Origin: Pogonophryne albipinna
Lineage: Eukaryota > Chordata > Actinopteri > Perciformes > Artedidraconidae
Assembly (NCBI GenBank): GCA_028583405.1
Contig: JAPTMU010000278.1
Coordinates: 124,001-188,000, forward strand
DNA: 64,000 bases
Direction of reading: 5' to 3'
A model generated the notes under the pieces. It was not told the origin of the DNA. It saw only the letters and a list, made by a program, of their open reading frames with translations, and did no database searches. Positions 1 through 64,000 of this stretch are shown in pieces. The first letter of the stretch is position 1; every line of letters starts with the position of its first letter. A program made the position numbers and the translations under genes.

Positions 1-703
1 CTGAATAAGTGTTTTTACAGCAATAAAAAACCCTGCCATTAAAAGAAAACCAAATTCCTTACAAAAGCACTTCATAATCTACCAGTTGTTAAGTGTTGCA
101 TACGCCAAAGTGTGTCTAAAAGTATCTTAGTAACACAAGAAAAGAGAAAAAAGCGTTGATGTTAACAAAAACTGGATTGTTCCACTGAAATAATATATAA
201 ATAATTTCAAAAAGTGCGTTTAAAAGAAATGTATTCAGATAAAGTATTTTGTTAGAATATTAAGTCCAAGATGGTTACATTTTTTACCCCTTAAACCATT
301 TGTCTTATATTTTTGTTTTCCTAATAAAAGACAGAGTCACCTGAATTAATTTTGTCTCCATACCTTTTTTTATTTTTTACATTTTGTAACAATCTTTAAA
401 CATTTGTAGAGACCAAACACTGTGGTTAAAATGAGTGTCTTTATGACGTCTCTCACACAGTTGGTATTTTTCACAAGATTCATTTTTAAACACATCATCT
501 TGATACAGAGATAACACATTTTCATAAGACCTTTTACATAGGTAGAAAACACAATGCTTTTCTTTGAGGGGTCTTTAGTTTTAAATGATCTGGTGAGGAG
601 GGTGTGACTTGTTATGTTGAGTTGGAGGCTGAGTCCTCTGCAAAAGTGAGTGTCTTTTTCACCAGTATAATGTCCATCGATGTCTGACTCTGTTTAAAAA
701 GTT
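1..703. other. AT-rich stretch, no gene seen
   Basis: I see no coding region, RNA gene or recognisable repeat. The short open frames here lack any recognisable motif and the base composition is AT-rich non-coding. Confidence 0.5.
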
Positions 704-1345
704 GCAGTTTGTGATTTTGAGGCTATTTCAGTGAAGGCTGTTTTGAACATTTGACTGATTTATGCTTAATTTTCTCAGAAAGTTACTGAAAGATACACTT
801 TGTGTAAAAAAGCTGACCACTACCATGAAGTACTCTGAGTAGATTTCGTTAAGAATCTGACTCTTAATGACAGTTTGTGATTTTGAGGCTATGTCAGTGA
901 AGGCTATTTTGAACATTTGACCGATTTATGTTTAAATTCTCTGAGAAAGTTACTGAAAGATACACTTTTGTGTATAAAAGCTGAAAAGTAGATAATGAAG
1001 TACTCTGTGTCAGTAGATTTCGTTAGGATTCTGCCTCTTAATGGCCGTTTGTGATTTTGAGGCTTGAAAAACAGAGGCTGTTTTGACCATTTGACAAAAT
1101 TATGCTTAATTCTCTGAGAAAGTTACTGAAAGATACACTTTGTGTATAAAAGCTGAAAAAGTAGATAATGAAGAACTTTGTTTTAGTAGATTTTGTTAGG
1201 ATTCTGACTCTTAATGGCATTTTGTGATTTTGAGGCTATTTCAGTGAAGGCTGTTTTGAACATTTGACAGATTTATGCTTAAATTCTCTCAGAAAGTTAC
1301 GAAAGATACACTTTTGTGTATAAAAGCTGACCACTACCATGTAAA
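704..1345. repeat. Tandem repeat, unit about 170 bp, four diverged copies
   Basis: Copies start near 704, 871, 1045 and 1219 (spacing 167-174 bp). Each opens with TTTGTGATTTTGAGGCT and contains a shared AGTTACTGAAAGATACACTT block or a close variant. Small open frames inside it are repeats of one another and are not taken as genes. Confidence 0.85.
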
Positions 1346-1376
1346 CTCTGCTCATATTTTTTATCAAATACCCCTC

Positions 1377-2134
1377 TCAATTGGATATCCTTACAAGCTC
1401 CCCCTCCTTAAAGTTCATTTTGGCAGCAGCTTTTTTAGGAAGGCCAGAGGGGGTATACAGGTTCCGAAACACTTGAGCCGCATTTTCCTTGGTCACCTGC
1501 ATTGGTGTCATTTTAATACTTCGATGATAACTATTATTGTAACTTTCAATTAGTTCAGGTAAGACGTCTATATATCTATGAGTGTTTTTAGCTGTAAAAT
1601 ACCGCCACATTTTAGTTTTCAGCGTACGGTTAAATCTCTCTACCACACATGCCTTCATATCACTGGCTGTTGCATAATGTGCAATACCTCGTTTCTTCAA
1701 TAAGGTTTGAAAAACTTTGTTAAAGAATTCTTTCCCTGCGTCTGTTTGTATCTTTTTGGGAATCTGACTGTGTGTTAAAATTGTATCAAAGCCTTGGTAA
1801 CCTCTATGCCCGTCTTCTTCTTTAATGCCTGAGCATAGGCTTTTTTCGAAAATACATCTACGACTGTTAACAAATAATTAAAACCATCATTATATTTGGA
1901 CAGTGACTGCATATCGCAAAGATCTGCTTGAAATTGTTGTAGCGGCCTGAGTACGAAAACTCTGTTTCTTACAAAATGCACCCTAGCCGGCTTATGCAAA
2001 GTATATGCATCCTGCTCAGATAAATATTCTCTGACTTTCTCTACATTTACTTGTTTACCCATTTCATTCTGTACAGCTCTATGGAGTTTATCCACACCTC
2101 CTAAACTCCCTGGATTAGAAGGAGTGTAGTACAC
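1377..2134 (-). pseudogene. Broken Maverick/Polinton-type integrase fragment
   Basis: Two minus-strand frames (2134-1775 and 1700-1377), with the segment between them in another frame, together resemble the core of a retroviral-type (rve) integrase of the kind carried by Maverick/Polinton elements. The upstream part contains FQADLCDMQ with the first catalytic Asp. The bridging segment contains TDAGKEFF with the second Asp. The downstream part contains VVERFNRTLK with the catalytic Glu, followed by a conserved YNNSYHRSIKMTP block. A frameshift near 1,780-1,790 and the absence of any neighbouring Polinton gene (polymerase, capsid, ATPase) show that this is a dead fragment. Another rve-bearing family is possible. 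The integrase assignment is firm and the exact family less so. Confidence 0.75.
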
Positions 2135-2465
2135 AAAAACCTAAATAAGATCTTTTTTAAATTAATATGAATACCTTCTTTGCAAAAACAGATACTTCCT
2201 TGTAGTTAACAGTTTCACAAAAACTTGAAAAGAAAACATCCTTAGCAAGCACTAATCATTTAAGCAAAACCCTGAATCAAATCTAGAGAGGACAATAACG
2301 TTTTTATGTGTCTTAGTGAGTGAAAATAATGGTTGTTTTATTTAGTTTTGAACGTATTTCTCCGAACTCCATCCCCTCGCTTCTCACCTCACAGAAAGTG
2401 TCTTAATCAACATACAGATTAACATACCAGGCTTATCTCTAACCCCCACACAAAAGGCCAACTCC

Positions 2466-3229
<764 letters not shown>

Positions 3230-3530
3230 AACACATCAAAGAAATAGACAACAAAGGCACTACCCTGGGGGGCATTCCACACCTACCTATTATCTCACAT
3301 CAAAGAATTAGACTACAAAGGCACTACCCTGGGGGGCATTCCACACCTACCTTTATCTCACATCAAAGAATTAGACTACAAAGGCACTACCCTGGGGGCA
3401 TTCCACACCTACCTATCAGACAATATAACTTCAAAGAGACTACCTTAATCAACACATCAAAGAAATAGACAACAAAGGCATTACCCTGGGGGCATTCCAC
3501 ACATACCTATTATCTCACATCAAAGGATCT
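3230..3530. repeat. Tandem repeat, unit about 63 bp
   Basis: The core ACAAAGGCACTACCCTGGGG recurs at about 3,250, 3,314, 3,376 and (variant) 3,470, with flanking GGCATTCCACACCTACCT and TCTCACATCAAAGAA. Spacing is 63, 63 and 94 bp, the last unit carrying extra sequence. Confidence 0.85.
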
Positions 3531-3533
3531 CGA

Positions 3534-3865
3534 ACAATGGGAGGCGGGACTTAGCTCATTAACATGATTGTACCCAATCACATGAAAGGGTTTCGAACAA
3601 TGGAGGCGGGACTTAGCTCATTTGCATAATTGGGGGCGTGTCACCTGTCACTTTTGTATGCATACTAATGAGACGAAAGGCACATGATTACTACTACTGA
3701 CAGAGAATCAGCACTTTGGAAACAGGGCTGAAACAGAGGGGATTATGGGTAATGCTGCAATGATCTGTTTGGTGTTTCAGCCAATCGGAGACATGTTCTG
3801 GATATATCTGAGACCTGTGATATATTGATGAAAAACAGTAAAATAGGGGACCTTTAAAACTAAGT
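3534..3865. repeat. Probable MITE remnant with an internal duplication
   Basis: The block GGCGGGACTTAGCTCATT occurs twice (about 3,543 and 3,605). It is followed by a stretch ending in AAATAGGGGACCTTTAAA, which resembles the end of a common fish short interspersed DNA element. The family could not be confirmed. Confidence 0.35.
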
Positions 3866-4919
3866 ATTTTCTTTAAAGGCTCTAAAACTGTCCAAATGTT
3901 CTTCTCCGCAGCACTGCCTCTTGCATGTCTTCCCTCTCAGCCTGTCGAGGCCGTGGAGGGAGGATCAGCGACTCTTCAGTGTCGTCTGGACCCCCCCATC
4001 AACCTGTCCTCTAGAACAGTGGAATGGAATAGAGGACACACCCTTTACGTTCATGTTTATCGAAGTCGGGCGCGATGACCCTGATTCCCAGATGCTTCAG
4101 TACAGAGACAGAACCACTCTGAATCATGGAGACCTGACCAGAGGAGTCTCGACTCTGACCATCTCCAACGTATCTCTGTCTGACAATGGGTCTTATGAAG
4201 TCTATCTCCCACAGCTGGAGGTCAGATGTTCGACTCACCTCACCGTCGGTAAGAGTTTAATACTGAACAGCCTGGAAGCCCTGAGAGGCAAAACAATTAC
4301 CAGCATATCAGCATCTTTTGATAACAACCCACAAACCCACAAAACTCAAAGCCCAAACTCACCTTAAACATTACAATGTGTGTTTATGACTTTAAGAAAC
4401 AGGAAGGGGAAAAGGGTTTTGACAGATTTATTGTTTTTAAAGGTTTTTTCCTCACTTGACTCTCAAGGCCTGTAGTTATTTCTTGTTGAACAGTCACTTA
4501 ATGAATCTGCAGATAATGACTCCTGTTGTCCCTAAATAAGACCTCTCTCATTTGAAACAGTAACAAAGGAGCAAGAGAACCAGACCAAGAGGAACGACTC
4601 CAGCACAACCTCACCTCCAGCTGGAGAGAGAAATGGTACATTATTTTAAACCTCTGTAGAGAAATGTAGAGTCTTTGTCCCTCTGGGTAAAGGACAGTCT
4701 GATAGTGGGAGCTGATGTGAAAACTGCATCACCTTGGCTCTTCTTGTGAACTGAAATCTCCTCTGATTGTATTCCAGATGCTTCAAACAGAGAGGCTGGT
4801 CGTGCTGCTATCATTCCCACAGTTCTCCTGATTCTCATTCTCGTTGTTCTGCTGGTTCTGAAGAGTGGGAAGATCCGTAAGTTACAAAACTAAACAAATA
4901 TCACAATATGTCTGACCCA

Positions 4920-5075
4920 ACACACTCACTGGCCACTTTATTAGGTACACCTGTAACTGCTCGTTAAGGCAAATATGTAATCAGCCAATCAAGTGGCAGC
5001 ATCCACTGCATTGAGGCATGTAGACCTGGTGGAGTTCAAACAGCATCAAACGGGGAAGAAAGGGGATCTAATAGG
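4920..5075 (+). mobile_element. Tc1/mariner end fragment inside the last Ig intron
   Basis: Starts with CACTCACTGGCCACTTTATT and continues through AGGTACACCTGTAACTGC and CAGCCAATCAAGTGGCAGCA. I recognise this as the terminal region of a widespread fish Tc1-like transposon. The transposase body is absent after about 5,075, so it is a truncated relic. Confidence 0.7.
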
Positions 5076-5084
5076 GCTTTCACA

Positions 5085-5240
5085 CCAACGTGGTTCCCGT
5101 TCTAGCTCCGTTCTTGAGCTTTTCTGGTTCAGAACCGGTTTTTCTTTTCAGCCCCCATTTTGTTCACACCGCCCAGAGCCCGACTGGTGCTGCCGCTGCT
5201 GCGTCATGACGTCACCGTTTACGGCGAGCCTACAGCTATT
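5085..5240. mobile_element. Possible hAT-type MITE fragment
   Basis: Contains GGGCTTTCACACCAACGTGG and TTGTTCACACCGCCCAGAGC, which resemble ends of fish short DNA elements. No matching second terminus or target duplication was found. From 5,335 to 5,480 the sequence holds the TACTTCTACTCCACTACATT-type motif also common in fish repeats. Confidence 0.35.
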
Positions 5241-5873
5241 TGTTTACGTGTTTAAAAAAGCACCAGAAGCGTACACACATCTAAGTTGTTCGTGCCCCTC
5301 CACTTTTGTACATAAAAAAAACGCCACTGCATTTACTGGACTTAGGTAAAGTATAAGTACCTCAAAAATGTACTTGAGTGTTTTCAGTGGTATGCTACTC
5401 TATACTTCTACTCCACTACATTTAAAAATAATGATATTGTAGTTTTCTTCCACTACAGTTATTTGAAAACGTTAGTAACTTTTAGATTTAGATGATTATC
5501 TAATACAAACGTTAATATGATTTAAAGTAAAACAAACAGTATCCAATATCAGAATACAAGGCAATGGCTTAGGAGAGAAACTCCCTCTGAGGGAGCCACA
5601 GGGATTGTAGCCTTTGCAGACCATTTACATGCACTGAAACCTGAAGAACTACAGGAGAGGGAGAACCCAGAGAGCAGAACAGGCCTCAGAACACACAACC
5701 TGTCCTAATTGTATGAAGTCTCTAAAACTGTGTTTAATGTTTTCACAGCGATTTGTAAGAAAGAAGGAGAGCCAAAGACCTCAGAGGGAGATCAGCAGAG
5801 CGCTGCAGAAGAAGGCCTGGTGGGGTCAGAGGTCACAGACAGCAACAATCAACCATCACATACGGTCTATTAA

Positions 5874-6410
5874 AGGGTCAATCAAGGCAGAATAGACCTT
5901 TCTATATCCCCTGACCAACATAGGGCTGGGCCATCAATCAATATAACATCTATATTGTGACAGACGAGGTATCACGTTGGATTCATGATATATGTGTTTT
6001 CTCTCTTCCATGTTTTTAAAGCAGCATTACATTGAAATCATGTCATTCACAAACTAGCATTACCTGTTTTACCCACTAGGTGGTGATATCCATGTGACTT
6101 AAAAGAAACAACAAATATAAGTCCTGCAGTTTTATCACAATGATGATATCTGTATTTATGAAAATATTGTGATATATGATCCATACTGGCCAGTCCTAGA
6201 ATAAACCATCTCTTTATAAGGTTTAAAATAATTCTTTCCTTTTATAAGTAATTTATTAGAGACAAATCTAAACATCCGTATATGATATGTTTCATCACTA
6301 ATTGACCCAGGAGTTTTTCAGGTCACTAAACTCTTAGTTATTACTATATTTGGAAAAACATTCATCAGCGTTTCTGATAAGCAGAAAGAGATTGATCCAT
6401 GTTCAATTTA
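5874..6410. other. 3' flank of the Ig gene, no further gene seen
   Basis: AT-rich sequence including an ATATTGTGATATATGATCC patch. No coding region is supported here. Confidence 0.4.
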
Positions 6411-7444
6411 ATAATAACTAGTGCTGTCAAAATTATCGTGTTAACGGCGGTAATTAATTTTTTGAATTAATTGCGTTAAAATATTTAACGCATTTAACGC
6501 TGTGCAGAATGGCCCGCCCCATACGTGCCACCAGTGGCAGCGCCAGGGTATGGCTGGGGTAGGCTACACCATACCGAGAAATGGCTTAGCCCCACCATGA
6601 AAAATGATGTTAAAGTAAGCTAAATAAAGTCCGCCAACTCGCGCGGAGTAAATTGCACAGACAGCAGTTAGTAAGATTGATTTCAGTAGCCACTTGTCTG
6701 GAAATACCGAAGACCAGAAACGGTTTTGAAAACTTTTGTCACGTAGTGATCGTCTTCTCAATAGACATCTTTGATAATGTCGGTGTTGTTGCAGGAAGTC
6801 CCGACGGAGAATACTTTTGCTGTAGTACAGGGGTGCACATAACTGGTACGCCGGTTATGTGCGTAATCTGAAACTTGTGTCACAAAGCGCATTTGCGTAC
6901 CGGCGTACTTGTGAAGCTTTTCCAGAAGGCGTTAGATCACCGGACGACAGAGTCGGTCTCCGTGTGCACAGACAGGGCTGCTGTTAACGTCGGTCTGTAC
7001 AACGGCATTGTGCCAAAACTACGCCAACCGCTGCGGAGGGAGACTTCCCCCCTTCACTGGAGAACTGCGCTAAAACAGCTGATCACAACGTTCGCACTCT
7101 GTGGTCACAAGTACTCCACTAACCCCCCGTCGACTTTCCTGAAGTACCCCCCCGTTGATAGAAATCAACACGTAATGAATTAAGACCCACGGTTTGATGA
7201 TTGATAGTGTGTGTGCTGTCTTTCATTTTGACACGCAGAAAAAATGTTATCATAAACATAGATACTGTATGTTAATGGATATATCCGCCTTCTTTCATTT
7301 ATCTTTCCATTCCCACAACAATATACATAAATAAATGGCATATTTTGGACATAGTTCGAATGGATTAATCATGATTAATTAATTTTTAAGCTGTGATTAA
7401 TCTGATTAAAAATTTTTAATCGGTTTGACAGCCCTAATAATAAC
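6411..7444. mobile_element. Non-autonomous hAT element with an 8-bp target site duplication
   Basis: The body runs 6,419-7,436. It begins TAGTGCTGTCAAA and ends TTTGACAGCCCTA, an imperfect terminal inverted repeat of at least 12 of 13 bases, followed inward by ATTAAT-rich subterminal sequence on both sides. It is flanked by a perfect 8-bp duplication ATAATAAC (6,411-6,418 and 7,437-7,444). An 8-bp duplication with TAG-starting ends is the hAT signature. No transposase is encoded. The inner 700 bp is of unknown origin. Confidence 0.85.
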
Positions 7445-7654
7445 AAAAATCTATTAATTGGTATCAAAATGTCTTAAATCAATCTTTCAAACATTGTTTT
7501 AACTCCGAAAGAAGGGAAGGATATTACGAATCTTATTTTTTTATAAAATGTTCATTTCTTTGTATTTTCTGGAAACGGTTTTGTAAAATTGGTCTTGAAT
7601 TTAATTCTGAGTGGCATCAAAAGTCTGGAATCTGACTCTTGTTGAATTATAAGA

Positions 7655-7745
7655 TTGTTTCCAGCACCTTGTTGAGTCTCTGCCACCAAGAGTTAAGACC
7701 AAAGAGGGTCCATCCACTATCAAGGTGAACCTCAGGGGTGTCCAA
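7655..7745 (+). pseudogene. Tc1-like transposase C-terminal remnant
   Basis: One frame reads QHLVESLPPRVK, which resembles the C-terminal end of fish Tc1-like transposases. There is no upstream transposase and no terminal repeat. It might be the far end of the element seen at 4,920, but the orientation and spacing are not proof. Confidence 0.4.
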
Positions 7746-8760
7746 ACTGCTGCCTGTTGTCCTCTTTGAATTGTCCCTCAGCAAACTCTCAAAGTTTATT
7801 GCAATACGGCCCAAATGTGACTCAATTACTGGACATCAAACACACTGTTTCCACACATTCATGTAAATATGTCTAATATGTATATATTAGTCGTTTAAAT
7901 AAAGTTTTTTACTATTTACCAGAAAACTGCTTTGGACCTTTTCTCTTTGTATTTACCTGTTGTTGGATTTGTTTTGAATGTTGTCCTCCGTTTGTTAATA
8001 TATATTCTACCTCTATACTTATATACATATACTTCTAGCCGAAATAACACATTTTGTCGCTGGGCGCTTTACAATCTGTAAAACTTATGACACTAAGATT
8101 TTCATCGTCATGACTACACTGTAGCTACGTATGACTGATACAAGCCTGAACTTTGAACCCTCGGTCCTCAGACGCTCGATCATATGAAACACTTCCTAGA
8201 ATAAACATTTTATCAGGAAAGCTGAAAAGGAGGAAGTTTAAATCTTTCAGGACGGACATCCAACAAAATGTGTTCAAAATAAAAAACATTCTAAAATAAA
8301 CGTAATTGTATATAAATGTTGTTCCTGCATTGAAACCTGTTCTTTAAGTTGATCAGAGAGATGGCCCAGTTGAGTTCCTGTGACCCTGTACTTCTTTACT
8401 TCCAACAGCTTTAAAGCAGAGCTGTTTGGAGAGCTCCTCAGTTTCTAGAACAGTCTCCGAGCAGACGAACACAGAACATGCTCCTGATATCAGAGCTAAC
8501 ACTTTAGCACACAGGAGGACTCTCACTACTCTTCTCTGAAAGTCATTGTTGAGGCTTCAAAGGGGACGGATAGCACACACTACTTTATCTACTAACTATT
8601 TTAAACAATTACTTTTTACTTCACCAATTTAGACTATTGTGTCTGGGTCCATTGCATCAAATCGGTTTAAATGACAGGTTTTAATGTTTTATATAATAAT
8701 TCAAAGCTTTAACAAAACACTCAACCGTACGATCTACCTCTACACAGGCGGTTATTTCCC
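7746..8760. other. Intergenic stretch, no gene seen
   Basis: An AATAAA lies at about 7,898 and could serve an upstream transcript. I see no coding region, RNA gene or clear repeat in the rest. Confidence 0.4.
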
Positions 8761-8829
8761 TGCACAGAGAGTTAGTGGGGGGTCTGAGGTGTCACAGGGA
8801 GAGGGGGGTATGTTATTCACTACGGCCCT

Positions 8830-9870
8830 CAGTAATGTCGGGGGTACTCTCTCCCTGAAACTCGCTGTTATCCCACCTTGCTTTAAAAACTGCCACTATC
8901 ATTCCTGTTCATAAGACAGCAACCACAGACAGCCTTAATGACTACCGCCCCATTGCACTCACACCTGTGATCATGAAGTGTTTTGAGAGGCTGGTGTTAC
9001 ATCGCATAAAGGCCTGCCTTCCCCCCACCCTCGACCCACACCAGTTTGCCTACAGAGCAAAGAGATCCATTGAAGACGCCATAGCCATAGCTCTCCACTC
9101 TGCACTGAGCCACCTGGAGCATCGTGGGAGCTACGTCAGATTGCTCTTTATTGACTACAGCTCAGCGTTCAACACAATCATCCCGGACTTTCTAGTTTGC
9201 AAACTATCAAACCTAGGCCTTCCCCCACCCACCTGTTCCTGGATCAAAGATGTCCTCACTAACCGCCCCCAGCGTGTGAGACTTGGCCCCCATCACTCCT
9301 CAGGGCTGTGTGCTGAGCCCTCTCCTGTACTCGCTCTACACCCACGACTGCAGTCCAGCTCACCCAGAGAACATCATCGTCAAGTTTGCTGACGACACCA
9401 CTGTGGTGGGGCTCATCTCAGGAGGAGACGAGTCGGCCTACAGGAGTGAGGTACTTAAGCTCTCAGCGTGGTGTTCAGTGAACAACCTGGCACTGAACCC
9501 CACAAAAACCAAAGAGATCATCGTAGACTTCAGGAGGAATACTACCGACCTCGCTCTCCTCGACATTAACGGCAATGTGTGGAGAGGGTCAAGCGTCCTC
9601 ATCACCAACAAGCTTTCCTGGAAGGACAACACCACAGCTGTCATCAAGAAGGCCCAGCAGCGTCTGCACTTCCTGAGGGTACTCAGGAAGAACAACTTGG
9701 CCACTAAGCTGCTGGTGACCTTCTACCGCTCTACCATCGAGAGCCTATTGACATACTGCATCACAGTGTGGTACGCCAGCTGCACTGAGGCCGACAGGAT
9801 GAGGCTCCAGAGAGTCGTAAAAGCAGCACAGAGGATCATCGTCAACCAAAAAAAAGTCCATCATCTGTCA
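8830..9870 (+). pseudogene. LINE reverse transcriptase remnant (L2/Rex-like)
   Basis: The region spells a non-LTR reverse transcriptase broken by frameshifts. [20 protein letters not shown] (RT motif 1-2) starts near 8,935. [13 protein letters not shown] follows at about 9,145. After a shift near 9,285 comes [17 protein letters not shown], then [12 protein letters not shown] with the catalytic Asp pair (about 9,382). The thumb region then runs to YCITVWYASCT and RLQRVVKAAQRII. A one-base slip near 8,885 separates the start from the previous frame. Endonuclease and 3' tail are missing. The final 120 bp is where the giant inverted repeat becomes visible, because the window ends inside the matching copy. 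Confidence 0.85.
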
Positions 9871-9899
9871 TCACCTTTCAAAAGTAATCGCGGACAATA

Positions 9900-10334
9900 G
9901 ATGTCTCTGCAATGTTGTCTCTTGTCTTCCTTGTATTATTTTTGATATCCACTAGATGGCGCTCGGTAGGATTAAAGCACTTGATATTCAGGATCTAGTC
10001 ATCTTGAAAAGTCGTAATCTGGATCAGGCTGATCCTATCCTGAATTGCTTTGAACTCCAGGGACAACATTTGGCCGACTTGTCTGATCCTGGATCACAAA
10101 AAATGGGATTTCAAAATCTGATCGGATCTGATTGAGATTAAAAGTTTTGAACTCCTGGGAGGGAGCCGCTCGTGAATTGTTGAAAGAGAGGGGTTTTAGG
10201 TTGCCATAAGGCTGTTGACGGTCTTATGTATCCATTGGTGGTTTTGTGGCACATTTGTAACGCTGTGCCAACTTGGGCAAGCACGCAGGCAAACTTGAGC
10301 GCACACAGGGTGGAGAGGTGGAGTGAGGTTGAGC

Positions 10335-10391
<57 letters not shown>

Positions 10392-11173
10392 GCAGAGAGC
10401 CTGTGCAGCGGTCTGCTTGCGCACAGAGCAGGAGTTTGTGAGAGAGCCGGCTTGAGAGTAAATTTCTCTTCAAAATATAATTGATTGCCAGCTGACTTGC
10501 TTGCTCGTTGGTAACAGGCCTAACTGGTTTCTTCTAATGTGCCTGCATCTGCGCTGGAGTTGCCATATTCCTTTCGTGAACCACTAGCAAGAGTAAACTA
10601 ACTGACAGGCTGCTGTGCCGCATCTCACTCAAAACCCACACGACTCAACCCAGCGAAAAACCAGTCTTTGCGCGCAGCCTTTCATTCAGGAATTTCCTAG
10701 CAAAATAAAAAAATTATATTAAACTAATACAAAAATAAATATTAGGACAAAGCCCTACAAATAACAACAATAACATAATAATAAAACAATAAAAATGTGG
10801 TATTCAGCCATGATTAAAACGGCGGGCCCAAATCCTGGATGGGCGGGCCCGGCCCCATGGGGCCCGCCCATGACGCCGGGTCTGCATAGACCCATGTTAA
10901 AATGCCAATTTTACAGCAGAAAAAAACATGTTTCTACCCCTGGCTCCATACATTTTTATTATCGATATAGTTAGATTCCACCTTCATGATTATGGATCTG
11001 TGAGTGAATTGTTTTCTAACACGACCCTTTTATTTATATTAGGTCTTAAAGTTTTTGCATAACTTAGGGCGTGGTCACTTTGATGGACACGTATATGCCT
11101 CACTGTCAGCTAACAGCAACTTGTCCACTCTGCTAGGCTACAACCATAGAGGCTACAACGTTAGTTAGTCATA
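9900..11173. other. Unassigned arm sequence with a (GA)n tract
   Basis: Holds a GA repeat (10,339-10,386), a repeated GGATCAGGCTGATCC-like patch near 10,020-10,130, and a GC-rich near-palindrome built on GGGCCCGGCCCCATGGGGCC (about 10,845-10,870). No gene is supported. The mirror copy lies at 62,591-63,850. Confidence 0.5.
10339..10386. repeat. (GA)n microsatellite, left arm
   Basis: Pure GA repeat. Its right-arm counterpart is a shorter (CT)n tract, so the two arms differ in repeat length. Confidence 0.95.
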
Positions 11174-11836
11174 AGGCGCATTCACACCGCAGTACTTTTC
11201 CCACAAAGGTTCATGAGAACTTAGTTCATGAGAAACTCTTTAGTTCTCATGAACTAAGTACAGATCGCGTTCCACACCGGAATAAGTCCCTGGGGGAGGA
11301 TTAGACAAATGAAGCCGCTGACGTCACTTCTTCTTCTTCTGCTTTGGGTTTACTGGCAGGCCGCAAACCACTTCACGGCGTATACTGCCGCCCAAAGTCC
11401 CCGGCCGGAAGTCCCCGGAGTTGGGGACTGGCTTCCGAGTAAATCGCCAGAACGCCGACACCTCCTCATCTCCACCGCTCCCATGTTTTATTTTGTGTTG
11501 CCATAAGTTAGTCTCTCTGCGTTTCTGCGCTGGGCTAATGCTAATGCTAATAATGCTAATGCGAGGATAATAAAATGGCTGCTTCACAAAACTTTTTGGG
11601 AGTTTTACGGGGCGTGGTTTGCAATCCGCCCAGCCAATCAGAAATATAGCTCTTTTCTCACAAGAGAGCCGCACGAAAGTCCCTGCTAGAGAGCAGGGAC
11701 TTTCGTTGCGGGTAAAAAGGTTCTCATGAACTAATTTTAGTACCGGCTCTTTTTGGTGTGAACGCGACAAAAGAGTTCTCATGAACTAAGTTCTCATGAA
11801 CCTTTGTGGGAAAAGTACTGCGGTGTGAATGCGCCT
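11174..11836. mobile_element. Foldback MITE, left arm copy
   Basis: Long inverted ends: AGGCGCATTCACACCGCAGT at the left and the reverse complement of the same sequence at the right, continuing through ACTTTTCCCACAAAGGTTCA and GTTCATGAGAACTTAGTTCA for roughly 65 bp. A short inner hairpin built on AAAGTCCCTGCT lies at about 11,676-11,706. No transposase and no clear target duplication were seen. Confidence 0.75.
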
Positions 11837-11911
11837 ATAGTACTGTACTTGACCCTTTAGCCGTGTTCGTGGTGATTGTGGGAATATTGTTACAAATACC
11901 AGACAATTAAA

Positions 11912-14139
11912 ATGTCGTGCTGTGCGCTTGAATGTACTAACAGAACTTCCAAGAAGTCTACTCTCAGCTTTTTTCGGTGAGTAAAATTATAATATTATAC
12001 ATGTTAACCCCGTTAGCAGGTGTTTGTGTGTGCTTGTTAGCTTAGCTTGTTATGTAGCTTATTAGCCAGCTAAGGACGTAACCCTTTATACATGTGTATA
12101 TATACAGTTTAGTTTATGATTCAGCCTTGGGTAAGACTTTTATAGTCTATGGCTATGACGCCCATAATGCTAAATGGGAGCAAATCTTAAAAGGGGACCC
12201 AATTATCCAAGTGGTGGCCGCCGGAGTCCGCCGCCGTAGCTAGCCGGAGCCGTAGCTAGCCCTTTGCGGCTCCGTTAGCTTCGGCCAGCGGCGGAGCCCG
12301 GCGCTATAACTGGAGATCAAGGAATGCAGCGAAACGCGGAATTGGTTCGCCTGCAGCCTTCTATAGTATTAGCTAAAGAAATGATGTTGAACAAGGCTTA
12401 TTAAGCTGAACATCGCCACAATTGTTCTGCTATGTATCGGTACTTATTTTATTTTCTTAACGTGTGAATGACAAGCATTAAGAATAACAACAAATAGCTA
12501 TTTATCTTGCATATTGTCTCGTTTGATTATGAATGTAACGTTTATATAGTGGAACTACACTGTTTTATCAAAACCAAAGTGCCACGCAGTAACTTGGCCC
12601 ATGCATGTATTTCAGCAGGAAATGTGCAACCTAGATTACATTTACCAACACAGACTATATAGAAATATTTGTAAAAGTTGTTCATGCGTTATTAAGTGAA
12701 TATGGCATTAACCCTCCTGTTGTCTTTGGGTCGGTTTTCATGTATTTTTGAATAAAGCTTTCCTTTAGGTGATCCAGACAGGCTGGACCAGTGGGTGCTG
12801 AACATCCGGAGGAATAAATGGACCCCCAACGTTTCTTCTCGCCTGTGCAGTGAACACTTTGAGAGTCATCACTTCAGCACGGACTCATGGGTACAGATCC
12901 TTTTTTTTTTTAAATAACTTGGTTCCATTTGTGAGTGTAAATTGTTGTTACTAATTAAATACATGTTCTACATCATACAATGCTAAATAATTGTTATGGC
13001 ACAGCTTGCACATCAGTGATGAGTAATGTTCTTTTGATTAAAGGCCAAATTAAGATTTTGCCAGTTAAGTATAGAAACATAGAAATCGATTTTTTTTTGC
13101 AAACCATCACATTTCTCTTCAATTTAGGCAAAGACTCTTTATCAGAGATAGAGAATTGCCATTTCCCCCACATACTCTATGTTAAAAACAGATGAATTAT
13201 ATTACTTTTTTTACATTATTTTAATAGCAACATTCATTCATCTGTTGTCATCTTATAACTTATTTATCTTAACAGCTATCACTGTAAAAAAAAAGGATTT
13301 AATTTCATTTTACTATACAATATTTATCTTTACATTCTGTTGTTGCATATGTCTTATTATATTTACGTGTATATAGATTTCTGCCTGCACTAATTTATTA
13401 TTCTTAATTTAATTTTGAATTTCTTTTATTGTTTTATGTCTTATATAACGATGTTGCATCGTTGGAGGAGCTCGGGACAGAAGATTTTCATTGCCATTCC
13501 TACACTGTAGCCTATGTGCATATGACATAAATCCTTTGAATCTGAATCTTGGAAACATGTAATTGTTGAATGGATTAACTCATAGTTAACATGTTGGCCC
13601 TCTATTGTCTTTTATAATGCACTCTTAAATTTAAAACAAAATTATTCAAAAGAAAGATGAATATCTACAGACCTCAAAAAGTTATTTTATGTGTTTTTGT
13701 TTATTATTTGTATTAGGGAAGGAGATGTCTGAAAAACACTGCAGTGCCCACCATTTTCTATTTCACCAAAGAACAACAGCCTAGAAGGAAAAGCAGGGTG
13801 AGTAACAATGACGAGGTAAGTGACAGTCCTAGTTCGACTGTTAACAGCAATGAGGAGGAGGTTGCAGATGTAGACCATGGTAGTGGTGAAAACAGTCTTG
13901 CTGCTGATCAGAGCAATATCATTATGATACAAGACACACCTGAAGAAGCCTTTGTTGTTCCACATGTGGAGCATAATGACATTCCAACAGTCAATGCTTG
14001 TGAGGATGTTGGTTTGGGTAGCAGCAGCCAACAAACAAAACAACATTGGAAAACAGGCAGACTCCGCCTCTGTTCACTCTTACACTGGGGCTTTAAACTA
14101 AGACGGGTCATACTGAATAGTTTGTGCACACATTTTTAA
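11912..14139 (+). CDS. THAP-domain protein, three exons, left arm copy
   Basis: Exons 11,912-11,976, 12,758-12,890 and 13,717-14,139 join in frame (206 codons plus stop). The product starts MSCCALECTNRTSKKS, continues with FPLGDPDRLDQW and RLCSEHFESHHF, and ends the domain with AVPTIF. That is the C2CH zinc-binding THAP fold: the Cys pair, the core Trp, C-x2-H and the closing AVPTIF. THAP proteins bind DNA, and many descend from P-element-type transposases. Here only an acidic Ser-rich tail follows (about residues 80-170), with no catalytic domain. Exon 2 is placed at the CTTTCC acceptor because the later AG would create an immediate stop. The C-terminal tail differs from the right-arm copy because of a one-base indel near 14,040. 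Confidence 0.75.
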
Positions 14140-15886
14140 CATGTGATCTTTCTTTCATGTAGGACGCTTGAGGGAAGTTGCAACGCCTCGGCCAATGTGA
14201 TGTCTTCTCCACGTGAAAGAGATTGAAGGCATCATTTATAACCTGAGACAATTTTCCAAAAGTTATGACTTTTATTGGCTTAGGCAGTAATGGATTACAT
14301 CTAACACGAATCAAGATCGTATAGAAAAAAAGGAAAGTGTAATCCTTAGTTACATAGGAAAAGATGTAATCGGATTAGTTTTACTTTTTTTAATAATAGG
14401 GAAACTCAGGATTACAATCTTATTCAAAACCTAAAAAGAGCTGTTTGTTGTAAAATGATCAAATTGTATCTCTTCTCTGGAAGCGGTTCTGTTCTGTAGG
14501 CTAATACTTTAATTGTGAATCTATACACCTACTGCCTGAATCTGCTTTATGGTATTATATTATACATTTAAGTAAAAAAATCATATTAATATTTCTTCTC
14601 TCCTGTGTTTATTTGCATTGCATTTGATATTGAGGTAATCCAAAAGAAAAATAAAGTTATCAGGTTACATTACTTTTATATCTTGATACTCACATTAAGT
14701 TACTGGTTGTGTTTTTGGCAAGTAGCCCTCCCAACCCTGTACATAAGTTATATCATTTTAATTACTGATACAGTTGTTGCACATCTTTAATTTATTTTCT
14801 AGTGTACTTAAGTCATAAAATGATTCGAAACCTTTACTTTTCATAAAATGCAAGATGTAACTTTCAATGTGTGTATTTATCACATTTTCAATGTGAAATA
14901 GATCTGATTAAATAAAGAGTAAAAGCACAATCTTAAATGTTGACATTTATCATTTTCCTATGCTTATTGTTAATGTAGTGGTGTTATAAACAAAATGTTG
15001 TCGTGAAGGAAGTTAAGATGTTTTTTATTTGTTGACAAAAGATTTCAAGTTGATGCTCACAACATGTGGGGACATTTATGGAGAAAAATGTTTCTATTGT
15101 AAAACAAATATTTATCTGCATACTGAACAATTTCAAAACTCTCTAAAAGGTATTATCTTCTGTGACTTTACAGCCCTGTAGGGATTGTGGGTATTGCACT
15201 TCATAATTACATTCTATGGTATGCTTATGACATATTTGATGCCAAAATACATGGGATTAGGGGAGACCTTCTTGTTGTTTGCATTGTCACTGATAAATGA
15301 CAGCGTAGTATTCATTGTCAAGATTTTGTGTTTTTAAACTTGGGACTCTTTGCAGACTGCTACGGCTTGGGAAAAGATTTGAGCCTTAATGTGTAATGTT
15401 TTCTGTATTGTATGGTAAGCTTATCCTTTCATTTGATAGTCCCATTTGGATGTGATAGCTAACATTTTCAGTAAGCAGTAGACAAAAGAAGTGAAAATAT
15501 GAATGTAATTTATTTTCAATATTTACATAAATACAGAATTATTTTAACAAATAAAATAACAAAAAACATCATAACAAATACAAAATAAAAGGTTTGACAG
15601 ACAGCCATGCCCAGCATGGGCCTGGAGAGCTACAGAGTCCATTGGGGGAAGAGGGGGGGGTGGGATGTGGGGAAGAGGAAGAGCAGCCATGTTAACAGTG
15701 TTATGGCTACAGATGTAATATCTAACTCAACATTAGCCATGACAGTCTGGGCTTAGCAAGGGCCTTAGAATACATACTCTAAAGGCCAAATCCAAAAACA
15801 GTGATACTGACATTTTAGCAGTTCACAGTCTTTGGAGATGGTCTTTCAGGAAATTGGCTAGTGACTTTAAAAAAATATCATTTCCC
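14140..15886. other. AT-rich arm sequence, no gene seen
   Basis: No coding region is supported. The minus strand near 15,500-15,600 carries an AATAAA that may end transcripts of the adjacent SGNH-like gene. Mirror copy at 57,881-59,665. Confidence 0.45.
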
Positions 15887-16400
15887 CTAGGGGTGAAATG
15901 AACTATCTCGCAAAAAAAGCCCAGGACTGTCATGTCTCATGTTGGAGTGGTCAACAATGACACCATTTAGGCTATGAACAAAAGTAGCCATAACACTGTT
16001 AACAAACTTCCGGGCCTTGTCAATTTTGACAGGATTTGCACCAGCCCTCCACCGGCGCCTCTGGTTGATCTGGGAGAGCATGATCTTCATGCCAGGGTGC
16101 CGATGGTGAAGCTGGTGCAGGTCCTCCTTCATCTGGTTCAGCAACTGAACACTGGGCACATCCCCCAAGTCATTGCCGCCACAGTGGATGAGGACATCCG
16201 GGGCTGCTCTTCCTCGCAGGGAGTAGGAAAAGAAAGGGAGGACACCTCTCCAGCGCAGTCCACCCCAACCGAACCAGCACACCCTCAGGTCGAGGCCAAG
16301 GTTGCTGCCGATGGTCTCTAGCTCTCTGGGCTCAACGCCAGACATAGCTGTCTCCGATTATCCATACAGTCACTATGGGAGGAAAATAAATGAGTAACAA
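15887..16400 (-). pseudogene. SGNH-hydrolase-like gene, left arm copy, broken
   Basis: The main frame (16,345-15,887) has VLIHCGGNDLGDVP, the GxND block of SGNH/GDSL hydrolases, and ends near DSSFHP, a candidate for the Asp-His block. The expected first block WIIGDSY, with the nucleophile Ser, lies just upstream in another frame, directly after a good splice acceptor. In this copy that frame runs into TGA after about six more codons. A frameshift therefore separates the nucleophile from the rest, in both arms. SGNH domains are carried by several transposon families in fish, so a mobile origin is likely. Host origin cannot be excluded. Confidence 0.65.
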
Positions 16401-16659
16401 ATGCTTCAGATAATGAGGAATATCAAATTAAGTATAAAGGGTTGCTCATTTTGTTCCTTTGACAATAACATACAAAATAACTATGAAATCACACCTGTAT
16501 GGTTAAAAGTAACAAGAGAGCAAAACCTCAAAAAACAGACATTGTAAATGCTTAGATATTATGTCTTATTGATAATATCAATGCATGAAATAATGCAACA
16601 AGCTGTAGATGAACAACAATTTATTGAACTGGAACTTTGAAACACATGAGCACTGGGAT

Positions 16660-16916
16660 TGATATATGTTCTCTCTTCCACTCCTCTCCTATCTCATCCT
16701 GTCCTCCACACCTCCCCTATTGTGTCTGCTCCTGTCTTCTCTTCCTACTCCTCTCCACTCTTCTCCCTTTTCCTCTGTCATCCTCTACTCTCTTATCCTC
16801 CTCTTCTTCTCCTCTTTCATCTTCGCCCCTCTTCTCTTCCTCCTCCCTCTTTCCTTCTGTGCCCTCCTGGCTCCTCCCCCTCTCCACTCCTCTTCCTCCT
16901 CCTCTCTACAGTCTGA
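16660..16916. repeat. Polypyrimidine (CT-rich) tract, left arm
   Basis: About 250 bp of almost pure C/T on the plus strand, irregular TCC/CTC repeats. Open frames through it (Ser/Leu/Pro-rich) are compositional artefacts. The purine-rich mirror lies at 56,850-57,105. Confidence 0.85.
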
Positions 16917-17053
16917 CGATCTGAAACAGAATGTTATTTTTGAGTTAAAATTGGTCATCTCCATAAGCTAAAATGGTGTTATATTTGTCTTTAGGAGGGT
17001 GACCAATAAATATTACAATCTTTCATACATCCATAAAGGCTATTGCGCATACC

Positions 17054-19454
17054 TCATTGCTTTAACTTATTGACACACTCTTGCAGCTCTTTCAGGGCTT
17101 TGTCTAGAGCTGCCACCTCTTCCTTTTTATCAGCAACCCCTTTCCGATAGGCATTTGATTTTGACAGCAGTGTAAAATTGTGCTTCTTCTCTGCAATGAC
17201 TGCCATTTCATGTGCTTCTTTCTCCATTGTTTCAGCGCTAGTCATTACTTTTTGCCGCTTTGTTTTCACTTTCTGGATTTCCTGGGAGAGCTCCTTTCTT
17301 TTCTTCTCTTTAGTGGTTTGCTCTCTCGACTTCTTCTGGTCTTCCAGATACATCTCATATCTTGTCCTTGCTCCTCTGCAGTGTTGCTTGAGGTCTTTTG
17401 GAAGAGCTCCATCTGTGTGCCCAGCCATTGCATCGTGGACCAAGCGCATTGCTATTAGCGTCTTCTCCTGTAGGTTTTCAACAAGCATATCCTTGTTAAC
17501 AGAGTACCCCCTTTCTACTGCAGCTTGTCCATGAGACAGCGTGAAGAGACATTGCATGATGTTCCACAGTTCTGCATACTCTTCTTTGCCACTGAGATAT
17601 CTTCCCAAGAATTCATCAAGTCTGCAGCTGTAAACAAATTCTTGGAACTCTGCTTTGTGGTTTGTGTTGACATCGAGTGAGAATGCTTTATACTGAGAAA
17701 GGACTTTGTCACACTCTGTGGCAGGGCACCATCCAGCATTGAGGAGAACCTGAAGGAGTTTCTCAAACATTGCTGTTGTACTTTCGGTTTCTGTCACAAT
17801 CATCACAGGGTCAAGGGACCTCATATGCCGCACAGCTGGATACATGAGAGGACTTCTCTCCATAATTTTCTTGCAGGTCATTGCGAGTAAGGAGACACAT
17901 TCTTTTTTGAACTCCACGATTTTCACTGGATTTTCCTGGAGCTTCTCAGATGCCTTCGGCAAAGCCTGCTTGGTTGAAAATCCTATGTCCAGGTGTTTGA
18001 GTGGGACATGGATTTGCTTCTCTTTGGGGGTCCAGTTTAGTGAGCTGGAGAGGTGTCTTGATCTTTGCCAGCTCTTCTCTCTTGATAAAGCATGACAGCA
18101 GGCCTGTCAGGGTGCTTTGGAGCTCCTTTGCCAAGAATGGCACCATTGGGGCATCTGTCTGAAATACCTTCAAAAAAGGCTTCAGCTGTCTTGCAACAAA
18201 AGCGAAAAACTAGAGTTTAGCCAGGAAAAGAGGGTCTTCGGTTGCCTTCTTGACTGTCAAGTAGGACGCAGATGTTGGCACTTTACTCTTCGGAAGTTTC
18301 TTGTGGCTGTGGATGTACGCCATCACAGCTGGCCACACTTCGATTGCCCACTCAGCAACTTGCAAGTCTTCAACCCATCGAGTGGCACAGAACTGAGGAA
18401 ATCTTGCCGTTTTAGTCAGCTCACTGAAATCCTCTCGCCTTGCTGGCGAGTCATGGAACACCTGCCAAAGCGCTCTCAACGCATCTCCGATTTTCCAACC
18501 TGTTTCCCTCTCTCCGGTCTGGAAACTTCCATGCACAACATGCAGACCACAACTTCCCAGGTTGATGAGCTTTGGTGCATCTGGGTCCTCTTTGCTCTTG
18601 TCCTCTTGGAATATTCTTAAGAACTTCCAATTCACTGTAGGGCCGTCCATCGATATTTGCAGGAGCTTCTTGGGGTCCAGAGGTGACAGGGATCTGTTGA
18701 TACTCTCCAAGAGCTTCTCTGCCTGAGTGTGTCCTAGGAACTCTGAAGTGAAGTAACGCACAGCTACCTTCCCTTCGCGTTCACTCCAGTAGCGCAGAAT
18801 GATATCCATCTGTTCTGTTTGTGTCACTTTGTTAAGGCATTCGTCAAAAGACACTACATGACACTTTGCTTTTCTTACGTCTTCGATCAGCTGCTCTTTA
18901 AAATGAGCATACAAGCCAAACCATATAAGGTAAGCCGATTTTGTTGCGCCACATGTAAATTGTTTGGCAATTTCGCTGTCTGGGAAGATCTGAGCAAAAG
19001 TGTTTGAAATGTCAGAGTTGGAGTTGAACGAGAAGTGTGACCTGACCATCTTCATGACCCAGCGAATCTCTGCTTCAAATACAGCTTGGCTTGAAAAAAA
19101 TGTTTTCCCCTGAGCTCCAGAGCCTTTTTCCGTAGGATGTTCACTGCTGGTACTGGGCACCTGACTGTCACTTTCGATATCCTGGCTTGTTGGGCCGCTT
19201 CTTCCCTCTCCTGTTTTTGTAGTCAAGAAATCTGTCATTCTTCATTCATTATTTAGCTGTCCAGCTAACTTGATGTGGGTTTGTCCTTTTGAATGGCTCT
19301 TGAGGGAAGCGACCCCCATATTGCTGATGTCAAATGACTTGCAGCAAAACTTGCAATAAGCCTTGTGGACATCTCCTGGTACCTCTCCAATCCATTCCTT
19401 GTATTGAGAGTCATCTTTCCAATGTGACTTGAATCTGCCGCGTGTCATTGTCAC
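17054..19454 (-). pseudogene. hAT-like transposase with BED-type finger, left arm copy, broken
   Basis: Reading on the minus strand: a finger ORF (19,454-19,242) has YCKFCCKSFDISNMG and H-x5-H, a BED-like zinc finger. After an in-frame TGA and one codon, a second ORF (19,238-18,210) carries VVSFDECLNKV, LLQISMDGPTVNWKF, LGSCGLHVVHGSF and FCATRWVED. The last ORF (17,962-17,054) carries QAAVERGYSVNKDM, the likely catalytic Glu region, and a Lys/Glu-rich C-terminal coiled-coil stretch. This layout fits an RNase-H-fold hAT-like transposase family common in fish. This copy has a stop after FLAKL (near 18,210), absent from the right arm, plus the frameshift shared with the right arm (one extra C in a C-run near 18,065). 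Confidence 0.8.
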
Positions 19455-20229
19455 TCACTCCTGTAATGCATCACACATTTGAGATTATGAGTCTTACGTA
19501 GAAGGGTATGCCTACTCTTACTCTGTCAAATCTTTTGTAAATCAAACTAATGAACCTAAAAGGGAAAACATAAGGCTGGTTCCCCTGTGGTTCCTCAGTA
19601 CAGCAACCCCACTAGTAAGCTTAGCTTAACAGTATAGATGTATAGAATCAGTCTAGGCATGATCAATGATTTTTCAAAAATGTCTCACCCCAAATGTTCC
19701 TATTTAGTAGTATAATTTTTTTAAAGAAAAACGAAAAATCACAAAATAGATAAAAGTAGATAAGAATGAATGTTACAAAATGTATCAAGACTAGACTATT
19801 CATGTCAACTAGTATAGAAGTAATGTCACAGCCTAATGTGAAAATGTATTGGTAGTTAGCTAGCAATGCAAGCTAGCCAACACTAGCTAGTTAGTTAGCA
19901 AACTGAATGTTGGCTAGCAAGATTGCACTCCATGTGCTTGCTAACCATCATTAACAAATCCAAATTCAAAACAAACTCAAACTCACGTTGCTAGCTAGTT
20001 AGCAAGATTGCACTGCTTACTAACTAACATTGATAAACCCAAGTTTACCACAGTTAAAACACAGCTACTTACATTTGAGGATAAACTTGCATAAGAAGTT
20101 TCACTGTAGATGTCAAGGCTCCCGTGTTGGCTGGGAAGTGCATGTATTTGACCCATGGGCGTCGCAGCCATTATATGAGGGTGGGACAAGTCCCCCCCAC
20201 TTTTTCAAATGATTCGTTTAGACCCCCCC
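19455..20229. other. AT-rich flank with GCTAGC-type inverted motifs
   Basis: Holds clustered GCTAGC and CTAGCTAG motifs (about 19,855-19,920 and 19,985-20,000) and runs into a C-run beside the minisatellite. No gene is supported. Mirror at 53,535-54,312. Confidence 0.45.
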
Positions 20230-23200
20230 ACTTTTCGGACCGACCCTCCGACAGCAGAGAGAGAGAGCTCCGACCGACCGACCCTCCGACAGCAGAGAGA
20301 GAGAGCTCCGACCGACCGACCCTCCGACAGCAGAGAGAGAGAGCTCCGACCGACCGACCCTCCGACAGCAGAGAGAGAGAGCTCCGACCGACCCTCCGAC
20401 AGCAGAGAGAGAGAGCTCCGACCGACCCTCCGACAGCAGCAGAGAGAGAGCTCCGACCGACCCTCCGACAGCAGAGAGAGAGAGCTCCGACCGACCGACC
20501 CTCCGACAGCAGAGAGAGAGAGAGCTCCGACCGACCGACCCTCCGACAGCAGAGAGAGAGAGCTCCGACCGACCCTCCGACAGCAGAGAGAGAGAGCTCC
20601 GACCGACCGACCCTCCGACAGCAGAGAGAGAGAGCTCCGACCCTCCGACAGCAGAGAGAGAGAGAGAGCTCTGACCGACCCTCCGACAGCAGAGAGAGAG
20701 AGCTCCGACCGACCCTCCGACAGCAGAGAGAGAGAGCTCCGACCGACACTCCGACAGCAGAGAGAGAGAGCTCCGACCGACCGATCCTCCGACAGCAGAG
20801 AGAGAGAGCTCCGACCGACCGACCCTCCGACAGCAGAGAGAGAGAGCTCCGACCGACCGACCGACCCTCCGACAGCAGAGAGAGAGAGCTCCGACCGACC
20901 GACCCTCCGACAGCAGAGAGCGAGAGCTCCGACCGACCTACCCTCCGACAGCAGAGAGAGAGAGCTCCGACCGACCGACCCTCCGACAGCAGAGAGAGAG
21001 AGCTCCGACCGACCGACCATCCGACAGCAGAGAGAGGAGCTCCGACCGACAGACAGACAGAGAGAGGAGGGGAGCTCCGACCGCACAGACAGAGGCTCCG
21101 ACCGACAGAGGCTCCGACCGACAGAGGCTCCGACCGACAGACAGAGGCTCCGACCGACAGAGAGAGGCTCCGACCGACAGAGAGACAGAGAGAGGAGGGG
21201 AGCTCCGACCGACAGACAGAGGCTCCGACCGAGACTCGACCGAGACCCCCGACCGAGACCCGACCGAGATCCGAGATCCGACCGAGACCCGACCGAGACC
21301 CCCGACCGATATCCCCGACCGAGATCCGAGATCCGACCGAGATCCGTCCGAGACCCCCGACCGAGACCCCCGACCGAGACCCCCGACCGAGATCCGACCG
21401 AGAGAACCTGAGAGACCGAGATCCGACCGAGACCCCCGACCGAGACCCCCGACCGAGATCCGACCGAGACCCCCGACCGAGATCCCCGACCGAGACCCCC
21501 GACCGAGATCCGAGATCCGACCGAGACCCCCGACCGAGACCCCCGACCGAGATCCGACCGAGACCCCCGACCGAGACCCCCGACCGAGATCCGACCGAGA
21601 CCCCCGACCGAGACCCCCGACCGAGATCCGACCGAGACCCCCGACCGAGACCCCCGACCGAGAGCTCCGACCGACAGACAGACAGAGAGAGGAGCTCCGA
21701 CCGACAGAGAGACAGAGAGAGGAGGGGAGCTCCGACCGCACAGAGAGAGCTCCGACCGACAGAGAGAGGAGGGGAGCTCCGACCGCACAGACAGAGGCTC
21801 CGACCGACAGACAGAGGCTCCGACCGACAGAGAGACAGAGAGAGGAGGGGAGCTCCGACCGCAAAGACAGAGGCCCGACCGAGACCCCCGACCGAGACCC
21901 CCGACCGAGACCCCCGACCGAGATCTGACCGAGACCCCCGACCGAGACCCCCGACCGAGATCCGACCGAGACCCCCTACGGAGCTCCGACCGAGAGAGAG
22001 AGGAGCTCCGACCGACAGACAGACAGAGAGAGGAGCTCCGACCGACAGAGAGACAGAGAGAGGAGGGGAGCTCCGACCGCACAGAGAGCCGAGATCCGAC
22101 CGAGACCCCCGACCGAGACCCCCGACCGAGATCCGAGATCCGACCGAGACCCCCGACCGAGACCCCCGACCGAGACCCCCGACCGAGATCCGACCGAGAC
22201 CCCCGACCGAGACCCCCGACCGAGATCCGACCGAGACCCCCGACCGAGACCCCCGACGGAGCTCCGACAGAGAGAGAGGAGCTCCGTCCGACAGACAGAC
22301 AGAGAGAGGAGGAGAGCTCCGACCGCACAGAGAGAGGCTCCGACCGACAGAGAGAGGCTCCGACCGACAGACAGAGGCTCCGACCGACACAGAGAGGCTC
22401 CGACCGACAGAGAGAGGCTCCGACCGACAGACAGACAGAGAGAGGAGGGGAGCTCCGACCGCACAGACAGAGGCTCCGACAGACAGACAGCGGCTCCGAC
22501 CGACAGAGAGACGAGCTCCGACCGCACAGAGAGAGGAGCTCCGACCGACAGAGAGACAGAGAGAGGAGGGGAGCTCCGACCGACAGACAGAGGCTCCGAC
22601 CGAGACTCGACCGAGACCCGACCGAGACCCCCGACCGAGATCCCCGACCGAGACCCCCGACCGAGATCCGACGAGACCCCCGACCGAGACCCGACAGAGA
22701 CCCCCGACCGAGATCCGAGATCCGACCGAGACCCGACCGAGACCCCCGTCCGAGACCCCCGACCGAGACCCCCGACCGAGACCCCCGACCGAGATCCGAC
22801 CGAGAGAACCTGAGAGAACACCCGACCCACTGAGAGAACACCCGACCCACTGAGAGCACACCCGACCCACTGAGAGGAACACCCGACCCACAGAGAGCTC
22901 CTCCCTCCGACCCACTGAGAGCTCCTCCCTCCGACAGCACAGATTGCATATATAGCTGGGAGAAAGGCTGCATGTCTTTAGATTAGAGGAATGAGCAGGA
23001 CTTGAAATGAAGAAACTCTTACTCTTGTTGCTGGTTGCTGAAAATATCTTGGGTGAGTTGCTAACTTTATTTGAGAGTCTGCTGATTGAGGACACAGTTA
23101 CATTAGAGCAGTGGTTCCCAACCTGGGGGGCGCCAAAGATCGCAGACCCCGACCGAGATCCGACCGAGACCCCCGACCGAGACCCCCGACCGAGATCCGA

Positions 23201-24205
23201 CCGAGACCCCCGACCGAGACCCCCGACCGAGATCCGAGATCCGACCGAGACCCCCGACCGAGACCCCCGACCGAGATCCGACCGAGACCCCCCGACCGAG
23301 ACCCCCGACCGAGATCCGACCGAGACCCCCGACCGAGACCCCCGACCGAGATCCGACCGAGACCCCCGACCGAGATCCCCGACCGAGAGCTCCGACCGAC
23401 AGACAGACAGAGAGAGGAGCTCCGACCGACAGAGAGACAGAGAGAGGAGGGGAGCTCCGACCGCACAGAGAGAGCAACGACCGACAGAGAGAGGAGGGGA
23501 GCTCCTGACCGACAGAGAGAGGCTCCGACCGACAGACAGAGGCTCCGACAGACAGAGGCTCCGACCGACAGACAGAGGCTCCGACCGACAGAGAGAGGAG
23601 CTCCGACCGACAGACAGACAGAGAGAGGATGGGAGCTCCGACCGCACAGAGAGAGCTCCGACCGACAGACAGAGGCTCCGACCGACAGACAGAGGCTCCG
23701 ACAGACAGACAGAGGCTCCGACCGACAGAGAGAGGAGCTCCGACCGACAGACAGACAGAGAGAGGAGGGGAGCTCCGACCGCACAGACAGAGGCTCCGAC
23801 CGACAGACAGAGGCTCCGACCGACAGACAGAGACTCCGACCGACAGACAGAGGCTCCGACCGACAGACAGACAGAGAGAGGAGCTCCGACCGACAGACAG
23901 ACAGAGAGAGGAGGGGAGCTCCGACCGACAGACAGAGGCTCCGACCGAGACTCGACCGAGACCCGACCGAGACCCCCGACTGAGACCCCCGACCGAGACC
24001 CGACCGAGACACCCGACCGAGACCCGACCGAGACCCCCGACCGAGACCCCCGACCGAGGTCCGACCGAGACCCCCGACCGAGATCCCCGACCGAGACCCC
24101 CGACCGAGATCCGACCGAGACCCCCGACCGAGATCCGAGATCCGACCGAGACCCGACCGAGACCCCCGACCGAGATCCGACCGAGACCCGACCGAGACCC
24201 CACTG
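20230..24205. repeat. GC-rich composite minisatellite, C-rich strand orientation (left arm)
   Basis: Three interleaved unit types. First, about 35-39 bp units built on CCTCCGACAGCAGAGAGAGA and CTCCGACCGACCGA (20,240-21,050). Second, 13-bp units GACCGAGACCCCC mixed with GACCGAGATCC. Third, about 20-bp units GGCTCCGACCGACAGACAGA. Because the units rarely contain stops, very long open frames arise on both strands in several phases; none has a domain. A first-exon fragment interrupts the array at 22,930-23,150. Confidence 0.9.
22941..23052 (+). other. Orphan promoter and signal-peptide exon, copy 1
   Basis: A TATA-like GCATATATAGC (22,946-22,956) is followed 50-60 bp later by ATG at 23,007. The ATG opens a 15-codon Leu-rich signal peptide (MKKLLLLLLVAENIL) ending in a GTGAGT donor after 23,052 in phase 1. 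This looks like the first exon of an immune-type receptor gene. The following intron is cut short by a CAGTGGTTCCCAACCTGGGG element end (from 23,109) and then more minisatellite. No downstream exon belongs to it. Confidence 0.6.
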
Positions 24206-24350
24206 GTGCCGCAGAGATTTCATAAAGTGAAGGAGGTTTTCCTTTTATAAAACAGCTGTGGGCAGCAGATACTGTGAGTCATGGACAGGAATCCCTCAAT
24301 TTAAATAAAACGAGGCCACGCTTTACTAACTCGTGAGCACGCTTTAGTAA
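24206..24350. other. Unique spacer between minisatellite and foldback
   Basis: Short AT-rich stretch with no recognised content. Confidence 0.4.
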
Positions 24351-24668
24351 CTCCGTACTACGGAGCCCTGGAGGGTTCATAGAGAAAAATAAATAAAACG
24401 TGCGCACGCTTTGGTAACTCGTGCGCACGAGTTACTAAAGCGTGCGCACGAGTTATTAAAGCGTGCGCACGAGTTACTAAAGCGTGCGCACGAGTTATTA
24501 TTAAAGCGTGCGGACGAGTTACTAAAGCGTGCGCACGCTTTAGTAACTCGTGTGCACGCTTTAATAACTCATGCGCACGCTTTAGTAACTCGTGCGCACG
24601 AGTTACCAAAGCGTGCGCACGTTTTATTTATTTTTCTCTATGAACCCTCCAGGGCTCCGTACCTTACA
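24350..24668. repeat. Foldback of GTGCGCAC-containing units
   Basis: The ends are inverted copies built on GAGCCCTGGAGGGTTCATAG and AGAAAAATAAATAAAACGTG. The interior is about ten units of CGTGCGCACGAGTTACTAAA in direct and then inverted order. The axis is near 24,508. Alternating purine-pyrimidine GTGCGCAC cores could adopt unusual structure. The open frames seen here on both strands are the same repeat read twice. Confidence 0.85.
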
Positions 24669-24714
24669 ATTATGTAAAAAAAAAAAAAAAGTCTAAATAT
24701 TATATTTGGCCTCA

Positions 24715-24776
24715 AATCATCTGAGGCCTGGCCCCTGCGATCTTTGGCGCCCCCCAGGTTGGGAACCACTGCTCTA
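24715..24776. mobile_element. hAT-type MITE end fragment
   Basis: GGTTGGGAACCACTG and the adjacent TTTGGCGCCCCCCA match, in reverse, the end CAGTGGTTCCCAACC at 23,109. The same end recurs at 25,768-25,803. CAGTGGTTCCCAACC ends are typical of hAT-type short elements. Confidence 0.55.
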
Positions 24777-24827
24777 ATGTAACTGTGTCCTCAATCAGCA
24801 GACTCTCAAATAAAGTTAGCAACTCAC

Positions 24828-24935
24828 CCAAGATATTTTCAGCAACCAGCAACAAGAGTAAGAGTTTCTTCATTTCAAGTCCTGCTCATTCCTCTAATCT
24901 AAAGACATGCAGCCTTTCTCCCAGCTATATATGCA
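24828..24935 (-). other. Orphan promoter and signal-peptide exon, copy 2
   Basis: Minus-strand copy of the exon at 22,941: ATG at 24,873, donor after 24,828, TATA-like motif at about 24,924-24,934. The exon itself is unchanged, including the phase-1 donor. Confidence 0.6.
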
Positions 24936-24944
24936 ATCTGTGCT

Positions 24945-27900
24945 GTCGGAGGGAGGAGCTCTCAGTGGGTCGGAGGGAGGAGCTCTCAGTGGGTCGGAGG
25001 GAGGAGCTCTCTGTGGGTCGGGTGTTCCTCTCAGTGGGTCGGGTGTTCTCTGAGTGGGTCGGGTGTTCTCTCAGGTTCTCTCGGTCGGGGGTCTCGGTCG
25101 GGGGTCTCGGTCGGGGGTCTCGGACGGATCTCGGTCGGATCTCGGATCTCGGTCGGGGATCTCGGTCGGGGGTCTCGGTCGGGTCTCGGTCGGATCTCGG
25201 ATCTCGGTCGGGGGTCTCGGTCGGGTCTCGGTCGGGGGTCTCGGTCGGATCTCGGTCGGGGGTCTCGGTCGGGGATCTCGGTCGGGGGTCTCGGTCGGGT
25301 CTCGGTCGAGTCTCGGTCGGAGCCTCTGTCTGTCGGTCGGAGCTCCCCTCCTCTCTCTGTCTCTCTGTCGGTCGGAGCTCCTCTCTCTGTCTGTCGGAGC
25401 CGCTGTCTGTCTGTCGGAGCCTCTGTCTGTCGGTCGGAGCCTCTGTCTGTCTCTCTGTCGGTCGGAGGTACTCTCTCTGTCTGTCTGTCGGTCGGAGCTC
25501 TCGGTCGGGGGTCTCGGTCGGGGGTCTCGGTCGGATCTTGGTCGGGGGTCTCGGTCGGGGGTCTCGGTCGGGGGTCTCGGTCGGATCTCGGTCGGGGGTC
25601 TCGGTCGGGGGTCTCGGTCGGATCTCGGTCGGGGGTCTCGGTCGGGGGTCTCGGTCGGATCTCGGATCTCGGTCGGGGGTCTCGGTCGGGGGTCTCGGTC
25701 GGGGGTCTCGGTCGGATCTCGGTCGGGGGTCTCGGTCGGGGGTCTCGGTCGGATCTCGGTCGGGGTCTGCGATCTTTGGCGCCCCCCAGGTTGGGAACCA
25801 CTGCTCTAATGTAACTGTGTCCTCAATCAGCAGACTCTCAAATAAAGTTAGCAACTCACCCAAGATATTTTCTGCAACCAGCAACAAGAGTAAGAGTTTC
25901 TTCATTTCAAGTCCTGCTCATTCCTCTAATCTAAAGACATGCAGCCTTTCTCCTAGCTATATATGCAATCTGTGCTGTCGGAGGGAGGAGCTCTCAGTGG
26001 GTCGGAGGGAGGAGCTCTCAGTGGGTCGGGTGTTCCTCTCAGTGGGTCGGGTGTTCTCTCAGTGCGTCGGAGTCTCTCTCAGTGGGTCGGGTGTTCTCTG
26101 AGTGGGTCGGGTGTTCTCTCAGGTTCTCTCGGTCGGATCTCGGTCGGGGGTCTCGGTCGGGGGTCTCGGTCGGGGGTCTCGGACGGATCTCGGTCGGATC
26201 TCGGATCTCGGTCGGGGATCTCGGTCGGGGGTCTCGGTCGGGTCTCGGTCGGATCTCGGATCTCGGTCGGGGGTCTCGGTCGGGTCTCGGTCGGGGGTCT
26301 CGGTCGGATCTCGGTCGGGGGTCTCGGTCGGGGATCTCGGTCGGGGGTCTCGGTCGGGTCTCGGTCGAGTCTCGGTCGGAGCCTCTGTCTGTCGGTCGGA
26401 GCTCCCCTCCTCTCTCTGTCTCTCTGTCGGTCGTAGCTCCTCTCTCTGTCTGTCGGAGCCGCTGTCTGTCTGTTGGAGCCTCTGTCTGTGCGGTCGGAGC
26501 CTCTGTCTGTCGGTCGGAGCCTCTGTCTGTCGGTCGGAGCCTCTGTCTGTCGGTCGGAGCTCTCTCTGTGCGGTCGGAGCTCCCCTCCTCTCTCTGTCTG
26601 TCTGTCGGTCGGAGCTCCTCTCTCTGTCGGTCGGAGCCTCTGTCTGTCGGTCGGAGCCTCTGTCTGTCGGTCGGAGCTCTCTCTGTGCGGTCGGAGCTCC
26701 CCTCCTCTCTCTGTCTGTCTGTCGGTCGGAGCCTCTCTCTGTCGGTCGGAGCTCCTCTCTCTGTCGGTCGGAGCCTCTGTCGGTCGGAGCCTCTGTCTGT
26801 CGGAGCCTCTGTCTGTCGGTCGGAGCCTCTCTCTGTCGGTCGGAGCCTCTCTCTGTCGGTCGGAGCCTCTGTCGGTCGGAGCCTCTGTCTGTCGGTCGGA
26901 GCCTCTCTCTGTCGGTCGGAGCCTCTCTCTGTGCGGTCGGAGCTCTCCTCCTCTCTCTGTCTGTCTGTCGGTCGGAGCTCCTCTCTCTCTCGGTCGGAGC
27001 TCCGTCGGGGGTCTCGGTCGGGGGTCTCGGTCGGAGCCTCTGTCTGTGCGAGCTCCCCTCCTCTCTCTGTCGGTCGGAGCTCTCTCTGTGCGGTCGGAGC
27101 TCCCCTCCTCTCTCTGTCTCTCTGTCGGTCGGAGCTCCTCTCTCTGTCTGTCTGTCGGTCGGAGCTCTCGGTCGGGGGTCTCGGTCGGGGGTCTCTGTCG
27201 GATCTCGGTCAGGGGTCTCGGTCGGGGGTCTCGGTCGGATCTCGGTCGGGGGTCTCGGTCGGGGGTCTCGGTCGGATCTCGGTCGGGGGTCTCGGTCGGG
27301 GGTCTCGGTCGGATCTCGGATCTCGGTCGGGGGTCTCGGTCGGGGGTCTCGGTCGGGGGTCTCGGTCGGGGGTCTAGGTCGGAACTCGGTCTCTCAGGTT
27401 CTCTCGGTCGGATCTCGGTCGGGGGTCTCGCTCGGGGGTCTCGGTCAGGGGTCTCGGACGGATCTCGGTCGGATCTCGGATCTCGGTCGGGGATCTCGGT
27501 CGGGGGTCTCGGTCGGGTCTCGGTCGGATCTCGGATCTCGGTCGGGTCTCGGTCGGGGGTCTCGGTCGAGTCTCGGTCGGAGCCTCTCTCTGTCGGTCGG
27601 AGCCTCTGTCTGTCGGTCGGAGCCTCTGTCTGTCGGAGCCTCTGTATGTCGGTCGGAGCCTCTGTCTGTGCGGTCGGAGCTCCCCTCCTCTCTCTGTCTG
27701 TCTGTCGGTCGGAGCTCCTCTCTCTGTCTGTCTGTCGGTCGGAGCTCTCTCTGTGCGGTCGGAGCTCCCCTCCTCTCTCTGTCTGTCTGTCGGTCGGAGC
27801 TCCTCTCTCTGTCGGTCGGAGCTCCTCTCTCTGTCGGTCGGAGCCTCTGTCTGTCGGTCGGAGCCTCTGTCTGTCGGAGCCTCTGTCTGTCGGTCGGAGC

Positions 27901-28389
27901 CTCTCTCTGTCGGTCGGAGCCTCTGTCGGTCGGAGCCTCTGTCGGTCGGAGCCTCTCTCTGTCGGTCGGAGCCTCTGTCTATGCGGTCGGAGCTCCCCTC
28001 CTCTCTCCGTCTCTCTGTCGGTCGGAGCTCTCTCTGTGCGGTCGGAGCTCCCCTCCTCTCTCTGTCTCTCTGTCGGTCGGAGCTCCTCTCTCTGTCTGTC
28101 TGTCGGTCGGAGCTCCTCTCTCTCTCGGTCGGAGCTCCGTAGGGGGTCTCGGTCGGGGGTCTCGGTCGGATCTCGGTCGGGGGTCTCGGTCGGGGGTCTC
28201 GGTCGGGGGTCTCGGTCGGATCTCGGTCGGGGGTCTCGGTCGGGGGTCTCGGTCGGGGGTCTCGGTCGGGGGTCTCGGTCGGGCCTCTGTCTGTGCGGTC
28301 TGAGCTCCCCTCCTCTCTCTGTCTCTCTGTCGGTCGGAGCCTCTGTCTGTCGGTCGGAGCCTCTCTCTGTCGGTCGGAGCTCCCCTCCT
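24945..28389. repeat. GC-rich composite minisatellite, G-rich strand orientation (left arm)
   Basis: Same unit types as 20,230-24,205 but inverted: TCGGTCGGGGGTCTC 13-bp units, CGGTCGGAGCCTCTGTCTGT units and AGTGGGTCGGGTGTTCTCTC units. The G5 runs every 13 bp make the plus strand a candidate for G-quadruplex formation. A third first-exon copy interrupts it at 25,768-25,980. Confidence 0.9.
25860..25968 (-). other. Orphan promoter and signal-peptide exon, copy 3
   Basis: Third copy, minus strand: ATG at 25,905, donor after 25,860, TATA-like GCTATATATGC at about 25,957-25,967. The adjoining element end and minisatellite junction (GGTCTGCGATC) are the same as in copy 1, so copies 1 and 3 are a mirrored pair about the foldback. 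Confidence 0.6.
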
Positions 28390-28447
28390 ATGGCAAGCCA
28401 TTTGAGTATTTATTCAATTTCCTTGATATCAGACGGCAGCGACCTAC

Positions 28448-29049
28448 ACTAGTTGGCTCTTTGATTTCACTTGTTAGATATATGGTCAAACTAGTTAGGC
28501 ACTCTGCTTTACTAGTTAAATAAAACATTTCACTAGTCGCTCTTTTTCAGCAACTAGTGGCACTTTTGTCCGACTAGTTACCACGTATGCCTTACTAGTG
28601 ACGCCAAGAGCATCACTAGTAACGCCAAAGTCCCAACGTGTAAGCTTTTTGATGAACTAGTGGCCCTCTGACCGTACTAGTGACCCTAAAAGTCTTACAA
28701 GTTAACTAGTGCGCTGCAAAATCTCTGACATGTTAACTAGTCACACAAAAGAAGCACAACTAGTTAACTAGTGGCAAACATTTGTCTGCACTAGTTAACT
28801 AGTCGCACCCAGAATAACTCACTAGTTAACTAGTAAAGGCAAAAAGTTCACTAGTTAACTAGTCGACGCCTCTTTTGACCTTACTAGTTAACTAGTGGGG
28901 CTCAAAATGTCTACACGTTAACTAGTGAACCCTTTGCCCTTTACTAGTTAACTAGTGAGATGCATTTAAATTCCACTAGTAAACTAGTGAGGCTTAAAAT
29001 GTTCACTAGTTGTACTAGTGGATCCCAAATGTGCACTAGTCACACTAGT
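28448..29049. repeat. Phased ACNNGT array, outer end of left copy
   Basis: Twelve single sites have their last base at 28453, 28474, 28495, 28516, 28537, 28558, 28578, 28599, 28620, 28641, 28661 and 28681, a spacing of 20-21 bp. Twelve paired sites follow, with the first half-site ending at 28702, 28733, 28764, 28795, 28826, 28855, 28888, 28918, 28948, 28980, 29010 and 29040 (spacing 29-33, mean 30.7). Most sites are ACTAGT. Variants ACTTGT, ACGTGT, ACATGT, ACACGT and ACAAGT keep AC and GT. The spacers are unique sequence. Confidence 0.92.
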
Positions 29050-29867
29050 TGCACAGAATGCTAATGAGGAGGAGGGGAAAGAATGCATCGAGGTCTCCTA
29101 TTGGCCCTAAGCTATAGAGCGCCACCCAGCCCAAATAGTTTATTTAAGAGCTTAAATACACTGTTTTAAAATACAGTAATACGACCATATTTACACAAAT
29201 ATAAAACAAAATTATTTGTGTAATTATGATCATATGATTGTATATCAAATTAGGTAAGAACATTGAAGACTTTCTTAAAATTAGAAACGTGCCTGAGGAC
29301 TGCAGACAGGAATATAGATCCTCTTTAAAACATTTTATTAAGCTGCAATTTGAAAGGTGCTGGATTAGAATGGCACTGTGATAACAGAGGGACATTAGTG
29401 ATGGATAGAAAGAGGAAGAAACCCTCTTCAGATCACAGCTTTGAGAGATCGTCGTGACTTCCGTAAATATTAGTCTAAGGCAAAATATGGAGAGGTTGTT
29501 TATCTTCATACGGATCTATCGTTACCCTGATTTTAAGATCTGTCCAGTGTTTCAGCTTTATTCATTTCATGAGCACCGCTGATAAAATGTCCCACGATCA
29601 CTTCCTCTACTTTTGTGTCACGAGTGCCGGTGTTCTCACACACAAGCGTGCGCACATTCGCACCAACACACACACACACAAAGCGGAACAAAGCAGAAGC
29701 ATAAACATGTATATTTCTAGGCAAAACACACACTGACTGACTTCCCACGGACAATATGTTAACAGTAGGCACTAAATACCCGACTGATGCACCTCACGTA
29801 TTCGAGACGTTGCTAAAAAACATTGCAGGAGAACGCCCCCTCAGGCTCTCCCTCACAGAGCTGAACT
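29050..29867. other. Internal region of left copy, no gene seen
   Basis: Corresponds to 48,170-48,965 in the right copy with about 1-1.5% difference. An open frame of 121 codons (29,509-29,144) is present in both copies but has no recognisable domain and is AT-biased. I do not call it a gene. Confidence 0.45.
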
Positions 29868-29920
29868 GACCAATCAGAATCTGGGTCCCGCCTGCTTTAT
29901 TTGCATATATAGGCTCACTA
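29868..29920 (+). promoter_or_regulatory. Integrase promoter, retained in the deleted left copy
   Basis: In order: CCAATCAGAATCTGG (CCAAT box), TTTATTTGCATATATAGG (octamer ATTTGCAT overlapping a TATA box). In the right copy the same block lies about 145 bp upstream of the integrase ATG. Here the downstream coding exons are deleted. Confidence 0.6.
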
Positions 29921-29921
29921 G

Positions 29922-29978
29922 TGAACGTGTATGGCCTTCACGTTCACTAGTGAGCCATATGAACTGCAACTAGTTAAC
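29922..29978. promoter_or_regulatory. ACTAGT cluster in the integrase leader (left copy)
   Basis: CACTAGTGAACGTGTATGGC is followed by its inverted partner TTCACGTTCACTAGTGAGCC. Then comes one full ACTAGTTAACTAGT site. The cluster sits immediately 3' of the TATA box, so it would fall in the transcript leader or at the start site. Confidence 0.7.
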
Positions 29979-30051
29979 TAGTGGATGCATATCGGTCTCC
30001 TATTGGCTCTTAAGCCCATCAATCTTCACAGAAGTTCAAACACAAACATGG

Positions 30052-30745
30052 AATCCCAGAAATATGTGTTAATATTTGATTTTCACAGAGCATGCGCCCC
30101 TTAAGCCCCGCCCCCGAGCTCCCACTCTCGGCTCAGTGGAATGAATGGAGACAGAAAATAAATCTAGATTCGGCTTTTAGTGCATTTTACAACTTTAAGG
30201 ACTTAATGATTATAATAAGGGCTATCAAATAGTTCATACTGAAATACTGAATGAACTTTACTTTTGAAATGATTTCTCACAAAAACCTTTCTAAATTATA
30301 GTAAATTATTAAAAAGTTTTAGTCAATATGTTTTTCTGCCTAAAATAGTTTGAAATTGAACGTAAACTATATGAAACACCAGATGCATGGCAATTAACCC
30401 ATTTTTGCCCGCTATTTAAATTGACTTTGGTTAGTTAATAAAAATATTGATATTATATATATATATAGCATATAATTGATGCAGTCTTTCTGAACACTTT
30501 TTAAAAAAAATACTGCAAATGAAGAATATTTAAATTGTCTGCACAGATAGTGCCCAGAAATTGTCTGCACAGATAGTGCAGTTGAAAAGATTTGTGGAAG
30601 GATAAATTCTTCATGGGCTTCAATGGCTCTCTAGATATAGGGCGTTGTATGGTTGCTTGTATTATCCTCAGATAGTGGTTTGTTTAAATAACTAGTGACA
30701 TTTTAATAAATATTGCAAAAAAGGGTTCCAAAAAAGGCATATATA
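30052..30745. other. GC-box region and left-copy-only sequence
   Basis: 30,104-30,118 holds AAGCCCCGCCCCCGAG, a GC box shared with the region upstream of the HECT gene in the right copy. From about 30,165 to 30,745 the sequence has no counterpart in the right arm, where a Tc1 element stands instead. No gene is seen. Confidence 0.55.
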
Positions 30746-31379
30746 TATATAACCTGGCCGGCTTAGCCAGTGTGTATTTCTTCAAGCACCACAAGATTCA
30801 TAGTTTATAAAGTACAAATCAGGGCTATTGATTGTGTCATTTCTCCAAACACATACAGTAAAAATGCCTGTTTTTGAAGCCTTAAAATGGTGCAGGAAAA
30901 GGACTTTACATTGGGTTATACTTAAAGACAGAACTATTCAGTTAAGACAAGAGAAAAAGGAAAGAGAATTGTTATAATGGGTGATTTAACATTAATGACA
31001 GACATAATATGAAGGTCCCTGGCACTCAGACTCTAGAGGGGTCATGATGTGATCATGGGGCATCACCCTTACAGCATCAGGACAATATCATATGGAGTCA
31101 GAAACTGGAAGTGTGCTGGAGGCGTTGACTGGGACTGATGGAAGGATGAGGCTGATGAGACTGAAGAATCTGCGAGGAATGAACTAGCGGCTGAGAAATA
31201 ATCATATATTAAAAGACAGCAGCATCATAAGAAGCCAACAAGAGTGACAGAGTGTGTCAGTGTGCTGAAGGATAGATCAGCTAGCCAGACTCTAAAGACT
31301 TTCCAAGGTGTAAAATGCTGCTGCCAGACTACTGACTGGAAGTATTGCTGGTATCATGTCCACCATATCCTCTTAAAAT

Positions 31380-31985
31380 ACTCTGTCCAACAATATCAGT
31401 CTCATGAAGAAAGGTTTTTTAACGCTTATTCAAAATAGCAGAGAAACATGCATTCTTGTTCTCAGGAGGGGACATTAACAGAGGATTGATGGAAAAGTAC
31501 ACAGTAAGTACTTCATAGTACTTGTGGGGTAGTTTCACTAGTACTGACAGGATCCAACAAGTCCAACAGGATCAATCTCACGAAGAACTAATGGCAACAA
31601 AAAAGAATTCCCTCATCAAACTAAGCAGAAGTGGCTTGATTTTGTTCTCAGCAGCGGACTTTGACAGAGTATTTCTCAAAAAATACACAGTAAAAGTACT
31701 TCAATGTATTGTAAGTAGTAGGCTAACTAATACAAAGTCAAACAGTATCAATTTCATTAAGAACTAATGGTAAAATTATATTTTTATCATTCATCAAAGA
31801 CAGCAGAAAACATGCATTATGTACTATGGAGGGGACTCTGACAGAGGATTACTCACAAAGTACACAGTAAAAGTACTTCATTTTATTTCTGGTAGAATTC
31901 AAACTAGAACCGAGTCACAGTGTCAGTTTCTTAAGAACTTGTGGTAACAAATATTTGTATCACTCATCAAATATAGCAGGAATAA
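31380..31985. repeat. Diverged tandem repeat, unit about 178 bp, left copy
   Basis: Four units start near 31,380, 31,560, 31,738 and 31,915. Shared blocks include TACACAGTAAAAGTACTTCA and a variable TCAATTTCATTAAGAACTAA. The mirror lies at about 35,165-35,765. Confidence 0.7.
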
Positions 31986-32591
31986 TGAAGAGCAGCTGAT
32001 TTGAAAAAACAAACTCGAGAGACGGCGGAGTGACCGCAGTGCAGAACCGCTGTATAGTATAAATCTCCTAACAATGTTTTCCATTTTAGACAGAGGCTTA
32101 TTATATTTACAGCCCTTAATAACATCCATTCTCTGGGCTCAATATGTATCTTGGCCGTTTTCGTTGTGATCGCTAAATTCCACTTGTTTATAATAATCAC
32201 CGGTCCTTCAGCAGGATACTGCAGTGATTACAAGTGTGATTTTAGCAAACGAGTGCTTTGTTTTGAAATCACTTCCGTGAGTTTGGCCCCGCCCCTCGCT
32301 CCAAGGACCATTTGATCATTTAGTAAGGCAAAAAGCAAAAAGCAAAAACGCTTCTCAGACGCTCTTCCGTTTACGTGTTTAATAAAGAAAAACGATTGGA
32401 CGGTAGATACACGGATTCTCCACGTCAGAGACCTATATTTTAATTTCTTCCATCAAACTTTAAAAATGGCAAACGGCATGTTTTTAAAGATTTAATCTTT
32501 TAAGAAACAAAATATCAACTTTGAACAGAAGGGTTTAAACACACGTTTTTAATGCAAATAAACTTGAACTTATATATATATATATTATATA

Positions 32592-32632
<41 letters not shown>

Positions 32633-32867
32633 CATATATATGCAAGTATTGCTAATGCAATTGTTTTTTAAGTTTTTGTACATAGTCTCAAATGTTTAAA
32701 TTGTTTATGGAGGCATTACAATTTAAGACTGATAAATTAACACTGAAACTACTGTTTTTTTTTGCATTAAGTCATACTGGGATGTTTGCTGAAATTGATT
32801 TTATGTGGTACAGCCCTACCTAGAAAAAAAAACACCAGCCGCCACTGCTTAAAAGGCTCTTCACTCA
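31986..32867. other. Internal region of left copy with (TA)n tract
   Basis: AT-rich, with a TA repeat at 32,572-32,640. I see no gene. Sampled stretches differ from the right copy by about 6%. Confidence 0.45.
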
Positions 32868-32925
32868 GTTTGGACACTGACCAATCAAAATCGGGGTCCC
32901 GCCTGCTTCATTTGCCTATGGCTGA
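32868..32925 (+). promoter_or_regulatory. Second CCAAT/octamer-like block beside the axis array (left copy)
   Basis: GACCAATCAAAATCGGGGTC and CCGCCTGCTTCATTTGC closely resemble the integrase promoter block at 29,868, in the same direction. The TATA box is not conserved here (TATGGC). The right-arm version (34,186-34,238) keeps the ATTTGCAT octamer. It points toward the palindrome axis. Confidence 0.45.
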
Positions 32926-34180
32926 CTAGTTAACGTGTTGGCCATATGAACGGCAACTAGTTAACTAGTGGATGCATATTGCAGCATACACGTTAACTAG
33001 TGAAGGCAAAATGTTCACTAGTTAACTAGTTGAAGCCTGTTTTGGTCTTCTAAGCTGACTAGTGAGGCTCAAAATGTGCACTAGTTAACTAGTGAGGTCC
33101 AAATTGTCCACTATATGCACTAGTACAATTGTTTTGACCTTACTAGTTAACTAGTTACACACACTTTAGCTCACTAGTTAACTAGTGAAGCCTTAGAGGA
33201 GTCACTAGTAAACTAGTGACACAGATGTTGTTCTTACTAGTTAACTAGTGGAAGGGCATTTTTTCTCACTAGTCAGGTTCTGTTATAAACATGTTAGACT
33301 TTGACCTTACATGTTACACATTTTTCTTACATGTAAGGCCTTCCCTTCGACTAGTTTGGCTTTTTTCGCACTAGTGAGCAACTGTATGCAACTAGTTAGC
33401 TATTGATTTAACATGTATGGCTTTTTCCAGAACTAGTGGATATGTTCAACCCACTAGTTGTGCTTTTGTTCTCTCTAGTTCAACACAATGACTTACTAGT
33501 TGACGTGTACGTGCAACTAGTTAACTAGTGAATTGTTTCAAAGTCATACATGTTGACTAGTGCATTTTTTGACACATCACTAGTTAACTAGTTGCACGTA
33601 CACGTCAACTAGTAAGTCATTGTGTTGAACTAGAGAGAACAAAAGCACAACTAGTGGGTTGAAAATATCCACTAGTTCTGGAAAAAGCCATACATGTTAA
33701 ATCAATAGCTAACTAGTTGCATACAGTTGCTCACTAGTGCGAAAAAAGCCAAACTAGTCGAAGGGAAGGCCTTACATGTAAGAAAAATGTGTAACATGTA
33801 AGGTCAAAGTCTAACATGTTTATAACAGAACCTGACTAGTGAGAAAAAATGCCTTCCACTAGTTAACTAGTAAGACAAACATCGGTGTCACTAGTTTACT
33901 AGTGACTCCTCTAAGGCTTCACTAGTTAACTAGTGAGCTAAATTGTGTGTAACTAGTTAACTAGTAAGGTCAAAACAATTGTACTAGTGCATATAGTGGA
34001 CAATTTGGACCTCACTAGTTAACTAGTGCACATTTTGAGCCTCACTAGTCAGCTTAGAAGACCAAAACAGGCTTCAACTAGTTAACTAGTGAACATTTTG
34101 CCTTCACTAGTTAACATGTAAGCTGCAATATGTATCCACTAGTTAACTAGTTGCCGTTCATATGGCCAACACGTTAACTA
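32926..34180. repeat. Axis array: phased ACNNGT sites spanning the palindrome centre
   Basis: Counting rightwards from the axis, paired sites lie at 33548-33561 (ACATGTTGACTAGT, the axis), 33579-33592 and 33600-33613. Single sites end at 33634 (degenerate), 33655, 33676, 33697, 33717, 33738, 33758, 33779, 33799, 33819 and 33840, a spacing of 20-21 bp. Mostly paired sites follow, with first half ending at 33863, 33895, 33926, 33957, 33988, 34019, 34049, 34082, 34111, 34143 and 34174 (29-33 bp). The left side mirrors this. The order, single sites outside and paired sites inside, is the same as in the outer arrays. Confidence 0.92.
33532..33576. other. Asymmetric 45-bp centre of the palindrome
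   Basis: The only stretch between the arms that is not itself mirrored. Its midpoint (33,554) coincides with the midpoint of the central paired site ACATGTTGACTAGT. Confidence 0.85.
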
Positions 34181-34185
34181 GTCAG

Positions 34186-34238
34186 CCATATGCAAATGAA
34201 GCAGGCGGGACCCAGATTTTGATTGGTCAGTGTCCAAA
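34186..34238 (-). promoter_or_regulatory. CCAAT/octamer block beside the axis array (right copy)
   Basis: On the minus strand: GACCAATCAAAATCTGGGTC, then CTTCATTTGCATATGGCT. It shares the CCAAT box, the GGTCCCGCCTGCTT core and the octamer with the integrase promoter. It faces the axis, with no gene downstream of it before the centre. Confidence 0.45.
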
Positions 34239-35160
34239 CTGAGTGAAGAGCCTTATAAGCAGTGGCGGCTGGTGTTTTTTTTTTCTAGGTAGGGCTGTAC
34301 CACATGCAATGAATTTCAGCAAACATCCCAGTATGACTTAATGCAAAAAAAACAGTAGTTTCAGTGTTAATTTATCAGTCTTAAATTGTAATGCCTCCAT
34401 AAACAATTTAAACATTTGAGACTATGTACAAAAACTTAAAAAACAATTGCATTAGCAATACTTGCATGTATATGTATGTATATATATATATATATATGAT
34501 GTATATCATATATATATAAGTTGAAGTTTATTTGCATTAAAAACGTGTGTTTAAACCCTTCTGTTCAAAGTTGATATTTTGTTTCTTAAAAGATTAAATC
34601 TTTAAAAACATGCTGTTTGCCATTTTTAAAGTTTGATGGAAGAAATTAAAATATAGGTCACTGCCGTGGAGCTTTAGGCCTGCAATGCTTTAAAACAAAT
34701 GTTTTAGTTGTTTCAGTTTTGAAGAGTGATATGGATGTTAAATACACACATTAGTATGAATAATCTTAAACAAGAACAGGATCTTGAACCATGATAATCT
34801 GTGTATCTACCGTCCAATTGTTTTTCTTTATTAAACACATAAACAGAAGAGCATTTGAGAGGCCTTTTTGCTTTTTACCTTACTAAATGGTCTAATTGTC
34901 ATTGGAGCGAGGGGCGAAACTCACGGAAGTGATTTCAAAACAAAAGCGGTGATAATATTATAAACAAAAGGAAACAAGGTGAATTTAGCGATCACAACGA
35001 AAACGGCCAAGACACACATTGAGCCCAGAGAATGGATGTTACTAAGGCTGTAAATATAATAAGCCTGTGTCTAAACTGGACAACATTGTTAGGAGATTTA
35101 AACTATACAGCGGTTCTGCACTGCGGTCACTCAGCCGCCTCTCGAGTTTGTTTTTTCAAA
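34239..35160. other. Internal region of right copy, no gene seen
   Basis: Mirror of the 32,000-32,870 region with a (TA)n tract at about 34,466-34,520, and with about 140 bp (34,660-34,800) absent from the left copy. No coding region is supported. Confidence 0.45.
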
Positions 35161-35164
35161 TCAG

Positions 35165-35765
35165 CTGCTCTTCATTATTCCTGCTATATTTGACGAGTGA
35201 TACAAATATTTGTTACCACAAGTTCTTAAGGAAACTGACTCTGTTGGACTCGGTTCTAGTTTGAATTCTACCAGAAATAAAATGAAGTACTTTTGCTGTG
35301 TTCTTTGTGAGTAATCCTCTGTCAGAGTCCCCTCCTTAGTAGCCTACATAATGCATGTTTTCTGCTGTCTTTGATGAATGATAAAAATATAATGTTACCA
35401 TTAGTTCTTAATGAAATTGATACTGTTTGAATTTGTATTAGCCTACTACTTACAATACATTGAAGTACTTTTACTGTGTATTTTTTGAGAAATACTCTGT
35501 CAAAGTCCCCTGCTGAGAACAAAATCAAGCCACTTCTGCTAAGTTTGATGAGGGAATTCTTTTTTGTTGCCATTTGTTCTTTGTGAAATTGATCCTGTTG
35601 GACTCAGTACTACTGAAACTACCCCGTACACAGTAAGTACTATGAAGTACTTACTGTGTACTTTTCCAACAATCCTCTGTTAATGTCCCCTCCTACAAAA
35701 ATGCATGTTTCTCTACTATTTTGAGTAAGCGTTAAAAAACCTTTCTTCATGAGACTGATATTGTT
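35165..35765. repeat. Diverged tandem repeat, unit about 178 bp, right copy
   Basis: Mirror of 31,380-31,985, four units in reverse complement. Confidence 0.7.
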
Positions 35766-36413
35766 GGACAGAATATTTTAAGAGGATATGGTAGACATGA
35801 TACCAGCAATATTTCCAGTCAGTAGTACTCTGGCAGCAGCATTTCACACCTTGGAAAGTCTTTAGAGTCTAGCATGGGAGCTGGTCTATCTTTCTGCACA
35901 CTGACACACTCTGTCACTCTTGTTGGCTTCTTATGATGCTGCTGTCTTTTAATATATGATTATTTATTTCTCAGCCGCTTGTTTATTCCTCGCAGATTCT
36001 TCAGTCTCATCAGCCTCATCCTTCCATCAGTCCCAGTCAACGCCTCAGCCTCCAGCACTTCCAGTGTCTGACTCCATATGATATTGTCCTGGTGTTGTAA
36101 GGGTGATACCCCATGATCACAAAATGACCCCTAGAGTCTGAGTGCCAAGGACCTCATATTATGTCATTAATGTTACATCACCCATTATAACAATTTGCTT
36201 TCCTTTTTCTCTTCTGTTAACTGAATAGTCCTGTCTTTAAGTATAACCCAATGTAAAGTCCTTTTCCTGCACCATTTGTACTGTATGTGTTTGGAGAAAT
36301 GACACAATCAATGGCCTAGAATTGTACTTTATAAACTGTGAATCTTGTGGTGCTTGAAGAAATACACACTGGCTAAGCCGGCCAGGTTATAGATATATAT
36401 ATATATATATATA

Positions 36414-37979
36414 CAGTGGGGCAAAAAAGTATTTAGTCAGCCACCAATTGTGCAAGTTCTAACACTTAAAAAGATGAGAGGCCTGTAATTTTCATCCTAG
36501 GTCTACCTCAACTATGAGAGACAGAATGAGAAAAAAAATCCAGAAAATCACATTGTCTGATTTTTAAAGAATTTATTTGCAAATTATGGTGGAAAATAAG
36601 TATTTGGTCAATAACAAAAGTTCATCTCAATACTTTGTTATATACCCTTTGTTGGCAATGACAGAGGTCAAACGTTTTCTGTAAGTCTTCACAAGGTTTT
36701 CACACACTGTTGCTGGTATTTTGGCCCATTCCTCCATGCAGATCTCCTCTAGAGCAGTGATGTTTTGGGGCTGTCGCTGGGCAACACAGACTTTCAACTC
36801 CCTCCAAAGATTTTCTATGGGGTTGAGATCTGGAGACTGGCTAGGCCACTCCAGGACCTTGAAATGCTTCTTACGAAGCCACTCCTTCGTTGCCCGGGTG
36901 GTGTGTTTGGGATCATTGTCATGCTGAAAGACCCAGCCACGTTTCATCTTCAATGCCCTTGCTGATGGAAGGAGGATGTCACTCAAAATCTCACGATACA
37001 TGGCCCCATTCATTCTTTCCTTTACAGGGATCAGTGGTCCTGGTCCCTTTGCAGAAAAACAGCCCCAAAGCATGATGTTTCCACCCCCATGTTTCACAGT
37101 GGGTATGGTGTTCTTTGGATGCAACTCAGCATTCTTTCTCCTCCAAACACGTTTAGTTGAGTTTTTACCAAAAAGTTCTATTTTGGTTTCATCTGACCAT
37201 ATGACATTCTCCCAATCCTCTTCTGGATCATCTAAATGCTCTCTAGCAAACTTCAGACGGGCCTGGACATGTACTGGCTTAAGCAGGGGGACACGTCTGG
37301 CACTGCAGGATTCAAGTCCCTGGCGGCGTAGTGTGTTACTGATGGTAGCCTTTTTTACTTTGGTCCCAGCTCTCTGCAGGTCATTGACTAGGTCCCCCCG
37401 TGTGGTTCTGGGATTGTTGCTCACCGTTCTTGTGATCATTTTGACCCCACGGGGTGAGATCTTGCGTGGAGCCCCAGATCGAGGGAGATTATCAGTGGTC
37501 TTGTATGTCTTCCATTTTCTAATAATTGCTCCCACAGTTGATTTCTTCACACCAAGCTGCTTACCTATTGCAGATTCAGTCTTCCCAGCCTGGTGCAGGT
37601 CTACCATTTTGTTTCTGGTGTCCTTTGACAGCTCTTTGGTCTTAGCCATAGTGGAGTTTGGAGTGTGACTGTTTGAGGTTGTGGACAGGTGTCTTTTATA
37701 CTGATAACGAGTTCAAACAAGTGCCATTAATACAGTTAACGAGTGGAGGACAGAGGAGGCTCTTAAAGAAGAAGTTACAGGTCTGTGAGAGCCAGAAATC
37801 TTGTTTGTTTGTAGGTGACCAAATACTTATTTTACCGAGGAATTTACCAATTAATTCATTAAAAATCCTACAATGTGATTTCCTGGATTCTTTCCCCCCA
37901 TTCTATCTCTAGTTGAAGTGTACCTAGGATGAAAATTACAGGCCTCTCTCATCTTTTTAAGTGGGAGAACTTGCACAAT
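36414..37979 (-). mobile_element. Tc1/mariner element, right terminal repeat truncated
   Basis: Starts CAGTGGGGCAAAAAAGTATT beside a TA-rich target. The inverted partner at the far end reads AGAACTTGCACAAT and then stops at 37,979, so about 40 bp of the outer repeat is missing. The terminal repeats are at least 90 bp long and possibly about 200. The neighbouring 580 bp present in the left arm (30,165-30,745) is gone here. That suggests one deletion removed both the element end and adjacent DNA. Confidence 0.85.
36627..37649 (-). CDS. Tc1-family transposase, intact 340 aa
   Basis: A complete frame of typical length for Tc1 transposases (about 340 aa). The N-terminus has two helix-turn-helix segments ([11 protein letters not shown] about residues 37-47; [12 protein letters not shown] about 101-112) joined by a basic GRPR-like linker ([11 protein letters not shown]). 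The catalytic triad is Asp153 ([11 protein letters not shown]), Asp244 ([11 protein letters not shown]) and Glu279 ([11 protein letters not shown]), that is DD34E, the arrangement of active Tc1/Sleeping Beauty-type enzymes. It catalyses cut-and-paste transposition into TA. The protein looks functional, but this copy has lost its far terminal repeat and so probably cannot move itself. Confidence 0.95.
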
Positions 37980-38029
37980 ATCTAGATTTATTTTCTGTCT
38001 CCATTCATTCCACTGAGCCGAGAGTGGGA

Positions 38030-38050
38030 GCTCGGGGGCGGGGCTTAAGG
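38030..38050 (+). promoter_or_regulatory. GC box upstream of the HECT gene
   Basis: CTCGGGGGCGGGGCTTAAGG, a consensus Sp1-type site, about 260 bp upstream of the HECT start codon. It is kept in the left copy at 30,104-30,118. No TATA box was seen. Confidence 0.45.
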
Positions 38051-38309
38051 GGCGCGTGCTCTTTGAAAATCACATATTACACATATTTCTGGATCCATTC
38101 CATATTTTAAGCACACAAACATTGACACTTTATGATTATGATGATTATTATTATTATTAATAATAATAATAATGTTTGTGTGTGTGGTTTAGGAAGGGCG
38201 GCACCCTAGCGCCCTCTATAGGCCAGCCGCCACTGCTTATAATGTAAGTCTCGTGTCTGTTACATTTCATTTATGGCAAATCTAATGAGTGGTACACCTT
38301 GGGAACATT

Positions 38310-41300
38310 ATGACAGACGAAAACGAAAATGGCACTCAGGAATTCAACAGTGTAATGAATCGCGTTTTTAATGCGCTTGACGTTGCCAGAAGGGATCTAG
38401 CAGCGCAGCGCAACGACAATGTTCTGCGAGTCACCAGGAGCACGTTCCGGAGGCGTCGGAGGGCACCAACAACGGGTAGGCTATATCAGTTCTTAAATGT
38501 GCATGAGCATTAGCATTGTCCATTTCATATTGTGCTGATGCATTGGTCTTAAATCATATATAGTGCAAGGCAAGCTTATTTAAAAAGTTTTGTTCACGTT
38601 AAATTTGCAGTGGATTCATAATGTATCGAGTTTAGTTTTAACGTTTTCATTTGAAGTTTGAGCCGGGAAGAGCAAGCTAACTACTGCTGTGTAGCCTACA
38701 TAAAGCCTACATAAACTTACTGTGCCAGGACAAGTTGTGTATTTTAAACCAACTGGATAAATATTACAGTTGTAATGATGACAATATTTAAGCAATACTT
38801 GTAAAAAGTATTTAAGCAGTAGTGTACTTGAATGTTATGTTTTGGAGAAGCTCCCTCACATCTTTAAACAGGAATATGATAACTTGTTCATAATTATACA
38901 AAAATGTGAGAACTATGACAACTCAATATAAGTATAAATGCTAACGTCCTTGAATCAACAGGTCAATTATACTTAGGGATACCAACTTTGTTATGTCTTT
39001 TTCTAATGACAATTAAGCAGTTATTACAAATAGCATACTCCACTAAATATAGCTGCTATTTGTGCTATAGACAGGCTATATCAGTATTAACAAAATCTTT
39101 CATTTCAATTGTGAAATATTTAAATGTTATATCATGGCTTAGGACATTACATTACGTAGCTGTATCATACGGTCATTCTCTATCTTTCTTTCAAAATGAT
39201 AGGATAGACGATAAGTAAAGCAAGAGAAAGAACTTTAAACATAAAAATGGTCATCCATACATTTTCTCCCTCCTTTCCAGACTCAATGGAGCAATTTATT
39301 AAATACAATTCTTCCATTTTGAGTGGTGCTTATTTTGTATAACCGTATGTAATATTGTACATTCTGTCATTTTACAGGGGCATCAAATGAATCTGCCGGA
39401 GTTTGGAGGGTGAAACTTTTTCTGTTGGCATTGGCGGACCAATCCGTCCTTCCAGCACCTACAGATAGCAGCCGACTGTCAAGAGAAGGTTTAGGTAAAT
39501 AATTAAATAGGTTTGAAAAATGAGCATCCACTTGAGACTGATTCATTATCTGCACAGAAAATGCACAACATGTTTGCACACCATTCAACTTCATTGAAGA
39601 CTTTTCAATGTTTGATATGAATATTATTTCTGTATGGCCTGGGTGCAAGGTTGAAAACATTAAAAAATAATCTCTTTAATCCATCACCTCCACTTTTGGC
39701 AGCAATGCTTACCTTTATTGCCTAAAAACACATACACATTATGCCTATTCTATCATTGGCTTACATTGTTCAAATATTAATAATAGCTTTTTTCCATTCA
39801 TAACAAAGTCAATGTCTAGGATGAGCCTTCATTCATATAGCACCTTTTTTGACCATATGTTCATAAATGTATATTTTTCACTTCATATAAAGACACGATA
39901 TGGCTTAGAATCTAAATCATAGTTATTTATAGAGCCAGTATATTGACTGATACCTTTTCTTTTTTTTTTACAGGAATCCCAGCTCATGACCAGCAAGGGG
40001 TTGTTTCAGAACGAAGCTATGTCAAGCTCTCAATGACTCTTTTAGAGTTCAACAGCTATGTTTGTCAACGTTTTCCTACAATTCCCTTGAATATGATTGG
40101 GTTCACTCTGGCAAGAGCTGGCAACACCAGGCTACTAACGCAACTGCAGGCTACTACTATGGCAGACCTTAAAAGATCTGTTGGCAGGAGCAGGGTTTAT
40201 ATAATCCCGCAGGCAGACATACCAACATCGTTAGTGGTGAGTTGTTGTTTTGAGCCTATTCTTTACTACTGTTACTATGTTATAAATTCTACATATATCT
40301 ATGTTATACTTAATTCTTTAATATTAGGAGATTGATATTGGTTACTTTTTAAGCTCCATCAAGTTCTCCTAAACTTTTTTATCATCCAATCCACAGATGG
40401 CCTCATCTTCTGCCTCTGCTGCCCTTAGACCTGCAGGAGCACCCTCTGCCTCGGCCGCCGCTACCTCGGCCACTGATTCAGAAGGAGCACCCTCTGCCTC
40501 GGCGGCCTCTACCTCGGCCACTGATTCAGAAGGAGCACCCTCTGCCTTGACCGCCTCGACCTCGGCCACTGATTCAGAAGGAGCACCCTCTGCCTCGGCC
40601 GCCTCGACCTCGGCCACTGATTCAGAAGGAGCACCCTCTGCCTCGGCCGCCTCTACCTCGGCCACTGATTCAGAAGGAGCACCCTCTGCCTCGGCCGCCT
40701 CTACCTCGGCCACTGATTCAGAAGGAGCACCCTCTGCCTCGGCCGCCTCGACCTCGGCCACTGATTCAGAAGGAGCACCCTCTGCCTCGGCGGCCTCTAC
40801 CTCGGCCACTGATTCAGAAGGAGCACCCTCTGCCTCGGCCGCCTCTACCTCGGCCACTGATTCAGAAGGAGCACCCTCTGCCTCGGCCGCCTCTACCTCG
40901 GCCACTGATTCAGAAGGAGCACCCTCTGCCTCGGCCGCCTCTACCTCGGCCACTGATTCAGAAGGAGCACCCTCTGCCTCGGCCGCCTCTACCTCGGCCA
41001 CTGATTCAGAAGGAGCACCCTCTGCCTCGGCCGCCTCTACCTCGGCCACTGATTCAGAAGGAGCACCCTCTGCCTCGGCCGCCTCTACCTCGGCCACTGA
41101 TTCAGAAGGGGCACCCTCTGCCTCGGCCGCCTCTACCTCGGCCACTGATTCAGAAGGAGCACCCTCTGCCTCGGCCGCCTCGACCTCGGCCACTGATTCA
41201 GAAGGAGCACCCTCTGCCTCGGCCGCCTCGACCTCGGCCACTGATTCAGAAGGGGCACCCTCTGCCTCGGCCGCCTCTACCTCGGCCACTGATTCAGAAG

Positions 41301-44126
41301 GAGCACCCTCTGCCTCGGCCGCCTCGACCTCGGCCGCCACTGAAACTGTGGGATCAACCACTGCTCCCATACCCCCATCAACTTATGTATCTATGGACGC
41401 TGATGTATGTACAAAATATCTTATTATGAATTCATCTCAGGAGATTTTCGAAAATAAACATAGTAAAAGACAGTTGGATGTAATTGTTACCTCTTGTCAA
41501 TCAACAGGTGGAAAGTTTGCATTCCGCACAATGGGTAAATGCTGGGACTCCAGAGGTAAAGCTTTACTGCATGGCTGTATAGTTCAGTATTTGTAGTGTA
41601 TATACACGTTTTAATAAGGACATTAACATTTCATGCACCATTTTTACTTTCAAGGTCTTTTATAGAAGGTCACGTTTGGAACAACCAAACAGGTATTTAT
41701 AGATAATGGTGTTTTATACATAGTGTATTGGTTTTGAATGTAAGCTAACTTAATACCCTGTTCTCATCCTTTATATATTATTATATATAATTATATATAT
41801 ATATATTATAATAATTAATTATAATAATAATTATATATATATTATTATTATATATTATTTATATATCCTCTTAAAAGAAACATGTTTTTTTTCTAGGAAT
41901 TCATTCAATGACTTTTTAATTGATTATTCTGATGAGGAGGAAGAGGGCAAGGACGAGGCTTGTGGGGCTTTGGAAAGTTATGTCTTTCCCGTGGTAAGTT
42001 TTATTTGTCATTATTAAAAAATAGGACAACATTTGTTTCCGGGAACTGATAATGACACATACTAAATGCAATAATTTCGCTACATTTCCGAAAGCACCAG
42101 TACCCAAGACAGACAACCCCTCTTGACCAATCACCAGTCATGTATAATGGACTTTATACATTTTAAATGATTTAGGAAGAAGTGGATCTGGCTGTCCTTT
42201 TAAGTGACTTCAGAAAGGAATTTGTTTCTGATGGCCTAGTCAGTAATATCTGCATCAGGAGGAAGAAACTTCTTGAGAGTGCAATAAAAGCCATCTCAAG
42301 GGTTACATTCTGCTGGAACAATTCCCCCTACATAGAATTTGTAGGAGAAGATGGAGATGACATGGGTGGACCACAGAGAGAGTTTTTCAGGTCTGAATAA
42401 CCTCATTTAGTGTATGATTCTTAATCATAATGTGTCCTAGTTTTCAGGTTGACTGCAAAGTTATAGTACTGTATTTTTTTCTCAATTGATTTATTGTAGA
42501 CTCTTGATGATAGAAGTACAAACATCCATGGGAATATTCGAGGGAAAGGCTGGTCAGGTCTTCCTTACCTATGACCAAGCGGCATTAGATGGCCACAAGT
42601 ATTTCCAAGCAGGCCGCCTAATTGCGTGGTCAGTGGCACACGGAGGTCCGTGTATCAAAGCCCTGGATCCCAGCCTGTACCAGCTGATGTGCGGCCAGGA
42701 GCCTCAACTGGAGCAATTTGACTGCAGTGTGCTGCCTGATCCGGATGTTCAAAGCAGAGCAAAAAGGGTGCCTGATTATTTTTATGTTATTAATTAATAT
42801 TTGTTAGGATTTGATAGAAAAAAATACATTCCTTCTTGGTCAGTGACAGTTTGTAAAAGCATTTCTACTAAACCTTTGTAATTTATCAATCCGGCTACAT
42901 TATTTTATCTCTAAGATCCTAAAGTGCAAGACTGCAGAGGACCTGTCTGCCCTCCAGCAAGACTTGGGGGACTGGATCTCTGAGTGTGGCGTCCCTGGCA
43001 TCTTCAGTGCCACTATCGGAGAAATTCCAAAGATGTATTCCTATGTAGTTAAGCACTACATATTTCTCAGGTAAACAAAAACACTTATAAACAAAAAAAT
43101 ATAAAGTCATAGACATTATAAAACAATGTTAATATAAAAGCCATAACTTACTGTATGCTACTAATATTTAACATTTTGAACACTGAATATTTTGTGTTTT
43201 CCTTAACGTAGGTTACAATTTTGCAAATTATGTATGCTATCCTATTATCACTGCTTTTTAGTCTTTTCCAAAAAAACGCATCAGTTTTTCTTCAGGTTAT
43301 ATACATGTTTGATCTTTGTTGGCTTATAGAACGGCCAAGATGGTGAACCAATTCACGGAGGGCATGAATGCTTTTGGGAAGCTGTGGGACCTGGTCAGGA
43401 ACAACTGGATTGCCTTCCTTCCCTGCTTCACCAACATGAGGACCCCGCTGACAAAATCCTCCTTTAAGGCCATATTCAAATATGAATACAGTCCAAGAGG
43501 AACAAATCACCGGGAAAAAGAGGAGGACACGATATACAGCTGGGAGTTGGTCCTAAACCTCATCGAAGGTACATTTTATACCTTAAGGAAAATGTAAAAG
43601 CACTTCATATGAAATTACTATAACTCAGTAAATACTGTTATTGATGGATGCTTTACAAAAAGAAAATCGATTTAATTTAATATCAATGTAGCTAATGCAA
43701 ATACAAAAATGGGCAAATACACATGTTGATGTCAATATACCATAAAGCCAAATAAATGTAAACTACATTATTGATTAATGTTTGATGTTAAATTACTTTA
43801 GTGATATTATTATGTTCCACATTTGACTTTAAAAATGAAAATAAATATTCCAATATACACTTTTGTCATTGGCAGACAAACTGACTGAACTGACATTTGA
43901 GGACCTGCTGATTTTCATCACTGGGGCAGATGAAGTTCCAACGCTTGGCTTTCCAAACAAGCCCTCCATTGACTTTTATACACAGGAGGTCGGCGTGCGT
44001 CGTTTGCCATATGCCTCAACCTGTGCTATGACGTTGTTCCTACCAAGAGGCATCACAGAGGAACAAGAGCTTCACAACATACTGAACCAGTCAGTGAAAG
44101 ACTCGTGGGGCTTTTTAAAGGTCTAG
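38310..44126 (+). CDS. HECT-domain E3 ubiquitin ligase-like protein, 11 exons, 938 aa
   Basis: Predicted exons: 38310-38475, 39378-39494, 39974-40236, 40397-41404, 41655-41692, 41897-41993, 42176-42390, 42500-42767, 42916-43070, 43330-43568, 43876-44126. All have GT-AG borders and join in frame with no stop. Residues 1-182 are a basic N-terminal region of unknown role. Residues about 200-497 are some 18 copies of a 16-aa Ala/Ser/Thr repeat. From about 570 to the end is a HECT domain: YIEFVGEDGDDMGGPQREFF (N-lobe start), LTFEDLLIFITGADEVP, and the C-lobe with YASTCAMTLFLP. The latter places the active-site Cys at 905 (codon 44,022-44,024). HECT ligases pass ubiquitin from E2 to substrate through this Cys. 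It resembles the G2/M-phase E3 ligase-like proteins expanded in fish. An upstream in-frame ATG at 38,289 is possible. Confidence 0.82.
40447..41335 (+). repeat. 48-bp coding minisatellite within HECT exon 4
   Basis: About 18 near-identical 48-bp units encode the 16-aa block APSASAASTSATDSEG. Units differ mainly by GCC/GCG and TCT/TCG silent changes. It is low-complexity, hydrophilic, and likely a flexible linker in front of the HECT domain. Confidence 0.95.
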
Positions 44127-44433
44127 AAAAATAGACAAGGAGGAAGAGAGGAGTAGGAGGAGGATTGGGAGCTTGTGCAGAGTATGACGATAAGATGAGG
44201 GAGAAAGTATTACTGCAATTTTGCACTGGGTGAAATTTGACATTATTGCCATAAATATGGAAACTGTGTTTGAACTTTGTCACCAACATTGTCAGGAAGT
44301 GCACTAATGATACCTCAATTGTTGCTTTGTTCTCGACGGTTCATTTTTGACTCCCAACTTATAAATGCTCTGATGTTAATACCATATGTTATTGCAAAGC
44401 CCGTCATACTAAGTTTAAAAATAATGTTACTTT

Positions 44434-44439
44434 AATAAA
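44434..44439 (+). terminator. Polyadenylation signal for the HECT gene
   Basis: AATAAA about 310 bp after the stop codon, with GT-rich sequence following. Confidence 0.5.
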
Positions 44440-44950
44440 AGTACATTGGATGTAACATTGTGCAAAATTATGCTGCTGCTGGTAAAGATAGGGATACATG
44501 TAACTCCTGGCTGGTAGCTAAATGTATAATAATATATCATCATTTATTTGTTGTTTTATTTGTTCATAAACTTAAGTCATTCTACAAGTTACAGTTTTAT
44601 GGGCGTTCAAGTGGCAAACAATTTCTTGTCCTGTGAGCAGTAACTTCTAACTTGGCCCTGTTTTAAGAGGGACCTTGTATTAGCGTGGTTCGGAAGCTCA
44701 GAATTGTGTTCCATTCCTTTGATTTGTGAAGTACTTCAAAACATGATATGTATGTTGACATATGCTGTAAATCCACCTATAGGAATAATAAATCTGATTT
44801 TACATTTACTTGGTGCTATGATTTAAATGTATTTAACAAAATGAAGATAACAAATTACTTGCAAATTCAAGTAACACATTACATAAAAGGAGAGATGTTG
44901 AGTAAAAGAACATTATTAGTAATTTCTTCTAAAATTTAAACACATAATAT

Positions 44951-45132
44951 GGGAGGCGTGTGACGCAGTGGGTTAATGCGCTGATCTTCAAATCAGGGGA
45001 TAGCAAGTTCAAGTCCCACTGCAGTCAGCATGTGGTTGTGTCCCTGAGACACTTCACCCCAAATTGCTCCTGTGGGGATTGCCCACAGTATTGAGTATGT
45101 AAGTCGCTTTGGATAAAAGCGTCTAACAAGTA
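44951..45132 (+). mobile_element. tRNA-derived SINE with a LINE-related 3' tail
   Basis: The tRNA-like head carries TGACGCAGTGGGTTAATGCG (A-box region) and AAGTTCAAGTCCCACTGC (B box). The tail is GTCGCTTTGGATAAAAGCGT, the 3' end shared by many fish SINEs and L2-type LINEs. It lies between the two converging genes of the element and is absent from the deleted left copy. Confidence 0.75.
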
Positions 45133-45446
45133 ACATGTGTTAAAAGTATTATTTAACAAGTGTTAAAAGTATTATTTACTGAACCAAAAAGTCATTTTTC
45201 TAGTGTGTATTTTCAGTGGTGTTACCCAGTGTAGTAACAGAAGAGGAGAGGAGGGAGATAGAAGCAGGGAAGAAAGGAGGAGTGTGGATGGTCATTGTAG
45301 CTCTCTTCACGACACAGACACAGGTCGGTTCTTTGAAACAGGCGTTTATTCTTGGAGTTATATCTTGTAGCCTATCATTTACAGTAATAGTGAATAATAT
45401 CCCCTCACACTTAATAGTTTTTTGCAGTCACATTATGTTCTTTCAA

Positions 45447-47978
45447 TTAGAACATGTTTTGAATCTGTCTAACACAAAGCAGATACCTGTCCTTTAAGTC
45501 AGTTGTTCCAGTCATTGCATTTTGGAGATCTTGCTGTTGTTCAGAGCTCAGGATAATGTGTGGTTGTGGCACTATCACTGCTCGTTCAAGATCATCATTG
45601 TTTGCTTGCAACTGATCGAGCCGTATGCCATGTCTTGCCAAGCCATTTTCAATATTTTCTTGGCTGTAGGGATCATTTCCAAAGACATTGTCTATAGCTG
45701 TGGAATGTTGCTCCCTGTTGGCTAGCATACCCTCCATCCAAATTTGTGTTGGTGTACGATTGTTAGCAGTTCTTAGTCTATGGTTGTTCCAGGCATGTCT
45801 GAATAAATCTAGTCTTTTTTGGATTTCTGGTTTAAAAACGATTTGTAGTGCCATTTTCTGAATGTCATCTTCGGGGTTCAATATTTGTTCATCTTCAAAG
45901 GAATAAAAAAGTGTGTAAAAATAGTGCACAACCTGCTGGAAAACATCTCTCCAAAGACGCTCAATACGTTGGTTGTGTACAGATTGGCCTGTAATGTGCC
46001 TCACTTCTCCGTTTCCCTGTAGAAGGTTCATCAAGAGGGCAACTAGAGTGTTCTCCCCGCCGTGGTCAGACCTGACTCTGGATGGTAACCCATACCGACA
46101 GGTAGCTCGAACAAAATGGGTTAGCACTGTCAAAGCTGTGTTGTCAGTGCCGCAGTTGATAAAAGTTACGAGTCTGGAGTTCCCATCAATTCCAGCATGT
46201 GTCACAAGCCCCCACCTGTGCAAATAATCGAATGAATAGAACAAGGAATTAATGCATTATATTAAATACCTTAAAGGTTATCTTTATAACATTTGTTCAA
46301 TATATCCAATACTTCTATAAATGTTGTTGATAAGAAAATGATTGAGATTATATAGTGAAAGAGGAAAATAATAAACAAAACTAGGCTGGATTAGAAGATT
46401 ATAATTACTACTATAATTGATTTCTTTCAAATTCAAGAGCTGATTACCGAATGAGACGCATATGGCCATCTATGTGCCACAAGCTGTTAGGAAAGGGCAC
46501 ATAGTAGGTTCTCCTAGCCACAGTCTGGCCCCATCTCTGTGCTGCTGCAGCTGGATCGATTTGCTTTAGAGTCTCTCTAACTCTTCTTCTTTGTACCACA
46601 ATCCCTTCTGCGTGCAGGTATGCCCTCATCATCTGAAAGTGGTTAATTTAAAAAGACAAATAAGATACAGAACATTTTCTATAAAATATTATATATAAAA
46701 AAAATCTAAAAGGGAATATAAACTAGTATGCTTACTTCTGAACCTGATCTAGGAAACTGGTTGTGGAGTCTCCTGACATGCTCTTCTAGGTCAGGATCAC
46801 TAATGGTAGTGAATCTGTTCCTTGCTGAAGTATTTAAAGACATCATTTTTTTATGAAGGAATGAGGAGGAACAGCCCAACATCCTTGCCATTGCTCTCAC
46901 GGTAAAACCTTGACCTAGGAGCAGCTCAATTTGCCCCCTCGTTATGTCAAGAGCAGGTCTTCCTCGTCTTCCTTATGATATGGAAATAAAAAAGGAAAAT
47001 ATATAATATCAATTATATAAACATGTATAATTATTATAACAGTTCATCAGAACGTTCATCAACAGAACAATGAGTTTTTAAATGTTAAGTAAGTCTGTTA
47101 ACAACAGGTCACATTAATATTCATGTGAGTTCAAACAAAGTTATATAAACTGGTAAAAAAAAGTGGCGTAGTAATCAGCAGCGAACCGCTTCAACGCGTG
47201 TATGTTGGTGTATTCACGGCATTCATTTTGTTATTCTACAGTAGTGTTGTTTTATAGTTATTAACCCAATTTGTGTTCTTTGAAATTGAAAAATATATCG
47301 CATTGTGTTTGTTACTTTCGTTGCAGTTGTATATGTCTTAAGTGGCTTGGCTTCCTATTCATGGACATGCTTTTATTTTGAAGGAGAGGTAGCGCTGTTG
47401 ACAGGAAGTTGTTGTTGCTTTGGAAACAACGTGACGGAGATTAACGGAGAAAAGTAATATCTAAAGACGGAGAAAGTAAACGATAACGTTTATGGTTAAG
47501 TGTTAGTACCCCCCGAACAAGCTCTTACGGTGATATTGGAGATTTCAATACATTCAAATAAAACAAAAACGGGAAAAAAACAAACAAAACGAATATCCGA
47601 ATAACGAAATTGAAACCCGAATAGTATTCCAACGAACGAATATTCGGATATTCGAATATTCAGGTACAGGCCTAAAGTCAAGGCAAGTCATTTATCAATG
47701 TTAGTTAGTAACTCACCTGAATGCACAAGGTGTGCTGCATGGAAACCAGTATGTAGGGCATTGGAAGCTTGAGGTCCGGAGATGAAAGATCTGAGATCAG
47801 TGAGACTTTGAACTATATCCTGCACAGCCTCGGCGCCAATAGTATCTCCAACCCTTCTTACGTTAGCTATTGAGCTGTTGATAGCGTAAACTTCTGTTCG
47901 GCCCAAAGATCCTTGATTAAATGCTCTTTGAATCTCAGTACATCTTCTTCTTATACGTCTCAGTACAACGCCCGCCAT
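45447..47978 (-). CDS. DDE integrase/transposase with HTH (IS3EU-like), 4 exons, 483 aa
   Basis: Predicted exons on the minus strand: 47978-47717, 46971-46736, 46632-46448, 46215-45447, with GT-AG borders, phases matching, and no internal stop. Residues 1-87 are a helical N-terminal region. Residues 88-130 hold a helix-turn-helix (GRPALDITRGQIELLLGQGF, then VRAMARMLGCSSSFLHKKM). The rve-type catalytic core has Asp221 (SLWHIDGHMRL), Asp278 (VRSDHGGENT) and Glu313 (HNQRIERLWRD). The last two are separated by 34 residues, close to the IS3/retroviral spacing. It presumably cuts and joins the ends of the surrounding element. The family name IS3EU is my best match from memory and needs checking. 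The promoter at 48,121-48,170 and the ACTAGT sites in the leader belong to this gene. Confidence 0.82.
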
Positions 47979-48057
47979 CTTGTGTTTGAACTTCTGTGAA
48001 GATTGATGGGCGAGGTCTATCTTAAGAGCCAATAGGAGACCGATATGCATCCACTAG
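47979..48057 (-). promoter_or_regulatory. Integrase 5' leader
   Basis: Conserved in the deleted left copy up to the start codon. The deletion breakpoint falls at the CCAT that contains the complement of the ATG. Confidence 0.5.
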
Positions 48058-48118
48058 TTAACTAGTTGCAGTTCATATGGCTCACTAGTGAACGTGAAGG
48101 CCATACACGTTCACTAGT
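48058..48118. promoter_or_regulatory. ACTAGT cluster in the integrase leader (right copy)
   Basis: One paired site ACTAGTTAACTAGT at about 48,053-48,066, then two single ACTAGT sites in inverted arrangement with ACGTGA/ACACGT partners (48,082-48,117), between the TATA box and the start codon of the integrase gene. Binding of the element's own protein here could regulate its expression (inference). Confidence 0.7.
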
Positions 48119-48120
48119 GA

Positions 48121-48170
48121 GCCTATATATGCAAATAAAGCAGACGGGACCCAGATTCTGATTGGTCAGT
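48121..48170 (-). promoter_or_regulatory. Integrase promoter (right copy)
   Basis: On the minus strand, in order: CCAAT box (complement of ATTGG at 48,161), octamer ATTTGCAT (about 48,128-48,135), TATATA (about 48,123-48,129). The start codon lies about 145 bp downstream. Confidence 0.65.
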
Positions 48171-48974
48171 TCAGCTCTGTGAGGGAGAGCCTGAGGGGGC
48201 GTTCTCCTGCGATGTTTTTTGCAAGGTCTTGAAGACGTGAGGTGCATCAGTCGGTATTTAGTGCCTACTGTTAACATATTGTCCGTGGGAAGTCAGTCAG
48301 TGTGTGTTTTGCCTAGAAAAATACATGTTTCTGCTTCTGCTTTGCTCCGCTTTGTGTGTGTGTGTTGGTGCGAATGTGCGCACGCTTGTGTGTGAGAACA
48401 CCGGCACTCGAGACACAAAAGTAGAGGAAGTGATCGTGGGACATTTTATCAGCGGTGCTCATGAAATGAATAAAGCTGAAACACTGGACAGATCTTAAAA
48501 TCAGGGTAACGATAGATCCGTATGAAGATAAACAACCTCTCCATATTTTGCCTTAGACTAATATTTACGGAAGTCACGACGATCTCTCAAAGCTGTGATC
48601 TGAAGAGGGTTTCTTCCTCTTTCTATCCATCACTAATGTCCCTCTGTTATCACAGTGCCATTCTAATCCAGCACCTTTCAAATTGCAGCTTAATAAAATG
48701 TTTTAAAGAGGATCTATATTCCTGTCTGCAGTCCTCAGGCACGTTTCTAATTTTAAGAAAGTCTTCAATGTTCTTACCTAATTTGATATACAATCATATG
48801 ATCATAATAACAAAAATACTTTTGTTTTATATTTTTGTAAATATGGTCGTATTACTGTATTTTAAAACAGTTTATTTAAGCTCTTAAATAAACTATTTGG
48901 GCTGGGTGGCGCTCTATAGCTTAGGGCCAATAGGAGACCTCGATGCGTTCTTTCCCCTCCTCCTCATTAGCATT
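48171..48974. other. Subterminal region of right copy, no gene seen
   Basis: Mirror of 29,050-29,867. Contains a short GT-rich tract and the open frame 48,522-48,887, which lacks any known domain. Confidence 0.45.
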
Positions 48975-49587
48975 CTGTGCAACTAGTGTGACTAGTGCGC
49001 ATTTGGGATCCACTAGTACCTACTAGTGAACATTTTAAGCCTCACTAGTTCACTAGTGGAATTTAAACGCATCTCACTAGTTAACTAGTAAAGGGCAAAG
49101 GGTTCACTAGTTAACGTGTAGACATTTTGAGCCCCACTAGTTAACTAGTAAGGTCAAAAGAGGCGTCAACTAGTTAACTAGTGAACTTTTAGCCTTTACT
49201 AGTTAACTAGTGAGTTATTCTGGGTGCGACTAGTTAACTAGTGCAGACAAATGTTTGCCACTAGTTAACTAGTTGTGCTTCTTTTGTGTGACTAGTTAAC
49301 ATGTCAGAGCTTTTGCAGCGCACTAGTTAACTTGTAAGACTTTTAGGGTCACTAGTACGGTCAGAGGGCCACTAGTTCATCAAAAAGCTTACACGTTGGG
49401 ACTTTGGCGTTACTAAGTGCTGCTCCTGGCGTCACTAGTAAGGCATACGTGTTAACTAGTCAGACAAAAGTGCCACTAGTTGCTGAAAAAGAGCGACTAG
49501 TGTAATGTTTTATTCAACTAGTAAAGCAGAGTGCCTAACTAGTTTGACCATATATCTAACAAGTGAAATCAAAGAGCCAACTAGTGT
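48975..49587. repeat. Phased ACNNGT array, outer end of right copy
   Basis: Reverse complement of the array at 28,448-29,049 with a few percent substitutions. Paired sites lie on the inner side (about 48,980-49,335) and single sites on the outer side (about 49,355-49,585). The spacing registers are preserved. Some individual sites are degraded, for example ACTTAGT near 49,413. Confidence 0.9.
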
Positions 49588-49644
49588 AGGTCGCTGCCGT
49601 CTGATATCAAGGAAATTGAATAAATACTCAAATGGCTTGCCATA

Positions 49645-52600
49645 CCCTCCTCTCTCTGTCTCTCTGTCGGTCGGAGCCTCTCTCTGTCGGTCGGAGCCTC
49701 TGTCTGTCGGTCGGAGCCTCTGTCGGTCGGAGCCTCTGTCTGTGCGGTCGGAGCTCCCCTCCTCTCTCTGTCTGTCTGTCGGTCGGAGCTCCTCTCTCTG
49801 TCGGTCGGAGCCTCTGTCTGTCGGTCGGAGCCTCTGTCTGTCGGTCGGAGCCTCTGTCTGTCGGAGCCTCTGTCTGTCGGTCGGAGCCTCTCTCTGTCGG
49901 TCGGAGCCTCTGTCGGTCGGAACCTCTGTCTGTCGGTCGGAGCTCTCTCTGTGCGGTCGGAGCTCCCCTCCTCTCTCTGTCTCTCTGTCGGTCGGAGCTC
50001 CTCTCTCTGTCTGTCTGTCGGTCGGAGCTCTCGGTCGGGGGTCTCGGTCGGGGGTCTCGGTCGGATCTCGGTCGGGGGTCTCGGTCGGGGGTCTCGGTCG
50101 GATCTCGGTCGGGGGTCTCGGTCGGGGGTCTCGGACGGATCTCGGTCGGATCTCGGATCTCGGTCGGGGATCTCGGTCGGGGGTCTCGGTCGGGTCTCGG
50201 TCGGATCTCGGATCTCGGTCGGGGGTCTCGGTCGGGTCTCGGTCGGGGGTCTCGGTCGGATCTCGGTCGGGGGTCTCGGTCGGGGATCTCGGTCGGGGGT
50301 CTCGGTCGGGTCTCGGTCGAGTCTCGGTCGGAGCCTCTGTCTGTCGGTCGGAGCTCCCCTCCTCTCTCTGTCTCTCTGTCGGTCGGAGCTCCTCTCTCTG
50401 TCTGTCTGTCGGTCGGAGCTCCTCTCTCTCTCGGTCGGAGCTCCGTAGGGGGTCTCGGTTGGGGGTCTCGGTCGGATCTCGGTCGGGGGTCTCGGTCGGG
50501 GGTCTCGGTCGGATCTCGGTCGGGGGTCTCGGTCGGGGGTCTCGGTCGGGGGTCTCGGTCGGATCTCGGTCGGGGGTCTCGGTCGGGGGTCTCGGTCGGA
50601 TCTCGGATCTCGGTCGGGGGTCTCGGTCGGGGGTCTTGGTCGGGGGTCTCGGTCGGATCTCGGTCGGGGGTCTCGGTCGGGGGTCTCGGTCGGATCTCGG
50701 TCTCTCAGGTTCTCTCGGTCGGATCTCGGTCGGGGGTCTCGGTCGGGGGTCTCGGACGGATCTCGGTCGGATCTCGGATCTCGGTCGGGGATCTCGGTCG
50801 GGGGTCTCGGTCGGGTCTCGGTCGGATCTCGGATCTCGGTCGGGTCTCGGTCGGGGGTCTCGGTCGAGTCTCGGTCGGAGCCTCTGTCTGTCGGTCGGAG
50901 CTCCCCTCCTCTCTCTGTCTCTCTGTCGGTCGGAGCCTCTCTCTGTCGGTCGGAGCCTCTGTCTGTCGGAGCCTCTGTCTGTGCGATCGGAGCTCCCCTC
51001 CTCTCTCTGTCTGTCTGTCGGTCGGAGCTCCTCTCTCTGTCTGTCTGTCGGTCGGAGCTCTCTCTGTGCGGTCGGAGCTCCCCTCCTCTCTCTGTCTGTC
51101 TGTCGGTCGGAGATCCTCTCTCTGTCGGTCGGAGCCTCTGTCTGTCGGTCGGAGCCTCTGTCTGTCGGAGCCTCTCTCTGTCGGTCGGAGCCTCTGTCTG
51201 TGCGGTCGGAGCTCCCCTCCTCTCTCCGTCTCTCTGTCGGTCGGAGCCTCTCTCTGTCGGTCGGAGCTCTCTCTGTGCGGTCGGAGCTCCCCTCCTCTCT
51301 CTGTCTCTCTGTCGGTCGGAGCTCCTCTCTCTGTCTGTCTGTCGGTCGGAGCTCCTCTCTCTCTCGGTCGGAGCTCCATAGGGGGTCTCGGTCGGGGGTC
51401 TCGGTCGGATCTCGGTCGGGGGTCTCGGTCGGGGGTCTCGGTCGGATCTCGGTCGGGGGTCTCGGTCGGGGGTCTCGGTCGGATCTCGGTCGGATCTCGG
51501 TCGGGGGTCTCGGTCGGGGGTCTCGGTCGGGGGTCTCGGTCGGGCCTCTGTCTGTGCGGTCGGAGCTCCCCTCCTCTCTCTGTCTCTCTGTCGGTCGGAG
51601 CCTCTGTCTGTCGGTCGGAGCCTCTCTCTGTCGGTCGGAGCTCCCCTCCTCTCTCTGTCGGTCGGAGCTCTCTCTGTGCGGTCGGAGCTCCCCTCCTCTC
51701 TCTGTCTCTCTGTCGGTCGGAGCTCCTCTCTCTGTCTGTCTGTCGGTCGGAGCTCTCGGTCGGGGGTCTCGGTCGGGGGTCTCGGTCGGATCTCGGTCGG
51801 GGGTCTCGGTCGGGGGTCTCGGTCGGATCTCGGTCGGGGGTCTCGGTCGGGGGTCTCGGTCGGATCTCGGTCGGGGGTCTCGGTCGGGGGTCTCGGTCGG
51901 ATCTCGGTCGGGGGTCTCGGTCGGGGGTCTCGGTCGGATCTCGGTCTCTCAGGTTCTCTCGGTCGGATCTCGGTCGGGGGTCTCGGTCGGGGGTCTCGGT
52001 CGGGGGTCTCGGTCGGGGGTCTCGGTCGGGGGTCTCGGACGGATCTCGGTCGGATCTCGGATCTCGGTCGGGGATCTCGGTCGGGGGTCTCGGTCGGGTC
52101 TCGGTCGGATCTCGGATCTCGGTCGGGTCTCGGTCGGGGGTCTCGGTCGAGTCTCGGTCGGAGCCTCTGTCTGTCGGTCGGAGCCTCTGTCGGTCGGAGC
52201 CTCTGTCTGTGCGGTCGGAGCTCCCCTCCTCTCTCTGTCTGTCTGTCGGTCGGAGCTCCTCTCTCTGCTGTCGGAGGGTCGGTCGGTCGGAGCTCTCTCT
52301 CTCTGCTGTCGGAGGGTCGGTCGGTCGGAGCTCTCTCTCTCTGCTCTCGGAGGGTAGGTCGGTCGGAGCTCTCTCTCTCTCTGCTGTCGGAGGGTCGGTC
52401 GGTCGGAGCTCTCTCTCTCTGCTGTCGGAGGGTCGGTCGGTCGGTCGGAGCTCTCTCTCTCTGCTGTCGGAGGGTCGGTCGGTCGGAGCTCTCTCTCTCT
52501 GCTGTCGGAGGATCGGTCGGTCGGAGCTCTCTCTCTCTGCTGTCGGAGGGTCGGTCGGAGCTCTCTCTCTCTGCTGTCGGAGGGTCGGTCGGAGCTCTCT

Positions 52601-53530
52601 CTCTCTGCTGTCGGAGGGTCGGTCGGAGCTCTCTCTCTCTGCTGTCGGAGGGTCGGTCGGAGCTCTCTCTCTCTGCTGTTGGAGGGTCGGTCGGAGCTCT
52701 CTCTCTCTCTGTGCTGTCGGAGGGTCGGTCGGTCGGAGCTCTCTCTCTCTGCTGTCGGAGGGTCGGTCGGTCGGAGCTCTCTCTCTCTGCTGTCGGAGGG
52801 TCGGTCGGAGCTCTCTCTCTCTGCTGTCGGAGGGTCGGTCGGTCGGAGCTCTCTCTCTCTGCTGTCGGAGGGTCGGTCGGAGCTCTCTCTCTCTGCTGTC
52901 GGAGGGTGGGTCGGTCGGTCGGAGCTCTCTCTCTCTGCTGTCGGAGGGTCGGTCGGAGCTCTCTCTCTCTGCTGTCGGAGGGTCGGTCGGAGCTCTCTTT
53001 CTCTGCTGTCGGAGGGTCGGTCGGAGCTCTCTCTCTCTCTCTGCTGTCGGAGGGTCGGAGCTCTCTCTCTCTGCTGTCGGAGGGTCGGTCGGTCGGAGCT
53101 CTCTCTCTCTGCTGTCGGAGGGTCGGTCGGAGCTCTCTCTCTCTGCTGTCGGAGGGTCGGTCGGTCGGTCGGAGCTCTCTCTCTCTGCTGTCGGAGGGTC
53201 GGTCGGTCGGAGCTCTCTCTCTCTCTGCTGTCGGAGGGTCGGTCGGTCGGAGCTCTCTCTCTCTGCTGTCGGAGGGTCGGTCGGAGCTCTCTCTCTCTGC
53301 TGTCGGAGGGTCGGTCGGAGCTCTCTCTCTGCTGCTGTTGGAGGGTCGGTCGGAGCTCTCTCTCTCTGCTGTCGGAGGGTCGGTCGGAGCTCTCTCTCTC
53401 TGCTGTCGGAGGGTCGGTCGGTCGGAGCTCTCTCTCTCTGCTGTCGGAGGGTCGGTCGGAGCTCTCTCTCTCTGCTGTCGGAGGGTCGGTCGGTCGGAGC
53501 TCTCTCTCTCTGCTGTCGGAGGGTCGGTCC
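49645..53530. repeat. GC-rich composite minisatellite, right arm
   Basis: G-rich on the plus strand throughout. 49,645-52,260 holds the 13-bp TCGGTCGGGGGTCTC and 20-bp CGGTCGGAGCCTCTGTCTGT units. 52,260-53,530 holds about 35-39 bp units with GAGCTCTCTCTCTCTGCTGT and CGGAGGGTCGGTCGG. It is 3.9 kb against 8.2 kb in the left arm and lacks the first-exon copies and the GTGCGCAC foldback. Very long open frames across it are repeat artefacts. Confidence 0.9.
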
Positions 53531-54312
53531 GAAAAGTGGGGGGGTCTAAACGAATCATTTGAAAAAGTGGGGGGGACTTGTCCCACCCTCATATAATGGC
53601 TGCGACGCCCATGGGTCAAATACATGCATTTCCCAGCCAACACGGGAGCCTTGACATCTACAGTGAAACTTCTTATGCAAGTTTATCCTCAAATGTAAGT
53701 AGCTGTGTTTTAACTGTGGTAAACTTGGGTTTATCAATGTTAGTTAGTAAGCAGTGCAATCTTGCTAACTAGCTAGCAACTTGAGTTTGAGTTTGTTTTG
53801 AATTTGGATTTGTTAATGATGGTTAGCAAGCACATGGAGTGCAATCTTGCTAGCCAACATTCAGTTTGCTAACTAACTAGCTAGTGTTGGCTAGCTTGCA
53901 TTGCTAGCTAACTACCAATACATTTTCACATTAGGCTGTGACATTACTTCTATACTAGTTGACATGAATAGTCTAGTCTTGATACATTTTGTAACATTCA
54001 TTCTTATCTACTTTTATCTATTTTGTGATTTTTCGTTTTTCTTTAAAAAAATTATACTACTAAATAGGAACATTTGGGGTGAGACATTTTTGAAAAATCA
54101 TTGATCATGCCTAGACTGATTCTATACATCTATACTGTTAAGCTAAGCTTACTAGTGGGGTTGCTGTACTGAGGAACCACAGGGGAACCAGCCTTATGTT
54201 TTCCCTTTTAGGTTCATTAGTTTGATTTACAAAAGATTTGACAGAGTAAGAGTAGGCATACCCTTCTACGTAAGACTCATAATCTCAAATGTGTGATGCA
54301 TTACAGGAGTGA
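53531..54312. other. Flank of the hAT-like gene, right arm
   Basis: Mirror of 19,455-20,229, with clustered GCTAGC-type motifs. No coding region is supported. Confidence 0.45.
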
Positions 54313-56713
54313 GTGACAATGACACGCGGCAGATTCAAGTCACATTGGAAAGATGACTCTCAATACAAGGAATGGATTGGAGAGGTACCAGGAGATGTCC
54401 ACAAGGCTTATTGCAAGTTTTGCCGCAAGTCATTTGACATCAGCAATATGGGGGTCGCTTCCCTCAAGAGCCATTCAAAAGGACAAACCCACATCAAGTT
54501 AGCTGGACAGCTAAATAATGAATGAAGAATGACAGATTTCTTGACTACAAAAACAGGAGAGGGAAGAAGCGGCCCAACAAGCCAGGATATCGAAAGTGAC
54601 AGTCAGGTGCCCAGTACCAGCAGTGAACATCCTACGGAAAAAGGCTCTGGAGCTCAGGGGAAAACATTTTTTTCAAGCCAAGCTGTATTTGAAGCAGAGA
54701 TTCGCTGGGTCATGAAGATGGTCAGGTCACACTTCTCGTTCAACTCCAACTCTGACATTTCAAACACTTTTGCTCAGATGTTCCCAGACAGCGAAATTGC
54801 CAAACAATTTACATGTGGCGCAACAAAATCGGCTTACCTTATATGGTTTGGCTTGTATGCTCATTTTAAAGAGCAGCTGATCGAAGACGTAAGAAAAGCA
54901 AAGTGTCATGTAGTGTCTTTTGACGAATGCCTTAACAAAGTGACACAAACAGAACAGATGGATATCATTCTGCGCTACTGGAGTGAACGCGAAGGGAAGG
55001 TAGCTGTGCGTTACTTCACTTCAGAGTTCCTAGGACACACTCAGGCAGAGAAGCTCTTGGAGAGTATCAACAGATCCCTGTCACCTCTGGACCCCAAGAA
55101 GCTCCTGCAAATATCGATGGACGGCCCTACAGTGAATTGGAAGTTCTTAAGAATATTCCAAGAGGACAAGAGCAAAGAGGACCCAGATGCACCAAAGCTC
55201 ATCAACCTGGGAAGTTGTGGTCTGCATGTTGTGCATGGAAGTTTCCAGACCGGAGAGAGGGAAACAGGTTGGAAAATCGGAGATGCGTTGAGAGCGCTTT
55301 GGCAGGTGTTCCATGACTCGCCAGCAAGGCGAGAGGATTTCAGTGAGCTGACTAAAACGGCAAGATTTCCTCAGTTCTGTGCCACTCGATGGGTTGAAGA
55401 CTTGCAAGTTGCTGAGCGGGCAATCGAAGTGTGGCCAGCTGTGATGGCGTACATCCACAGCCACAAGAAACTTCCGAAGAGTAAAGTGCCAACATCTGCG
55501 TCCTACTTGACAGTCAAGAAGGCAACCGAAGACCCTCTTTTCCTGGCTAAACTTGAGTTTTTCGCTTTTGTTGCAAGACAGCTGAAGCCTTTTTTGAAGG
55601 TATTTCAGACAGATGCCCCAATGGTGCCATTCTTGGCAAAGGAGCTCCAAAGCACCCTGACAGGCCTGCTGTCATGCTTTATCAAGAGAGAAGAGCTGGC
55701 AAAGATCAAGACACCTCTCCAGCTCACTAAACTGGACCCCCAAAGAGAAGCAAATCCATGTCCCACTCAAACACCTGGACATAGGATTTTCAACCAAGCA
55801 GGCTTTGCAGAAGGCATCTGAGAAGCTCCAGGAAAATCCAGTGAAAATCGTGGAGTTCAAAAAAGAATGTGTCTCCTTACTCGCAATGACCTGCAAGAAA
55901 ATTATGGAGAGAAGTCCTCTCATGTATCCAGCTGTGCGGCATATGAGGTCCCTTGACCCTGTGATGATTGTGACAGAAACCGAAAGTACAACAGCAATGT
56001 TTGAGAAACTCCTTCAGGTTCTCCTCAATGCTGGATGGTGCCCTGCCACAGAGTGTGACAAAGTCCTTTCTCAGTATAAAGCATTCTCACTCGATGTCAA
56101 CACAAACCACAAAGCAGAGTTCCAAGAATTTGTTTACAGCTGCAGACTTGATGAATTCTTGGGAAGATATCTCAGTGGCAAAGAAGAGTATGCAGAACTG
56201 TGGAACATCATGCAATGTCTCTTCACGCTGTCTCATGGACAAGCTGCAGTAGAAAGGGGGTACTCTGTTAACAAGGATATGCTTGTTGAAAACCTACAGG
56301 AGAAGACGCTAATAGCAATGCGCTTGGTCCACGATGCAATGGCTGGGCACACAGATGGAGCTCTTCCAAAAGACCTCAAGCAACACTGCAGAGGAGCAAG
56401 GACAAGATATGAGATGTATCTGGAAGACCAGAAGAAGTCGAGAGAGCAAACCACTAAAGAGAAGAAAAGAAAGGAGCTCTCCCAGGAAATCCAGAAAGTG
56501 AAAACAAAGCGGCAAAAAGTAATGACTAGCGCTGAAACAATGGAGAAAGAAGCACATGAAATGGCAGTCATTGCAGAGAAGAAGCACAATTTTACACTGC
56601 TGTCAAAATCAAATGCCTATCGGAAAGGGGTTGCTGATAAAAAGGAAGAGGTGGCAGCTCTAGACAAAGCCCTGAAAGAGCTGCAAGAGTGTGTCAATAA
56701 GTTAAAGCAATGA
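54313..56713 (+). pseudogene. hAT-like transposase with BED-type finger, right arm copy
   Basis: This is the better preserved copy. The finger ORF 54,313-54,525 (YCKFCRKSFDISNMG, then H-x5-H) is followed after an in-frame TGA by 54,529-55,821 (430 aa) and, after one frameshift, by 55,805-56,713. The long frame carries VVSFDECLNKV, ISMDGPTVNWK and FCATRWVED. The last carries QAAVERGYSVNKDM and a charged coiled-coil tail. The frameshift maps to a run of five C near 55,738. Removing the effect of one C would restore the reading through LKHLDIGFSTKQAL, so a slip or sequencing error there is plausible. Both arms share it, and both share the TGA after the finger. Expression as two proteins cannot be excluded. 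Confidence 0.8.
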
Positions 56714-56849
56714 GGTATGCGCAATAGCCTTTATGGATGTATGAAAGATTGTAATATTTATTGGTCACCCTCCTAAAGACAAATATAACACCATTTTAGC
56801 TTATGGAGATGACCAATTTTAACTCAAAAATAACATTCTGTTTCAGATC

Positions 56850-57105
56850 GTCAGACTGTAGAGAGGAGGAGGAAGAGGAGTGGAGAGGGGGAGGAGCCAG
56901 GAGGGCACAGAAGGAAAGAGGGAGGAGGAAGAGAAGAGGGGCGAAGATGAAAGAGGAGAAGAAGAGGAGGATAAGAGAGTAGAGGATGACAGAGGAAAAG
57001 GGAGAAGAGTGGAGAGGAGTAGGAAGAGAAGACAGGAGCAGACACAATAGGGGAGGTGTGGAGGACAGGATGAGATAGGAGAGGAGTGGAAGAGAGAACA
57101 TATAT
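56850..57105. repeat. Polypurine (GA-rich) tract, right arm
   Basis: Mirror of the CT-rich tract at 16,660-16,916. Confidence 0.85.
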
Positions 57106-57393
57106 CAATCCCAGTGCTCATGTGTTTCAAAGTTCCAGTTCAATAAATTGTTGTTCATCTACAGCTTGTTGCATTATTTCATGCATTGATATTATCAATA
57201 AGACATAATATCTAAGCATTTACAATGTCTGTTTTTTGAGGTTTTGCTCTCTTGTTACTTTTAACCATACAGGTGTGATTTCATAGTTATTTTGTATGTT
57301 ATTGTCAAAGGAACAAAATGAGCAACCCTTTATACTTAATTTGATATTCCTCATTATCTGAAGCATTTGTTACTCATTTATTTTCCTCCCATA

Positions 57394-57880
57394 GTGACTG
57401 TATGGATAATCGGAGACAGCTATGTCCGGCGTGGAGCCCAGAGAGCTAGAGACCATCGGCAGCAACCTTGGCCTCGACCTGAGGGTGTGCTGGTTCGGTT
57501 GGGGTGGACTGCGCTGGAGAGGTGTCCTCCCTTTCTTTTCCTACTCCCTGCGAGGAAGAGCAGCCCCGGATGTCCTCATCCACTGTGGCGGCAATGACTT
57601 GGGGGATGTGCCCAGTGTTCAGTTGCTGAACCAGATGAAGGAGGACCTGCACCAGCTTCACCATCGGCACCCTGGCATGAAGATCATGCTCTCCCAGATC
57701 AACCAGAGGCGCCGGTGGAGGGCTGGTGCAAATCCTGTCAAAATTGACAAGGCCCGGAAGTTTGTTAACAGTGTTATGGCTACTTTTGTTCATAGCCTAA
57801 ATGGTGTCATTGTTGACCACTCCAACATTAGACATGACAGTCCTGGGCTTTTTTTGCGAGATAGTTCATTTCACCCCTAG
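57394..57880 (+). pseudogene. SGNH-hydrolase-like gene, right arm copy, frameshifted
   Basis: Directly after a good splice acceptor (CCTCCCATAG) the frame VTVWIIGDSYVRRG gives SGNH block I with the nucleophile Ser. The rest (57,422-57,880) lies in another frame: ETIGSNLGLDLRV, VLIHCGGNDLGDVP (block III, Gly and Asn of the oxyanion hole) and DSSFHP near the end. A one-base shift near 57,440-57,455 separates them. Unlike the left copy, this frame is not stopped by TGA before the shift. An AATAAA follows at about 58,253. Function, if any, would be ester or acetyl hydrolysis. The family is often carried by fish transposons. Confidence 0.65.
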
Positions 57881-59665
57881 GGGAAATGATATTTTTTTAA
57901 AGTCACTAGCCAATTTCCTGAAAGACCATCTCCAAAGACTGTGAACTGCTAAAATGTCAGTATCACTGTTTTTGGATTTGGCCTTTAGAGTATGTATTCT
58001 AAGGCCCTTGCTAAGCCCAGACTGTCATGGCTAATGTTGAGTTAGATATTACATCTGTAGCCATAACACTGTTAACATGGCTGCTCTTCCTCTTCCCCAC
58101 ATCCCACCCCCCCCTCTTCCCCCAATGGACTCTGTAGCTCTCCAGGCCCATGCTGGGCATGGCTGTCTGTCAAACCTTTTATTTTGTATTTGTTATGATG
58201 TTTTTTGTTATTTTATTTGTTAAAATAATTCTGTATTTATGTAAATATTGAAAATAAATTACATTCATATTTTCACTTCTTTTGTCTACTGCTTACTGAA
58301 AATGTTAGCTATCACATCCAAATGGGACTATCAAATGAAAGGATAAGCTTACCATACAATACAGAAAACATTACACATTAAGGCTCAAATCTTTTCCCAA
58401 GCCGTAGCAGTCTGCAAAGAGTCCCAAGTTTAAAAACACAAAATCTTGACAATGAATACTACGCTGTCATTTATCAGTGACAATGCAAACAACAAGAAGG
58501 TCTCCCCTAATCCCATGTATTTTGGCATCAAATATGTCATAAGCATACCATAGAATGTAATTATGAAGTGCAATACCCACAATCCCTACAGGGCTGTAAA
58601 GTCACAGAAGATAATACCTTTTAGAGAGTTTTGAAATTGTTCAGTATGCAGATAAATATTTGTTTTACAATAGAAACATTTTTCTCCATAAATGTCCCCA
58701 CATGTTGTGAGCATCAACTTGAAATCTTTTGTCAACAAATAAAAAACATCTTAACTTCCTTCACGACAACATTTTGTTTATAACACCACTACATTAACAA
58801 TAAGCATAGGAAAATGATAAATGTCAACATTTAAGATTGTGCTTTTACTCTTTATTTAATCAGATCTATTTCACATTGAAAATGTGATAAATACACACAT
58901 TGAAAGTTACATCTTGCATTTTATGAAAAGTAAAGGTTTCGAATCATTTTATGACTTAAGTACACTAGAAAATAAATTAAAGATGTGCAACAACTGTATC
59001 AGTAATTAAAATGATATAACTTATGTACAGGGTTGGGAGGGCTACTTGCCAAAAACACAACCAGTAACTTAATGTGAGTATCAAGATATAAAAGTAATGT
59101 AACCTGATAACTTTCTTTTTCTTTTGGATTACCTCAATATCAAATGCAATGCAAATAAACACAGGAGAGAAGAAATATTAATATGATTTTTTTACTTAAA
59201 TGTATAATATAATACCATAAAGCAGATTCAGGCAGTAGGTGTATAGATTCACAATTAAAGTATTAGCCTACAGAACAGAACCGCTTCCAGAGAAGAGATA
59301 CAATTTGATCATTTTACAACAAACAGCTCTTTTTAGGTTTTGAATAAGATTGTAATCCTGAGTTTCCCTATTATTAAAAAAAGTAAAACTAATCCGATTA
59401 CATCTTTTCCTATGTAACTAAGGATTACACTTTCCTTTTTTTCTATACGATCTTGATTCGTGTTAGATGTAATCCATTACTGCCTAAGCCAATAAAAGTC
59501 ATAACTTTTGGAAAATTGTCTCAAGTTATAAATGATGCCTTCAATCTCTTTCACGTGGAGAAGACATCACATTGGCCGAGGCGTTGCAACTTCCCTCAAG
59601 CGTCCTACATGAAAGAAAGATCACATGTTAAAAATGTGTGCACAAACTATTCAGTATGACCCGTC
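57881..59665. other. AT-rich arm sequence, no gene seen
   Basis: Mirror of 14,140-15,886. No coding region, RNA gene or new repeat recognised. Confidence 0.45.
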
Positions 59666-61855
59666 TTAGTTTAAAGCCCCAGTGTAAGAGTGAACAGAGG
59701 CGGAGTCTGCCTGTTTTCCAATGTGTTTTGTTTGTTGGCTGCTGCTACCCAAACCAACATCCTCACAAGCATTGACTGTTGGAATGTCATTATGCTCCAC
59801 ATGTGGAACAACAAAGGCTTCTTCAGGTGTGTCTTGTATCATAATGATATTGCTCTGATCAGCAGCAAGACTGTTTTCACCACTACCATGGTCTACATCT
59901 GCAACCTCCTCCTCATTGCTGTTAACAGTCGAACTAGGACTGTCACTTACCTCGTCATTGTTACTCACCCTGCTTTTCCTTCTAGGCTGTTGTTCTTTGG
60001 TGAAATAGAAAATGGTGGGCACTGCAGTGTTTTTCAGACATCTCCTTCCCTAATACAAATAATAATCAAAAACACATAAAATAACTTTTTGAGGTCTGTA
60101 GATATTCATCTTTCTTTTGAATAATATTGTTTTAAATTTAAGAGTGCATTATAAAAGACAATAGAGGGCCAACATGTTAACTATGAGTTAATCCATTCAA
60201 CAATTACATGTTTCCAAGATTCAGATTCAAAGGATTTATGTCATATGCACATAGGCTACAGTGTAGGAATGGCAATGAAAATCTTCTGTCCCGAGCTCCT
60301 CCAACGATGCAACATCGTTATATAAGACATAAAACAATAAAAGAAATTCAAAATTAAATTAAGAATAATAAATTAGTGCAGGCAGAAATCTATATACACG
60401 TAAATATAATAAGACATATGCAACAACAGAATGTAAAGATAAATATTGTATAGTAAAATGAAATTAAATCCTTTTTTTTTTACAGTGATAGCTGTTAAGA
60501 TAAATAAGTTATAAGATGACAACAGATGAATGAATGTTGCTATTAAAATAATGTAAAAAAAGTAATATAATTCATCTGTTTTTAACATAGAGTATGTGGG
60601 GGAAATGGCAATTCTCTATCTCTGATAAAGAGTCTTTGCCTAAATTGAAGAGAAATGTGATGGTTTGCAAAAAAAATCGATTTCTATGTTTCTATACTTA
60701 ACTGGCAAAATCTTAATTTGGCCTTTAATCAAAAGAACATTACTCATCACTGATGTGCAAGCTGTGCCATAACAATTATTTAGCATTGTATGATGTAGAA
60801 CATGTATTTAATTAGTAACAACAATTTACACTCACAAATGGAACCAAGTTATTTAAAAAAAAAAAGGATCTGTACCCATGAGTCCGTGCTGAAGTGATGA
60901 CTCTCAAAGTGTTCACTGCACAGGCGAGAAGAAACGTTGGGGGTCCATTTATTCCTCCGGATGTTCAGCACCCACTGGTCCAGCCTGTCTGGATCACCTA
61001 AAGGAAAGCTTTATTCAAAAATACATGAAAACCGACCCAAAGACAACAGGAGGGTTAATGCCATATTCACTTAATAACGCATGAACAACTTTTACAAATA
61101 TTTCTATATAGTCTGTGTTGGTAAATGTAATCTAGGTTGCACATTATCCTGCTGAAATACATGCATGGGCCAAGTTACTGCGTGGCACTTTGGTTTTGAT
61201 AAAACAGTGTAGTTCCACTATATAAACGTTACATTCATAATCAAACGAGACAATATGCAAGATAAATAGCTATTTGTTGTTATTCTTAATGCTTGTCATT
61301 CACACGTTAAGAAAATAAAATAAGTACCGATACATAGCAGAACAATTGTGGCGATGTTCAGCTTAATAAGCCTTGTTCAACATCATTTCTTTAGCTAATA
61401 CTATAGAAGGCTGCAGGCGAACCAATTCCGCGTTTCGCTGCATTCCTTGATCTCCAGTTATAGCGCCGGGCTCCGCCGCTGGCCGAAGCTAACGGAGCCG
61501 CAAAGGGCTAGCTACGGCTCCGGCTAGCTACGGCGGCGGACTCCGGCGGCCACCACTTGGATAATTGGGTCCCCTTTTAAGATTTGCTCCCATTTAGCAT
61601 TATGGGCGTCATAGCCATAGACTATAAAAGTCTTACCCAAGGCTGAATCATAAACTAAACTGTATATATACACATGTATAAAGGGTTACGTCCTTAGCTG
61701 GCTAATAAGCTACATAACAAGCTAAGCTAACAAGCACACACAAACACCTGCTAACGGGGTTAACATGTATAATATTATAATTTTACTCACCGAAAAAAGC
61801 TGAGAGTAGACTTCTTGGAAGTTCTGTTAGTACATTCAAGCGCACAGCACGACAT
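59666..61855 (-). CDS. THAP-domain protein, three exons, right arm copy
   Basis: Exons 61855-61791, 61008-60876 and 60049-59666 on the minus strand mirror the left copy and keep the same phases. The THAP domain is unchanged (MSCCALECTNRT, RLCSEHF, AVPTIF). A one-base deletion near 59,727 (ACACATTGG against ACAACATTGG on the left) changes the last residues, so the tail ends HIGKQADSASVHSYTGALN here. Which tail is ancestral cannot be told from this window. The lack of a catalytic domain suggests a truncated transposase derivative or an exon set whose later exons are missing. Confidence 0.72.
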
Positions 61856-61929
61856 TTTAATTGTCTGGTATTTGTAACAATATTCCCACAATCACCACGA
61901 ACACGGCTAAAGGGTCAAGTACAGTACTA

Positions 61930-62591
61930 TAGGCGCATTCACACCGCAGTACTTTTCCCACAAAGGTTCATGAGAACTTAGTTCATGAGAACTCTTTTGT
62001 CGCGTTCACACCAAAAAGAGCCGGTACTAAAATTAGTTCATGAGAACCTTTTTACCCGCACGAAAGTCCCTGCTCTCTAGCAGGGACTTTCGTGCGGCTC
62101 TCTTGTGAGAAAAGAGCTATATTTCTGATTGGCTGGGCGGATTGCAAACCACGCCCCGTAAAACTCCCAAAAAGTTTTGTGAAGCAGCCATTTTATTATC
62201 CTCGCATTAGCATTATTAGCATTAGCATTAGCCCAGCGCAGAAACGCAGAGAGACTAACTTATGGCAACACAAAATAAAACATGGGAGCGGTGGAGATGA
62301 GGAGGTGTCGGCGTTCTGGCGATTTACTCGGAAGCCAGTCCCCAACTCCGGGGACTTCCGGCCGGGGACTTTGGGCGGCAGTATACGCCGTGAAGTGGTT
62401 TGCGGCCTGCCAGTAAACCCAAAGCAGAAGAAGAAGAAGTGACGTCAGCGGCTTCATTTGTCTAATCCTCCCCCAGGGACTTATTCCGGTGTGAACGCGA
62501 TCTGTACTTAGTTCATGAGAACTAAAGAGTTCTCATGAACTAAGTTCTCATGAACCTTTGTGGGAAAAGTACTGCGGTGTGAATGCGCCTT
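61930..62591. mobile_element. Foldback MITE, right arm copy
   Basis: Mirror of 11,174-11,836 with the same long inverted ends. The inner hairpin around AGTCCCTGCTCTCTAGCAGG is also present. Confidence 0.75.
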
Positions 62592-63372
62592 ATGACTAAC
62601 TAACGTTGTAGCCTCTATGGTTGTAGCCTAGCAGAGTGGACAAGTTGCTGTTAGCTGACAGTGAGGCATATACGTGTCCATCAAAGTGACCACGCCCTAA
62701 GTTATGCAAAAACTTTAAGACCTAATATAAATAAAAGGGTCGTGTTAGAAAACAATTCACTCACAGATCCATAATCATGAAGGTGGAATCTAACTATATC
62801 GATAATAAAAATGTATGGAGCCAGGGGTAGAAACATGTTTTTTTCTGCTGTAAAATTGGGCATTTTAACATGGGTCTATGCAGACCCGGCGTCATGGGCG
62901 GGCCCCATGGGGCCGGGCCCGCCCATCCAGGATTTGGGCCCGCCGTTTTAATCAGGGCTGAATACCACATTTTTATTGTTTTATTATTATGTTTATTGTT
63001 GTTATTTGTAGGGCTTTGTCCTAATATTTATTTTTGTATTAGTTTAATATAATTTTTTTATTTTGCTAGGAAATTCTGAATGAAAGGCTGCGCGCAAGAC
63101 TGGTTTTTCGCTGGGTTGAGTCGTGTGGGTTTTTGAGTGAGATGCGGCACAGCAGCCTGTCAGTTAGTTTACTCTTGCTAGTGGTTCACGAAAGGAATAT
63201 GGCAACTCAGCGCAGATGCAGGCACATTAGAAGAAACCAGTTAGGCCTGTTACCAACGAGCAAGCAAGTCAGCTGGCAATCAATTATATTTTGAAGAGAA
63301 ATTTACTCTCAAGCCGGCTCTCTCACAAACTCCTGCTCTGTGCGCAAGCAGACCGCTGCACAGGCTCTCTGC

Positions 63373-63413
<41 letters not shown>

Positions 63414-63860
63414 GCTCAACCTCACTCCACCTCTCCACCCTGTGTGCGCTCAAGTTTGCCTGCGTGCTTGCCCAAGTTGGCACAGCGTTACAAATGTGCC
63501 ACAAAACCAACCAATGGATACATAAGACCGTCAACAGCCTTATGGCAACCTAAAACCCCTCTCTTTCAACAATTCACGAGCGGCTCCCTCCCAGGAGTTC
63601 AAAACTTTTAATCTCAATCAGATCCGATCAGATTTTGAAATCCCATTTTTTGTGATCCAGGATCAGACAAGTCGGCCAAATGTTGTCCCTGGAGTTCAAA
63701 GCAATTCAGGATAGGATCAGCCTGATCCAGATTACGACTTTTCAAGATGACTAGATCCTGAATATCAGTGCTTTAATCCTACCGAGCGCCATCTAGTGGA
63801 TATCAAAAATAATACAAGGAAGACAAGAGACAACATTGCAGAGACATCTATTGTCCGCGA
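62592..63860. other. Unassigned arm sequence with a (CT)n tract
   Basis: Mirror of 9,870-11,173. The CT repeat (about 63,377-63,410) is shorter than its GA partner. No gene is supported. Confidence 0.45.
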
Positions 63861-64000
63861 TTACTTTTGAAAGGTGATGACAGATGATGGACTTTTTTTT
63901 GGTTGACGATGATCCTCTGTGCTGCTTTTACGACTCTCTGGAGCCTCATCCTGTCGGCCTCAGTGCAGCTGGCGTACCACACTGTGATGCAGTATGTCAA
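63861..64000 (-). pseudogene. LINE reverse transcriptase end, right arm copy, cut by the window
   Basis: The last bases are the reverse complement of 9,748-9,880 (the thumb region of the LINE remnant), so the inverted repeat continues beyond the window. Confidence 0.9.

Follow-up and report, generated by a model that had tools for sequence, protein, structure and literature searches.

The element and its surroundings

The window, by which we mean the whole 64,000-nucleotide stretch of Pogonophryne albipinna DNA analysed here, contains a long copy of a DNA transposon that begins and ends with TA and is framed by two copies of CCCTCC (Table 1). TA..TA termini and usually 6-bp target duplications are described for the IS3EU superfamily in the portion of the literature account available to us (PMC10045372). 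Judged by its termini, its 6-bp duplication and the rva_4 integrase that it encodes, the element appears to be of IS3EU type. Membership of the Tc1/Sleeping Beauty-type elements was rejected, as the duplication comprises 6 bp instead of the 2-bp TA. For the possible first frame of the integrase gene the Pfam scan gave no family over the cut-off, and a single-sequence structure model of the 88-aa helix-turn-helix frame (46706-46972) is weak, with a mean pLDDT of 65.7. PDB sequence searches with three frames returned no useful relative, and an Rfam gathering scan of the window gave 0 matches.

The element carries further sequences. A plus-strand frame at 43845-44126 matches the end of a HECT domain (E 1.9e-9) and is possible cargo, while three other plus-strand frames in 42176-44126 have no Pfam match. 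A 48-bp repeat at 40369-41382 (18.8 copies, 97% alike) is open in several frames, and the intact-looking frame of a Tc1/Sleeping Beauty-type transposase at 36627-37712 is probably a nested insertion. Elsewhere in the window, at 24373-24647, lies a small palindromic, element-like stretch with inverted ends GGGTTCATAGAG, in which GTGCGCAC recurs every 21 bp; its 10 near-matches are separated by steps of 21, 24 or 42, and it represents a second palindromic two-turn array, unrelated to those described below. The element, together with a GGTCGG-type minisatellite, is flanked by inverted arms (9748-21083 and 52688-64000) that are 98.9% alike over 11,371 bp and represent either a palindrome of giant size or a fold-back in the assembly.

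Table 1. Coordinates, in the window, of the element, its frames and its site arrays.
Feature	Positions	Strand	Basis or remark
Putative IS3EU-type DNA transposon copy, 21,256 bp	28389-49644		termini TATGGC...GCCATA; terminal inverted repeats (TIRs) aligned
Target duplication, left	28383-28388		CCCTCC
Target duplication, right	49645-49650		CCCTCC
TIR, left	28389-29995	+	97.9% identical to right over 1609 bp
TIR, right	48040-49644	-	aligned with left
Register 1, left array: 12 single ACNNGT sites	28448-28681		steps 20-21 bp; site list and shuffles
Register 2, left array: 12 paired sites (ACNNGT, 2-3 bp, ACTAGT)	28697-29049		steps 29-33 bp
Small group of four ACTAGT sites, inner edge of left TIR	29917-29982		site list
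Axis palindrome with ACNNGT pairs, singles and central pairs	32824-34283		inverted repeats; sites 32925-34182
Main integrase frame	45447-46256	-	Pfam PF24764 rva_4, E 7.9e-79
Frame with integrase core start, basic stretch before it	46444-46647	-	rva_4 E 7.9e-7, above cut-off
Frame with probable helix-turn-helix, candidate site binder	46706-46972	-	HTH_38 E 0.0025, below cut-off
Possible first frame of integrase gene	47688-48053	-	assigned by eye
Small group of four ACTAGT sites, inner edge of right TIR	48053-48118		site list
Two-register array, right TIR	48982-49585		few sites lost or shifted relative to left

Layout, conservation and origin of the arrays

The initial annotation placed the arrays at the element ends. 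The left array indeed lies near the end, but it is subterminal, beginning 59 bp inside the element with its first site at element position 60 (counting from 28389). Its first register is present site by site as annotated, with single sites starting at 28448, 28469, 28490, 28511, 28532, 28553, 28573, 28594, 28615, 28636, 28656 and 28676. The twelve pairs of the second register exist as well, running from 28697/28705 to 29035/29044, but their steps are looser than the 30-31 bp first reported, although the mean pair-to-pair step is 30.7 bp. The within-pair offset is 8 in ten of the twelve pairs and 9 in the last two. The spacing comparison with shuffled sequence that had been proposed was run on the left array with 1000 dinucleotide shuffles and places its regularity far above them: ACNNGT occurs 36 times in 616 bp (shuffle mean 4.67, maximum 11), and the longest chain is 13 both for steps of 20-21 bp (shuffle maximum 3) and for steps of 29-33 bp (shuffle maximum 4). 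A chance origin of the regularity was rejected, since none of the shuffles approached these counts and chains. The best period is 20.76 for the single sites (R 0.99) and about 10.26 for the entire left array (R 0.78). The units lie on one face of the helix, and A-tracts lie midway in the linkers: A4/T4 tracts are found there in 9 of 22 single spacers (3.9 expected) and in 11 of 22 pair spacers (2.9 expected).

The arrays are not independent of one another. The one at 48,975-49,587, previously described as independently spaced, belongs to the right-hand copy of the terminal repeat, whereas the axis array does have a layout of its own, with pairs, singles and central pairs, but its spacers are related to those of the terminal repeats. 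Pair-spacers 5-7 of the terminal repeat match pair-spacers 3-5 of the axis with order and orientation kept (scores 11, 9 and 10), and since three consecutive spacers match in order, the two arrays share history. Independence of the three arrays was rejected on these matches and on the identity of the terminal repeats. The three arrays are two copies of one terminal repeat and one related axis array.

Nor are the spacers unique and unrelated, as had been thought. Those of the terminal-repeat pairs have a mean pairwise score of -1.91, compared with -4.46 +/- 0.40 in shuffled spacers, and similarity exceeds the maximum of 60 shuffles in all four groups (4/4); this residual similarity and the shared mid-linker A-tracts contradict the claim, and wholly unrelated spacers were rejected. 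Tandem duplication had seemed hard to reconcile with the arrays, but that argument is not supported, since the spacers keep similarity and one related family carries simple tandem repeats of 23 bp at the corresponding position. Residual spacer similarity, shared A-tracts and these repeats of the relative make duplication, with later selection on the sites, the simplest origin of the arrays.

That selection has acted on the sites is supported by the other copies in the genome (1.073 Gb, 861 contigs searched). Exact matches to the 20-base terminus number 94 on one strand and 98 on the other, and the palindromic pair-pair pattern is found at 469 places, whereas its reversed control is found at none. 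In 33 array segments, drawn from the right-hand copy in the window and from 21 loci located through the terminus or the integrase, and counted with CpG columns excluded, changed bases number 8/2048 in AC/GT columns, 10/1013 in NN columns and 118/5727 in spacers. AC/GT columns are thus changed about 5 times less than spacers, and NN columns 2 times less. Circular shifts of the labels never gave as extreme a difference (0/556). Loci found by the pair pattern, which are biased toward intact sites, gave 13/1874, 17/922 and 183/4769, respectively (shifts 0/564). Across copies, these rates confirm the claim that only AC and GT persist in variants. The arrays could also be ordinary tandem repeats that have diverged and serve no function, a view for which the residual spacer similarity and the plain 23-bp repeats of the relative speak. 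However, plain neutral repeats should not show five-fold lower change at AC/GT, nor should spacing be retained while spacers diverge, and we rejected this explanation as exceedingly improbable.

The initial annotation further asked whether an integrase is always nearby. It is not: a 5,165-bp copy (in L005) retains both end arrays and the axis without an integrase match, its first frame being reduced to 25 residues.

Insertions of the element into its own arrays

Of the 192 exact ends, the first 100 in the list were examined for the sequence that flanks them on the outside, and in 43 of the 100 this flank lies in the element's own terminal or axis arrays. Sorting gave 45 raw calls of this kind, from which 2 microsatellites were dropped; two of the 43 kept match at only 68%, and two flanks whose last 9-10 bp are a fragment of a terminus were excluded from the count. 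Microsatellite-like sequence makes up 9 of the 57 non-self flanks (7 recognised by score, together with the 2 dropped). Family ends in TGTC- or GT-type microsatellites are seen at C1:1536223-1541387, C4:1482830-1488424 and C11:10306002. If the element's own arrays make up well under 0.1% of the genome, as we guess, the excess of self-insertion would be several hundred-fold, though stacked ends may share events.

Same-direction stacked ends recur at the same breaks, 49 bases (6 places), 102/103 bases (4) and 297/298 bases (3) from the terminus. Pairing left with right ends in 36 combinations gave an exact 6-bp duplication in 3 and one with a single mismatch in 3, and for the majority of stacked ends no partner was recovered; our guess is that such stacks collapsed by recombination between repeats. 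At C9:26527607/26539579, a copy nested in the terminal repeat of another copy is seen from both sides, with AGCCAA/AACCAA (one mismatch), and the mirror side of the 49-base break is found at C19:17711331, whose end GCCGTC is the complement of GACGGC. At position 1556 of L007, two element ends abut at their tips, with next to no sequence separating them. The sequence CCTCATA in L029 was considered as a terminus and judged not to be one. At C9:36138078-36142352 (L107, L108), a copy is flanked on both sides by one and the same point in the mirrored arms of the axis, with no direct target duplication, as if the palindrome centre had been lost.

It is possible that DNA shape alone is at work, phased A-tracts and palindromes curving or extruding the DNA, attracting insertion and bending the ends. 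The mid-linker A-tracts, the palindromic axis and the mirrored axis arms around the insertion at C9:36138078/36142352 would all suit such a scenario, but conservation sits at AC/GT and not in the linkers, and we consider shape alone very unlikely to suffice.

Junction distances were measured, in bases, from the start of the last intact site. Within 33 nt there are 34 distinct junctions, which lie at 7, 9-14, 22-25 and 30-33, and none of the 34 lies at 1-6 or 15-21 nt. Positions 9-11 or 22-24 hold 23 of the 34; junctions placed uniformly along the same arrays would put 28% there (p 2e-6), and weighting by the profile of non-self targets would put 20% there (p 3e-9). If only distinct coordinates in the terminal repeats are considered, 13 of 16 take these positions (p 1.8e-5), a count that excludes the breaks at 42 and 49, which precede the first site, and one axis-type break. 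Circular tests on 17 junction breaks gave p 0.0018 for a period of 20.7 bp and p 1.5e-4 for 10.4 bp; in a larger junction set the 20.7-bp phase is weak (p 0.019) and the 10.37-bp phase gave p 1e-4.

As a held-out set, ACTAGT within 20 bases of a terminus was sought genome-wide, which gave 49 matches at 45 distinct places; 23 of these lay outside the first set, one stack-on-stack case was dropped, and the remaining 22 represent 17 distinct linkers. Fifteen of the 17 fall at 9-14 or 22-24 (46% expected, p 3.5e-4), or 13 of 15 without the 2 linkers that also occur in the first set (p 0.0013). The narrower windows 9-11 or 22-24 hold 10 of the 17 (p 0.012), and a single one of the 17 falls in the avoided zones, where 46% were expected (p 4e-4). 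The two classes of junction mirror each other about the palindrome, the duplicated six bases being GT followed by four linker bases in one class and four linker bases followed by AC in the other. When registers were assigned from linkers of 3-8 bases, pair-assigned junctions fell mostly at 12-14 and single-assigned ones at 9-12, but a different junction distance for the two registers is only suggestive.

Several self duplications start with GT or finish with AC, as would be expected if the integrase intrinsically preferred ACNNGT-like targets and the arrays were merely rich in them. However, non-self targets show only a weak profile, and the clustering of junctions persists after weighting by that profile. 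Moreover, ACNNGT occurs at 9-11 nt in only 1 of 55 distinct non-self flanks, which gives no indication that insertion is drawn to isolated sites. An intrinsic target preference thus strikes us as a distinctly unlikely explanation.

Related arrays, proposed function and known systems

A genome search with PF24764 gave at least 153 matches (150 of 522 candidates scored). Among 30 loci cut out, the diverged ones are 31-42% identical to the window integrase where measured (main frame or neighbour). For six loci, one close relative (L045) and five diverged, 7 kb on the N-terminal side were taken. The close relative has an array of like kind to that of the window element, and arrays are present in two of the five diverged families, whose integrases are 33-39% identical over the matched stretch. 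In one of these (C3:26111366-26123860), TACATACAT units follow one another in steps of 21 and 22 bp (21.5-bp period), and, counted from either terminus (TATGAGGGGCC), the first unit lies at position 62; the flanks are GACAAC/GACAAT. In the other (L048), CACATGTG units are mostly 21-25 bp apart and start about 54 bp from the GGCCCCTCATA end; this 23-bp type recurs in L034, L036 and L040. No array was seen by autocorrelation or in the parts read on one side of L046, L049 and L050, in which the ends were not located. An order of terminus, 54-62 bp gap and roughly two-turn units is thus common to three families, while motif and period differ. A 23-bp period does not equal two whole helix turns, which counts against the helical-phase reading.

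Nevertheless, the earlier proposal of selection for a helically phased protein array is well supported by the conserved AC/GT, the phasing, the layout in relatives and the junction distances. We infer that the bound protein is the transposase. It is possible that the binder is instead another protein of the element or a host factor, that the arrays are regulatory or chromatin sites and that self-insertion is a by-product. The helix-turn-helix frame is a candidate binder only, and the element also carries the HECT-like frame. Tandem TrpR dimers bind 8 bp apart, which would match the 8-bp within-pair offset. The pair ACTAGTTAACTAGT is identical to the core of the E. coli trp operator in 14/14 bp, as given in the available part of the source (PMC11748629), and such a sequence would suit an ordinary dimeric regulator. 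A TrpR-type binder was nonetheless rejected, as it finds no support in the Pfam scan or in a fold search with the weak binder model, which gave no match at E <= 0.001 and did not have TrpR among the best 50 matches; the operator identity is probably coincidence or convergence. The position of arrays near the terminus in three families and the junction geometry point to the transposition machinery, and a binder other than the integrase seems rather unlikely.

A more appealing scenario is that the arrays serve as a subterminal recognition domain, on which dimers of the element's protein are phased on one face of the helix, pair the ends and provide landing platforms for other copies; we give this reading a probability of roughly 0.6. 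Dimers of the helix-turn-helix/integrase protein would occupy single sites and tandem dimers the paired sites, and the phased complex would pair the transposon ends. Loaded arrays may then capture incoming integration complexes of other copies, the 6-bp staggered cut being set next to an occupied site, at mirrored positions on its two sides. The stronger proposal is that transposase-loaded ACNNGT arrays, besides pairing the ends, form a self-addressed integration platform that captures other copies and has them cut at mirror positions, such that a large share of insertions are self-insertions and the element becomes its own safe haven. We hold this more tentatively, at somewhat less than even odds. 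As part of it, the cut in the pair register may lie about 3 bp farther outward.

The self-insertions are a natural footprint of where the integration complex sits beside each site, and they make it testable how a eukaryotic transposition complex of the integrase type is arranged. With repeated transposase sites, the relevant letters and the importance of spacing are usually hard to tell; here the natural copies inform on both, AC and GT mattering most and spacing following whole turns in two registers. Landing in itself would also be a route by which a transposon spares host genes.

Parts of this picture are already known from other systems, namely multiple transposase sites near the ends (Galileo), TnsB steps of about 21 bp and self-insertions of the P-element. 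The element resembles the IS3EU superfamily in its TA..TA termini, 6-bp duplications and integrase-type DDE gene, but it has an array, whereas the available text on that superfamily mentions none and uses 'subterminal' 0 times (PMC10045372). No text joining IS3EU with 'subterminal' was found in the literature searched, which lies outside Repbase and most subscription journals. Tn7-like/CAST TnsB and phage Mu likewise place an RNase H-fold transposase on repeated end sites, and in ShCAST the 22-bp TnsB sites overlap by 1 bp, giving a step of about 21 bp; however, according to the portion of the source at hand, there are few sites per end and an AAA+ partner picks the target (PMC9371665). Pfam scans of 10 chosen frames inside the element gave no AAA+ family over the cut-off. 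As in the present element, P-element copies have inserted into copies of their own transposon, whereas the fixed distance from arrayed sites seen here is not encountered for the P-element in the accessible part of that account (PMC4744444). Galileo and Foldback-like elements have terminal repeats that are long and repetitive and contain several transposase sites, of which the first lies about 70 bp inward, in the sections of the source available (PMC3688188). Among the chosen frames scanned here, that of the transposase is an rva_4 integrase and not a P-type THAP transposase. Thus, while Galileo combines a THAP transposase of the P superfamily with three sites, by the same partial account (PMC3688188), the element described here combines an rva_4 integrase with a phased, two-register array.
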